From: Straminergon stramineum
Lineage: Eukaryota; Streptophyta; Bryopsida; Hypnales; Calliergonaceae
Length of the DNA: 64,000 nt
Assembly: GCA_963920665.1 (NCBI GenBank)
Contig: OY987266.1
Span: 15,877,001 to 15,941,000 of the forward strand
Direction: 5' to 3'
The position numbers and the translations under genes were made by a program. Below, in pieces: positions 1 through 64,000 of this stretch. The notes beneath the pieces were generated by a model. The model was not told the origin of the DNA. It ran no database searches and saw only the letters and a list, made by a program, of their open reading frames with translations. Each line of letters opens with the position of its first letter. The first letter of the stretch is position 1.

Positions 1-480
1 GGATGTCTCAACAATGTTTTGGACATTGGTTCGAGCGCTGACCCTACTGCCGTGTCGACACCCTCTTGACTGGAGCTGGAGCTGAGATTGACTTTTCCAT
101 TTGTGAACTTTTTTTCGTCTTCTTGTTGCCTTGTCTTTGCAAGTTTTTGAACTGAAATCCTTTTCGATATCTTGAAGTACATGAAGGTCACGTGAATGAA
201 CCCTAGAACGATGTCTAGATGTTAAGACTGATGTTGTAATAGACGTCTCAGTCATGTGAAGTGCTGCATGTTTAGCTTCGGGTGCCAAGATTGTTCTGTC
301 GAACGTGTTTTCGGGTTTGGGTGTCGAGTTGTTCGTCTGATGTCACATGTCGTATAAGACGAGTGTCGCATATACGAGACAAATTTGACGAGCGCGAAAT
401 TAGGGTTTAGGATTTTCGAGCAGGGCAGCCAAAATTTTTATCTTACGTGGCGGGTTGTCAACAGTGACGTGGAAAGCTTT
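1..480. other. Unassigned sequence, possible 5' part of a gene-D-type element
   Basis: No gene is recognised. The stretch is rich in short GACATC, GTCTA and GACG words like those in the introns and 3' region of the En/Spm-like element at 19.2-23.4 kb. Positions 420-494 lead into the first GC-rich array through an AAAATTTTT run and a CACGT-rich spacer, much as 18.92-19.0 kb does in mirror orientation. I infer that it may be the 5' part of a minus-strand copy of that element running off the left edge. The similarity was judged by eye. Confidence 0.25.
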
Positions 481-494
481 GACCACGTCACCAT

Positions 495-718
495 GGGCGA
501 CTGCGGGTGGGGTGCGTGCGGGTAAGGTGGGGCGACCGCGGGTACCAGAATGAGGGCAACTGCGGGTCCTAAATCCAGGGCGACCGCGGGTCCCAAAATG
601 AGGGCGACTGCGGGTCCAAAATCCAGGGCGACTGTGGGTCCAACTCAGGGCGACTGCGAGTCCAACTCAAGGCGACTGAGGGTGTAAAGGCGACCGCGGG
701 TGTAAGGAAAAGGGCGAT
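495..718 (+). repeat. GC-rich minisatellite array 1 (GGGCGACYGCGGGT)
   Basis: About a dozen imperfect copies of GGGCGACTGCGGGT / GGGCGACCGCGGGT are separated by short spacers such as CCAAAATCCA. The same core recurs in four other arrays in this window. It lies about 0.9 kb 3' of the hAT gene stop, in the same orientation as array 2 at that gene's 5' side, so the two are not terminal inverted repeats of the hAT gene. Confidence 0.9.
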
Positions 719-1584
719 CTTGGCTTTATCCCATATGCAAGGAATTTCTTTTGTTCCAAGGATGATAAGAACTTCTAATATACGACATAAATGCAATTGT
801 CCATCTTTGAAAATTGGGTCCCAATTCCCACAAGAGAGATCTTACTGAGTCCTCATACCGGAAATGAGTATTTTTGTGAGGGGAAAGGCAAGTACATCAC
901 ATCATAGAGTTCCATTGGAGATGATTTTCATACTCACTAGTCCATCCGTTAAAGGTTAAGAGCAACCTCGTGTGCCGTTGCAATTGCAAACATGGATATA
1001 ACAACCATTTCAATCTTGCTCACGATTTAGGATCCTTCAGTTTCCATGTGCCATTGCATTCTCCTAAGCCTTAAATTAAGTATTTCACATTCTGTGGTCA
1101 TTCACTCATTCATAGGAGCCTCCGAGTTCTACATGTTTTTATTACATATGGTTGGGAATTTCTAATTCAAATTTTCTACTCCTATTGAAGTGTAGAAGCC
1201 AAGATCGCAATTGGATATAATAATTACACCAAAAATAGATACAAAAACAAGAAAAAAGTAAGGATAATTAGTATTACTGTATTTATAAGTTGTACACACT
1301 AATAGAGTAGTGACCCAATCTTATAAATGAACTTCTACTTCAATTGTACTTCCATGAACTTTGTTAAGATCTCCACGTCTATACCTGTAGAAGTCCACAC
1401 TAAAGACATTGAACAAAACTTTGTAATTCTAACACTATCATGCTTTCATACTAAAGTAGATACTACACAAAACTCATCTATAGGCTATTTGCCCATGAAC
1501 TTAAGCTAGAAAACTTCAACACACCAAAATTATGCAAAAGCATTACATTACCACTTCACTACCTCTAAATCTATATTTATAAAG
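719..1584. other. AT-rich spacer, no gene seen
   Basis: This lies between array 1 and the 3' end of the hAT pseudogene. It holds only short open frames without recognisable motifs, and may include the 3' untranslated region of the minus-strand transposase gene. Confidence 0.5.
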
Positions 1585-4500
1585 TTACGGTGAAAATGTG
1601 TAATCACTAGGCACCTCATCAGCGTCAGGGTCAGAATCATCATCCGACTCCTCCCCCCTATCATTATCATCACGATTATCATTCTCGTCGTCCTCCCTTC
1701 GTACTCGTTCATTTTGTACTTCATGTTCTACCTTTGAGTTCATGTTCCGCACTTCAGTATCCACGACGCCATCGCCACTAGTTTGCACCAATCGTTTAGT
1801 CAACCTCAATGCATCTCTTGTTCTATCAAGGTTGGATGCAGGATGTCGTCCGCCTCTACTGGATTGCCCGATGTTTCGATTGGAATTGGCTTCACCCATG
1901 ATGAATCTTTGGACAACATGGTTCTGTTGTTTGGGATTTCTTTGTAGCCTCTCTTGCGTCTTCCTCAATCGCTTTTTCTGTCCTCTTGTGCCTTCACGCA
2001 CGAGCAAGGATGATTCTCCAGGGCCAGAAATAGAGGAGGGTTGAGTGGGTTGCGGAGCTGAAGCATGGCCTTCATTATCAACTGTCTTAAGAAGACTATT
2101 ATGCAAGGGCGGCCTAGTCGCACGGGTTGGTATAGACCTAGTCGCCCTAGCATTGTTTGCGTTTCCTCCTCCACTTAAGGGCACCGTACGATTCCGGTTC
2201 ATAACAGCTTGCAAGGGCAAGTCTGAATCATATTCCACATTTTCTGTTCTTAAGGGGCTTTGTAATGGAGAAAGTGGAACGCTTATAAGCACAACATCTT
2301 CGACGTGTGTTGGCGGTGTTCCCTCCTCTTGCCTTTCATTTACCTCAGCAACTCAAGCAGCACTTCGTAGGTTCATTACCCTTGTAGAACCTTAATCTAC
2401 GACATTTGGAGATCTTGCTTCCTCAGCTCTTATGGGCATTGGACTATGTATGCCTTCCTTGGGGTTGTCGGGACTACTTGCCTGAGTTGGTGATGAATTT
2501 ATTGGAGGAGGTACATTCCTATCCCTAGCAGAGACGTAGGGTTGCAGGGGCCTTCGCGGTGCATGTTGAATCTCCTCCTCCTCAGAGTAGTACGTATTAT
2601 TCTCAGCTGTAAATGTATTTCCATAGTTGTGTCTCGGTGGAGGACTCTTTTCACTACGAATCACTCCTATCCAAATATTTCCATGTAGACGCTCTTCTAC
2701 CAGCCTAATGTTCTCATTAGCTCGAGCCCTTCTAACTGGGTCGCCATCCCCTGATGATCCTGTACCTAATGGCTCCTCATTATCTTCCAAGGTATTTCCA
2801 TCCATAAGGTACTTTTCGTAGAACACTATAGGATTGTGTCCACGTTTCTCACGTTCAAGTTTATTGTTGGTGTAGATATACACCAATGCTTCCGCCTTAG
2901 ATGTGGTTAGGCGATTTCTCACTTTATTGTGCACAAACGAATACATGCTCCAATTCCTTTCACATGATGATGCTGAGCATATCAAAGATAGAACTCTCAT
3001 TGCAATTTTTGGGAGAACATTAGCACCGACAAGATTCCACCATTGATGAAGCATTAGTTTACATTGTGTAATATCAGGAGCCTCTTCTAAGGGGTCAAAA
3101 GGACCTGTCTTCTCTTCGAACTGCGTGAGCTCCTGCAATGCCTCCATGTATGATAATCCCAATGACTCGCTCATTTTTTGAAGCACCCGATTTAAGGCTC
3201 TTTTGGCCACACCGTTGTTACGAAGGGTTCCTACTTCAATCAAGAAAGGATTTAAGAGTGCCCCTGCATAGTGTAGGTCTGTGAGCATCAATTTCCAACG
3301 AGCCTCGAATTGCGTCTCAAACTTCATTGCAGTTTCATCATTCAGAAAAAAAGGTTCGTTTCTCAAGCTCCACACGTGCTCTTGAAGAGTCTTCATAACC
3401 AACCAAGCCTTAGGCATTGCCGGGGCTTTCCCATCAAACACTCGGAGAGCAATAATGACGGGCTCCACCATGTGCAAAAAATTCTCACACTCCACCCAAA
3501 AAGATTCCGCATGAATGTCATTCCGCGCTATACGGGCTCACGCACTCAATACATCTCCATTTTGGCGACATTCCAAACTAGCCTCAAATTGCACATATGT
3601 CTCATCCATTATCACTCGCATCAATGTTGACTTGCAGTCCACCACACGTGATATCATGAGGAAGTTCACTGCAAAGCGTGTTTGAGAAGGCATTCGCAAT
3701 GCCTTGTCCGGGGAGTACTTTCGGAAGAGAGCCAATGTGGAATGGTACCTCTTGATGTATTTTACTATCTGCGTACAACGTCGTACTATTCTCGTCACCT
3801 TGACATCCTTTGCCCAGTCTTCCAAAAGCAAGTACAAAATGTGTGCTGCGCATCCTTGGGTATACATGTGAGGATATTTCTCTTGTAATGCCTTCAAAGT
3901 CCCCGTCATGACAGCAGCATTGTCCGTACATAGTTGGACAATGTTTTGGGGGCCAACCTCTTCTATGTATTGCGCCATCATATTGGTTGTATACGCAATG
4001 TCCTTCTTCTCCCCCGTGGTGTCCACCGATCCAAGAAACACATCCCCCGCAGGACACACGAGCATTAAATTTAGTAATGGACGGCTATTAGTATCAGACC
4101 AACCATCCGAACAAATAGTCGCTCCATAAACTTCGATAGAGTGCTTTGTCCGCTCAGTGACCATTTTAGAAACACTTTCTTTCTTTGGCTCTATCATTCT
4201 TGTACGCAAAGCATTGTATGAGGGCGGTTGGTATCATAGTCCTGATGCCGCTGTCTCTTTCACTGCTTTCACAAAGGCAGGATGGCGCGCAACATTGAAT
4301 GCGATGCTAGCCTCATAAAAAAAGGAAGCCCACATGGTATCTAACTTTGCTCTTGTGCTACTTTGTAATGCCTCATCCATGCTAGTTTGCCTAGAAATGG
4401 AAGGGTTATTCCTCCTTCTCAAAATTGTTTGAGGAGTGGAATCTCCTGAATCTGTAATAGGGAGCATTGGTTCATTCGTAGCACTAGGCTCCTCTGACCT

Positions 4501-4863
4501 CTCCCTATCCCCCTCCAACATAGGCTCAACCACAGTCTCGTCTACAACATCAAATTCTAGAACCTCCTCATGCATTTGTTCAAAGCTCATTTCCTTTGGA
4601 ACAACCCCACCACAAGTCCTGAACTTTTGCAATACTGCCCATGGGATTTTCTTACATCACTCCAATGCAGTCCTGCCGCCAAATCCAAAGTGACAAAATG
4701 CCCGCTTTCGTACAAATACGGAGGTCCACCCACAGAAAACACATGTTCGTGTGTTTCCCGCAAATTGACGGTCAATGTCTACAACCAACCAAGGGTCCCA
4801 CTCCTTCGTGGCTCTCCTTGTATCGTTAATGGTAGTCCTCCTCCCCTCACCCCGACTAGCCAT
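1585..4863 (-). pseudogene. hAT-superfamily transposase (BED-like finger, DUF659, hAT dimerisation), broken by five stops
   Basis: One reading frame of about 1,092 codons runs from the ATG at 4863 to a TAA at 1585-1587. It has no frameshift but five premature stops: TGA at 4657-4659, 4234-4236, 3538-3540 and 2353-2355, and TAA at 2392-2394. In order: a BED-like finger (CVFC near residue 42, then a CHFGFGG segment); a DUF659 catalytic half with SDGWSD, RPLLNLMLVCPAGDVFL, VGPQNIVQLCTDNA and GCAAHILYLLLEDW (about 4180-3800), whose SDGW and CTDN aspartates fit hAT catalytic positions; and a C-terminal hAT dimerisation block with HQWWNLVGANVLPKIA and SSCERNWSMYSF (about 3040-2870). A low-complexity acidic tail (2292-1585, rich in D, E, N and R) follows and is unusual. 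Array 2 lies about 320 bp upstream. The enzyme would cut and paste DNA in the nucleus; this copy is non-functional as read. Confidence 0.88.
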
Positions 4864-5182
4864 ATTGTTCCTCGCCTATGAGTTCTTCAAACAATATTAT
4901 CATATGAATCAAAGCCTTGATTTAGAAAAAAGAATGGCAAAGCCACTTGCTTTGAACGGTCTTTTAAACCACACAAACCAAGTCGTTGCCCTCTAAAGAA
5001 CCAAACATCCGCAAGAAGCCTCTTTCGAAGATTCAAGGCAAGAGTTCATCTCTGAAGCAAGGTGAAAACCATAGTCCGGGCCTTCAGCTTTATACTGCCG
5101 TCCTGCTAGCACCGCAAGTCGCCCCTTGAGAGCCAGAATGGGTGCAGGAAACGGGCGACATCGTAACAGGCACACTCGCCCC

Positions 5183-5500
5183 ATGGGTGACTGCGGGTCA
5201 ACGGTTTGCACTAGGAGCGCGCATGCAGATCAAAGGGCGACTGCGGGTCCAAGGGGGGCGATTGCGGGTTGAAAAAGAGGCGACTGCGGGTCCAAGGGGG
5301 GCGATTGCGGGTTGAAAAAGAGGCGACTGCGGGTCCTAGGGGGGCGACTATGGGTCGAAAAAGAGGCGACTGCGGGTAAGGGGGGCGAGTGCGGGTGGAA
5401 GGGGGGGCGACTGCGGGTCCAGGAAGTGCGACTGCGGGTAGAAGGGGCGACCGCGGGTCTCAAGAGGCGACTTCGGGTACTTGAAGGGCAACCGCGCTTA
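5183..5500 (+). repeat. GC-rich minisatellite array 2
   Basis: Direct copies of GGGCGACTGCGGGT and variants alternate with G-runs and TTGAAAAAGA spacers. The segment GGTCCAAGGGGGGCGATTGC is duplicated in tandem near 5250-5310. It lies directly 5' of the minus-strand hAT gene, so on that coding strand the core reads ACCCGCAGTCGCCC. Confidence 0.9.
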
Positions 5501-6377
5501 CGCTTTAGGACCCAAGGCCATTTTTGTTATCCCGTTAGCGTTCCATCGCTGAGTTTCTAGATGAAAGTCATCCTAGTTTAGATAGAGATTTTATTAAACC
5601 CTAAACACTATCCAAGGGTTTCACGTGGTATTTATAGATACTTCAAAAAAAGATTTTCGGGAGTATGGTCATAGACTTAAAGAATGCAATTTTTTTTTTA
5701 AACAACCACATGAAGGGAAACTCATTTCAAATCCATTCCAACAAACTTAATAAAAAATAAATAGAATTAGCTTGTACTCAAATGTGGAAAAAATTAAGAA
5801 CTTTCTCTTTCAAATTAAAAAGAAAAATGGGGGACAACATTGGTTGATCAAACCATATACATGGAATCCACAACTCAAAATGTATAACTTCCATTTCTCT
5901 ATCAATTCCAAAAGTATTCTTTTGAGTACCTTTTTAGGATGTTTTTTCCCAAATTATAAATCTCAAGAAGAATCCATACATTCACGAGGTGAAGGGCATG
6001 GGAATGTTGTCATTTACAATATGTTCAAACCATATGTTAAAATACTGAAAAATGCAACCATATAAACTTATATTGAAACTCTCATGGATGATGCAGCTTA
6101 AATTTATTGAGGGTTCTTTGTGTAGACTCAAAGTTACTAGAATTCTTTTCTTTTTTAAAACACTACACAAATTTAACAAGAAATTAACATTCACATAACT
6201 TCAAATCATCAAAATTTGTCAAAAATTCAAATGTTTGGATCCAAATGCAATCACATTTTCATACACAAAAAATAAAAATAAACATTCTTGTATTTCAGCA
6301 AAAATAAGGACAAAGCCTTTTTCTTCATATATCTTGGAAGAAGTACATAGTCATAAAAGAAACAAGAGCCACCTAAT
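5501..6377. other. AT-rich spacer between array 2 and gene A
   Basis: No coding sequence is supported. A plant-telomere-like AAACCCTAAAC (about 5596-5606) is followed by TATTTATAGATA (about 5630), which resembles a TATA box on the plus strand, although no plus-strand gene follows. The rest is AT-rich and probably includes gene A's 3' untranslated region. Confidence 0.45.
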
Positions 6378-7937
6378 TTATACTCCATCCATTTCCCCTT
6401 GTTCTTCCCTTTTCTTCTTTTCCAATTCTATTTGGGCTCTTGCCACTCTCTCTTCCCTCTTCAAAAGAGTCAGGTCATGGTTCCACATCTTATTTTGGAT
6501 CCACCACTTCTTGAACAATGACATGAACCTGATGTGTGCCTTCGGCCACGACATCTTTTCCTCCAACTTCTGTTCCAATCTTTTCACAGATGCTAACTTC
6601 ATCTTCAACTTCTCTATTTCCGTAGTGGATGATGAATCTTCAACATCCACAGACAATGAATCCGATTGCAACGACCGGTCAATAGGATCTGCATCCTTCA
6701 TCTCCTTCAAGCGGTTCAATGTCGATCTTGCCTTTTCCACACCTCCTTTTTCAATGGCAAGGTTGTTTTCTTCCATCCTACATTTTTCCATTATTGTTTG
6801 AAGTCGTTCATCCATAACAGGATTGACATTTGAACTAGAACCTCCATCTTCTCCCTTATTGAACTTGAGGTAAAATTGTTCCAGTTGTTCCATTTCTCTT
6901 TGTTGGGCTGCCAAACGAGTTTGTCCAGCTTGAATTAGTTCTTTGAGGGTGCCCACATCCTCAACCTGAATCTCTTGTGCGCTTCGCTTCTCGATGATCT
7001 CACACTCCCTTTCTTTTTCTTCAAGATCCTTTAAAAGCATCTCCAACTCCACTTTATAGGATTCTTTCGTCCGCCGTTTATTGTCTTCTCCAAGCACACC
7101 TTGATGTTCTTGTTCCATTTCACGCAATCCTTCCATGGAAGGCAAATTCATCAAGGTCAAAGGAATCTCTTCTTCGGCTTCACTCTCCCCATCCAACCTA
7201 TCTTCATTAATTTCTTGCAAGCGAGCTTGCAAGTAATGGAACACTTCGTCATCTTCAAGAGGACGGACGCCTATCAGTTCCACAGACATAAAAGGTTCTC
7301 CATCCGTTGGTGTGGTCCGTTGCATGTTGCCTTCTTCTGATACCACCAATGCTAAGTTTTCTTCCATTGATGTATCTTCCATCCTGTCCCTAGGTTCAAG
7401 CAATGGCTCTTCATCGGAGTCCGATTCTCTAGTTGACGTTGACCAAACATAATCCTCATCTGCCACTCCTTCTATAATGTTCTTTTTGGGCCCTAGCCCA
7501 TCCCGAGGATTATTTGAAGGACCCGCTCTGGGAATGTCTTTTGTATCTGGAAGCGTGACATTCTTGGATGTCTTGAAGGTCATCCAATCTACCGTTTTCC
7601 CCAATTGTAACTCTGCATATACCATTTGGCATATGCCCATTGAGACTTCGCTCCGTGGAATTTTTTGCTTTCCGTACAATGCTCGGTACACTTCAATACA
7701 TCTCTGGACAAATGCATCATCCTTGCAGTAATGAAGATTTGCTTGGTTTTGCTTCACATGGTGAATGTGTCGATGTTAAGGGAAGAGCTTGTCGATATGG
7801 CACCAATCCACAAATAACTTGCAAGTCGTCAAGGTCCAATCGGAATTTACATGACGCCATCCCCGATATGCCTTAGCCGCTGGGTCAAGAAGGGCGCGTC
7901 GTTGCCTGCTATGGCGATCTCCTTTCTTCTTCGTCAT
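6378..7937 (-). pseudogene. Gene A: member of an unrecognised plant family (WCHI/RC/VDW domain plus coiled coil), one in-frame stop
   Basis: I do not recognise this family, but two relatives lie in this window (13021-14484 and 15738-18230). The ATG at 7937 was chosen because the conserved domain begins just after it. Codon 54 (7776-7778) is TAA, at a place where both relatives have leucine in the motif FPLxRH; a downstream ATG-like start would lose half of the domain. Shared positions include GWR, the VDWCHIDKLFP block, NLHYC, QRCIEVYRALY, MVYAE and VDW (residues about 26-125). The next part is acidic and serine-rich, then long heptad-like segments rich in E, K, L and R (about residues 290-510) predict coiled coil. 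There is no RING finger, unlike gene C. Array 3 lies about 220 bp upstream. The function is unknown. It may be an accessory ORF of a transposon or a captured host gene. Confidence 0.65.
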
Positions 7938-8157
7938 CTTGTCATGTCACTCTAGCATAAAGAGAACTAGACTTTTTTTGATAATATAACCGAAGAAATG
8001 AACTCGTAAACGTGGAAGCCACAACACGTGTAGATGCCCAAACTTCCAACCCACGAACCGGCAGTCAGACGCTTCAAGGCGGATGAAAGGCGCGGTGCGA
8101 CGAAGGAAGTGACGACTTGGGAATCCAATATCCCCTTAAATACCCGAAGTTGCCTAG

Positions 8158-8505
8158 GGCGTGTGCGGGAAGAGGGCGCGTGTGGGTCTTGGGCGACCGC
8201 GGGTTTGGGTCCCACTGTTCAGAAACTGCCATTCAGGAAAAATTACAGTTTCTGGAAGGAGACCTCGGGTGCAGGGTGACCGCGGGTATAGGGGGGCGGT
8301 TGCATATGGCGACCACAGGTCTTTTCCTAGGCGACCTCGGGTAATGGGGCGACCGTGGGTACAGGGGCGGCTGCATATAGGGCGACTACAGGTCATTTCT
8401 TGGGCGACCGTGGGTCTCAGATTCCAAAAGGTCTTCCCCAGTTCATGACGATGGGAGTAGCTACGTATGGGGCGACCTCGGGTCAGGGGCGTCCACGGGT
8501 CAAGG
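8158..8505 (+). repeat. GC-rich minisatellite array 3
   Basis: Degenerate copies of GGGCGACCGCGGGT, with variants such as GGGCGACCTCGGGT and GGGCGACTACAGGT, are mixed with ATATGGGGCG spacers. It lies directly 5' of gene A. On gene A's coding strand the core reads ACCCGCGGTCGCCC, the same orientation relation as array 2 to the hAT gene. Confidence 0.88.
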
Positions 8506-8689
8506 GCGCCAAAAAACATGAGTTTGAGTTTCCGCCCTAACAAATTGGAGGGAAGGTGTTCAAACTTTTTAAGTACCGCTTCCCCCTTTTCTGAGGATTA
8601 ACTCCAGAAAATTCTAAGAATGAGGCATTCAAGACAAAGTGATCAAAAGTTAATTAAGTAATAAAGAAAGAGAATTGGTTGACGAAGTG

Positions 8690-9390
8690 GAGAGTTGGAA
8701 AAGCCCTTCTTCCTAACATTTTATTTCTTCTTCATCCATCCATGTGGTCATGTAAAATTCAACGTAACCATTTCCTACTTTCATTTTTGGAGGGAGTACA
8801 TTAAAAGGAGACCTTTCCTTGTGGGGGGAAACAATATACAAATAAAATACTGAAACTGTGGGATGCATGAAGAAAAAATCTTTTTATCTACATCAAAAGT
8901 GGTTTTAAAAAATGGAGACTTGGGAAAGCTCTTCTCCTTGACATTTTCTTTTTCCGCATGCTCATGTAAAATTCAACATGACCATTTCCTATTTTAATTT
9001 TTAGAGGGAGTACATTTGGAGGAGACCTTCTCTTTGGGGGAAATGAATAAATGATGTACAAAAAAAATACTAACACCATGAGATGCATGAAGAAAAAATC
9101 TTTTGATCTCCATAAGAAATGGTTTTTAAAAATGGAGGCTTGGGGAAGCTCTTCTCCTTCACAATTTTTTTTTCTTCGTGCTCATGTAAAATTCAACATG
9201 ACCATTTCCTATTTTAATTTTTAGAGGGAGTACATTTGGAGGAGACATTCCCTTTGGGGGGAAACGATGTACAAAAAAATTACTAACACCATGAGATGCA
9301 TGAAGAAAAAATCTTTTGATCTACATAGGAAGTGTTTTTTAAAAATGGAGACTTGGGAAAGCCCTTCTCCTCATCATTTCATTTTCCATC
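8690..9390 (+). repeat. Tandem repeat with ~217-bp unit, three full copies plus a partial
   Basis: Each unit carries the landmarks TCATGTAAAATTCAAC, ACCATTTCCTA, GAGGGAGTACATT, GGATGCATGAAGAAAAAATC or GAGATGCATGAAG, and TTAAAAATGGAG. Copies begin near 8690, 8911 and 9129, with a partial copy from about 9341. Copies 2 and 3 are more alike than copy 1. No coding sense is apparent. The unit length resembles plant satellite units, but the array is very short. Confidence 0.85.
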
Positions 9391-9673
9391 TTTAAACATA
9401 GGAATTTGAATAGGGTCCTCCTCTTGATACATCAAGGGGATTTAAAACACATTTGAAGGGGTGAATGAATATTGAATTTATTGAAGATTAAAAAGTTTGG
9501 AAATGACACCTTCAATGGTTTATATCTTACAAGTGCAAGGTTTTGGGAGTTCAAACTTTTTTATGACATATAATGAAAAGCAAATCACATATGTTTATCA
9601 TTTTATCCACCCTAAAAAATAGAAGTACATTACTTTTGGGGTGGCATACATGGAGAAGGTCCATGGTTTTTCT
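9391..9673. other. AT-rich spacer, no gene seen
   Basis: Nothing beyond simple AT-rich sequence is seen between the 217-bp repeat and the telomere-like repeat. Confidence 0.4.
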
Positions 9674-9726
9674 ATAGGGTTTAGGGTATAGGGTTTAGGG
9701 TATAGGGTTAGGGTTTAGGGTTTGGA
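9674..9726 (+). repeat. Interstitial plant telomere-type repeat
   Basis: About seven units of TTTAGGG or the variant TATAGGG lie in a row, for example AGGGTTTAGGGTATAGGG. TTTAGGG is the usual telomere unit of land plants, which supports the taxonomic guess. It precedes array 4 by about 200 bp. It could mark a repaired break, or could belong to the promoter of a mobile element, since short TTAGGGTTTAGG matches also occur near 400 and 12180. Confidence 0.8.
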
Positions 9727-9930
9727 AAAGCGTCTTCAATTTTTCTAATTAGTCTTACTATAATTCTGTATTTATAGACTGATTTTGTAGTATTAACTCG
9801 CTACCAATATTGAAGGACAGGTCAGTTGTAGTCAATGAAGCACGCAATTAAGTCTGACTTCATTAGTGTTGGAGATGGCTCACATCTTCTGCTACGGTGG
9901 TTTCTTGACTGGCGTGACTTTAAGATAGAG

Positions 9931-11117
9931 GCGATTGCGGGTGGGGGGCGAGTTCAGGTCCTGGGCGACTGCGGGTGGGGGTTGGATTTCTGGCTTGTTG
10001 TTGTTGAGCCCAATTTGGTGGAATGGGGTGCGACTGCGGGTGGGGGGCGAGTTCAGGTCCTGGTGGTTTCGAGGCCAATTTGGTGGATTGGGGGCGACTG
10101 CGGGTGGGGGGCGAGTTCAGGTCTTGGGCGACCGCGGGTAGGGGCGACTTCAGGTCCTGGTGGTTTCGAGGCCAATTTGGTGGATTGGGGGCGACTGCGG
10201 GTGGGGGGCGAGTTCAGGTCTTGGGCGACCGCGGGTAGGGGTGACTTCAGGTCCTGGTGGTTTCGAGGCCAATTTGGTGGATTGGAGGCGACCTCGGGTG
10301 GGGGGGCGACTTCAGGTCCTGGGCGATCGCGGGTGGGGGTGACTTCAGGTCTTGGTGGTTTCGAGGCCAATTTGGTGGATTGGAGGCGACCTCAGGTGGG
10401 GGGGCGACTTCAGGTCCTGGGCCACCGCGGGTTGGGGCGGATTCAGGTCTTGGTGGTTGTGGAGGGCAGTTTGGTGGAATGGAGTGCGACTGCGGGTGGG
10501 GGGTGAGTTCAGGTCCTGGGCGACCGCGGTGGGAACGCGGTCTTTTGTTTTGGTGGTTTCCAGACTAATTTGGCGGAGGGGGGGGGCGACCGCGGGTGGG
10601 GGGCGACTTCAGGTCCTAGGCGACTGCGGGTAGGGGCGCGGGCTTCTGTTTTGGTGGTTCGAGCCTAATTTGGTGGATGGGGGGGGGGGGGGGGGGGGCG
10701 ACCGCGGGTGGGGGGCGACTTCAAATCATGGGCGAGCGTGGGTGGGGGCGACTTCAGGTCTTGGTGGTTTCGAGCCCAATTTGGTGGATGGAGGGGCGAC
10801 CGCGGCTTGGGGGCGACTTCAGGTCCTGGGCGACCGCGGGTGGGAACGCGGTCTTTTGTTTTGGTGGTTTCCAGACTAATTTGGTGGAGGGGGGGGGGCG
10901 ACCGCGGGTGGGGGGCGACTTCAGGTCCTAGGCGATTGCGGGTGGGGGCGCGGGCTTCTGTTTTGGTGGTTCGAGCCTAATTTGGTGGATGGGGGGGGGG
11001 GGGGGCGACCGCGGGTGGGGGGCGACTTCAGGTCATGGGCGAGCGTGGGTGGGGGCGACTTAAGGTCCTGGTGGTTTCGAGCCCAATTTCGTGGATTGGG
11101 GGGCGACCGCGGGTGAG
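9931..11117 (+). repeat. GC-rich minisatellite array 4 with ~97-bp higher-order unit and long G-tracts
   Basis: This is the largest array, about 1.2 kb. The 14-bp core GGGCGACYGCGGGT alternates with GGCGACTTCAGGTC, TTGGTGGTTTCGAGGC and CAATTTGGTGGATTG, forming a higher-order unit of about 95-97 bp (repeated from about 10090, 10187 and 10284), then a longer variant with TGGGAACGCGGTCTTTTGTT (about 10525 and 10842). A run of 20 G lies at 10679-10698 and another long G-run at about 10990-11004. All three forward frames stay open for long stretches because the repeat lacks stop codons; this is not evidence of coding. Confidence 0.93.
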
Positions 11118-11229
11118 GGTGTGCCTTCCAATCCAAAGAAGTTTTAATAAGTATAACGAGTTCAACTTTTAACATCCAAGAACAAGTCACTTCATTAGGA
11201 CCTTGGGGTCTTCAAGGCATCTTCAGGTG

Positions 11230-11350
11230 ATGCATGGAAGGTTTTGGCTTCCTCGAAGTCATTGTTCTTGTGGAGGTCTCGGGTTCGATCCCCAATGAGA
11301 TCAATTTGGTTTGGTTCTTGTAGCCAACCGACAAAAAAGAAAAAAAAAGA
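11230..11350 (+). mobile_element. Possible tRNA-derived SINE
   Basis: GGTTCGATCCC at 11282-11292 is a perfect RNA polymerase III B box. About 28 bp upstream, TTGGCTTCCTCGAAG (from 11244) partly fits an A box. An A-rich end (ACAAAAAAGAAAAAAAAAG, about 11331-11350) closes the unit about 50 bp downstream. This spacing fits a short tRNA-derived SINE on the plus strand. No target-site duplication was confirmed, so the call is tentative. Confidence 0.4.
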
Positions 11351-11607
11351 CGTCAAGCTAGTTCCCTGTGGTATGTGGGAGGGAAGGTGATTTGATTCGC
11401 AAGGTCTAGGGGATGGTCCATGAGAGTTATAAGAAATCAGTATTGAATTTCGGATGGAAATGTATGTGGTGCAACCTTGCACCTCATACATTTCCGTACG
11501 AAATTCAATACTGACCGTCTCAACCCTCATAGCACATCTCCGAAACCTTGGGAATCAAATGATGTTTCTTGCTCACCTATCGGAGTGACCAAACTTGACA
11601 TTTTGTC
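11345..11607. repeat. Long fold-back inverted repeat (possible hairpin small-RNA locus)
   Basis: Two arms of about 125-130 bp meet at GGTGCAACCTTGCACC (11468-11483), with almost no loop. The innermost 39 bp pair with only about four mismatches (for example TATTGAATTTCG against its complement at about 11501-11512). The outer arms are alignable (GTCAAG, CATTTGATTC, CAAGGT, ATGAG) but more diverged. A transcript would form a long hairpin. The gradient of conservation towards the loop could reflect a MIRNA- or inverted-duplication-type locus, or a fold-back element. Confidence 0.7.
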
Positions 11608-12575
11608 TCTTTGGAGAGAGATTATTTTTTTGTATAGAAAAGTTGAAGTAAACCTTGGATAGCTTTTACAAGAACATATTGAATGTCCTCCATAGAATAC
11701 TTAGCCAAAGAAATTGTACATTGTATAAGGATTTGCATGTGATGGTTCTTCATCTTTAAATGATGGGGTGGCTAATTTTGAGTCCATAAATGATAGAAAC
11801 TCTCTATATAGGATAGAAGAGCATCTCATCATCTTGTAAATTTTGTAGTGTAAGAAGGGGTGGTCCTCCTTGGAAAGTTTACTTCCGAAGACCGCATCTA
11901 TAATTTATAACTTAACAATTTACAACGTCTAAGAAGGATGATTTCGAAGGTGTCCCACTTGTCCATTTAGAAATTTCTTGTATCTTGTGGGTGACCAATT
12001 TTGAAGGATTGGCATGCAAAAACAAGAAATGATAGCATTCAAACACCCTTGATGGTTTGAACAATGTCTTCATCAAGGATAACAATCTTTTGACTTGATG
12101 TGCATATGCTTCATTTATTGTTCATTTCAATGTGCTTTGCAACATGTATGTTTGCATTTATGACCTCTTCCACCCCAAAAGGGTTTAGGGTTGTGTAAAA
12201 AAGCCGAATTCATGTTCATTGTAGAGCAAACTTGAAGAAATTAGAAAAAGACTTTGGACACTTCTAAAGTAACCTCTATAATATCATTATGCAAAGGTAG
12301 AATGTAAGTATTTCAAGTTCTCCCTTTTTGTTTCAATAGAAGTCAATCATGTCCCATACTTTTATATTTCTGATTCCCTTTTTCCGTTTTGGCCCATTCC
12401 TTTTTTTTCTTTGTGAACATTGTAGACATATATTTGGAACCATAAAGAAACAAGTCAAAATCTAATTCCACATTCTAGACCATATCATAGTGGTCTTATG
12501 ATTTTATTCGAAAGCAAGCGAAATAGAAGTGGGAAGTTGTAATGCCAATGTTTCTACCCCATATCAAGGTTTCTT
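11608..12575. other. Spacer without recognisable gene
   Basis: AT-rich DNA in which I see no coding or repeat signal beyond a short GGGTTTAGGGTTG at about 12180. Confidence 0.4.
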
Positions 12576-12775
12576 NNNNNNNNNNNNNNNNNNNNNNNNN
12601 NNNNNNNNNNNNNNNNNNNNNNNNNNNNNNNNNNNNNNNNNNNNNNNNNNNNNNNNNNNNNNNNNNNNNNNNNNNNNNNNNNNNNNNNNNNNNNNNNNNN
12701 NNNNNNNNNNNNNNNNNNNNNNNNNNNNNNNNNNNNNNNNNNNNNNNNNNNNNNNNNNNNNNNNNNNNNNNNNNN
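12576..12775. other. Assembly gap (200 N)
   Basis: A run of exactly 200 N is probably a gap of arbitrary length. Sequence continuity between array 4 and gene B therefore cannot be assumed. Confidence 0.99.
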
Positions 12776-13020
12776 GCTTGAGAGGGGAGGTGGGTGTTGT
12801 GAGGAGGATATTCTATGTCTCCTCATGTCACTTTCATCCATTGATTGTAAATCACACCGAATTGTTTGAAACTTGATTGTGATTGTAAATGCTCATGTTG
12901 ATGTATTTGTAAATGTGAATTACCACAAGGTAATAGATTTAAGTTTGAACAACCACGGTTTTAGGCTTGGTATATTTGGCAAGTAGATCCGAGTAGAATT
13001 GATCGTATAGATTGAGCACT

Positions 13021-14484
13021 ATGGAGAATGAGCCCCCACCATTGACGCCTGCCACAATCAAATGCCTTACACGACATGAGATGAAGCTCATCCGCGACAA
13101 GGGTCGGAAACGGTCCGGTAAAATTCACAAGAAGCGTGTGGCCATTTTGATCCATCCAAAGATTAAGGCATTTAAAGGTTGGAGAAATGAACCTGAGCCT
13201 TGGAGTTACAAAACCGTTTGCAAATACGTGGATTGGTGCCACATCAGCAAATTATTTCCCTTGTGTCGGCACAAAGAGCATTTGAAGCAAAACAAAGTAA
13301 ATCTTGCATACTCCAAGGATGAGGGCTTCATACTTAGATGTTGTGAGGTGTGGAAGCACTTGTATTTGGAGGACTCAACTTACCGAAACGACAATTTTTG
13401 TTTCTTTCTTGTGAGAATGGTGTATGCTGAATATGTGTTGAAGAAGGAGGTGGATTGGTCAACACTGAAGGAGGTCCCTATTGCGATCATTCCAGAGACT
13501 GCAAAAATTTTACCACCAGATGAACCTATGGATGTAAAGAAGATGTTATCCAAGGTGAAGCGTGGGAAGTCATTTGTTCGCGATGAAAGCGTGGTTTGGT
13601 CAGAGACTTCTAGCTCTGATCTACACACCCATGAATACGATGGACATTCTTTCCACAACGATGAGGAGGAGGTTGCCATACAAGAATCTAGGCTGGCTGT
13701 GGATGTGGAGTCGACCAAAGTGGACAATCAGCTCAAGAGCCCATCATAGTACAAGATACGGATGAAGAAGGCATGGATGATGGGGGTGGCTAGGAGAGTG
13801 GACCCCGTTTTGCGAGAGGGTGATGGGAGTGGTGGAGGAAGCGATTCAGAAAATGAAGAGGCAATGTTGCTTGCCAAAATAGAAAGTGCAAAATTAGCAT
13901 TGCGTGCAAACAACGAGCAATTGAAAACTTTGAAGGAGCAAGAAATGAATCCCACTTTTGTAGAGGTGTTGAAGCAACGGTTGAAGGCCATAACGAACGT
14001 CATCGAAGAGAATGACAAGGGCTTCCATTCCTTCAAAAGAAATCGCGATTTTTATTTGAAGGAAATGAAGAGTGGGAAGGTGCATAAAATGGACCATTAT
14101 TTGATATGGGAATCAAAACTCGAAACCCTTGTCTGCAAACGTCAGCAGGCAGAGAATGAAAGGCGAAGCCTAGAACTTCAAATAATAGAGAAGAAGAAAG
14201 AATATTACGAGGCTGCTGTCTAGCACGTTCCAAAAGTAGAGCTTTTGGCTTCTTCCTCAACATATGGTAGTGTTGCTGGAGAAGTAGCAACGCTTGAGAA
14301 GTTGGTGAAGTTCCATGAGCAAAGATTACCATTGATGGTATCGGAGTTGGAAGGTTTGAGGGCAGAAAGTCATTTTTTTTCGGATTGGTATAAGTGGAAT
14401 AGAGCTAGCATAGGGAAGTCTGATGCAGAATTACAGCAAATGGATCTGGAGCCCATTTTGAAGGACTACCTCAACACAAAATAA
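13021..14484 (+). pseudogene. Gene B: relative of genes A and C (WCHI/RC/VDW domain plus coiled coil), two TAG stops
   Basis: One frame of 487 codons runs from the ATG at 13021 to a TAA at 14482-14484. It is interrupted only by TAG at 13747-13749 and 14221-14223, both possibly former CAG codons. The conserved N-terminal domain (residues about 30-160) shows GKIHKKR, FKGWRNEPEPW, DWCHISKLFPLCRH, LRCCEVWKHLY, MVYAEYVLKKEVDWSTLK. These match gene C closely and gene A more distantly. An acidic linker follows, then two charged helical segments (about 13860-14220 and 14280-14480) that predict coiled coil. Nothing in it resembles a nuclease, polymerase or transposase. The function is unknown. The 200-N gap lies just upstream and the nearest array is 1.9 kb away, in the opposite relative orientation to the other pairs, so array 4 may not belong to this gene. 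Confidence 0.65.
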
Positions 14485-15737
14485 AATACCTAGGAATATA
14501 ATGAGGATAAATACTTTCATCATGATTATTTTGTATTTTGCCTATCATGGTGTTATAAAGAAATGCAATGTTTTGAGATAAAACAATGTATATGGTGTCT
14601 TGAAGCAATGTGTGTACTAGAATAGTTAAATTGGTGTGGGCACACTAGTGGTGTGCATGGAAGGGAGAAAATGCCACACCATTTTGGGATCTTACAACTT
14701 TTCTATATGGATGAATATGTCTCTCTCATGTTTTGGGAGAAGGTGATGGTATGATGAATGGAATGGGATTCTTGCACATAATTACAATCGAATAGGAACA
14801 TGGGATTGATGGGAAGTTCTTGATTCTTGACTGTAAAAGTTGACATAGTATTTTCACTATTTTGTGAGAATGTCGTCATGAAATCTACAGTACAACTTGT
14901 ATTAATGATTTTCATATGAATAGTGGAGAAGGAAAAACCAATTATGCCCCAAATACCATATTAATCGAGGAAATTTATTGAGCTTATTTGTCTCAGGTGA
15001 TTTGCTGCATTGTTCCTCCTTGTATATAGGATTTTTTAGAATTCTAGTTTTAGCGTAATTTGAAGAAAATTACAATGGATATTGAGGAATTAGGTAGGTT
15101 TTATATGTAAATTGGCCTATTGATGTTTTTTATGAATTTGAATTTTGACCTCCAAGGACAGGGTGAACCATTTGAAGGTATGGTAATGTGAAGTCAACAA
15201 GTCAACATCCATGAAAAGGGGCATGTTGTATTTGAACCCCTTTTATTCCTTCTTTGGCCAAGTATCTTGAAAGCTTAGAGGAAAAGCTTCGTATAATTAG
15301 AACCTCACGATTTTAAAGAATATGAAAGGAAATATCCAATTAGACAATGATGCTCCACTCTAGTGAGTAGTGACCTAGTTTTCTTCTCAATGCAAGTGAA
15401 ATTAATTTGAAAAGTTAAACTTTAGGAGCTTTGTTGATTTGATTCATACAAACTATTTTTGGAAGAACTCGAAAAGATCATTCTCGACATGATTTCAGAA
15501 ATTGGTGCTTTGGTAGAGAGGAAAAAAAGGTAGTATTAAATAAAAATCAATGCCATATGGAATTGCCGTACATAGGTATGCTAGGAAGTCGTAGAAGTGG
15601 AATGAAAGAAGCAAACCCTAAACCACTCCATCGTACTTGCCAAAACAACTAGAAACATAGTGTAACTAAAACCTAACCCTTACTTGTCATCTATTATGAT
15701 GGGAGGTAAGGCTAAATTGCATGATTCCTACGAATGT
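14485..15737. other. Spacer between genes B and C
   Basis: The 3' flanks of the convergent genes B and C. It is AT-rich, and no further gene or repeat is supported. Confidence 0.45.
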
Positions 15738-18230
15738 CTAGTCAATTACATTTGGGTTGTTTTGAGAGCCACTTCCTTCACCTTCTTCATAGGTCGATGC
15801 TTCCCCAACCCCTAGCTTTCGCTTTGCACGGGTTCGTGAAGCTGGTCCGTCTGCCTTCAAAATTGATTGCAATACGTTGGAGTCCTGTAGAGCTTGGAGG
15901 GTCCTTGTTGTTTGCGGAGAATGTGCTTCCAACAAGTAGTCAAGTGCTTGACTTTGGTAATATGGTCCGTATGTAGAGTCTAGGTAAGCCATACTAGTCA
16001 AGTCTTCTAGGGAGGCACTATCATCTTGATTAGCCACCCTTTCTCCTTCTAAATTCCAACGGTGTCGTTGCGTATGAGGACCCCACTTGAAGGTTGAGGA
16101 GGTCTTGTCCCAATATCCACCAAGGCATTGGAAGAAGAATGCCCTTTTCCCTTCGTTTTGTGGCCCCTTTCCCATGAGCCTTGGTGCAACTCTGGCAATT
16201 TTGTCTGGGTCTGTTTCCCAATTCAATTGCGAGCTAGTAGGTCCTTTTTCTTGATCATGTTGTCCTTCTCGCCAACTCCAAACCAAATCTCGGCCCCACA
16301 AGGTTGTGTCAGCCGTAGTATCACGTGTGTGTTCCCAAGAAGGAGGCATGTAGGTCGTCAAGTTGAACATGGTATATAGGCGATCATGGAATGGTGCTGA
16401 ACAAATCACACAACGTCGTCTAATCAAGCATTGTGTGATGAGACATTGGGGGTGGTATACATGCGCACAAGATCCTAGTGCCCAACCCCCTTCGGGGCCA
16501 AATTGTTCAAGACATATGGGGCATTTGGTATGGTCCAAAACAAAAGGTGCAGGCTTGGGCCACAATAGCATTCATTTCTTCTCTTCTATGTGGCTAGACA
16601 TTTGGTTTTGGTGGTCCCAACCATTTTTGCTCCAATCTATGACCTCCTTTTGTGGCAATTCCACCATGCACATGTTATTGGGAAACATGTCCTCCAACAA
16701 TGCCCATGACGTCAGTCCATTCTCACGTTTAGGAGCATTTGCAACAAAGTTTCTAGAAACTTTCTCTAGCTCCTTCACAACTTGTTGGGATCTATCTACG
16801 GAGAGAATGCAGGCGACCTTCCAATGGTAGTATGTGGTAGTCAACTCAGCCAACTTTCTTCGAAGCATCTTATTTTCTTCTTGAAGTCCATGGTCTTTCT
16901 CCAATTGAATAATTGATGGAACCACAGGAAACGAAAGAGAGTCTTGGGTCCCATTGAGGTCAATTGTGTCATTGGTAGTATATCTTGTGACAATAGTAGG
17001 AAGTGTATTTGGAATGATGGGGGAGTGTCTAGTGCGCTTGGCAAGAGGAGAACGCTGAAGGATATGGTTGGTAAGGTCCCCCACAACCTTGTCCACATTT
17101 TGGAGGTTCTGCTCAACAAAGGCGTCATCCATATCCGACAAAGTGAAAGTGTCAGGGTCTTTCTCACGAAGGCGTTGCAGTTCTGTAGTTTGTTGAGAGA
17201 TGAGTGTACTTTTTTGTTCACACTCACATCGCAATTTCCTCATTTCATTCTGTAGTGAAGAAATTTCAACATCTTTGGTCTTGAGGAGGTCTAGAGCTTT
17301 TGCCAAAGTCATAATGTCATGGCTTGAGCCCATTGTTGATGGAGAAATGGGAACACGGTTAGTTTCTTCCATAGCCGTGTCCTCATCGGGCCCAAAGTCG
17401 AAGACGTCATTTGTGCGCTGTGTTGGTAGTGATGGGTTAGGAACTATAGTTGGAATCGATGTGGGTCCCACTCGTGTTGTTGAACGCTGTACTCTAGATG
17501 GTTGCCTTGGTCGTTGTCCCGTGGATGTCGCGGGTCCTTCTACAACTTCATTTTGAACCTCATTGGGGCAAACAGATTGCTCCACGATTCGTATGACCCT
17601 ATGGACACGCGTACCATCAGAGTCATCATCTTCTTCAGACTCCTCAGTGTCAACCTTAGTGGCAGGGGTTTGCGTTTTGTATGCACTTCGAATAGGACCG
17701 AGTCCCCCCTCAGGAAAAGCTAAAACTCCTTTTGGGATGAAACCACTCTCTGGACGAGTGACATACGTACTTCCCTTGATTGTGCTCCAATCAACCTCCT
17801 TGTTTAGAGCGACCTCAGCATATGCTCCTCTAGCAAGGAAGAGGGGGACCTCGTTCCTATCTACAAAGGCGGTTTTGTAGAGGACTTGCCACAATTCAAT
17901 GCATCTTTGAAGGAATGCTGGATTCTCACAGTACTTCAAGTTGGCCTTATTGGTGTGCCGATTATAATGATGACGCCATAAAGGAAAGAACTTGCCGATG
18001 TGGCACCACTCGATGTAGTCTTCACAGGTCTGTATTGTCCAAGGCTCTGGTTCTTCATTCCAACCCTTAAAAGCAAGGTGGGCTTCACTATTGAGCACGT
18101 GCAATCGCTTCCGATGAATAGTGCCCCTATGCTTGCGATGTTTGTCTTTGGCAGCCTTCCGTAATGCCCCGGCGGTCTGTGCAGCTGCGGAGATAGGCAA
18201 TGCCCTAGCATTGTTAACTCCAGTGGCCAT
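15738..18230 (-). pseudogene. Gene C: WCHI/RC/VDW-domain protein with coiled coil and C-terminal RING-H2 finger, one TGA stop
   Basis: The frame from the ATG at 18230 to 15738 (830 codons) is interrupted only by TGA at 16572-16574, directly before MLLWPKP, and reopens in the same frame. The N-terminal family domain (HRGTIHRKR, FKGWNEEPEPW, EWCHIGKFFPLWRH, QRCIELWQVLY, VDWSTIK; residues about 35-165) is shared with genes A and B. A variable proline/threonine-rich linker and a coiled coil (about 17300-17170) follow. Past the stop is a clear RING finger: CPICLEQF, then SCAHVYHPQC, then CVICSAPF (about 16520-16395), giving C-x2-C ... C-x-H-x2-H-x2-C ... C-x2-C. RING-H2 proteins are usually ubiquitin ligases (established knowledge). 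Ligase activity of this family is inference. The frame is also open upstream to 18383, but ATG 18230 lies just before the conserved block. Array 5a is about 200 bp upstream. Confidence 0.75.
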
Positions 18231-18423
18231 CAATGATTGTCGTGTCCAAGGCTCAAAAAACTCTTTTGGGAGTTTAGGTGGTCCACAACTACTAAGGTAA
18301 GAAGGGTGGATGAATGTAATAAATAGTAAATAGTCAAGGTTCACGCATGTAGCCACTAAAGGATACAAGACAAGAAGCCTCAATGAAAGGTGCCCAAAAA
18401 GTCTTGGGCGAGTGGATAAATAG

Positions 18424-18760
18424 ATGGGGCGAGCGCGGGTGAGAGTTGGTCATGGGGCGCGTGTGGGTGGGCGACCACCGGTTGAACCCGCGGTCTCCAG
18501 AGGGCGCGCACGGATCTCGGGGAGTGACTACGGGTCTGGTAGGCCGCATTCGGGTTCGAGGAGGCGACTGCGGGTCCAGGGGCGCGTGTGGGTCCTGGGA
18601 GGGGCAACCTCGGGTACAAGGGCGCGTGCGGGTCTTTTGGGGGGTGACTGCAGTTACAGGGGCGCGTGCAGGTCCTTTGGGGGGTGACTACAGGTCTTTG
18701 GGGCGCGTGCGAGTGCCTTGGGAGGCGACTACGGGTCTTTGGGGGCGACCGCGGGTAATT
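18424..18760 (+). repeat. GC-rich minisatellite array 5a
   Basis: Copies of GGGCGCGTGCGGGT, GGCGACTGCGGGT and GGGTGACTACGGGT lie directly upstream of the minus-strand gene C. They read ACCCGCRGTCGCCC on that gene's coding strand. CpG-containing variants (GGGCGCGTGTGGGT) are commoner than in the other arrays. Confidence 0.88.
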
Positions 18761-18827
18761 GTGGGGCGTTACCTCTCTTTGGGTTCTCACTTCATGTCTT
18801 TGCTTCGCAGCTTGCCACGTACTCGAC

Positions 18828-18913
18828 ACCCGCGGTCGCCCACCAGCCTGAACCCGAAGTCGCCCTACCCGTGGTCGCCCAAACCCGAGGTCGCCCACAC
18901 CCGCATGCGCCCC
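18828..18913 (-). repeat. GC-rich minisatellite array 5b, inverted relative to 5a
   Basis: Five or six cores read ACCCGCGGTCGCCC, ACCCGAAGTCGCCC, ACCCGTGGTCGCCC and ACCCGAGGTCGCCC on the plus strand. This is opposite to array 5a, about 65 bp away. Gene D starts about 300 bp downstream on the plus strand, so arrays 5a and 5b form a divergent head-to-head arrangement between genes C and D. Confidence 0.88.
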
Positions 18914-19216
18914 TTTAGGATGCTACGTGGAAGACATGTGTCTCCCACATGGCATCCAGGTGGCCTCACGGGCAAGGTAAAATTTTTTTTAAAAGTCAAA
19001 GGTAAGTTTGACTCTATTAGACGGACAAGAGGGTCTACTTGACGTGTTGGACGTCGTGTTCGTTGAGTTGTCGAACTGTCCGCCGGAACAACCATGTCGG
19101 GCGCCATAGGTGATGTTTAGGAAGTGTCACAATGATCCCGTTTGGTGTTTTTCCTGGCATGTTTGTTCCAGGTAGCAGGTGAAGATTTTGTGAAGTGGCC
19201 TTCATCAGAACCAAGA

Positions 19217-21810
19217 ATGGCACCAAATTGTTCGAAATTGCCAATGAAGCGTCGACTAGAGTCACAACGTGGCCGTGGAATTTCATCAGATGCTAGGCCA
19301 TGTCAAGTGGTCCAGAATCTTTCGTCCCCGGAGAAGCGCTCCAAGAATGGCAATGACAAGTGGCAAGTGACAAGCCGCCAACAAGAGAAGGGGAAGGGGA
19401 AGGCTGCTGCGAGGAATCCACCATTGAAGAAGCGCTGAGCGCGCATGGCACAAGAGGAGGTGGAGGAGTCTGACCCGGAAGATGAAGTGGAGTATGAGGG
19501 TTCCAGCGATGACTCGGATGATCCCTCAAAATCCAAGTTTGTGCTTTCATTTTGTCCCTTTGTTTCCAATTTCAGCTTTTCTTAGAGAATGCTTGCCTGT
19601 AGTAGCATGACACCGTGAGTCCATGTGAAGTCCATTCAGCTGATTGAGGTGTTGTCAAGTGAGTCTCACTTCAACGTAATTTTGCTAGTAGACACTGATT
19701 CCAGCACCGGCTTTGTCATGAGACGTTGATGTAGACATTGTTCTAGACATCGATGAAGATGTCATATGTCTTTATGCAGCAGAGATGTTCTTGGTTTGAC
19801 TTTGTGGTCTTCATGGCACAGGCAAATGTACGAGGAAGGGGATTCATCTTCGTCCTCAGACGATGATCCCGACACATTGATGTTGGAAAAGGAGCGAACT
19901 CCAACTCCAACTCCACCCTCGAATCGTGTGAAACGGACCATGAAGAAGGAGGACACTGCAAAGGTGGATAAGCAAGTAGTGAAGGTGGACCAACGTGGCA
20001 ATCCTTACGGAAAAGCCGCTGAATATCTTGCAAATGACGTGAAGTCATTTGCAAAGGATCTCCACCCGGCATATGGGTGGGGCGACCAGCCAATGAAGGA
20101 CAAGATGTGGTTCTTTGAACACGTGGCAGCAGGTATTAATTGACATTGGAGTTGTTGTAATGGTTTGCGTTTTGGTGTTGGTGCAACAGACGTCCACATG
20201 TTGTCTCAGACGTTTCAGTGTTGAGGAAGATGTCAATTTATCATATGACTCAGTACTTTGGACTCTAAGTTCACTTGATTTTGTTGCCCCACCAAACTGG
20301 ACTGTTAAAGGTGGTCTTGAGATCAACCTAGGCTGGTATGCTCAGTTTGTGACGAAGACTTTGATCAATGTACGCCACAGCCTCATGAGGCTCATTGACC
20401 TTGATTTGCCTATGCCCGTGGGCTTGGACCCCTCGGTTTGGGAAATGCTCAGAGCAAAGCGTAGATCAGCAAAGGCTCAAGAGAAGTCAATGCAGATGCG
20501 TGCAGTTTCAAAGTCTAAGAACAACAAGGAAACCCAGATGAGGTCCATAGAGAAGCGTCTGATGGGGGAGTTGGTAACATGTGCTTCACTCTAAGTGTTG
20601 TTTCAATGTTTCTATGCTAAATTTGTTGTCCTTACCAACATTAGTTCATGTTGTTATGATGCATGTATAAGCATGGGTGTTGACAAGTGGCCTCCTATTT
20701 ATTTCCTCACCGATGTCTACATGTGCATCTTATGTTTTCTTTACTGTTTCTTTAGACTAACAATGAGCTTGTGATGTATAATTGGCAGACTCTGAAACTG
20801 GGACGCATACCCCAGGATGATGAGCTTCAGCGTGCCACCGAAGAAGAGTTTGCCCGGCGTGAAAAAGAGCTCCACAATGCAAACATCCGATATGCATCCC
20901 CCCAGGACATCGAGGGAGTGCGTGCAGCAACATCAGAGATTGGAGATCGTCTTGCTGAGATGACTAACTTGATCCGTTTGCTTGTGCAATCCTTTGGCCG
21001 TGACAGTGTATAGCATCAGATGCTTGCATCAACGCCCGCAGGCCTAGCACTCTTGCAGGGCAACGTCTGCACCGATATTCCCCAAGTCTTTGACAGTCAC
21101 AACACTGCTGCAGGTGACGTTGATGGAGATAGAACCAATGTTGTGCAGGCTGGTGAAGTTGGTGCAGACGTTGGCACGGATGCAGATGAGGACGCGGAGC
21201 CTGAGGTTGACTACTTGATGGACCATCCCCCGGACAACACAGGAGACATTGATCCCGAACAGAGTGAGGTTGATGCTGCTGTGGATACCACTCCCGACCT
21301 TGACGGAGTGGCCCTTAACCCCCCTGCAACGCTTGTTGATAACATGGTGAGCGCTCCCGTGGACGTCCTTGCGGATCCATATGCCATAGTGGCTCAGCCT
21401 ACATCCGGCAAGGGAGAGGGTACTCCTATTGCCTTGGCAGAGCAATCCAACCCTCGAGAGGTATTTCTCATGTTGGTTTTGACAAGAACATAGATGGGAG
21501 GTAGACATTGGTGTGTTGTTTTAGACATTGTATTGGACATTCTGTATCTCTCTCTTATTATAGTGTTTTATCATTTAGTTCTAATAGTATGTACGGTGGT
21601 ATTATGTGCAATCAGGTTGAAAATCTTCCATCTAAGGGATCTTCGTCTCGCATCAATCGAGTGACAAGGACCTTGAAGCCAACACCAAAGCCAACAGAAG
21701 TGGTCACCACTGTGAAGGCTACGAAGGGAACCATGCAGCAAGTGCCCAAACCGAATCCCCCTACAGGAGGGGGGCAACCCCGAAAAGGAGAAGCATCACG
21801 GAAGAAATGA
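19217..21810 (+). pseudogene. Gene D: multi-exon En/Spm (CACTA)-type protein resembling plant Transposase_24, two in-frame stops
   Basis: Five exons can be followed: from ATG 19217 to about 19533 (TGA at 19436-19438); 19822-20134, ending AGCAG|GTATTA; about 20290-20573, ending GAGTTG|GTAACA; from TTGGCAG| at 20790 to about 21460 (TAG at 21011-21013); and from AATCAG| at 21615 to the TGA at 21808-21810. Frames agree across the introns. The central part (DQRGNPYGKAAEYL, DLHPAYGWGDQPMKDKMW, VKGGLEINLGWYA, LDPSVWEMLRAKRRSAKAQ) has the layout of the Ptta/En/Spm Transposase_24 family: a W-rich block, then VW and a basic RS/K-rich helix. The next exon (PQDDELQRATEEEFARR) and an acidic tail also fit. 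It is not the catalytic DDE transposase, which was not found. A CACTA right end lies 1.6 kb downstream at 23408. Confidence 0.6.
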
Positions 21811-23375
21811 CCATTGAGGTGTGTTTTGATTCTCTCAAAAGCATGGATATGTGGCTGGTAGGCCTTCAGTTGTCTGTTTGTCCATTGTCACTAACGTCAA
21901 GCGTTTGTTTGTAGGACTCCTTCTGTCCATGGAGACCTCGCCTTCAACGCTCAGATGTTTGCTTAGACATAGAGGACGCTTCACACAACATTGTGAGAAC
22001 TTCTTGGTGGTACTATTTCATGATTATTTTAACAGGTTTAGTGTCTATCATATTTTTTGTGGGGCATGTTGTGCTATATTCCCTTTTACAAAAGCTTTGT
22101 TCTCCTCATGGAGATTTTTTTTCCTTGCAACACTTTACCGGTATATGAATATGATATTTTTTATTTGCCTAAAGGTGGTGCATGTATTTTTTGTTTGCCT
22201 AAAGGACCATTGAGTGGTGCATGTATTTCAAGTATTGTGATTGTGCTAAGCTCTCTTGCTATGCAATGTCATTCATTGATATAGTGTAAAACCAATTTTG
22301 GTAAATACGTGCCATGCCAGAGCGTTGTTTAGGTCTCTTCAAATGTGGGCACAATGTCTAATGTTCAACATCCTCACGATCATTGCAATGTTGCACCGCA
22401 TTGTTTTGATGTCTAAACGTGTGTCTACAAGCGCACATAGGAATGCACCATGTTGTTAGGTAGGACATAATCCTAGACCCCTTCAATTCAGTGTCAATGT
22501 CTGTGAAGTCTACAACATGTCTTCATTCACGTCTCACAGTGCACATTGCTATCACATCTAAGCTTGCCCTAAACGTGGAAGCATCAAAAGCTATGCATGC
22601 ATGTCATTAAACCTAGCCCTATACACGTCCTGAACATTGTCTACACAGACTTGTGCTTGTCAATTGCCTAACTAGTTAGTGTCATTTCAGACATCCCATG
22701 CTCAAACTCAATCTTCAAGGACGTTGGTACGAAGCATGCACACGTTGTCTACAATGATTTGTTACTTGTAAAAATGTTGTACATGTGAATGTTGACATCC
22801 AACGCGCCACACGTCTAGTAGAAAATAGCATGAACATATCCTTAACCATGTCAAATTCCCCATTGTGAAAGCCTCAGACGACACAAATGGCGTTAGAATC
22901 GACGTGCTTACCAGGAGTGCATGTTCCGCATAAACATTGTCGTTAATATAGTCGTGTCTAGGACAACATCGTGTTAGACATTTTGATGTCTGGAAAGACA
23001 TCTTCTAGACGTATGTAGAAAGCTCCAGAAGAGGCTTCTCCACGCACCAAAATTGTCCACGTCAGCATTCGAAGATGCCACGTCACCTACTGTTGACTCC
23101 CCGGTCAATGTACACATCAGATGCCACATCACCAAAATTGGATGGATGAGAAAATTGCCAACCTGGCTGCCCGTGCTCACGTGGCACCAAATTTGTAGCC
23201 ACATGGCAGAGTTCTGGCACCCGTTGACCAGTGTTTTTTTGGATGTCCGGTGCTTAGCATGCCGTTGTCCATGCTAATTCTTGGATGTCAAAACCCTGTT
23301 TTTGCAGACACGATGTGATTAGACATCTACGTTGACATGCCTGATGTCGGATCCGACGTCTGAGTGTCTAAATTT
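21811..23375 (+). other. 3' and subterminal region of the CACTA-like element
   Basis: No gene is seen. From about 22300 the sequence is dense in short TGTCTA/TAGACA and GACATC/GATGTC words in both orientations, for example GACATTTTGATGTC near 22977 and AGACATCTTCTAGAC near 22997. Clustered short motifs next to the end are typical of CACTA subterminal regions. Confidence 0.45.
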
Positions 23376-23408
23376 CGCAGTCGGGCGACTGCGTGTTTTC
23401 TTCTAGTG
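23376..23408 (+). mobile_element. Right terminus of a CACTA element, containing the minisatellite core
   Basis: Read inwards on the minus strand, the sequence starts CACTAGAAGAAAACACGCAG and continues TCGCCCGACTGCG. The CACTA start with an A-rich second block is the hallmark of En/Spm ends. The perfect inverted repeat CGCAGTCGGGCGACTGCG lies at 23376-23393. The following AAA (23409-23411) is a candidate 3-bp target duplication. The matching left end was not found, so the element's extent is unknown. Confidence 0.6.
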
Positions 23409-23411
23409 AAA

Positions 23412-25303
23412 CTAAGAAAGCTTGAAGTGCTCATGGATTCCATCACGAAGAGTTGGAGGAGCATACTACATTGGGTAGTGGGGAAATATTCTTGGACTCT
23501 ATTATGAAATATTAACGTGAATTGTACTCAAAAGTAGAAGTTTAAGGTATGTTATTTTCTTTTTTAATCTTATTCTTTGATATACGAGTATCTATGAGTC
23601 ATTGTGCTTATTGTTGCAGTGATTTCTAGAGGGTCCCTTTATGTTGGATATTGATTGCTTGATTTGATCATTAATATTTTGAATTGGATTGTAAACTATG
23701 GTTGTGGTTGCAATCTTTGTTGTGAAATCAATATTCTGGATTAAAGATCTGTCAAACCTTTTGACAACGAGTTGGGCTTGTGGCTACTAGATGGTCGATC
23801 CAATTGTTTCATTTTGTGAGTTTGTTGTGGAAGGCTTTCTTACCAGAAGACTCAAGGCATGCAAGATTCCAAGTCCATCACTACTGTTTGCATTGCCAAT
23901 CCACCTTTTCAAGCATTTATTCTCACTATATTATTGTTGATTGGAGCCAATTTCCTCAAGTTCTCAAAGGCCCACTTTGGCAACTTCACCATGACATACT
24001 GCACGTTCAAGTACTAAAATTGAAATAGCTAGAACCACATAGTTCAGCTAAATTTGTAGTATGTCATGGTGAAGTTGATCATGGAGAGATCATCTCTCTA
24101 CATAATTCAACTGCAAAGATCATCTCTCTATGAATTAGAATATCCTCACATACTCATTAGAAAAGTCTCATATTAGAATATCGTTAGATACTCATCATCC
24201 TCACCAACGTTATTTGGTTATTGTAGGAAACACAACAAGCTCTTTCAAGGACAAATCCAAAATTGGGGCTGAAGTGAGAGATTGAGAGTTTGTTCCACAT
24301 GTTTGCATTGAAGAAATTAAAATTTGGGGCGCTATCTATTTGGAGAGTAATAATAAGGTGCCAATAGTTCCAGATTTCAAGCCATATATGCTACAGGGTT
24401 GCTATTTTGTGAGCCTGTGAGCTTGTGAGTGTAAGAGTGTGAGCTACGAGCGTAGATTTTCTTGTATTAATAATTGATGAGGTACCTATGATCGTGGACT
24501 TCAAGATAAAGACTTCACCTTATAGTGCAGGATGAAAAAAACAAATGGTCATTAAATTTTTTTTATCTTCATGGTAATTGAGTTCATTTGTAGTGAAATT
24601 TATTGCAAATTCTCTTGTTATAGTTGAGGATATTTATAAAAAAAAAGATACTTAATCCATAAATCACTATTGTAGTGTAATTCAGCCATTTTTTACTATT
24701 TATTGATGATAATTTCGTCCATTAAAATGATGCCTTTTAATTTTATTTAGCAACTATTTAAATGTAGCTTCAGAAATGCAATTTTGACTCCAATTCGTGT
24801 GGCCTAAAAAAATTTGAAATTTAAATGCTGCCAAAGAGAAGTAGACTTGGTTGCATTCTATGACATTTGACAATAGAATTATATGTAGGGCGAATTATCT
24901 TTATTTTCTTTGTTTAGAATACATAATAATTTTGAATTCTAAGGCGTGCAAAAATATCACTACTTGTTGTTGACATATGACATCATTTCCAAATCATAAA
25001 CAAAATAATTTTACTCATTTGTAGTAGTCTAATGGTAGGAAATAAAGTAAAAATCAACGAGCCTTTGAATCATTGGTCATTAATTCCTCCTAGCAAGGAT
25101 AAATGATAGGTGAACTTCACATTTAGCAACACCATGTTATTGTGAATTAAATATAATTTATAATCCCTTAAATTTTTTAAAACAGAGGAAGTTTTAAATA
25201 TAACAACTTTAGATACATAGAATACTACTTATTGAAGTACCAAAACAATATATAATGGCTGATAAAATAAAATCCAACAAATGCAGTGCAACTAAAAATA
25301 GAC
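23412..25303. other. AT-rich spacer with one perfect 20-bp inverted repeat
   Basis: No gene is supported. CAACTTCACCATGACATACT at 23981-24000 is repeated exactly in inverted form at 24058-24077, around a 57-bp loop. Short direct repeats (GATCATCTCTCTA, ATTAGAATATC) lie at about 24090-24185. The rest is simple AT-rich DNA. Confidence 0.6.
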
Positions 25304-28300
25304 TTACATAGAAAATGTAGACATAGACTGAGAGTGGCCACTGCTAGTAGTTGATGATGACTTTGTGTCTGATTCTAAGGCTGTTGCATCTACAAACTGC
25401 ATAACCAAAGGATCTAAAGAACTCAACTTTTCATGCATAGGAAAATTTTGAGTAGATGCAAATGTTGAAGCCAAAGCCTTTGCATATGATGGCAATACAT
25501 AGGACTTCCCTGGGCTTGGGAAAAATTGAGGTAAAGTGAAAAAAGGTCGATGAACTACCCCATTAGAAATCATGTTGCAAATACATAACAAAGGATTAGA
25601 AATGATTTAAATATTAAATTCCTTGTGAAACAAATAAGCAATGTAAATGTAAACAAAATTTAAACAATGTTTTAGATGTACACTTACAAATTGAAAAAAA
25701 TTCTAGACAAAGATAGACTTACTTACTGAAACGAGATTTCTTAATAATATGGGGAACTTCAACTTCCACTGCATCTTCATCGTCAGACTGCAAAATGACT
25801 GTCGCGAGTGGTATTGGAACATCTGGAAGAGAACGAATCATTGGAGCTAGAATTGCCTCAAAAATGGCCTTGTCTTCTTCAAGTGCAACTATATGTCTAC
25901 TCACAATCCTGCATGCATGGATGGAGGCCCCTAATAACAAGATCACCACAACATCAATTGTTAGAAAAATGGTGGGAGAGTTGGAGGAGGAAATGTAAAT
26001 GAAGATTACAAAAATAGGTGGGGAAGGCAATTGAATTTACCAGTTCCTGCAGTACAGTCTAGAACAACATCATTTGGAAGTAATGATGCTTCTATCAACA
26101 TCTGCAAGAATCGTGGATCCTTTTCTCTTGCCACTCTCCAAGGCTTGGAATTGTGGTCCATGGTCAAAGTCTCCAATTTGGTGAAATTTTGAAGGACATC
26201 GTCTAGGACAACATCCACCCCCAATTTCTTCAAGCTTGGGCATGGCTGAAATTGAAACTTTGAAGGACCAATACCAAGCAAGTTCCTCACAAACAACGAA
26301 ATACCGAAGCGCTGAGTCTACAAAAATGAAGAGATATGAAGATAGTTAGTCTATAATGTAAGCATAATTAGATACTCTTAGATTATTTGAAACATAAAAC
26401 AAATAGAAAGATCTCACATCATACAATCGAAAACCAATATAAACATATAACACCTTGCTTAGAATTAAAAGTGAAATATTCAACAAAAAATTGTATATAA
26501 AAAACTAACTACATTCTAAACCAAAAGGACAAATGAATATACCGTTCTAGAAGGAGAAATAGGTGAGGCCAAATGTAACCAATTCATTCCCTACCAATCC
26601 TTCATCTTCTCAAAATAATATGTAGTTGCATATGTGCGAATGGTGGCTTTTGTAACAACCTTCAAAGGATAAATAATGATAAGAGCTCCATCATCATGCA
26701 AATGACCACCAGCGAACTCAAAAATTGCCTCTAGCCCTAGAGGGTTGTCCATGTTCCACTTAGGCACATTGGTTGTAGGCACTGACAAATCAGGGACAGG
26801 CAAACCCTCAAGAACATCGACAATAATAAGATCAATGCGTGGTTTCTCACTTGTAACTCCTTTGAAGAAACGTTGCTTCACCCCTTTGTGTTGCAATAGA
26901 ATTATGATAGTTAGTAAAACAAAGAAATAAAGTCAAAAAATAAAATCATAGCAAATTTATCAAGGCAAGTGAAGTTGCTAACCTCATCAATAAATTTGAT
27001 GATGTCGTGGTACACTTGGGGTAGAAGATCAGCCAAAACATGTACTAGAGAATGATTAAGAATGAACTCATCGATAGAAATGTTTGAGTCATTCAAAAAC
27101 TCCATAACTGATGGACCATGCAGTATCCCATCATCGTTGAGTGAAACATAATCAGCATCACGTTTGGTGCCTCGTGAGAAAGATTGCACGTGTTGGGATC
27201 CTTCATCTCTAGTAGATGAAGGTGGAATTTGTTGCTTCATAATTTTACCCCTAGTCTTCTTAGCTGCTGAAGCCTCTTCAATCTCAACTAGTTTTATAGC
27301 CTTCTTTGTGATTCTCTCCTTAGCCTTGTCTACAGCCTCCGAGTTTTTCAATGCTTTCTTCTTGTCAGCTTCATCCCTTTTTTTCATCGCTTTTGCTTTT
27401 GCATCCTCATCAAGACCAGCAAACTCGTCAATTTCTTCCACAACCTCATGAGAATTGATAGAGTGCTTGAGGTGCTCCTCTGGTAGCGGCGTGAACTCCG
27501 GTGGGCAATCCAAATACCATGCACCTAATTTGAGATGCAAACTGGTCCACCACCTCAAGTGAGATGTTGAGAACATGCAATGCTCAGAGGAGACATCCAA
27601 CCATGTTCCTAGAAAAGGAGGAAGATCATGCCTTACGATTGCTCCCTTTGGCAACAACTCGTACTTGAAATACCTATAGAAATAAAGAATGTTATTAAGA
27701 AAAATCGCATGCAACCAAGAAATCAATATTTCACTTAACCATAAAACAATGAAAACATGAAAGTAGAATACATACCTGTAAATCACACGTTTTACAACTA
27801 GATCACTACCCTTGTGTTTTTTGAAGTCATCTGACTTCCTAAAGACATCATGCCCCCTAAAATACATCAAGAATGCATGGTCCCAAACTCGGATTCTCCA
27901 TCCCTCTACATAATCTGGAAAACTCTCTGGTTCTTGGGGAGAATCCATGGACAACGTTAGCTCGTCCTTCTTTACAATGTTCTTGAACATTTTATTCCCC
28001 ACCTCTTCAATCTGCAGAATAGAAAAATAAAAATTGTCACTTATAGATATCTTTGGTATCCAAATGATAATGTTATCTGCTATATAACATAATTGTAAGG
28101 CATTGAAAAGCACTTACCCCTACATACTAGTAGGCCTTTGCCAAGAATGATTTTAATTCATTCTCTCCAACTAGCTTCAATGGAAATCTTCTAGCCTCTC
28201 TTGTTTGAATTGAAGAATTCCACCATCGCAACCACTTCACCTTTTGCTCACTAGTGACATTGCAAGTTGCAATCAACTGCAACTTCTCGAGAGTCATTTC

Positions 28301-29601
28301 CGAGGTGATATTTGAGCTCCAATGGCGCTCAATTTGTATCACAAGGAATTTAGACTCATAAAGATGGCATGACACGAAAAGAACATAAGATGAGAGGACA
28401 TATGCAATTTCATTTTACCTCTCAAAGCCATTCACTCCCAAGGTTGGGATTAGCTACGGCTGTTAACTTCCCCAACTTCTGGATCAACTTGGATGTCTTC
28501 TCTTTCGTACCCAATCTCATGGCAGCTAAGATGCCTTCCTCTGACTGCTCTTCCCCTAGTGTTTCTTCTTTATATAGTCAAACTGCAATATCAACTGCTG
28601 CTGCAATCTCGTACTACACAATAATATAGCCATGAGCACTGCTGTAACATAAACCCAAAGAATATAAGAATGACATGATTAGTTTAGTGAGAAATGTTAC
28701 CTGAAAAATGAACGAAGTAAACACTTCGAGTGACATAGAATACCAACTCTTTCAATGGCTCTGTTGGCATTGTGTCATCTCAGAGGTACTCAAATGCTCG
28801 TAGAACTTGTCTAGTGGAAGAACTCCGTATTTTTGAACACGATAGAGCGTGTGTACGAGACTAGTTTTGATAAATGAATTCTTTGTATGTCTGCAAGGAA
28901 AAATGTAGATGTTATATGAAACACAAAGTAAGGTACATACCAAACCAAAATGTAAACTACATGAGGTAAGGTACTTACTTGTTGATGTCGTGCATGGCAT
29001 GCATAACATCACCAATTCTACCCTTCGTCTCAAGAATGATTGAATCCACCGAAATGTGCCAATCTCAATCATGGCCATGATGTTTGGATATATATGAAGA
29101 CCATGCAAGCAGCCTATGGTTACCATCACATACAAAAAATTTAGAGTCTTGAAAACGCTCCAAGCCTGGTGTTGCATTGAGTTTGGCATTGAAGAGGTCA
29201 TTCTCAGCATTCCACATTGGGCCCCAAGCACATTTATCAACGTCAGACACTTGCTCTGTCTCTCCTTGCTCGTTAGTTAGTGACACATAAAACACACAAG
29301 ACCCATCTTTGTATCCGTGCACAAACTCCTGCTCCAATTTGGTAAGATCACATGCTAATGCTGGACGAACCATAGGCATCACAGCAAGTCGACACAATGG
29401 TATCCACAAACGTGAAATTGAATGAGGTTTCAATCTAAAGTTAGTAATAGAAGCCACAAAATTAACTTTCTGGGCTCTCCGGAGGGCATCCTCAGTGGTG
29501 AATTTTGTGTTCGTCTTCTCCACAGCCTCGTCTTCATCATCATCAATATTTTGATCCAGCAAACCTAGAGTTGGCAAAGGATTGGAATCAGAACCCATCT
29601 C
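25304..29601 (-). pseudogene. Spliced ParB/Srx-like plus permuted amino-methyltransferase protein, decayed
   Basis: About ten exons read leftwards: 29601-28979, 28890-28701, 28613-28419, about 28353-28118, 28011-27776, 27673-26983, about 26893-26543, 26317-26041, 25930-25727 and 25554-25308. Most have clean GT/AG borders, and frames match across the last four. Exon 1 (start codon 29598) carries FFVCDGNHRLLAW, a ParB/sulfiredoxin-type DGNHR motif. Exon 6 has a lysine-rich coiled segment. Exon 7 has IDLIIVDVLEGLP at the methyltransferase motif IV position. Exons 8-9 join to VVLDCTAGTGASIHACR and RHIVALEEDKAIFEAIL, which fit SAM-binding motif I and the following acidic strand. Motif IV before motif I is the order of beta-class N6-adenine/N4-cytosine methyltransferases. 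Premature stops: TGA at 29065-29067, 28578-28580 and 28422-28424; TAG at 28127-28129 and 26591-26593; plus a frameshift in exon 2 near 28770. The DPPY-type tetrapeptide is replaced by DVLE. It is probably inactive here. The substrate is unknown. Confidence 0.62.
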
Positions 29602-32600
29602 CTGCAAAAAACACCAAATCATTAGAAGGAATCATATAGTACTGACAAATGGATGCAATCAAATTAATGAACACAACGAATAAGAGATGAAAAACCACTC
29701 TGAAATAAGGAAGCCCAATTAATAGGGACCACGAGATCTTTAAAAATCCTTAAATCTAACCAATAAAAACCAAACATTTCTCCAATATACTCTCGCAAGG
29801 GCCCAACAAACATAGTGCCCTCAGCGCCGAGGCCACCCATGCCAAAGGATAATTCTAATCTAGGTAAATATACAATTCAAGAAGTCGATATGACCAAAAC
29901 CCTAAAAACATCAATTCATAGGAAATTATTTATCCCCTTGATGCCAGAGGATGCGAAATAGGGTACACCAATTAATCAAAGCAACCAGTGAAACATGAAA
30001 TCAATGAATTTCTCTTAACCCTAAACAAGTAAGATATATTTGATAAAATCAAAAAATCTCCAGAAGAACTATCCCTCGGTGCTGAAGGATGACTACGAGG
30101 TTGAACAAATTGATTTAAAAAAAAAGTGTTTCAAGAAATGAATGAATTTGATGATATTTAATGTAGGTCCAATCTATTCAGAGAGATCAAAAACTCAATG
30201 ACAGCACTAGGCCTCGGCGCCGAGGCTTCACACTATCTAACTAATGTAGATACTAGAATCACTATCACTCTAATGTCATATCACGAAATTACTAGGCTAG
30301 TTAATCTAAACTACATTGTAATTTTTTAATTTATCCTTTATTATCAGTTGATAATCGCAGAACCTTCTCTAAAGTTAGTCTATAAAAATCCAAGAGCTAA
30401 TATGAAAACCAACTTTAGGATAGTTCCTTAATAATTATTCAAATAAAATATGGATCATAATACTTAGCTCACGTAGTTCAATATTCTGATTAAGACTGAA
30501 AATAGAGAATGTGTCCATCGGGATCGAGCCTTCCTATAATGCACATCAATTTGATTGATAAAGAATAACCCGAATCAAAATCAGAAAAATAGCAAGCATA
30601 ATTGTTTTAATAAAATAATTATTTGACCAACAAACTAACTTCCCAGGTAAGGATTTGATTTCTGGATACATACTAATATACTAATAAACTAACAGACTGA
30701 AACTGGACAGTGGCTCATCAACTGCCGGTTGAGATTTGTTTATCCTCAGAAGACAAGTCAACACACGAGCCCAACCAGAACTACTTTGGGCCCTGACTTC
30801 TATGCTTCGGGTGTGGAAAACCGAGATCAAGGAATAACCACCAGATGACTGTCATCGGCCTTGAGGCTGGAAATACGGATCGATACTCTGATCTAGCAAC
30901 ATCTCCTTAAGCCAGTCCAAAACAAATCATAGCAAGAAAAGAAGCTAAGTAACAACTGTAATATCCTAATGAAGAAATGGATCACATCTTCAATTTCGCA
31001 ACTAAGCATTCAGCTACAAGATCAGTCGATCTTGTGCCACAGCACATGTTTCCTGCAAATTATGGATTAACGATTCTATCTCAGCCATAATAACATTTCT
31101 CAGAGAAAAGAAGAAGTCCAAGTTCTATTGTACTAGACTTCATCATCTAATTAGTATTTGATTCGGCAAAGCCAATGGCAGACTTGTTGATCACAGCATC
31201 CAAGGCAAGATAGTTCCATCGGGGCTGAGGCATCCCAGTTAGCATACCTGATAGATTAGATTTCTGAATCGGCTGACCTGGCAGATCAAATTTTTGAATC
31301 GGCACACTCTACTGAGCTCTAGACTGAGCTTGTGTCAGAATCGGCAGAGACTGTTGAGAAAGCTGATCGACACCCCTAATCACTCTGAAGTTTAAAATTC
31401 ATGCAAGGTTGATATAGGTAGCCACTGTGAAATTTCCCCAACCATAAACTTTGAGTCTTGGGTATTTAATTTCTATTGGGTTTTTGTTATCTATTCAAAT
31501 CAATATCATGAGATAGAGTGCTTTATACGTTCTTCGTGCCTTGCTGGTTTTCATGACATGAATTGGAAGAACTAAATCTCGCCCTTGAGGCCGAGGGATC
31601 CCTTGCCTGTTTGGAAAATGATCGGCAAAGCTGTCTAGCTAAAAGTTCATTCGTAGAATTCATTTCGAATTCATACAATGCACATGGTTTCGTACTAAGG
31701 AATATCTTCAACTTAATTCTTTCCCGTATGTTGAGCTGCCGTTCTCTAACTCTAATTTCCTAGACTGCAGATTTTCAGCTATCACTGAGAGCATGCGAAT
31801 CTGTCCACTCATTTCCCCTCAAATATGTTTCTAGATTCCCAAGAAGATAAACTAAAATGGGTCTCACCCAAAGACTTGAACTGTTGTAACTCAATCTATC
31901 GTACAATTCTATTACCTTGTTCAAGCAATGAATTTATTATTTCCTTTACAAACTCAAACTCTTCCAATGACTAGCTGTGAGACGCAAGAGATAACCAAGA
32001 AGCATAATGTTGAGGAAAAAAACCCATAAAAAGATTCCTCATGTAGAATCTATGCCGAATCTATGAACGGAAGTTAGCATTCTAGAACGTACGAAAAACG
32101 TTCCTAAGACACGACATAGAAAGTGACCCTCTAGTAATTGGGTCTAATCCTCGACGAAAAGTTAAAAGATTTGAATATTCTAACCAATTTAGAGTAAAGA
32201 ATGGGGTCAGTCCTTTAGAAAAAATGGGATAAAGCTGAGCTAGAATATCACAATTTATAACAAATTCATGGTAGGACCAAATAATTCTACCAAAGTTGCA
32301 ACAGAACCATACCACACAGTCCCTGTGACAACAAAAGCAGCAAAAAATATTGTAGCAATACTACGAGATAAAACAGTTTTGACACGCAGATACGTATACG
32401 CAAAGGCTAAATCATAGATTAATCTGCGCCAAAGGTATTAAAAGATAAGACTATCACAATCAGATATCCATCTTGACCTAATTAATAGGACCGCCCAATT
32501 CTAATTATTGTGGTGTGGTTGATGAAAGAAATCTGCATAAAGTGATATGGTTCTTAGTTCACTCATCCAAAGTCGGCTTTCAAATGGAAATTCCGAATTG

Positions 32601-32689
32601 GGTTTAATAATAGTTAAACAGATTACTCAGATAGAAGTCCACAAACTATACATGAAGGCTGAAATTGAAAAAGGAGGGCCGAAACTTAC
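29602..32689. other. Upstream or intronic region of the ParB-methyltransferase relic
   Basis: No coding exon is convincingly recognised. A 16-bp perfect palindrome, GCCTCGGCGCCGAGGC, lies at 30211-30226. Related GC-rich words (GCGCCGAGGCC near 29825, GAGGCCGAGGGATCCC near 31586) are scattered in otherwise AT-rich DNA. Because exon 1 begins right after an acceptor (TTTTTTGCAG), the true first exon should lie in this stretch or beyond it. Confidence 0.4.
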
Positions 32690-32839
32690 CGTGGCTGCAC
32701 CTAGAGTAGAAGTCTTTGCGGTTTCAATGCCAACTAGAATTTCTGGGCCGACATCCCCATTACTGCCATCACCCTCACGTTGGAATCCTCTAGCTGACTC
32801 GTTTCTTGTTGCAAGCTTCCTCGCCACTTCTCGCATTTC
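32690..32839 (-). CDS. Candidate internal exon, unknown protein
   Basis: On the minus strand an acceptor-like CTTGTTGTAG precedes GAAATGCGAGAAGTGGC. About 50 codons then run to GCCACG|GTAAGTTTCG. The peptide starts EMREVARKLATRNES and is glycine/serine-rich afterwards. Both splice sites are canonical and the frame is open. It could be a 5' exon of the ParB-methyltransferase gene 3 kb downstream, or part of an unrelated gene. No domain is recognised. Confidence 0.3.
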
Positions 32840-33081
32840 CTACAACAAGATTACGGAAACCTAATTTAGCAATCATCATATTCAGTTTTGAGGAAATGCA
32901 TAAGATAAGTATTTTCTAAACCATGTTTACACCTAGATTGTCACCAAGGCAATCACAAGAATTACTACTTACGATCAGTTGATCATAGCACAAACTTGAC
33001 CGCAAAGAAGGAATGAAATGGTCGGAAGAGGAGGACGATGGCCTCTAGGGACGAACTGGTGCCTCCTGATACCTCTGCAGT

Positions 33082-33250
33082 GGATACCTTTGCAATAGGT
33101 CACCTGATCGGTTACCTTTGCAATAGGTCACCTGATCGATTACCTTTGCAGTAGGTCACCTGATCGGTTACCTTTGCAGTAGGTCCATTGATCGGTTACC
33201 TTTCCAGCAGGTCAACTGATCGGTTACCTTCAATAGCCGGTTACCTGTGT
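33082..33250 (+). repeat. 28-bp tandem repeat, six copies
   Basis: The unit is GGTTACCTTTGCARTAGGTC followed by ACCTGATC. Six copies are progressively diverged towards the right (CCATTGATC, then AACTGATC). No coding role is apparent. Confidence 0.9.
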
Positions 33251-35100
33251 AATGAAAGTGGTGTATATCAAATGGTATGGGATCACAATTTGAAAATTCA
33301 ATTGTGGAATTTACATACAAAAACAATTATAGAGTGTGAGTTTTAGATTCCTTCTTGAGGATTAGATTTTCCTATGCTATCATCAATATTTTTGTTCTGA
33401 ATATTATCAATTTTGTTTAAAATTTGTTAGAATGTGTTTGAAATGAGGTTCTCTTCACATGGTGATTTTTTAAAATTTTTGGGTTCTTACAATCTACAAC
33501 ACCATTGTGGCTAATCCCATCTTGAGCTCTAGTCTTTGCAATTTAGTTTTCGTCAACTACATGACATACTTCCAGATTTGGAATTTAAAAAAAATATGTA
33601 CACTTGTAATATGAAATTTAACATTTCAAGAAGACAAACACATCATATATTATATCTAGAAAGTAGAATGACTCCTCTCTATGTTATATACAGAAGATTC
33701 TTTAGTTTCAAACAATTTGTCATTTTCTTTTTCGACATTGGTGCACGTCAAGGTTATTTTAATTCTAATTTGTAGGTTGTTGGCATGCTCCAAACATATG
33801 AAGAATATATATGTGTCCGTGCAAAAGTGAATATACTTATGCATGAGTTTGACGTTGCTCTCCTACGATAGAACTTGAGTTGCTCCACCTTAATATTTGA
33901 TACCTCCTGTCCACTTCATTCATTCACATGGAAATTTTGTTTCTCCTCTTCTATACGAAGGTGGAAATTTGAAGTTGGAGCTGACAAATTTTCGTCTATA
34001 GCAACCTTCCCTCTTCTCCGCAATCATTGCAACTCCTTCCGCGATGAGAACAAAATTTTGCCTTTCTTCATCCTCTTTCTAAAACAACATTGGGAAACAC
34101 TATCAATTCTATCTTTTGTAGCATGCATGAGACTAGTAGATCATAATGTGGAATGAATTTGAAGAAATATAGCAAGATTTAAGCAACGGCAGGAATGCAT
34201 ATTCCAGTATGGACTTCACACTATTTTCAATACAGCACGTAAGTTCAAATCCTATGGTGTTCACTAGAATGGGTAGACAATGACTTCAACTTTCATGTTA
34301 AAGGATTATTTCATGTTCATAGTAATGGGATTAAAATTTTCAAATTTCCACGGCAATCTTGGGAATTATGTCACCACATATTGTACAACTCTTCACTACT
34401 AAGTATTTCATTTATGGCAACCTAATGTAGGTAGACAAATAGTTTCAAATTCATTGGCATCCACAAATTTGTGGAACATATTAAATGTCATGATGGCCAT
34501 ACTTTAATTGGAAGTGTAGAAAAGTGGTTTTGAATTTGAACTTGGGTAATTAGTTACAATGTAAGCACCAAAAGCCATCATCATAAGCAATTATGCATAG
34601 TTCAAGGTACCTATCCTGTACAATATTAGTTCCCTAGTATTGGCCGTAGACAATTTTGAATTTCTTAAAACTACTAGACATTCTAGAAATAGTATGTTAG
34701 TAATTTCTATGATTTTTCAAAGTGGAGGCTCGTAGACTAGTAAAACCGTCATATCAATTTAAGGGACTTATATCTACATAAATAACCCTCTTTACACCCA
34801 ATCACATTTAAATACGGAGACAGTCTATGGAGAATTAATTAGAAGTCTATAAACTATTTAAATGTTTAATGGAAAATCAATTTGAGTGGCGGTTCTAGAT
34901 ATACGAGATTGGAGACCTCTGACAATATTGTTGTTTATCAACTAGTAATACAATTACATTTTGTCCTAATCATGTCCATTTAATTGTATACCTCATGCTT
35001 ACATAATGTTTACAATAGAACCTCATACACATAGTAAGTTAGTCTCTAATCTCTAATAAGTTTTCATTGGATATTGTTCTCATTGTCGTTGTTTCTTCAT
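33251..35100. other. AT-rich region upstream of the MULE
   Basis: No gene is supported. It probably includes the 5' flank or terminal region of the MULE that follows, but no terminal inverted repeat was identified by eye. Confidence 0.4.
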
Positions 35101-38100
35101 ATGCTATCAATGGCCTCCATTCGAGCGGATGGCCATGAGATTCCCCTTGTTCTCCCTCTTGGAGAAGAAGGATATGTTATAGTGTCTTCACACCTTCTTT
35201 ATGTCCGATTTGGTTTTCTCCAATCCAGTATATATGTTGAAGAAGAAGTCATGTCTGATTCTGGAAGCTTGAAGGAGTATGTCCACATGATGAAGTTAGA
35301 ACTGGAGGATGGTCATGCCTGGCACCTTCGTCTAGGTCGCTATAGAGCTTATGGGTTGTTGTCTCTCATGATGGGTGCTTCCATCGAGATTTTACCTCGC
35401 CAATCAGATCCTTCCACCCTAGATATGCCTCCTGCTCGGCATGATATTAGGAATTCTATGGAAGGTCAACACATGACAAAGGCGAGTAATACAATTCAAC
35501 TTCTTCGTGTGAAACATGAAGTCCTTCACCATGTTATAGATATATCTAGTGAGTCAGAAGGAGAGCCCCCTAGCCAACCAAGTATTCAAGCACCGCTTCC
35601 TGTTAGAGTCCTTGAAGATATGCTTAGGACAACTTCTAGTACATACCACACGCCATCAAGTAGTCCTGCTCTGTCGACTCACTCTCGCCCACCAACTTAT
35701 CCAAATAGTATAGACACAACCAGTATTGTTGGGTGCTAAAGGAATTTGGCATCAATTCGTGGATCTAGGAATGAAGTTGCTACATTAGATTACGATTCGC
35801 TGATTCATCACAAAGTGCAGTATCTCCCCGCAAACTTTGATGGAGACGTAGTATTTGAGTTGCCTTCACTTCGTGTTTCATCTTCATCATCTACTGGTGG
35901 AAATCTATAGGGCATGGATAAACGATATGATGGTCATGCTTGGTGTCAGACCATGACATCCAATATCCACAACCAAGATGGCCTGAAGTTTAGAAAGTCC
36001 TCTTGTGTAGGCCATTTGGTATGTAACAACTCCGAGTGTGATTACTTGAAGCGGTCCTCTAAACGCAATGAGACAGAGTGGTTTGGTTCTACTATTGCTC
36101 CATTCCATATTGGCTCAAATCCTCCGAAGGATTCAAGTATTATTTGCAAGATATGCAAATATCCACCTCATTGTGTTATTATTTGTGATGCTAGAATATA
36201 TTATGTTTTCATTGACATTGCATTGATGACGAGAGCATGCATTCATTTAGGTAATCACATGCATCCTGTGGCTTCAGGAACATGTAGAGAGTCTTTAGAC
36301 ACTATTTCCGGTCTCATTGCAAGCGAGGTTGCCAAGACTCCAACTGCCACTAACTCAGCCATCGCCCTTGGAGCTAGTAAGCAATTTCTAGACAACCACC
36401 TTATTCACAATGGCGATGGTCCTAAGGAGATGTTGCAAGGAAAGTCGTTAGAGGATGTCATGGATAGGTTCCAAATACTAAGTTCTCCTAACATCCATAA
36501 CATTATCACTTCATTCCGTAGCACTGATAAAGGTGGGGTCATAGATAGCATCATGAATATGAAATGGAATTTGAAGTTTAAATACATTCATGACAGTGTC
36601 TTTCCCGGACAAGGAAAAGAGAAGGTATACTTGTTTAAAATGTTGGTTCAAGGACCTGGTAGTGGAATGGACTTGGTGAAGCGCATGCAACCCGGAGGAG
36701 ATTTAGAGAACGCGTGGCTTATATTTGACCATGTAAAACGTGTTAAAGATTGGACAACCATGGCATGCCATGTATATGACACAGGATGCAGGAAGGTCAT
36801 TACAATCGCCATTTGTGACATGCAATCTGAAGATACAGAAGTGCAATGCATCATGTGGAGGTTACTAAATGATGTTATGAGACGCAATGGCGTGATGAGT
36901 CCTTACTTCAAGGGTTTCATGGTAGATAATGCACAAACAAATTGGAATGCTATTCGCATTGTATACAGCACGGGGAATACCAAAGAGGAGCTTGTTAACT
37001 GGGAGCGTACATGTCTCTTGCATTGGAATACTTCGATGCATCGACATACCCAAAAGCTCATTAAACCGGATATGCAACACCAACATACTCGTTTGTGCTC
37101 CCAATATAAAGATTCCAAGACCGTGGAGGAAGCCGAGACATGGTACTTAGCGATTCGTTCTTGGTGGCTATCATCCAGAGCAACTTCGGAAGAGGCTTTG
37201 CGTAAATTGGAGTTGTGGCTTGCATTTTGGCACTTTCGATATCGCCAATGGGGCGGGTTCATGCAAATGGTACATTATTCGATGTCATTTTTTTAATAAT
37301 GTCTTGCTTGTACAACCATTTTCATTTCATAATATCTTTCCTATAGAACTACTTGCATTCCAATTTTGTTCCCTACAAACTAAACCACTACCTCTGATAG
37401 AATTCTGATCACCAAAGGTAATGATTGACTTCCCCTTGGGGCCGAGGGGACCCTTTGCCTTACAATGGAGTGATCAAAAAATTATAGTAGTATACCTTAG
37501 TGAAAGATATGGCATGTTTTTTTTTTCAGTCATTATATTTTGGGCTAAAGAAAACCCTTTTTCTCTTTCTAGGGGTTGAGTCTTGACGAAATGGCGGACA
37601 TGCCATCATGCAATTTATTAGAAACAATGCATAACAAATGGTTGCAACAATCAGGCAATCGAGGTAATGACTTATTTGCCGCCACTTGTGATGATTGCAT
37701 TCGCGCCTTTATGCAAATGACAAATTACCAAGCATTCTTGAATGGCACAACATCAAGGTCAGGGCCATCCAAAGAAGAACTGAAGTTAAGAGGCGCTAGA
37801 CGGAGTGGCGATCCAAAGAATATTGTAGAGGCTTTGAATGGCCTTCTTGGAGTAGTTGGTGTTTGAACACATATTCCACATTTGGAAGGTGAAGAGGTGT
37901 TTGGTAGTAGTAAGCGCAAACTTGACCTTCCCATTGGTTTGGATGGTGACTCCCATCATCCAGACAAGGTCAACTTCTCTCAACCACGAGTGCAAACACG
38001 ATCTACATATACACCAACAATGGCCTCAAATGAAGAAGAAACTTTGCCTACCTCTATGAATATACCACATGTCACAATTGCGATGGAGAGTGATTGTGAC

Positions 38101-38979
38101 ACTTTGCAATGGCATATTGCACGGATTTCGCAAAAATCAAGTTGCAAATGTCATGCCCAACAGAGGGGATCAAACATTCGTTGCATTGCCAAAATTGCAA
38201 AGGGATCTAAAGGCACTCCAACTCCAACGTATCGTGGTAGAAAAAAACAATATCGAGGAAACAAGGAGATCATGACTGACTTTTGGTTTTGTCCAGATGA
38301 TATTGACCGATGTGTACGAGGCTCTAAACGTCCTTGGGTAATTAATTGGCCCCAAGTACCTAATGTGTGGCCTATTCTATCTGACACTAGATTGAATCAC
38401 CAAGAAACCCTACTACTGCAAGATGCTGGCTTCCAACTCCAAGAGCGACCACCTATATCACCTTGAGGATTATTCAGAATGTCCAATATTTTTGAAGTGG
38501 TCCTCTACGATTAGCCTAGTCCTTTGCATGCGAACACGTATCCAACAACAAGAAGGAGCAAAGCTCTTCGCCGTATTGTAAATGCTCCTACTATAGAACA
38601 TCGCAATAAATGGGAGAGTACTGGAAATGTCAAATGATTGATCTTGAGAGTAACTATGTTGCCTTTCCCTGGGCTTGGAGCCATAATCTCTCTTCAATCT
38701 GGAATTCAACCTACAGAAAAGGTTTATCGAATTACACTTGGCATGTACTCGGAGTGCACTTGTCTAGATTTTGTAGACATGGCTATCTCAGCAATTGGTG
38801 GCCGCCATCAGTATGTGAATTGCAAACACCTTTACTACTTGTTTCGTTATTTTTGCAAAATGAATCCAATAGACAATAAGTTTATACATTCTCTAAGCTT
38901 CAGCTTCAATGAAGTGAAGCTCCTTCTCAGTAGGGCTGGTATCATCAAGCTTCCAAATGAGAATCTTCATCATACCTAG
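35101..38979 (+). pseudogene. MULE (Mutator-like) transposase with WRKY/GCM1-type finger and SWIM finger, six in-frame stops
   Basis: The frame is continuous from ATG 35101 to 38979 across one intron (about 37270-37572; ATG|GTACAT to TTTCTAG|GGG, phase 0). Stops: TAA 35737-35739, TAG 35908-35910, TGA 37864-37866, TGA 38464-38466, TAG 38512-38514, TGA 38635-38637. Domains: an unfamiliar N-terminal block (LPLGEEGYVIVSSHLLYVRF); a GCM1/WRKY-like zinc finger (KSSCVGHLVCNNSECDYL, then CKICKYPPHC and CIHLGNHMHPV, about 35990-36270); a MULE RNase-H-like core (IAICDMQSEDTEVQ, FMVDNAQTNWNAI, CLLHW, about 36810-37030); and a C-terminal SWIM finger (ECTC ... NCKHLYYLF, about 38750-38850). WRKY-GCM1 fingers in MULEs are established knowledge. 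The product would cut its own ends and move DNA in the nucleus. This copy is dead as read. Confidence 0.85.
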
Positions 38980-41900
38980 ATGACTAAGAATCTTTGAGTG
39001 TTTACATTTCAGATTGGAAGGTTGTAGATTGAAATTAGATATGTAGCTTCAAGAGTATTGTTTTCTATCTAGACAAATACTGTAATTTGCCAAAGTATTC
39101 AATACAGTCTTTTTTCAATTTCAATTTGCATTGTACTATAGTTCAATTATTTACCATTAAAATATATACTTTTGGTGTTTAGTACGTTATGAAAATAAAA
39201 CATTTTACACAAATTGTACATAACAACAATAATAGGTCCGTGCTAATAGGTCCACGAGAATATCTTCACGGTAATAGGCACTATAATTTACTAAAAATAG
39301 AAAATTTTATCCTAATTTTTATAATGCTATTTCTTTTTAGAAATCTTATTGACTTTTTTCTTAAAATTTTCTAAATGTTAGAACTCAATGCTCACATAGT
39401 CCCTGCTCACTGCTCGTAGGCTTGTGCTCGCAGGCTCACAAACTAGCACCGTTGATATATGCTACAACATCTTCACAAAATAACATGATGTCTCTAATTT
39501 CTTGATGCTTGATGCCAATCTGGTGCAAATTTTTTTTCTTTTATTTGGACCTTTGTGAGCCCTCAAGTTGACACTTAGAACTTAGGGTTTTCTTTTTTTT
39601 TTCGTTTCGTTAGTATTTTAGTGTATTTATATGCAAAAATGCATAAAAAGAGTATTTGAGTGGTATTTGGTAGAAGTCCTTACCAATATAGTGAGGAGTC
39701 ATCCTAAAAGTATGGAGTACCTGAAATACTCCAAATTCATACTTCCAGTGCCTAGTTGAGAGTCTGAGAGGTCAATTAAGTATTTTCGAGAGAATCAAGG
39801 GTCTGAGTGTTAGTTAGTCCTAGTAGTTGTCCATGTTAAACTAAGTCCTACAAATACATGTGACAAGTTGGCTAAGTCCATTTTAGGTCTAGAGAGTCTA
39901 ATACAGGTCACCATCCAATCTGTAAAGAATTTGGATTGGTAAATTCTTATTTGCAAGTAACTTATAGAAGAATGATCCAATCTGCAAATAAAGCAATGAG
40001 AAAGCGACCGAAGTATGAAGAAATGTGCTTTTAGTCTAAAAGCATGCCAAGAGCCAACATTGGAGCCGGTTGTTCCAAGATTCCCTGATACAAGAATAAT
40101 TTCCCCCTCGAGTGAAAATTAATAGGAAATTGTTAATTTTAGCTTTCCTATGAATAGTGCAAAGTAAAATGTAATATTGCACTTTGGTTTTGGAAGTTTC
40201 CTAGAAGTTGCCCAAAACGTTTCGGATTTTTCCGAAACAATTACAATGACTCCATGGGAAGTCAACTGCCTTTGAACATGGTCATAAATTCTTAGAAATT
40301 ACTCATGATGTGATAAAATCCCACTAAAAATTAGGATAGTGTTTTGTGTGCTAATAAAGCGCCCCACAAAGTTTGAAGACATTCCGACATTCCGACATTC
40401 CTAAGTACCAGAATCGCCAACAACATTGAACTTTTGAAGAATTTACAATTTTAGGGCGGATTGACCGACGTACCGGGAGATAGCAGTGTTTAAATGACAT
40501 GAATGAGGGTTCTTCTCTTACTCCCAAGAACCTTCTAAGTAATTGTAACTAGATTGTTTCCTCAAAGGAAACAAATTCCAAAAGTTAGAGTTTTCACTTT
40601 TTTTTGGAGTTACTATAAGTTGATTTTACACTTATAAACGGATGAGATGAAAGGGGTTAAGGTGTTTCATTGGCTAATTTGGGTCTTCTAAACACAATAG
40701 CGCAATCATTTTTCAATTTGGAGTTGTTCTCTAGAAGATAGGAAGGGTCCAGCAGTAGGTTTGACTTTTCTAGAGTAATTAGTAGTAATTCAAAGTTAAT
40801 TTTGCAAATATCTTTTGGAAAATTGAAGATTGGATTTGGGTAAGATCTCTTTTCTTGCGTAATAAGCCGTCTTTTGTTTAAAGAAGGACAATTTAGAAAT
40901 ACTTTGGGTTAATTAGCAAAATATCTAGGTTAATTAGGGTTATTTTTGAAATATCTGTGAAAAAAGATCTTGGATTTGATTTGGCCAAGATTTATTAGCT
41001 AAATGAAGAGGGTTCTAAAGAATTCTTCCATTAAACAAAGATTATTTTAGAAATATGTTAGGGTAGTTTAGGAAATATCTTGAGATCAAAAGTAAATATT
41101 TTTCCACTGACAACTTATCAAGGAAGGGCTTGGCACAAGTATAAAAGGCCCTTCCCTCAAGCTTGTTGGTACCCTCATTCTTATATATAACCTTTGCTTT
41201 TGTTTCTCCTTTGCTACCAGCATGGTTGGAGCATTGATCCAAGTCGAGATCCGACCTAATTTTCATTCTAATTCTTGATTTGTACACTTTGAAGGACGAG
41301 ATGGTCCCTTCAAAGTGATTTCTATTTGATTTTTTTGATTTCTCGAGGCTAAGCCTCCATTTTCTTTGATTTGTAAGAGTTTTTGAAGGGATAGACCTTC
41401 AAACTCTAATTTTGTTTAACATTGCTTGAAAACTAACAGTTTGTGCTCATTACAATAGAATTTGGTGTTAATAAGCATAAGGTGGCGAAGCTTGATTTTG
41501 CCAAAAGTTTATTAAACCAACCTTTACCTAGGATTCGTTGTATAACGGAAATTGGGGCTTTAATTACTAAAGTTCGGTTTAAACGTTGTCATGCATACCT
41601 CCTTTAGTGATTAAACTTGGATACTTTGAAATTTTAAAGAATTAATCTTTAATGTTCAGTTAAACACTGTTATGTGTACCTCCTTTAAAGATTAGAACTT
41701 TCAAAATACTATAATTTGACCATCCATACCGTGTATACCTAGGGTTGCCCCTGCACGGCGAAGCTTTGACTTTAGAATTTCCAAAATTGATATTTCAAAA
41801 GTGCTTCCAAGTATTTAAGTATTTGAAACCATTAGAGAAATCTCTCTCTTTGCACGATTGAAAAATGCCTTGCAGGTGTAGTAATTGAAAACATTTGATT

Positions 41901-43141
41901 TAGTGAGAAAGATTAGAGAAAGTTAGTTAAAGTTCTTTAGTTGAACCCTTGATTAAACCTTTAGTAGTAGTTAGAAAAAATTCAAAAATTTAGCTTAGTT
42001 CTTCCTTTATTTAAAGTTACTAAAATTATTCCAAAGTAGAGTTCCAATTAGTTTAGAATACTGAGTTTGTTAGTTTAAACTTATTCCCAAAAAATACCAA
42101 AAATAAATCCATTTGAATGTCATAGTTATAGGCTTATAGTAGTGAAGTTTGCTTAGGAGAAATTTCCTTCAAAAACCCAAATTTTGAGTAGTTAGGAAAT
42201 TAATTAAAATTAGCATATGTGGTGAGAGTTTCCAAAAATCAGTGATAATGAAGTCATAACCCAATAATAAAAGCTGGGTATATTAATCCAGCAACCAATC
42301 TTGAGAGAACCACCACAACCAGTACAAAGGGAAATCAGTAGCAAGAGAACAACTAAGGAAGGGGATGGAACAACCACGGGGAAGGGGAGTGCAACTTGTC
42401 ACACCTCGCCATGTGGCCCCCGTCGCTCAGGACCTAGGGAGCCTAGCTTGACTTAGGGAGCCATCTCGATCCAGGGAACACAGCTCGACCCACAAAGAGC
42501 TCACCTTGACCAAATAGCGAGCCAGCTTGCACCCAACGATTTCAAGGAAAAGACAGATCAAAGTTCCGAAACTTAGAGGTGAGTTTTGAAAAAATGCTTT
42601 GAAAAATTCTAATTAATTTAGAAGGTGTTAAGACTCATCACAAATTAGCTTAAAACTCATCAACTCTTAAGAATATCAAACGCAAAACAACAAATGAGAG
42701 AGTTGAGGAGTTGAAGAGAAAGGTCGGAGACGAAAGGAAGAAGAAGAATCTAAACAATCAATAAGGTAAGAATCTCTTGGATTTTATTTAAATTTTATTC
42801 TCATTACTATTCATTAAATTGTTGGTTAGTCATTAATTAGGATTCTAATGGGAATTAGAAGGCTAGGCTTTGGTTAAGTTTTGTTTTATTAGGCTTAATA
42901 AGACAAATAGATAAAGACAAAACACCAACTAATATCTTTTGGATGATTAGGAAATTACAAAATAATTAGGATTTATTTGATTTGATTTGATTTAGGGGAT
43001 TTAAAAGGTTTTGAGGTATTAAAATAATTTCGAATTAATTAAGAATTGTTTTAAATACAACCAAAATTAATAAAATCCCATAACCATTAGTAAGAAAGAA
43101 ATTGAAATTGAAATACGACATTGAACGAGGATTAATTTCAA
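38980..43141. other. Decayed repeat-rich DNA; possible LTR-like promoter
   Basis: No gene is supported. TATAAAAGG at 41140-41148 could be a TATA box for plus-strand transcription, as in an LTR. Two partial direct repeats with ATACCTCCTTTAGTGATTA and GTACCTCCTTTAAAGATTA lie about 90 bp apart near 41600 and 41690. No primer-binding site or reverse transcriptase was seen. Confidence 0.3.
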
Positions 43142-44741
43142 ATGGCGTATTGGATTAGCAAAATGGAGAATGGAGTGGTTTACTACGAAACCATTCATCT
43201 TGTGATCCTTCAGGATGGTACGATTGACCCCTTCATGGGAAAGGTACATTAAAATTCTTCACAATTTATTTTTAAGTTCGATTTGATTAAAATTTCACTT
43301 GATAGAATAAACCATTGAAAACTTTAGGAAAATTAGAAAAGAAAATTATCATTTAAAAATTAAAATTAAAATTTAATTTAGAAAATAATCCAAAATTTAA
43401 ACAACTACAATTAAATAAACCTTATTTGAAATTTGGATGAAAAATTAATATTTCCATCCAAAATAATCAAACAAAAGAATCTTAGAATCTTAGGAGAATT
43501 TAGAATTTAGACTAATTTAGAAATTATAATTGTTTTTTTAGACTAAGAGTAATTAATGAATGAAATTTAATTTGTTAGATTTTAAAAATAAATTTCATTC
43601 ATTAATAACTTTTTTGTTAGGAATTTAGTTTTTTCATGTATTACCTTCTTGGGAAGGTAATTTCTGAGTTTTCATTTAAAAAATATAAAACCCTAAAATT
43701 AATAGTTTTAGATTAGAAAGTTTGATTTAAGTTAGATTAGAAGGTAATTAAAAATTATTTCTAAAGAATCTTTAAGGAATCATTAAAATTAGGAATCAAG
43801 CAAGGAATCTTTTAAAGATTCTAGAACCTATTTTCATTTTAAAAATATTTTCATTTTAAATGAGAAAAGGTTGGATGAAGTTTAATCCTAATTTGGATGA
43901 ATTTCTTTGATTAATTGGTCAAAATTAGGTTTAGTCTTAGAATTAGGTAATTAACATAATTAAAAACTCAACCTTAAAATTTAGATTTATTTCGATTAGT
44001 TTTACTATTTTTAATTCATGGATGAAGGTTGTGATATAGTTTAGGGATCAATATTTCATCCATTCATTTCTAGGGAAGTCAAAATTTAACTTGCTTTATC
44101 ATTCTGGAAAGGGAAAATTGCATTCTAAAAGTTAGGTTAGATTGATTTTAGTTTGAATTTATCTTTTGATTAGATATTAAATTTAGTTTACCATAGTTTT
44201 AAAGTTTAGAATTTACATAATTTGAGTTCAATTTGAATATTTAAAAACAAAGTATCCATTGCTTAGAAGGTGCGAATTGAACTTAGATTAGGAACACCCT
44301 AAGGAAATTGATTTAACAAGCCGTTAGAACCTATGTGTACGTTTTAACTCAAAGGGTGGAGTTTAAAACACTCACAACCTTGCGGCTCCAAGAGCTATTG
44401 TGTTCAAAGGAATTTTGTATGAAGAAACCTAGTGTATGAAGTGGAAATGTAAAATTTTACAGGAATGGGGTGAAATATTGACCGCGAATCTAATGAGATC
44501 AGACATTGTTCATCCAAAATCAAGAGTTACTAACAATGGCTGTGAAACTATCCATGGCCAAGTAAGCTTACTTCACCTGCCCTCTATTCATCACTACTAT
44601 TCTAGAAAATAATACCATCTCTTGCTTCGAGATTTTTTGCAAGAAATCTCATGTTAGCTTGTTTACTAGTGTCTTCTATGTTTTCAGATTTTCTTTGCAT
44701 TTTTTATGCACGACCCGGACGTTCCTAAAGCCACACTATGA
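43142..44741 (+). CDS. Candidate three-exon small gene, 84 residues, unknown
   Basis: Exon 1, 43142-43243 (34 codons), starts MAYWISKMENGVVYYETIH and ends GGAAAG|GTACAT. Exon 2, 44463-44561 (33 codons), starts after ATTTTACAG, with WGEILTANLMRSDIVHPKSR, and ends GGCCAA|GTAAGC. Exon 3, 44688-44741, follows TTTTCAG and reads IFFAFFMHDPDVPKATL, then TGA. All three borders are phase 0 and all sites are GT-AG. The surrounding DNA is extremely AT-rich and stop-rich, so these open exons stand out. I do not recognise the peptide. It may be part of a larger gene, since GTAAGT also overlaps the stop. Confidence 0.3.
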
Positions 44742-47700
44742 GTAAGTAAGTAAGTGGGATTTTCCCATGAATGATTTCTAGATCATCTGGTTTAAACATT
44801 TCACCTTTCTCTTCATTTCATGATTGAGTAGTTTGTGTTTTTGGTGTTGAAAAAGATGTTCAGATGGTATGGGATTTGTGTGAGTAGATTAGTAACATGG
44901 GTAATGTGATGAAATTAGAAATGAACGATTGCAGTGTAGTGCTACTACACTCTAGTCATGTTCATCATTTAAAAAGAGACTCTATGTGGATTCACTAATT
45001 CACATGGCAATCACATCATGTACATATTGGAGTTCAAAATGTAGAGAATGCTGCCAAATGGATGCAAGCTTTCAGGGAAGTTATTGCAAGGGTGTGGATT
45101 TCAAAGTAAATGATTTTTGTGATCGATTGAGTTGTAACTCAATTTTGGACACAAATGCTTGAATGCCAATTTTAGGATGATCTCATTCAATGCTCTTGAA
45201 TGCTTGATTTCTCCTATTGGGATGTGATTTATCTTCCCATCAGACTAAAAATTGCCAAATGAGATTTTCGATTATTTTGGGTTGTCTTTGTATTTGTTGA
45301 ATTTACAACTTTTGTATAGGCTTTGCCTCAAGGTACCAATAAAACTTTCCTTGCAGCAGCTCAAGGATAGAGGTGCCTTCATCATCTCAAGTCTGACCAT
45401 GCAAAACCATATTTGAACCCTTGATAGTCTCAAATTGTGCTAAACAATAGTGATGACATATTGAGAAGAAAGTATTTGAATTGTTTCAAAATAATTTATT
45501 AACAACCAATCCAAGAACCAAGAGGGATAATTTACAAAAAGATTAGTGTAAGTGCATCAACTATCGATTATTATAAAGGCTCTTTGAGACACGGACATAT
45601 ATATTGTATTAGGCACTCTTGTTTTGTTCAAATTGTATGAAAGATATTGCAGGCACTTAGGAAGAAAAGGAAGTGCGCTAGTTTTGGATTTGTAGGCCAT
45701 CTTCTTTATTGCCATGAATGTGTAGTGTCTTTCGTATATTCAAATTTGTAGAATTGGCACAAATAGGTATTGATACTATTCTTTTTCTTCATTGTATGAT
45801 TGTTATGCTCATGTAAAATAATTTTCATGTATTTCACCTATTTGGGCCTATGAGAAGTTGAGACTTTGTCTTGTTTAATTGTAGGGTTGATGTTCAAGTT
45901 AAGGTAGGGAACCCATTGATGTAGGTAGTAGTAGTGGATTGGTTTAGATGAGACAAACATGAGGACCATATTGTTGCCCGCAACGGTTGCATCATTCAAA
46001 AGCTCTTTGCTAAACACGTGTTAAACTTTTGTTATATTTTCTACTATAGGCTCAAACTTTCTGATCCAAATCCTCCTTTACTAGTGATCTATGCATCTAC
46101 AATCTAATATTGCATTTAATGTGCATCTCAACAAATACCCTCTTAGAGTCAAAAAGGTATTAATAATAAATTGATGTTAACCTAGCTTTAGATCAATATT
46201 TAGATAATGTCAAGGTCACTAATATCAAAATAACAATAAATTATCACAATTTGTGTTACTCTCTACATCAACTTGACATAGATTCAACATGAGGACTAGA
46301 TGAATCGAATTTCTATTAACATTCAAAACTTTATCAATCTAGTGCAGGTTTGTTTCTGTGATGTGTAGTTGATATTTGTCAATGGTTGGTTGCTAAATTT
46401 TTGAGGTTTGGTTTGATGCAGAAACAAACATCTATAGACTGTATGTCCACAATCTATAGTCTAGTCTTGGAAAAGAGAGCATATCAGTGTAGAAGTACCA
46501 AAGCCTGGTACTTCAGCTACTCTTAGTGACTAATCTACTCTTTGTGTATCTTTTTCTTGTGTAGAGAAGCCAATCAATTTTAAGGCTCTAGGGAGGACAA
46601 AGTGTTGCAATAGATTCTTTATGGGATAATAGTTTTGCAAAACAAAACTTGTCTTATTGAAACTAAGTGAATTATGGATCCTAAGGATGTCTTCATCAAG
46701 GTAGCTTGTTGGCCTTCATATAATGGTGTGAGTTTGGATACTCCTCATAGTAATAGACACTGTTTTGGTAGACATGTAGTATTATGATAGATAGTCTTCA
46801 TTTAAAGCATGTAAAAGATAGTTTTGTAATTTTGTATTATAAAGGACATCCTCATTTGGGCAGATTCAGCTTACTTCCATTTCAATCTCGAGTCTCTAGG
46901 TGTATTTGGATTTTGTTTGAGTAGTTGCAATTCGAAGGCCTATTGAAGATCATTTTGTCTATCTTCAAAGCCCAGACTAGACCCAAATTTCAATGGAGGT
47001 CTGGGGTGGTATAACTCTTTTACAATTCATGCTTACGTAGTGTAGGGATATTCAAGCTCACTTAGTATTGTCATGACTCAAGTTGTTTGTGTGGACATTC
47101 TTTTTGTTCCTTTCTTGTCAATGGTGTTACTTTCGTGGTGGGTGTCAAGTTTTTGTTGTCATTGTACTATTTTATTTCCTTTAGATATTTAAATCTCTAA
47201 TAGTTTATACCATAAGAGACGATTTTAGGTATCTCTCTCAATAACACCAAGGAAGGTAAAGGAGGATATTGCTATCGGAATGAGGCAAGTAAGTGTGATG
47301 ACAATGAATGCTACAAAAGAGCCCATTTATTGAAGTGCAATTTTTAGTGGCTAGATTGATGAGCCAAGCACATTACAAAGTGTAAGGTAGGAGGTGTAGA
47401 AACTACCCATTTAAGTGTATATTGGTTTAGGATCTCTTCTACGTGGATCTAAGCATTTTCTAACAAAGTTTTTGGGAAAGAAGAAAGGGGGATACAAGCA
47501 TCACAAATTCATTTGTTATTTTTAGATAGATATGATTCACAATTTAAATAGATATGATTTTCTAAAGCTTGCTTATGTAGGAAGCTATTGAAGGTCATAG
47601 GTACTGCTATTAAGTATCAAGTAATTGTCCATCAATGTTGCAAATGGAGTTAAAAAATGAATGTATAGAAACATTCAACTTGAATAGCATAGTGCATGTA

Positions 47701-48285
47701 ATTGCTTAGGTCACAAAGTGTCCTATATTATTTACACTAAAGTTTTGTCTACTTTCAAATGGAACTTAGTCCCAAACCACTCATACAACTTTGCACTAGT
47801 AATCCTATATTGGCACCAATTCAACATTGGATAGTCATTCATTTCTATAATAACAATTCTTGGTATAATCTAGGTGTAGTTCTTGAAGCATGGGTAAAAT
47901 ATGGATGGTTTACCTTAGCTCTTGAAAAGGTGAGTTGTTGCTTTTTTTGCATATTTTCTTGTGTTGGTTTGTTTATGAAATTGAGATACTTCTGAATTCA
48001 TATGAAGTATGACAATTGTAAGCAAACATGGGCATCAAAATATTGGTCATTTTGGAAGAATATTTAATATTTCACATCATCTTCATCAACATGAGCCACA
48101 AATTAAGATAAACTATATTCACATGAGTCCAAACAATTGGAAAAGACTTTTGAATAGTTAAAAAGAATCAATTGGGTACAAGAGAGTAGTCTATGTAAAT
48201 AATAATGCTAAGTTGTTGTCCTTGGTTGTATAGGTGCAAATGGAGGAACTTGAAGATCTGATGCCTAATGAACTAGTAAGCTTCT
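44742..48285. other. AT-rich region, no gene seen
   Basis: This contains only short frames. A GHPHLG-like translation near 46845 faintly recalls a copia pre-integrase, but it is not supported by anything around it. Confidence 0.35.
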
Positions 48286-48875
48286 TTAACCCCTAAAGGA
48301 CCGAATGACTGTTGAACGTATGCAGCTGATCTTGGGTAGGTGCGTATGAAGTCATTTTATAGCGGATGTTCTTCAAATTTCGAAACAAGGTGTGAACATA
48401 TATTCCCTAAATGGGAATCTAATTTTTTTCCTGATCGGGTGCTTGGATCAAAAGTTATGCTGCCCTAAACTTTTCAGGCAACTCAGGCAGCTTTGGGTAG
48501 CATGTGCAAAACACCTCTTCTACTTTTGAAATTTGGTAGGTATGTAACTTACATGATATAAGATGCAAATGTCAAAAAAAATAACCATGTGTAGTGTAAA
48601 AATCTCACTTTAGGAGGAGTTAAAGGTTGTTGGCCCTGTTTGGCAAGGTTGATAAAAAAAAAATTCTCCTAACTTCAAACGTTATAATCTTTCAATCCAT
48701 ATGGTCAAAGTTTCTGAAAAATTTTCCACACATTTCCATAGTAGTCTAGTACAAATTTGTATGGTTGAATTTTGAAAAGAAACTTTTTTTTTTTTCATTT
48801 TTTTCTCTCTGCCCTAAAAAGTGTTAGTTTTTCACAATTTCTACCTAAAATGTGCCTTGGTCCTCTAGGGGTTAA
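48286..48875. mobile_element. piggyBac-like non-autonomous element flanked by TTAA
   Basis: TTAA followed by CCCCTAAAGGACC at the left is mirrored by GGTCCTCTAGGGG followed by TTAA at the right. The 13-bp terminal inverted repeats differ at one position. A TTAA duplication with CCC-starting ends is characteristic of the piggyBac superfamily. The 590-bp interior has no coding potential, so it would depend on a transposase elsewhere. Confidence 0.6.
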
Positions 48876-49567
48876 GCCATTCTTGGTCAAATTTGTTGTG
48901 TTTTCACTTGACCTCCTTTGATCTCTTACTTGTCTATGCTTCTACTTTGTAGATTTAGCTTTTTAGAGGTTGTCTCCAACCCATTTGGATCCCTTTTTAC
49001 CATATTGGAGTCATACTCAACCATGTTCTTCTTCTCAGCTACTCACAAGTACATAATTCTTTCTCTATTCCAAATTCTTTTCCATTTTCATTTTTTTTGT
49101 TGGTAAGAAATCTTTTCTACTTTAGTAAAATTATAGAAGGGTTTGTCCTTTGCATTGGTTGTTGTCTACTTGAATCTACAAAACCTTGGGGCATTCCAAA
49201 GGCCTATCATAGGCATTCTCATTCTCATTTGTAGCCCCCTATGTTGCTAGCTCCATGCCCATGGTGTACTTGACCATGGCAGCTCTATAATAGGAGCAAA
49301 ATTTGATAAAGTTGTTCCATTTTCTTTTTTCTACAGGTCTCTTGGCTTTGAGTCTCTCTATAGCAATTTTCTGATTGATTTGCATTGAGGTGGTTGAAAT
49401 CCACAGTATGGAGATAATATTGCATTTCTCTAGCCCTATGCTTTATTAACCCTATGTAGATTCTCACTTGCCTCTTTGACTGACTTGTTTGTCCAACATG
49501 CATTGTATATTTTGCTTGATTTCCTTTCATCTTGTTTTGCAGACTTGATCACATCTTGTCAAGACTT
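48876..49567. other. Spacer 3' of the pogo-like gene
   Basis: No separate gene is supported. Short minus-strand frames here may be the decayed 3' end of the transposon that follows. Confidence 0.35.
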
Positions 49568-52086
49568 TTATTCCTTTTTCTTCTCTTTTGTAAGCTCCCT
49601 CTCCTCTTTCCTTCTTTGTGTTTCTTCCATAGCCATTGCTTTCTTCTTTGCCAATGTCTCCACGTTTTGAATATGTTGGCTGTTAGTGAAAATGTGAGAC
49701 TTGGAGTAATCAGTTCTAGGATCTTCTATGCCCCTTCTTGACTTGATGACTTGTTGAGGTAACCTCAAAAATCTACTAAAATGTGTTTCATTTGCAAGAT
49801 CAAGATCAACATGAATTTCTTAGTCTTCAAATGGGCATTCATCTTCTTCATTAACATAGTATTGAACAACATCTTCTTGGGTACCAAGTACATCCTCTTC
49901 CAAAATCTCTTGGATTTGTACCTTTAGTAGCTTGTGGATAAATCCCTCACTAGGTCTCATTTTGTTGTCCAATTTATGTGGATTTAGTGGCCATATCCCT
50001 ATAGCAGAAAATCCAACTTTGATGTTGTTAGGTATCATGGCTTTTTGAGTTTTTGAAGTGCTAGACTGACCCATTGTGCTAAATCTTCTTTTCTAACAGT
50101 TTTTCCTTTGTTTTGCAATGACCAAATGTCCATATAGGCCTTAAAGGCAATCTTAAAAGGTTTGAAAACTGCAACATCTAGGGGCTAAAGTGCATAGGAG
50201 GGATGTAAAGGTAGAGAGCACAAATCTAACCCAACCTCTCTTGCTTTTGTTATGACATCCAAGGTAACATGGGAATTATGGCTAGCTAGGATCATTAGAT
50301 GTCTATTGGTTATGCTCATGCCTCCCTTTGTTCCTATGTTTGCTATCAAGTGATTAATCCACTTAGAAAACAAAAATGAAGTCATCCAAGCGTTTGTTGC
50401 ATTCCCATAGAAGAATCAGTCTTACATAGTGCTAGGTAATCTCTCATCCTATGAGTACCTTTGAATATGTAGAAATTAGAAATGATTTGACCTCCAACAT
50501 CTATAGAACTTAAAATCGTCAAAGATTCCCTTTCATTTGCAATGAGAGAATGAACCACTCTTGTTCCCCTATGTGCTGGTATTCTACATACTCACTCCCT
50601 TTCTAGCCTGGGCTCCACTTTCATCCAAATTCCAAATGTGGTGTGGAGGATATTGGTTCATTGCATACAATGATACTAGATTATTACAAAATGTTTTGAC
50701 ATTCTATAGACGTAAGGCAATGGCCTTGTTGACCTCTAATCCTTGGGCAACTCGTAAGGTGAAGGTAGGATGCCTATTTTTAAACCATTTAATCCAACTA
50801 TCTCTTGAGATTCCATTTGTGAAGGGATTAGGTCTCTTTTGTACCATTTTAGCAACCTTTTCTTTCAAACACTATAACAAAACATGGTAAGAAAAAATTA
50901 CACTCAAATTCGAGTGCGGTTCTTTTGACCACATTTTTGTGCATGTGCACATAGTGGGCTATTATATTCTTTTGTAGTTTCCGACCGCAATTTTTGGAAT
51001 TGTGTGGTGTGTTATACATCGTTGGAAAGGTCTTTTCAATACCTTTTTAATGGTATACAACAAGCCACAAAATTTCAAAAATTTCAATCAGAAATTGCAA
51101 AAAACAATGGTTGCGCGCATAGTGGGCCTGCACAAGAACGTGGTCAACAAAACCACTCAATTTTGAGTGTAGTTTTTTTTACCATGTTTTGTTATAGTGA
51201 AATTGTAAATAGTTAAAGGATGTCCCTAAGCTAACATGTTGTCTAGATAATCCACTAGGCCAACCTCTTCCTCATTGATAAGAACTCCTTGTCTTCCTAG
51301 TTTTCTTGATTTTCTTTTGCCATTAACATGCTCCATGATGCTTGTTCTTGGAATTTTGTAAAATTCACTTACTAGCTTCAATTTGTGTCCATCTTCTACA
51401 ACTGAAATTACTTTTTGAAGGGACTCATTTGACCTTGATCCATGGGATGGTTTTTTGGGCTTCTTTGATCTATTTGACCTCCTAGGTGGCAAAGGCAATG
51501 TATCCTTGATATCTACAGCTAGTTTTAGAAAAGATGTAGGGATAGTTACCTTTGCCTTTCTTATGATTTCTCTGACAGTGGGTGGGTGTTGGTTGGCATG
51601 CCTTGCAGTTGAAGAGCGCCCCTTCTCTTTGAGTGGATATTCTCCTTGCCTCTACAATCTAGTTTGTTTCTCTTTCATTTGTGTCTTTTGATTTTCCTCA
51701 TCTTTGGGAATGCTCCAAGCATTTGAATCACTTACACTAGACTGTTGATTGCCTTGGACATTATCTTCAATGTTGGAGATGTTCTTGCTTTCCAATTCTC
51801 TTGCCTTGTTGCCATTCCTTCTTTTACCACTATCACTATTGGATCTTCCCCTTGTCATGCCTTCATCACTACCAAATGTGTCCCTTCTTTGGCCTTCATC
51901 ATTGTTAAATTTGTCCCATGTCTTGCCATCATCAATTATGATTTCGTCTCTCCTCCTTCCTTCATCATTGTTGAATTCGTCCCTTCTCCTACCATCGTTA
52001 TTGCTAGATTTGTTCCTTTTCTTCTCTTTGTTGTTGTTGGATTTGTTGCTTTGAAAGGAATGTTCTAGACTATGGCCCCTATCCAT
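49568..52086 (-). pseudogene. pogo/Tigger-like transposase, fragmented and split by a MITE
   Basis: Reading left from ATG 52086: a charged N-terminal extension with imperfect repeats of NNDEGRRRDE; a Psq-type helix-turn-helix (LQKVISVVEDGHKLKLVSEF, IPRTSIMEHV, about 51420-51300); a CENP-B-type second domain (GHPLT, then KVAKMVQKRPNPFTNGISRD, about 51220-50780) interrupted by the MITE at 50870-51199; and a DDE core (HHIWNLDESG about 50640; MILASHNSHVTLDV about 50270; PLDVAVFKPFK about 50170). The tail has NNIKVGFSAIGIWPLNPHK and TDYSKSHIFTNSQH. Stops include TAG at 51652-51654, 51226-51228 and 50185-50187, and TAA at 49820-49822. Frames shift near 50560, 50400 and 50040. The usual aspartate of the second catalytic motif (D-x-HNSH) is serine here. 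A further acidic ORF (52395-52601, minus) may belong to the same protein in another frame. Confidence 0.8.
50870..51199. mobile_element. CACTA-type MITE nested in the pogo-like gene
   Basis: The ends are CACTATAACAAAACATGGTA and its complement TACCATGTTTTGTTATAGTG. Inverted similarity continues inwards for about 75 bp (ACACTCAAA, GAGTG, TTGACCAC). AAA lies on both sides (50867-50869 and 51200-51202), the 3-bp duplication expected of CACTA elements. Removing 330 bp plus one AAA restores the transposase frame exactly across the junction. There is no coding capacity. Confidence 0.85.
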
Positions 52087-54229
52087 TTCCTCTCCACTTC
52101 TTCTAAAGTAGATCTTTTACTTACCTTTTTGTGTTTTTGCACATGTCTCCCATTCTTCTTGCTAACTTAGTGGTTGACTTTGCCAAGGACTTTGCTAATG
52201 CTCCCCATTCCCATACAACTTCTCTTCCAATCAGTTGTATCCCTCTCAAAGGTGTCATTGTCTTCTTTGTGCACAATTGTCACTCCTTGTTTCGACTTCA
52301 ATGTCTTGATTGTTGTGTATTTTGTCTCCAATTTGATTTTGGCCCCTCCCCTTAACATTGTTGCCTTTCTCCCTAACATTGTTGCTCTTCTTTGCTATAG
52401 GATCCTCTCAAAATCCTCATGACCAAAAATGGAGGCAATGAGTTCTTCATACTCGCCCTCTTCATCTTCTTTAGTTGAAATGCTATCTTCCTCACTCTCT
52501 GATCTGTTGTTGCTATAATATTTAGCACTTGAATTTGCACTCTCATACAAAACAACAGATAATGAAGTCTCCATTTCATCATCACTATTGTATTCTTTCA
52601 TGGTTGAATGTAGAATTAGTTTCTTCTAGTGGTGCTATAGCTAGTCTAGGACGTACATAAGAACATTGTACATTTGTAAGAAAATACTTACAAATAAAAT
52701 TGTCATGTTTTGCAAGCCACTTTGTGACCTAACTACCTCTTCTCTATACAATCTCATTGCATTGCAGACTTTCATTTTTCCAAAGCCATCATTTTTTAGT
52801 TTCAAGAGAGGTTGTAATCAGTCCAATTTGGTAAAATTATTATATTAATCAACCTTTTGGAAATGTCAAAACCATCACTACACTTTCCAATACAACAATG
52901 GTGAATTCTGTAACAAAGAATTAAATATGGAATGCAAGCCAACTACCTTTTATAGTGGTCAAAAGTATTAACATGCAATTGTCTTGTAAACCACCCAATT
53001 TTGCCTGAAATGGGCTTGTTTTGTAGATGTCTATATTAGGTAGTTCACTTGTCATGGGCTATCGAGCTGGTTTACCTTACCCTTTGTGCTATTTCTAGCA
53101 CTTCTATAAGGGTAGCTCTTGATGCCCGAATTATTTTCGAGCCATCTCCTATAGCATATCTTTAGAGTACAAGTTGTTAGTTGTGCAATTCTTTCCTTTA
53201 CTCCCACATTTTCTCAACAACTCGTCAACAAGGGGCCTTTGAAGCGGGTAATTTTGCATTCATGCAAACTTGGTCAACTTTGACTATGGCCTTAGTGGAA
53301 GACATGGAGTCTAGTGAGAGGTGTGAGAAGAAGGGGAAGAACTTTAGCGAGGGCTTTAAGAGATGGTTGATGTGGAGCATCAGGTCTTCAGTGGACTGCC
53401 ACATCTTAGGAGATAGCGAGCTAGTGCCTCACCACTACTTGATGTTGTGGTCGAATGGATTGCTACCATTAGAAAAAATTTGGGGTGGCAAGTGGGCCCT
53501 TGAGACTCTCTAATGAAGGTGCTTAAAGGCCACTTATACCTTGGCTTAGAAGGCTAAACGGAGCTAAGCAAGTTATCATGATATACCTCACTACTATCAT
53601 CTTAAGCCAAGAATGCATGATTTTGAGTGTAGGGTGGCGACAAAGCTTGGTTGGCTATTGGAAAATCATCATGTCATTTGAAAAACCTGGTGCCAAAGTT
53701 GAAATGGAGGGCCTTTCTAGAGGGGTGGATGTCGTATTGTAAATGTGTTCATTATGTGAAAATGCATAATTGTTTGTTAAATTGGAGGGATTTTTTTCTA
53801 GAGTTTCAAGAAACAAATGGGGTTATACTCCACTTAAACTCTTTTTTTTTACCTTTATTTGACAAACATTTAGTTCTTTGATTTCTATACTAGAAGATAT
53901 TTTAATATGTTAGTTAGTTAGTTTGAAGTTGTAAAAACAAAAGGTAAAGCTTGTTTTACCTTTTTCCTTATTTTTATTTTTAATGGATTAGAAATCCATG
54001 TAGATGATATGGATAGACTTATCGAGAATAGGAAATGGTCCATGTGGGTACTATGGCCCATGTGGCATCTTAGTGGCCAAAATCCACTAACTTAGGTGGA
54101 TGGCATAGAGGTTGAGGTGGCGGATGAGGTTGAGGATCATCTTCTTCCTCGTCCTTGTTTGCTTAGGGAAGCCATCACTTTGGGAGGGGATAGCACTTTG
54201 TACATGGAGATTTTGGTAATGAAATTTTA
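52087..54229. other. Region with small unassigned ORFs
   Basis: Plus-strand frame 53181-53513 (110 codons; contains KNFSEGFKRWLMWSIRSS and a tryptophan-rich end) is the longest here, but no domain is recognised and its context is non-coding. The minus strand near 52601-52395 is acidic (SESEEDSISTKEDEEGEYEE) and may be upstream transposon sequence. Confidence 0.3.
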
Positions 54230-54850
54230 AGAGCTTGTGTATCTTGTTTTTCTGTTTCCAAAAAGCTATCACTCACGAAGTTTGGAGTTAGTATGTGTAA
54301 GTCATGAGTTTGGGAGTGAAGTGTTGTGAAGCTGCCTCAAACTTTCAAGAGAGTGATCTTTGAAAGGCTATGAAATGTGGACAATAATTTGTATTTGAGT
54401 GAAACTTGGGGAGCTTATACATGTTCATGTTAGCTTTTCAAAATAGGTTTATTTTCTTAATTTGGAGGTAGTATGAGAAAGTTATGGGCTTGAGAGTGAA
54501 AGGGTGAAGGGATACTTTCGGGTTTCCAAGTGAGTGAGTTTTGAAAGGCTATGAAATGTTGACAATACTTTGGATTTGAGTGAAAATTGGTGAGCTTATA
54601 GATGTTCATGTTAGCTTTCCAAAATGAGTTTATTTTCTTGATTTGGAGGTAGTATGAGAAAGTTATGGGCTTGATAATGAAGTATAAGTGAACTACCTTT
54701 GAGTTGGGAAGGGTGAACTTTGACCGACCATAAAAGTCGGACAGTATCTTAGTTTTGAGTGAATTTTGAAGATATTGTAGAAATTTTTGTTAGATTTTCA
54801 GAGGCATATCACACTCTTAGTTTGGAGTTGTATAGCGAATATGGCACTCA
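54230..54850 (+). repeat. ~180-bp tandem repeat, about three copies
   Basis: The landmark AAGTYATGRGYTTGRGAGTGAA recurs at about 54300, 54480 and 54661. GAAAGGCTATGAAATGTKGAC and GAGCTTATASATGTTCATGT recur between them. The third copy is the most diverged. Non-coding. Confidence 0.8.
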
Positions 54851-56799
54851 ATCAACTATTAGACACTTCTTCGAGGGGAGTTCATGAAGGATATGACTTT
54901 GTTTCTACAATTTTTTACCATACATGGGGTATATTGAGACTTCATGACATCTTTGGAGGGGTGTATGGAAGAGTGATAGTATTTTAGTTCATATGGCATC
55001 ATTGGGGGGATTTATTATTATGTTTGTGACTTTGGCCACGGGATCTTCCATTATTTGAATCACATCTAGTTGCAGCTAGAAGCCCTACATTTTTCCAAGG
55101 TAAGGCCTCTCTACTCGATAGCAACTCAAGGAAGAGGTAAATTTTGAGCTACATGGCAACCTCACTTTTACCTATCTCTTCAACAAATTTGGCAACCAAG
55201 TCAATGGAAAGTGGTAGTTAGTTGGTGTGGTAGTTGGCTAGTAGTTTAGTTGGTGAATTCAAGGTTCAGCTAGCAAGTTGAGGTTTAGTTGGTGTAGTCG
55301 ACTCAGTGGTACAATGGCCTTCAAAGATGGTAGTAAACCTATGAGGTATGAATCTCACATTGTTTTAGATGGTATGTATGCACTATTGGTGAAAACAAGT
55401 GTACTATTGCATTTACAATGTAACCACACTCAATTAGTGGATACAACCTTCATTTCATAAAGCAAAATAATGTACATGGTGAAATCCAAATCTAAATATG
55501 CACTAACAAATCCAAATTATTACTTTTTTCAACAAACCTAAATAACAGCCCATACTTTAATTTTATGCCTCAAATTAGAAAAAGGTTGTTGAGCCTTGTA
55601 CTTAGTGGCACCAAAGCCCATCATTGATCCATATGTGGGTGGGCTAGCTTCTTGGATTGAACCAGTGATCACTATACTTGAGCCCACTATTTACCTAGCT
55701 TGTCGTAGTCACAATAATTTTCTTTTTTGTTGGAACATTGAGTACAAAGTTTTTATTGGCCCTTTGTTGGAGGGAAAGCTTATGTCACAATGGCCTATGC
55801 CATGTCAAATTTTGTTCTTGATTGAATTTTATGCTAATAGTGATTTACAAAAGAGGGCCCAATAACCACCCCAAATTCTCTCTAATGTTGTGGAGTTGCT
55901 ATCAAGTTAGGACTAGGTAGAAAAGAAAGCTGCCACTATAAGTTAGCCAATTTGTCTCCCTTAAAATCTTACAAAATGGAGATATTAATGTTGATTGTAA
56001 GGGTATACATTGAGAGCATCATCAATCGATACTCTAAGAGCATTTCCATCCATTCCCCCCAAATAAGATTAAAGAAACAAGGTCACCTAAGCCTTGTAGC
56101 TCCTTGGCTTCTAATGTCCCCTATTCATCCCCGCCTTCAAGACATGCCAAAACAAATGAATCTCAAAGCTTTAATGACTTAAAATTGAGGAGTGTGAACA
56201 TATATTTGCCCACCCTACGAGCATAACCAAGCTCTTGTATTTGGGGTGGTGAACTTTTACTTCAATGGGTGCCTAACGTCAGTCCACTGTGCCTTCCAAG
56301 CAATGGATCTTCTCTAAGCCTCCTACTTCCTGTAGTTCATCGTAAAACCCAAATTATCCTATCGTAGAGCTAATGCCTTGATTCCTTGACTGCTAGGACT
56401 AAACTAAAAGAGGACTAAGACTACTACTACTATCTTGGGAATCGGTTCTTGTTGGATACAAAACTTTGACTTATCCCCAAAGGTTTTGGGGACTAACCTT
56501 TGGAAGTGAGTAATGCTTAGGGTCAAAGCTCCGCCGTTGATTTGAGTTTAACACCAAATCTAGGACTTCAAGGCACCTGAGGTCTCAAGGCTCCGCCGTT
56601 AGATAGGACCTTTAACACACGATCTAGGACCCTATAGACATAGGGTTCTCTCTCCACTATCAATGGACCCAGGGCTAGAGCTAAAGTTTACGTGACACAA
56701 GACAAGGACACACTAGCCTAGGGACCATGTGAAATGTGGTAAAAAGGGACCCCAAGACCTCCTTCCACTTGCAACAACCACCTAAGATGGAGTAGAGGG
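54851..56799. other. No gene seen
   Basis: Short open frames (for example 55596-55865, plus) lack recognisable motifs. Two CTCCGCCGTT words near 56530 and 56590 are followed by similar AACACNNRATCTAGGAC text, a small duplication. Confidence 0.35.
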
Positions 56800-57125
56800 T
56801 AGCAAGGAAAATGAGAACTACCATGAGAGACAAGACTACTAGAAGAGAGTTTGATTCCAATCTAAACCTTTTCAAATGACAACAAAGGACCACTACGAGA
56901 ACAAGAACTACTTAGAGAGTTTGGTTCCAACCTAAACCTCTCAAAATAACAACAAAGGATTAGTATGAGAGCAAGGACTATTTAGAGAGTTTGGTTCCAA
57001 CTCAAACCTCTCCAAATAACAACAAAAGACCACTATGAGAACAAGAACTACTTAGAGAGTTTGGTCCAACTCAAACCTCTCCAAATGACAACAAAGGACT
57101 ACCACAAAAACAAGAGCTACAAAAG
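56800..57125 (+). repeat. ~70-bp tandem repeat, 4-5 copies
   Basis: Units contain AGAGAGTTTGGTTCCAACYC, AAACCTCTCCAAATRACAAC and AAAGGACCACTAYGAGAACA. The TTTGGTTCCA landmark falls near 56850, 56921, 56990 and 57060. Confidence 0.85.
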
Positions 57126-57346
57126 GAAGTAAGAGAGAGAAACAAGGAAACCAACACTACCAAAGTTCCACAAGTGGACTCCAACGGACCCAAGTATAAT
57201 GATGTATAAAATGGGGGTGTTTGAGGAGAGAAAGGCACCCCTTTTTATAGGAGGATGGCCACCTTCGCTCCCCTCAAGATTACAAACCGGGAAACTCCGT
57301 TCTTCACGAAGGGAACTCTAAAAATCTAATTTTCTTATAAGAATTG

Positions 57347-57620
57347 GTCCCAAGTAAGATGTTGACTCTTCTACAATTGTCTTGGGATTTCCCCCACATG
57401 TAAGGGTGTTGACAACTAAGTCTCCTCCTCACATGTATCAAAGACCTTGTTCCCAAGCGTGGGAATCTTACGCAATCTAAATTTCTTACAAATTCCAAAT
57501 CTACGTAAGGCGTTGACTACCTTTGGATTACGTCCGAATTTCCCTACATGTGGGGGTGTTGACAACTAAATCTCTTCCCCACATGTGTCAGGAACCTCGT
57601 TCCCAAGTGGGGGAATGTCC
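57347..57620 (+). repeat. ~150-bp tandem duplication
   Basis: Two copies share GTAAGRYGTTGACT, CCYACATGTRRGGGTGTTG, ACAACTAARTCTC, CACATGT and TTCCCAAGYGKGGGAAT. The copies start near 57347 and 57498. Confidence 0.75.
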
Positions 57621-60247
57621 TTCTTCCAATTCTCCAAGATTTAGGCTTTCATTGTACGTTGACTTCTCCGATTTTGGTTGTCTACTTCTAACTTTTGGAG
57701 CTTAACTCCGATTGGCAAATGGATTGTGCCGTTGGTTCCAGAAGGCCATTTTTAGTGAAAGGGAACTCCCTCTTCCCCTTTTCCTTTGCAAAAACCCATC
57801 GAAATCCAACACCATCCCCGTCAAAAAAGGGTTAAAGATTTAACTTGTCCGTGTTGCCTTCTTTGAGCAAGGTGAGTGGCCAAGGTGATTTGAAAGGTCC
57901 AAAGGAGTAAAGAAAGACCTTTTATCGACTCTGTTTCAAAATTATACGCTCCCGAGATGCCGGTCGAATTCCCCCCTCGCATTGCCACGTCATTAAATCT
58001 AGAAGGAATCTTCAGGTTCGGGCATCTCCTACTATTAAAATGTCACGAAACTTATCGGCAAGCCTTATTAATATAAAAGAATCGAACCTAATTTTTAGTG
58101 AGATTTTACCGCCCTCTGAGAAATTTCCACAAATTTCCCGTAGCGGGTTTCGGTGGTTGACCATTCGGAAAGAATATTTCTGCAAGTCAGAAAATTACGA
58201 GACTTTTTGTGGGACCTCTCAGGGAGTCCCACAATGGTCATGCAAGCTCATATTCTTACTTTACACATGTAGGGATGGGGAGGATAAATCCTACCCTTCG
58301 CTAATTACGTAGGAATAGAGAATCTTTCGTATAGGAGGGAATCTTGGCAAAGGGATTTTGCTTCCAATCCCCTAACACACTCTAGACCCCAATTCCACAC
58401 TTGGTACTTGTGGATTCCCCCACAAGCCAGTCTTGGTATTGTAACTCCTACAATGCTAACAATTGGGCTATATGGTTTCAATAGCGAGATGGGGAAACAA
58501 AGCCTACTTAGGGATCTCACGGGCTTCTCTCGACACAATTCTTAGCTGGCGGGGGCTATTACTTAGCAGGTTCAACATAGTAAAGCAATTACACTCAAAT
58601 CTACTAATTGCCACTGTTTGTGGTTCTAACCTATATACAAGTGGGCATCTAAAGGATAACTAGACCTAAAATCCTAAAAGCGACCAAATACTTAATTTGA
58701 CATGTCACAATCTATTTTGGCTTTAGACTCTTTGGGGGGCTTTTTACACCTAATTACCCTCTAATCTATGCAAAGTAAAAAAAAGAAAATCTATGAGTTC
58801 CAAGTAACGAATTGGGAGCTCACAAGGAGCCAATAAACATGCCAATTGATTAAAATACAAAATATGATGTGTTGCAGCTTACAAACCAACAAGATCAAGC
58901 AACAATCAACAAGTGTGGTGGGGATATTGTCCTTCTATTCATAGAGAGAATTTGGGTGTGACCGGGCTCTTTTTATTCCTAGCCGGGTCTTTGGTGGGGC
59001 ATGTGTTGGAGGCCAGCCAGCTTTGGCGCTAATGGTTGGTGATGCTCTAAAACATACACTCCACCTAAGATGATACTAGACTAGACTACTACAACTAGGT
59101 TCAAATGGGGAGTAGAGTTGGAGGGGCAAGAGGGCGTGGAGCACCAACCTTCTATCTTACAATATGGCCATCCTTACTCACCAAATTTGGCACGCTCAAA
59201 TTTTAAAGGGACCTTACCCTTGTTCACCAAATACAATCTATAAATAATCAAGTGATCACTCATTAAGGAGAATAAATGATGAAGCAATTAAACTTAGGAT
59301 GAATAGTGATTTCAAGAGCCATTCCTTGACATGTTAGGATTGAGTCTTAATAAAATATTGTAAAGGGCTAATAGCACTTTTCATTCATATTAGAAGAGTG
59401 TCAAACCCATAGCGCATAAGGATAGCCATACTCTTAAGGTGAACTTACATGTGAGTAAGGTGAGCACAAAAAGTACTAAATGACAAGAAGAGATCCACTA
59501 ATCATTAGTGAGTGTAGAAATAGGAGAATGACTTTCATTGACAATTAGTGCATTCTACACTATAGAAGGAACATAAAAGTGCATTCTATGTTTCGATATC
59601 TATCCACTAATATGTGTAAGGAGGCTCTTGGTATGTGCCCTAGTGTCATTGAACCAATTTATGCTAGCTCTTTTCAATTGAGCTCCTCTCATTCCAACGT
59701 TACTCTTAGGAATTGTACAAATGTAAGGCTCTTCCCATTTGGCAAATTTGTGCATCATTTTAATGATAATCTATTATGGTAGAAGGTTTATGACTCACGG
59801 CCAGTTTACACCATGGCTAGACCAAGGGACACCCACAAGCATTCTATGGTATCCCACTTTGCTAGATGTGACCATGGGAAGCAAGAGCCCAAGACACATA
59901 ATAGTAATGACACTTAGCATGGTCTTTGTGTAAACCTACAAGAGACCCTAGTTGGGTTGTATCTATTTGTTATTAGATTTGACATTGTCAACTGCAAACA
60001 TCAATTAAATAAAAAAATTCATGAATGTGAGATCTTAGCACATCATGGTCTGTTAGGAATTCATTAGGCCTAGTTTAAGAATACTTAGCTGATTGCTTGG
60101 GTGATGTCTCAATCCCTTTATCATCCAATTTTGGGGCTTCTCCTGCTATGCCTGATGGTGATACTGTACTCTCACCAAGCAATGGTCCTCCCAATGCTGG
60201 GAAGGTAAAATGCTTTTCCTTAGATGCTTAGGTGAGACTTTCAGCCT
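57621..60247. other. No gene seen
   Basis: Only short frames without motifs. No repeat or RNA gene was recognised. Confidence 0.35.
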
Positions 60248-60345
60248 TGGTTGGTTGAGAAGCCATAAAAGACAATTTTGTTCACCGTAGAGTCCCTGTT
60301 CAAGAATGAAAAAGGGACCCCTGCCTCACTGGTAAACAATGTTAA
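60248..60345 (+). repeat. Dispersed repeat, copy 1
   Basis: This shares GGTTG, CCATAAAAGACAATTTTG, AAAGGGAYCC and GCCT ... GGTAAAYAATGTTA with 63016-63098, in the same orientation. The two copies bracket the 2.7-kb stretch at 60.35-63.0 kb. Confidence 0.7.
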
Positions 60346-60716
60346 GTTTATGCAAGCACAAGGGTTGACATCAGTTTAAAATGGCAAGCGATTGAGATGA
60401 CGGACGAACCAAGAAGCAAACCAGGCGGAGATATGACGGACAACCGTCCACGACTCCACGCAGACAAATCGAACGGACAAGATCGACAGACAAGAATCGA
60501 ACGGACGAGATTTACCTGATCGTGAGGAGACTGACTCGGTCCTTCTGTAAGGTACCCAAGCTGCGCGTCACATTGGCCACATTACTGACCTCCGCAAAGA
60601 TTCCGCCCTGACGAGTACTTTATAGTCTTTCTTACTTACACCCGATTCCGTTGCCTTCCGTTCTCCATGAATCGAACCTGGTAGCATAATTGCTTTAACC
60701 CCGAGAGTAATTTCCA

Positions 60717-60930
60717 TTGTTTTGGACTCACCTGCATTATTCTCTGGAATCTTTCCCCCAAGAAATTAAATGTTCATATATCTCAGTCTGTGAAAAGTTG
60801 CAGACTCTAGAAAAATCTACTGTAGAGCACTGTCTCAATGCTGCTCTGTCTCCTGATTATGTTAACAGTAGTTGCGAGGCTTCTGTTCAGTTTGTAGGAA
60901 CGGAATCTTGTAGGAGGAATAATGATTCCC
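60717..60930 (+). CDS. Candidate exon, unknown protein
   Basis: An open frame ends at a good donor (GATTCCCT|GTAAGTGC, 60930/60931). Possible acceptors lie upstream (TTTCCCCCAAG, ATATATCTCAG). The peptide includes SVCEKLQTLEKSTVEHCLN. The local base composition is less AT-rich than its surroundings. Similar exon-like frames follow at 61288-61572 (VVIMHLAPTY-like, plus) and 62161-62451 (ending in LRMLLTLSEINRQKL, plus). They could be a decayed or fragmentary host gene. No family is recognised. Confidence 0.25.
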
Positions 60931-63015
60931 TGTAAGTGCACTGCCCTGCACATTTGGACCAGTCCTGACTGAACAGTAGTTCAGGTTCCCAGTGGTTCCG
61001 GCCTTCCGGGATGCTGCACAGCTGGAGTGAGTCCCATGCTGATGTCCATTGTAGAGTCTCCCTTGCGAATATACCTCCGAAGATGCATCTATTAAAGATG
61101 CGAACCCTTATTAAATGGGCGATCAGTCGTGTGCACCTGTCGATGCGTTGACAGACCCCGGAAGAAACGGCGAATTGTGGCGAGCAGCTGGTGTGACTTG
61201 GGGGGTCACGGGTGGCGATTATGAGAGGAAAGCAAGGTGGGGTGACGTCGAAGGCCACGTGAACGGTCCTGTCCCGATTTAGAATCAGTGTACCGTGATG
61301 GTGTTAAAAAAATTTTAAGAGAAAGGAGAATCGTGATGATCCATTTGGCTCCCACCTACAGAAACATCACTCCTGTGGACGATGCAATTTGTCTCGTAGC
61401 CAGAAACAGCACCATGTTCGCCTTATCTCGTTTACGTGTCGCTGCAACCGACCTGCTCCAGCATCTTTCACTCTTGGGGGAACTGAAAGACGCTCCTCCA
61501 ATCACAAGTTGGAGCCTTGGAGGTCACAAGAGTAGAGTATCGCCACGCATTAGGAGAATGCGTGGACTTTAGCAAATTTCGGATGAAAAGTGTACAATAA
61601 ATGGTTGATTCTATCTTCAGATTCTCTTTGCCATGACTGACAAAGAAGCAACTCTTCCAAATATTACTTTGGTGTCAACGAGTAGAATAATTTGTACATT
61701 TGCACACTTACAGGCGTCTAATTAGTTGAAGTTAATAAAGTGACTTGTATGGATAGAGTAAACAAGTAATCCATCTTTTAACAGGTGACCTATGTGTTTT
61801 TGACATGACTGACGAAGTCTTGTCGCACTAGCTGGTGCAGATGCATCTTAGGGCACTTGCAACATTAGAAGCATCTGAAACTGGTTTCCTAATATTGAAT
61901 TGTCTAAAATTAGCTGCATTTGTACCTCATCAAACATGGATTCCGAAACTTCATGACACAATAGGTTATATTCAAATGCATAGTCACTTTCATGAAATTG
62001 ACATGAATCTAGGCACCAAAATTTTGTGACACAAATCAACACGAAGCTCTGAAATTTAAGAGAGGTATAGATTCTTGCTGTTTCGAAGTGCCAAAGTCGT
62101 GGAACTCTGCCAATTTTACAACATTGATGGTCATTCTATTTTTTTCATCCATTTCCCCGATTGTCACAAATGTTTCCGTCAGTTGTTGTGCGGCTCACTG
62201 CTCAGGTAGAAAAACTCTCCCCGCATTCATTCGTTTGCTGGGCACTCCCTCCCACAGATGAGAGATCAAGAATGTCCAATGATGGTCGAGACATAAAAAC
62301 TCGGACCTTAGGATTGAAGTCCATGCGATTGGAAGAAAAGTTGGATTCAGGTGGGGTACTCATAACTTTGTCAGATCAACTGAGAATGCTTTTGACCCTC
62401 AGCGAAATCAATAGACAGAAACTTTCTCCGAAAGCTACCGTAGTCGCGTAAAGACGAAATATGAAGAAACTCGGAAGTGTTCACAAATGTCAAAATGGTC
62501 AAAAGTAGCCGCTTCCACATGCACTGTACACACAACAGTGTATAATAAGCAGGCTATCCGGTTGATCGCATGCTAGGAGGGTATTATGCTTTGTTTTAGA
62601 TGCCCAGTACTCCGGGCAGTGTTTGGAAAACTTTTTGAATTTCACCGGCTAATTTCCTCCAATTCCTATAGTCAACCGGTTATTGAAGTTCCCATCCCGG
62701 TTATTTTCTCTATTTTCTACTAGAAATAGAAATTTTCTAGATTTTTTCACCGGTTTTTTGCCGATGTTTTCGAATTGCAACTGGATATTTTCCCAAATCC
62801 ACCGGCTAACTTTGAACTAACTGCCGGGCTGGTGACTGGAAATCAGCCATTTTGGAACCATCTGACATCATCCACTTTAGAAAAAACAGAAATATTCATT
62901 GGGAGTCAAACTATTGTAGAAGATCTTCCCTTTCCACCCCTTATTGCAAGCATGAATAGTTGCAATTCTGTCCGCCGCATCGTTCAAGGGTTAAGCTTAT
63001 TAGATAATTGAAGGA
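60931..63015. other. Region between the dispersed repeat copies, unassigned frames
   Basis: Apart from the exon-like frames at 61288-61572 and 62161-62451, no gene is recognised. CCGGTT words are clustered at 62640-62830 (CACCGGCTAA, AACCGGTTATT, CACCGGTTTTT), suggesting a degraded short repeat. Confidence 0.3.
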
Positions 63016-63098
63016 TTGGGGTTGGCCGAGGAACCATAAAAGACAATTTTGATCAAGGATGCAAAAGGGATCCTTGCCTTTTGGGTAAATAATGTTAT
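63016..63098 (+). repeat. Dispersed repeat, copy 2
   Basis: Partner of 60248-60345, in the same orientation. The landmark is CATAAAAGACAATTTTG followed by AAAAGGGATCCTTGCCTT and GTAAATAATGTTA. A faint third relative, GCTGGTTAACAGTGTTATGT, is near 63815. Confidence 0.7.
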
Positions 63099-64000
63099 CT
63101 ACGAGTCTAGGAGAAATAAAAGGAGAATATCAATTACAAATGTGTAACCCACAAGAAAGGACATAAGATATATCAATGGAAAGAAGAAGACATTGTATAT
63201 TACAATTTTGAACATTATAATCACATTTTGAATGTTACTTATTAGCTTCCAAAGTGTTTTTTGAAATATATTTTAGGATATTTCCTACCAAGGGGTAAAA
63301 TATGTGACTCCCGTAATTTCTATCTCTAATATCAATCCTCCGCATAGCAACCATTGCTAGTTTACCTTTGTCAACCTATTCCTACCTTTGACTTCAATCT
63401 TTCATTGTAGTAGAGGCTATTTGATCTCTTTCAAGTCTTCTCACCTAAAGTAAACATCCCCAAATTGCATTGTATCTTAAACCACAATCATCACTTTGTG
63501 TACATCTCCAAAATCAGTATGTACCTATGTGGATGAAATGGTTTAAGAACATCCACCCAAAATAACTTTGACCCTATATAACTTTTGCATACAGTATCCA
63601 AATGATGCAATCTTTGATATGTTAGAAACACCTTTCACTTGCCAAGAAGACAATATGAAAATTAAACCAGTCTAACAATCATAGCTATGCACTCTAGCAA
63701 AAAGTGGCGGTTTCAGATGTGCCCACCTTAAACCTCCCTTCCATGTCAATCCCGCCTAATCCCCTCCCACGTACTTAGCAAAGGAACTTCCCAGGGAGGC
63801 GAGGAGTGGTCCATTGCTGGTTAACAGTGTTATGTTACCACAGCTGAATTTTATCCTGATTGTTGCTACTTTTGTTATGAGGCAAATGGTAATCCGCAAA
63901 GTGAACTCTTCATTGAATGTTTTTTGTCGAAATCAGAGCACGAATAAAAGATAAGGAGATTCTCCAAAGGACTGACTTCTTGAACACCCCACCATGAATG
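63099..64000. other. No gene seen
   Basis: AT-rich DNA up to the window edge with no supported coding or RNA feature. Confidence 0.35.

Follow-up and report, generated by a model that had tools for sequence, protein, structure and literature searches.

A ParB-methyltransferase gene within a giant DNA transposon of a plant-type genome

We analyzed a stretch of 64,000 nucleotides from a plant-type genome (here called the window), in which a preliminary description had noted a gene joining a ParB/Srx-like domain to an amino-methyltransferase. The explanation that we favor, with good confidence, is that this is an accessory gene of a giant (15- to 19-kb) DNA transposon with at least 150 copies. 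The element has discrete ends, 10-bp target-site duplications and a linked divergent gene; both folds are present in the protein, both domains have been under purifying selection, and the copy in the window has decayed. Carriage of the gene by a transposon of this size explains why a two-domain protein of bacterial type ranks with the abundant gene families in a plant-type genome. Land plants, to our knowledge, are not noted for DNA N6/N4 methyltransferases of the bacterial type.

The gene and its two domains

The gene bears introns and runs on the minus strand from 29,598 to about 25,304 (Table 1); position 25,304 fits the end of the probable last exon, and 29,601 fits the start codon at 29,598. 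The peptides on which the preliminary description relied are all present on this strand: FFVCDGNHRLLAW lies in exon 1, VVLDCTAGTG closes exon 8, and ASIHACR...RHIVALEEDKAIFEAIL lies in exon 9. As had been claimed, exons 8 and 9 splice into motif I and the following acidic strand across a canonical GT..AG border. The copy in the window is not intact; it has six in-frame stops and one lost splice acceptor, no AG being present ahead of exon 4 at the border placed by the homologue L001. The placement and phase of the junction between exons 6 and 7 are approximate.

Table 1. Features of the element in the window (coordinates are window positions; each stop is given by its starting position)
Feature	Coordinates	Strand	Details
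DNA transposon	24394..39454		15,061 bp; contains the whole gene; shares its ends with another copy, on contig C8
Target-site duplication, left	24384..24393		ATATATGCTA; identical to 39,455-39,464
Target-site duplication, right	39455..39464		ATATATGCTA; identical to left copy; 10 bp, perfect
Terminal inverted repeat, left	24394..24422	+	29 bp; 24/29 bases match the right end read as reverse complement
Terminal inverted repeat, right	39426..39454	-	29 bp; paired with left repeat
Exon 1	28979..29598	-	ParB/Srx-fold domain containing the motif CDGNHR; TGA at 29,067
Exon 2	28701..28890	-	TGA at 28,754
Exon 3	28419..28613	-	TGA at 28,580 and 28,424; aligned with L001
Exon 4	28118..28333	-	TAG at 28,129; no AG ahead; start inferred from L001
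Exon 5	27776..28011	-	Aligned with L001
Exon 6	26983..27673	-	Lys/Glu-rich linker inside; aligned with L001
Exon 7	26543..26884	-	Carries the methyltransferase fold and IIVDVLEGLP, the motif-IV strand; TAG at 26,593; approximate start
Exon 8	26041..26317	-	Runs up to motif I, VVLDCTAGTG
Exon 9	25726..25930	-	ASIHACR..RHIVALEED, strand with acidic end; exon end approximate
Probable last exon	25304..25554	-	Ser/Thr/Pro-rich tail; open after TAG acceptor; start approximate
Transposase-like gene	35050..38976	+	Open stretches 35,050-35,736; 35,911-37,293; 37,867-38,463; 38,638-38,976

L001 is a 1,136-aa homologue without stops that is colinear with the window gene over 1,059 columns (27% identity; E = 2e-113). 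The window exons therefore belong to one gene, as had been supposed. Exons 5 to 8 of the window form a single uninterrupted exon in L001, and the ParB-methyltransferase fusion is thus independent of the splicing model. The L001 gene has seven exons, shares intron positions with the deeply divergent window gene, and ends in an exon comparable to the probable last exon. Its record is filed as a cyanobacterial metagenome-assembled genome (MAG) contig; given this exon count, a eukaryotic origin, with placement in a cyanobacterial MAG bin, is more likely. One further copy (P0006) reads straight across the junction of exons 1 and 2 without an intron. In another (P0099), exon 1 sequence is joined to an exon-4-like end, which is either an internal deletion or an assembly artefact. 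A homologue search with a 1,015-aa spliced query, which contained positions 28,409 to 28,334 (later assigned to an intron), gave 7,522 candidates but none at an E value of ≤1e-3, probably because the collection searched consists of exon-sized open reading frames (ORFs); single-exon queries did find homologues in the same collection.

Exon 1 had homologues at an E value of ≤1 in 277 of 357 candidates (best, 3.6e-89), and its likeness to ParB is visible only at the level of the fold. The predicted structure has the ParB/Srx (ParB-CTPase) fold, although Foldseek with this model gave no match at an E value of ≤0.001. None of 119 family members matched the Pfam ParBc profile at an E value of ≤0.5; the other Pfam matches were all weak (DUF1015 in four members, DUF6551 in one). 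Comparison of exon 1 with ParB by sequence (Pfam, PDB, PHROGs and phage tblastn) yielded nothing useful, no relative was found among virus contigs, and phages gave two insignificant matches (E = 0.7 and 5). Versions of the ParB/Srx phosphate-binding motif include GERRxR, GGCHR and DGHHR. The ParB-like DGNHR motif singled out in the preliminary description proved to be a family trait, present in 118 of the 119 aligned members and in L001; its Asn occupies the position of the Srx cysteine.

For the C-terminal part, sequence profiles were more informative. The spliced exons matched Pfam N6_N4_Mtase beyond chance (7.1e-6; 26.6 bits, just under the curated cut-off of 26.7 bits), as did L001 (1.2e-5; 25.9 bits, also below the cut-off), both over profile positions 165 to 219 only. 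The window exons also matched a PHROG DNA methyltransferase at 1.3e-5. The PF01555 profile alone had no match in the whole genome, probably because introns split the domain. The predicted structure, a weak model (pLDDT, 58.5), is a methyltransferase fold with the motif IV region ahead of motif I, the permuted order of the β class. Motif I (LDCTAGTG, LDCTASTG, LDCTTSTG or LDITASTG; deviating in L033 to LDSTARTG) and the acidic strand (HI[VL]ALEED) are retained, distant copies included.

The assignment to the β class thus stands for motif order and motif I but not for the catalytic motif. We looked for motif IV, [DNS]PP[YFW], and it was absent from every copy read; in place of DPPY, all alike have D-x-x-E-[N/G/D]-L. 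The fourth place is Glu in 20 of 20 fetched exon 7 pieces and aromatic in none of them, nor is it aromatic in the window, P0001 to P0003, L001 or L032 to L036. Canonical base methylation by this protein is therefore doubtful. The alteration, being the same in every copy read, makes it somewhat more likely that the domain has moved past canonical A/C amino-methylation, to a SAM-binding scaffold or an altered active site. A DNA methyltransferase of the classical kind (N6-adenine or N4-cytosine), targeted by the ParB domain and labeling the DNA of its own element, would account for the β-class fold and motif order, the motif I and acidic strand kept in distant copies and the purifying selection on both domains described below, and it is proposed for algal proteins (PMC12477816); given the loss of [DNS]PP[YFW] and of the aromatic residue, we regard it as possible but rather doubtful.

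The element and its ends

The gene lies whole within an element bounded by terminal inverted repeats and target-site duplications, 93 to 96% identical, piece by piece, to the copy on contig C8. Of five elements examined, four have a 10-bp duplication (three perfect, one 9/10) and one, C3, has none. No terminal repeats had emerged when short inverted repeats were sought in 24,000 to 31,500, because the element extends beyond that stretch. We concluded that the window gene is a decayed copy of a transposon-borne gene.

Divergent from this gene is a Cys/His-rich, transposase-like gene with a C-terminal SWIM-like CxC..CxH, sharing 94% identity with the C8 copy and, in the aligned part, 65 to 67% with copies of clade B. 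Read by eye, its series FD..CDMQSED..FMADSA..CLLHW resembles an RNase-H-fold DDE core. Pfam made no assignment for its ORFs, to MULE or otherwise. The lack of any transposase profile match would fit a transposase located elsewhere, with the divergent gene as a second accessory protein. This is unlikely in our estimation, since the divergent gene exceeds in length every conserved gene observed in the elements apart from the ParB-methyltransferase gene, has a high copy number, and combines Cys/His clusters with the DDE-core-like series.

MULE elements have terminal inverted repeats and 8- to 11-bp duplications, and the window element, with 29-bp repeats and 10-bp duplications, has ends of this type. 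However, the MULE transposase profile PF10551 had 32 matches in the genome, none closer than 74 kb to the 150 listed transposase-like places, and hhalign of the putative second-Asp motif with MULE pieces was not significant (probability, 0.3; E = 0.2), so a MULE assignment is not established. Sola elements make 4-bp target-site duplications; by duplication length, the element does not fit Sola1, four of five elements having 10 bp.

Copy number, linkage and selection

In the 326-Mb genome, of which contigs C1 to C11 make up 324.9 of 326.0 Mb, at least 150 copies each were found of exon 1 (150 scored of 782 first-look candidates, over the 11 large contigs), exon 7 (150 of 722 candidates) and the transposase-like gene (150 of 698). 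Among the matches listed, 52 of the 150 exon 1 copies have, no more than 15 kb upstream, a transposase-like gene in divergent orientation; 500 random placements gave 0.5 on average and at most 4. The other 98, and many transposase-like copies, are without a partner among those matches. The preliminary description had raised both an old transfer and a mobile-element-borne system. The mobile element is borne out by the 15,061-bp transposon; a lone transfer is at odds with at least 150 copies. A host gene that was taken up in the distant past from a phage or bacterium and does not move would agree with the occurrence of ParB-N6_N4 fusions in phages and prophages (PMC12704722), with the deep divergence from L001 and with the intron positions shared with it, yet the spread of copies over 11 large contigs and the presence of inverted repeats, target-site duplications and discrete ends make it highly improbable, and the ends and copy number refute it for the window copy.

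For exon 1, median dN/dS fell from 1.24 at a dS of <0.05 (7 pairs) to 0.21 at a dS of 0.4 to 0.8 (48 pairs); for exon 7, it fell from 0.90 among the youngest copies (5 pairs) to 0.21 between lineages (19 pairs), the youngest bins having few pairs. Both domains are thus under purifying selection between element lineages, which suggests that the element may need both. Many exon 1 copies are decayed, and this, with the transposase-like copies lacking a partner among the matches listed, is what one would expect of a passenger captured without a role in transposon spread, as in Pack-type elements. With dN/dS near 0.2 for either domain in comparisons between lineages, and the same gene common to clade A (that of the window) and clade B, whose transposase-like genes are 65 to 67% identical, a passenger seems quite unlikely.

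Possible function and comparison with known systems

As an accessory gene of the transposon, it probably encodes a protein that binds element DNA and SAM. The protein would return to element DNA, its ParB-type domain serving as a DNA-binding or clamping module gated by nucleotide. The C-terminal domain would bind SAM and mark or guard element DNA, favoring transposition. Going further, giant plant DNA transposons of a lineage not yet described might spread by means of their own nucleotide-gated, SAM-binding protein, in which a retooled methyltransferase fold (D-x-x-E-N-L for DPPY) would either modify element DNA in a new way or act as a SAM-sensing clamp controlling transposition, with the SAM/NTP metabolic state as the switch; we put this forward tentatively, as less probable than its alternatives taken together. 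The rewritten motif offers a testable handle on why transposons keep such proteins. Annotators should be aware that a ParB or methylase match in a genome of this kind may reflect a transposon gene and not a transfer or contamination.

Among the papers covered by our literature search, we found no description of a ParB-methyltransferase protein in a land plant; an MT-A70 survey (PMC12695648) and a paper on giant transposons (PMC6431247) served as background. Phage and prophage proteins that fuse a ParB-CTPase fold to N6_N4_Mtase (Kaljevic 2025, PMC12704722) likewise have both folds in a single polypeptide, but they are prokaryotic, whereas the gene described here is interrupted by introns, has a long middle part as well as a Lys/Glu-rich linker, and lacks a Pfam ParBc match, and its exon 1 had no relative among the virus contigs searched. 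Retrotransposons of dinoflagellates and charophytes are reported to bear DNMT, and DIRS elements bear Dam-like methyltransferases (PMC5890265); these too are transposon-borne genes of DNA-methyltransferase type, with hundreds of copies in Symbiodinium, but they belong to retrotransposons and other enzyme families, in contrast to a DNA transposon with an intron-bearing gene. Fungal DNA transposons encode TET/JBP dioxygenases (PMC12730594), also DNA-modification-type enzymes on DNA transposons, differing in being dioxygenases.

The closest case is the Ectocarpus transposon Sola1-1_Ec32, with a ParB-methyltransferase accessory protein (PMC12477816); the paper also cites green- and red-algal cases (Iyer 2011; Petroll 2025). 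By description, both are giant DNA transposons with a protein of about 1,100 aa in which a ParB-like domain is combined with a methyltransferase domain of N4/N6 type, encoded on the strand opposite the transposase, which in our element is a putative one. The host there is an alga rather than a plant-type genome, and our element has 10-bp duplications, as opposed to the 4 bp of Sola, and at least 150 copies. The rewritten motif IV is a feature of our family. We regard the algal protein as an apparently parallel case with the same reading, a ParB-methyltransferase protein of a transposon. What was known, then, is the kind of protein, in algal transposons (PMC12477816); what is new, with the algal proteins compared by description, is the plant-type host, an element of no assigned superfamily that makes 10-bp duplications, the high copy number, the evidence of selection and the rewritten motif IV. 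A brown-, green- and red-algal theme is thereby extended to a plant-type host.

Structure and decay of the window gene

The preliminary description had placed a ParB/Srx-like domain and a permuted amino-methyltransferase in one gene. We scanned prokaryote genome contigs with an exon-1 family alignment (119 sequences: the window gene and 118 of 120 listed homologues, P0021 and P0027 being omitted) and found a single locus, L001, on a contig of 4,691 bp that had been assigned to a cyanobacterial bin. Its gene encodes 1,136 aa in seven exons with no internal stops, and the window protein is colinear with it across 1,059 columns (27% identity; E, 2e-113). Junctions match between exons 1 and 2 (phase 2), 2 and 3, 3 and 4, 4 and 5 (phase 0), and 8 and 9 (phase 1), and one L001 exon corresponds to window exons 5 to 8. 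The L001 methyltransferase piece matched N6_N4_Mtase at 1.2e-5 (25.9 bits, slightly below the curated cut-off of 26.7 bits). In P0006 (339 aa, public assembly), exon 1 is joined to exon 2 without the intron, as in a transcript, and the reading is out of frame afterwards. We conclude from these alignments that the ParB-like and methyltransferase parts are one gene, not two.

In the window, FFVCDGNHRLLAW lies within exon 1. The phase 1 junction of exons 8 and 9 falls inside motif I and yields VVLDCTAGTGASIHACR..RHIVALEED, confirming the proposed SAM-binding motif and acidic strand. The spliced last three exons matched N6_N4_Mtase at a borderline score in a Pfam profile search (7.1e-6, 26.6 bits, profile positions 165-219), PHROG methyltransferases (1.3e-5) and, weakly, the solved DpnA/M1.HpyAVI (0.0047). 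About ten exons with canonical introns had been proposed; nine are found, a tenth is probable, and most borders are GT..AG, but exon 4 lacks the AG before it when compared with L001, and the border of exons 6 and 7 is placed approximately. The copy also has six in-frame stops. Of the eight closest relatives in the alignment, seven carry an ordinary residue at the first stop and the other a gap. The window copy is dead.

Features of the window (window positions)
Feature	Position	Strand	Remarks
ParB-methyltransferase gene, nine exons	29,598 (ATG) to ~25,726	minus	open stretches
Probable tenth exon	to 25,304	minus	open stretches
In-frame stops	29,067; 28,754; 28,580; 28,424; 28,129; 26,593	minus	
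Partner gene	35,050-38,976	plus	upstream of and divergent to ParB-methyltransferase gene
Transposon	24,394-39,454		15,061 bp; alignment ends, inverted ends, duplication
hAT-type transposase remains	2395-4233	minus	DUF659 (2.5e-36), hAT dimerisation region (1.3e-6)
Long ORF 1	6381-7775	minus	no convincing Pfam family
Long ORF 2	13003-13746	plus	no convincing Pfam family; FKGW.NEPEPW-like stretch
Long ORF 3	16575-18449	minus	no convincing Pfam family; FKGW.NEPEPW-like stretch
RING-finger ORF	15,741-16,571		1.4e-6; adjoins long ORF 3
Plant telomere repeat TTTAGGG	9673-9723		interstitial run
GC-rich tandem arrays, GGGCGACCGCGGGT-like units	~9928-11128; 530-705; 5232-5479; 18566-18768		AT-rich surroundings
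Long palindromes	50870-51199; 11390-11560		~330 bases, 74% self-complementary; ~170 bases, 79%

The three long ORFs seem, by eye, mutually related and are possibly another transposon-borne family. Positions 1-400 of L001, upstream of its gene, hold several repeat copies with GGGTCTCGGATCCGAGACCC-like palindromes.

Copies, selection and the transposon

The genome from which the window comes (59 contigs totalling 326,016,511 bases, the window being C4:15,877,001-15,941,000) contains at least 150 scored matches to exon 1 (782 first-look candidates) and at least 150 to exon 7 (722 candidates), both counts being lower bounds. Listed exon-1 matches are 45-100% identical and spread over the large contigs C1 to C11. 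Of 357 candidates in public protein data, 277 were homologous to exon 1 at E<=1. Among the 120 listed, a pattern match shows 96 terminating exactly at the exon-1 donor; another 9 do so as MN[DN]INK, 9 extend a few residues past it as K-Y.., P0006 continues into exon 2, and 5 deviate (P0007, P0015, P0033, P0057 and P0099). The intron thus seems to be retained in most listed copies, which argues against RNA-mediated spread. P0099, of metagenome source, lacks exons 2 and 3, its exon-1 sequence running straight into an exon-4-like end, and is perhaps an internally deleted element copy.

Alignments of regions flanking close copies extend far past the gene and then stop sharply. The window element has 29-bp inverted ends (24/29 identical) and is flanked at both ends by ATATATGCTA; at any single offset, ten bases would agree by chance with a probability of ~1.4e-6. 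Perfect 10-bp duplications flank a copy on C8 and a clade-B copy on C4, and a C7 copy has 9/10; none was found at the element ends of a C3 copy. The longest exact flank matches by script (window 12, C8 10, C4 13, C7 8, C3 none) were trimmed by eye to the element ends to give duplication lengths. Elements are 15.1 to 18.9 kb long. Of the two origins proposed, old transfer or carriage by a mobile element, the latter is borne out by the ends, the duplications and the at least 150 copies. In clade-B elements (L034-L036 with L038, L041 and L039), the region separating the two divergent genes holds tandem arrays, at oriented positions ~9476-10450 of the joined stretches; the ParB-like protein may bind there.

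The partner gene is conserved (65-67% identity between the two element clades examined) and, in one clade-B element, has 738 aa open plus additional open stretches. It has Cys/His clusters and a SWIM-like end, with Pfam SWIM at just 0.32, and at least 150 scored copies of 698 in the genome. It lies upstream and divergent for 52 of the 150 listed exon-1 copies, at distances of 5.0 to 13.5 kb (median, 8.6), versus a mean of 0.5 and a maximum of 4 such copies in 500 random placements. In 1 further copy it is upstream but on the same strand, and in 5 it is downstream. From position and copy number we take it to be a putative transposase; profile searches found no support for this assignment.

Of 30 exon-1 copies fetched, 28 passed the strand-picking motif filter. 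They form 378 pairs, of which 289 yielded a dN/dS estimate (172 at dS no higher than 1.5). By rising dS bin, the median dN/dS was 1.24 (dS <0.05; 7 pairs), 0.52 (65), 0.37 (42), 0.22 (9), 0.21 (48) and 0.18 (1). For exon 7 (25 copies, L001 excluded), 209 of 300 pairs yielded an estimate, 115 of these at dS no higher than 1.5, and medians were 0.90 (5), 0.87 (4), 0.44 (12), 0.39 (14), 0.21 (19) and 0.22 (61). Pairs are non-independent and the youngest bins contain few of them. For both domains, the pattern is consistent with copies drifting once inserted while selection acts between lineages.

Motif IV and predicted function

At the motif IV position we read DVLEGLP in the window, DVPEGLP in L032 and L033, DCQENLP in L034-L036, DVPEDLP in L001, and DMPEGLP or DMPEGLL in the public proteins P0001-P0003. 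Among 20 further exon-7 pieces, hand-picked from the 150 listed for being stop-free and diverse, the fourth place was Glu and the fifth Asn in all 20, Asp was kept in 18 and the final Pro in 15, and none had an aromatic at the fourth place. The amino-methyltransferase motif [DNS]PP[YFW] is absent from the copies read, and a different motif is conserved instead. The ALEED strand and motif I are retained, motif I being damaged in L033.

These data establish the anatomy, the signs of mobility, the selection pattern and the folds. The protein would return to element DNA, may be gated by nucleotide, by analogy with ParB, and would bind SAM. If it is indeed an accessory protein of the element, the rewritten motif IV makes a scaffold role with SAM binding or an altered chemistry, taken jointly, somewhat more probable than catalytic amino-methylation.

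Relation to known systems

In a ParB-fold survey (Kaljevic 2025, PMC12704722), N6_N4 fusions are commoner in phages and Srx is the commonest eukaryotic member of the fold. A study of Ectocarpus (PMC12477816) describes a protein of 1,104 aa that combines ParB with an N4/N6-methyltransferase and is encoded on the strand opposite to the transposase gene of Sola1-1_Ec32, an element of 21.5 kb. It also refers to cases in green and red algae and suggests that such proteins bind and modify their own transposon. As described there, the Sola1-1_Ec32 protein is the same kind of thing as the window gene. Compared with these algal cases, the Straminergon system adds a host of plant type, a different kind of element, high copy number, a rewritten motif IV and signs of selection on both domains.
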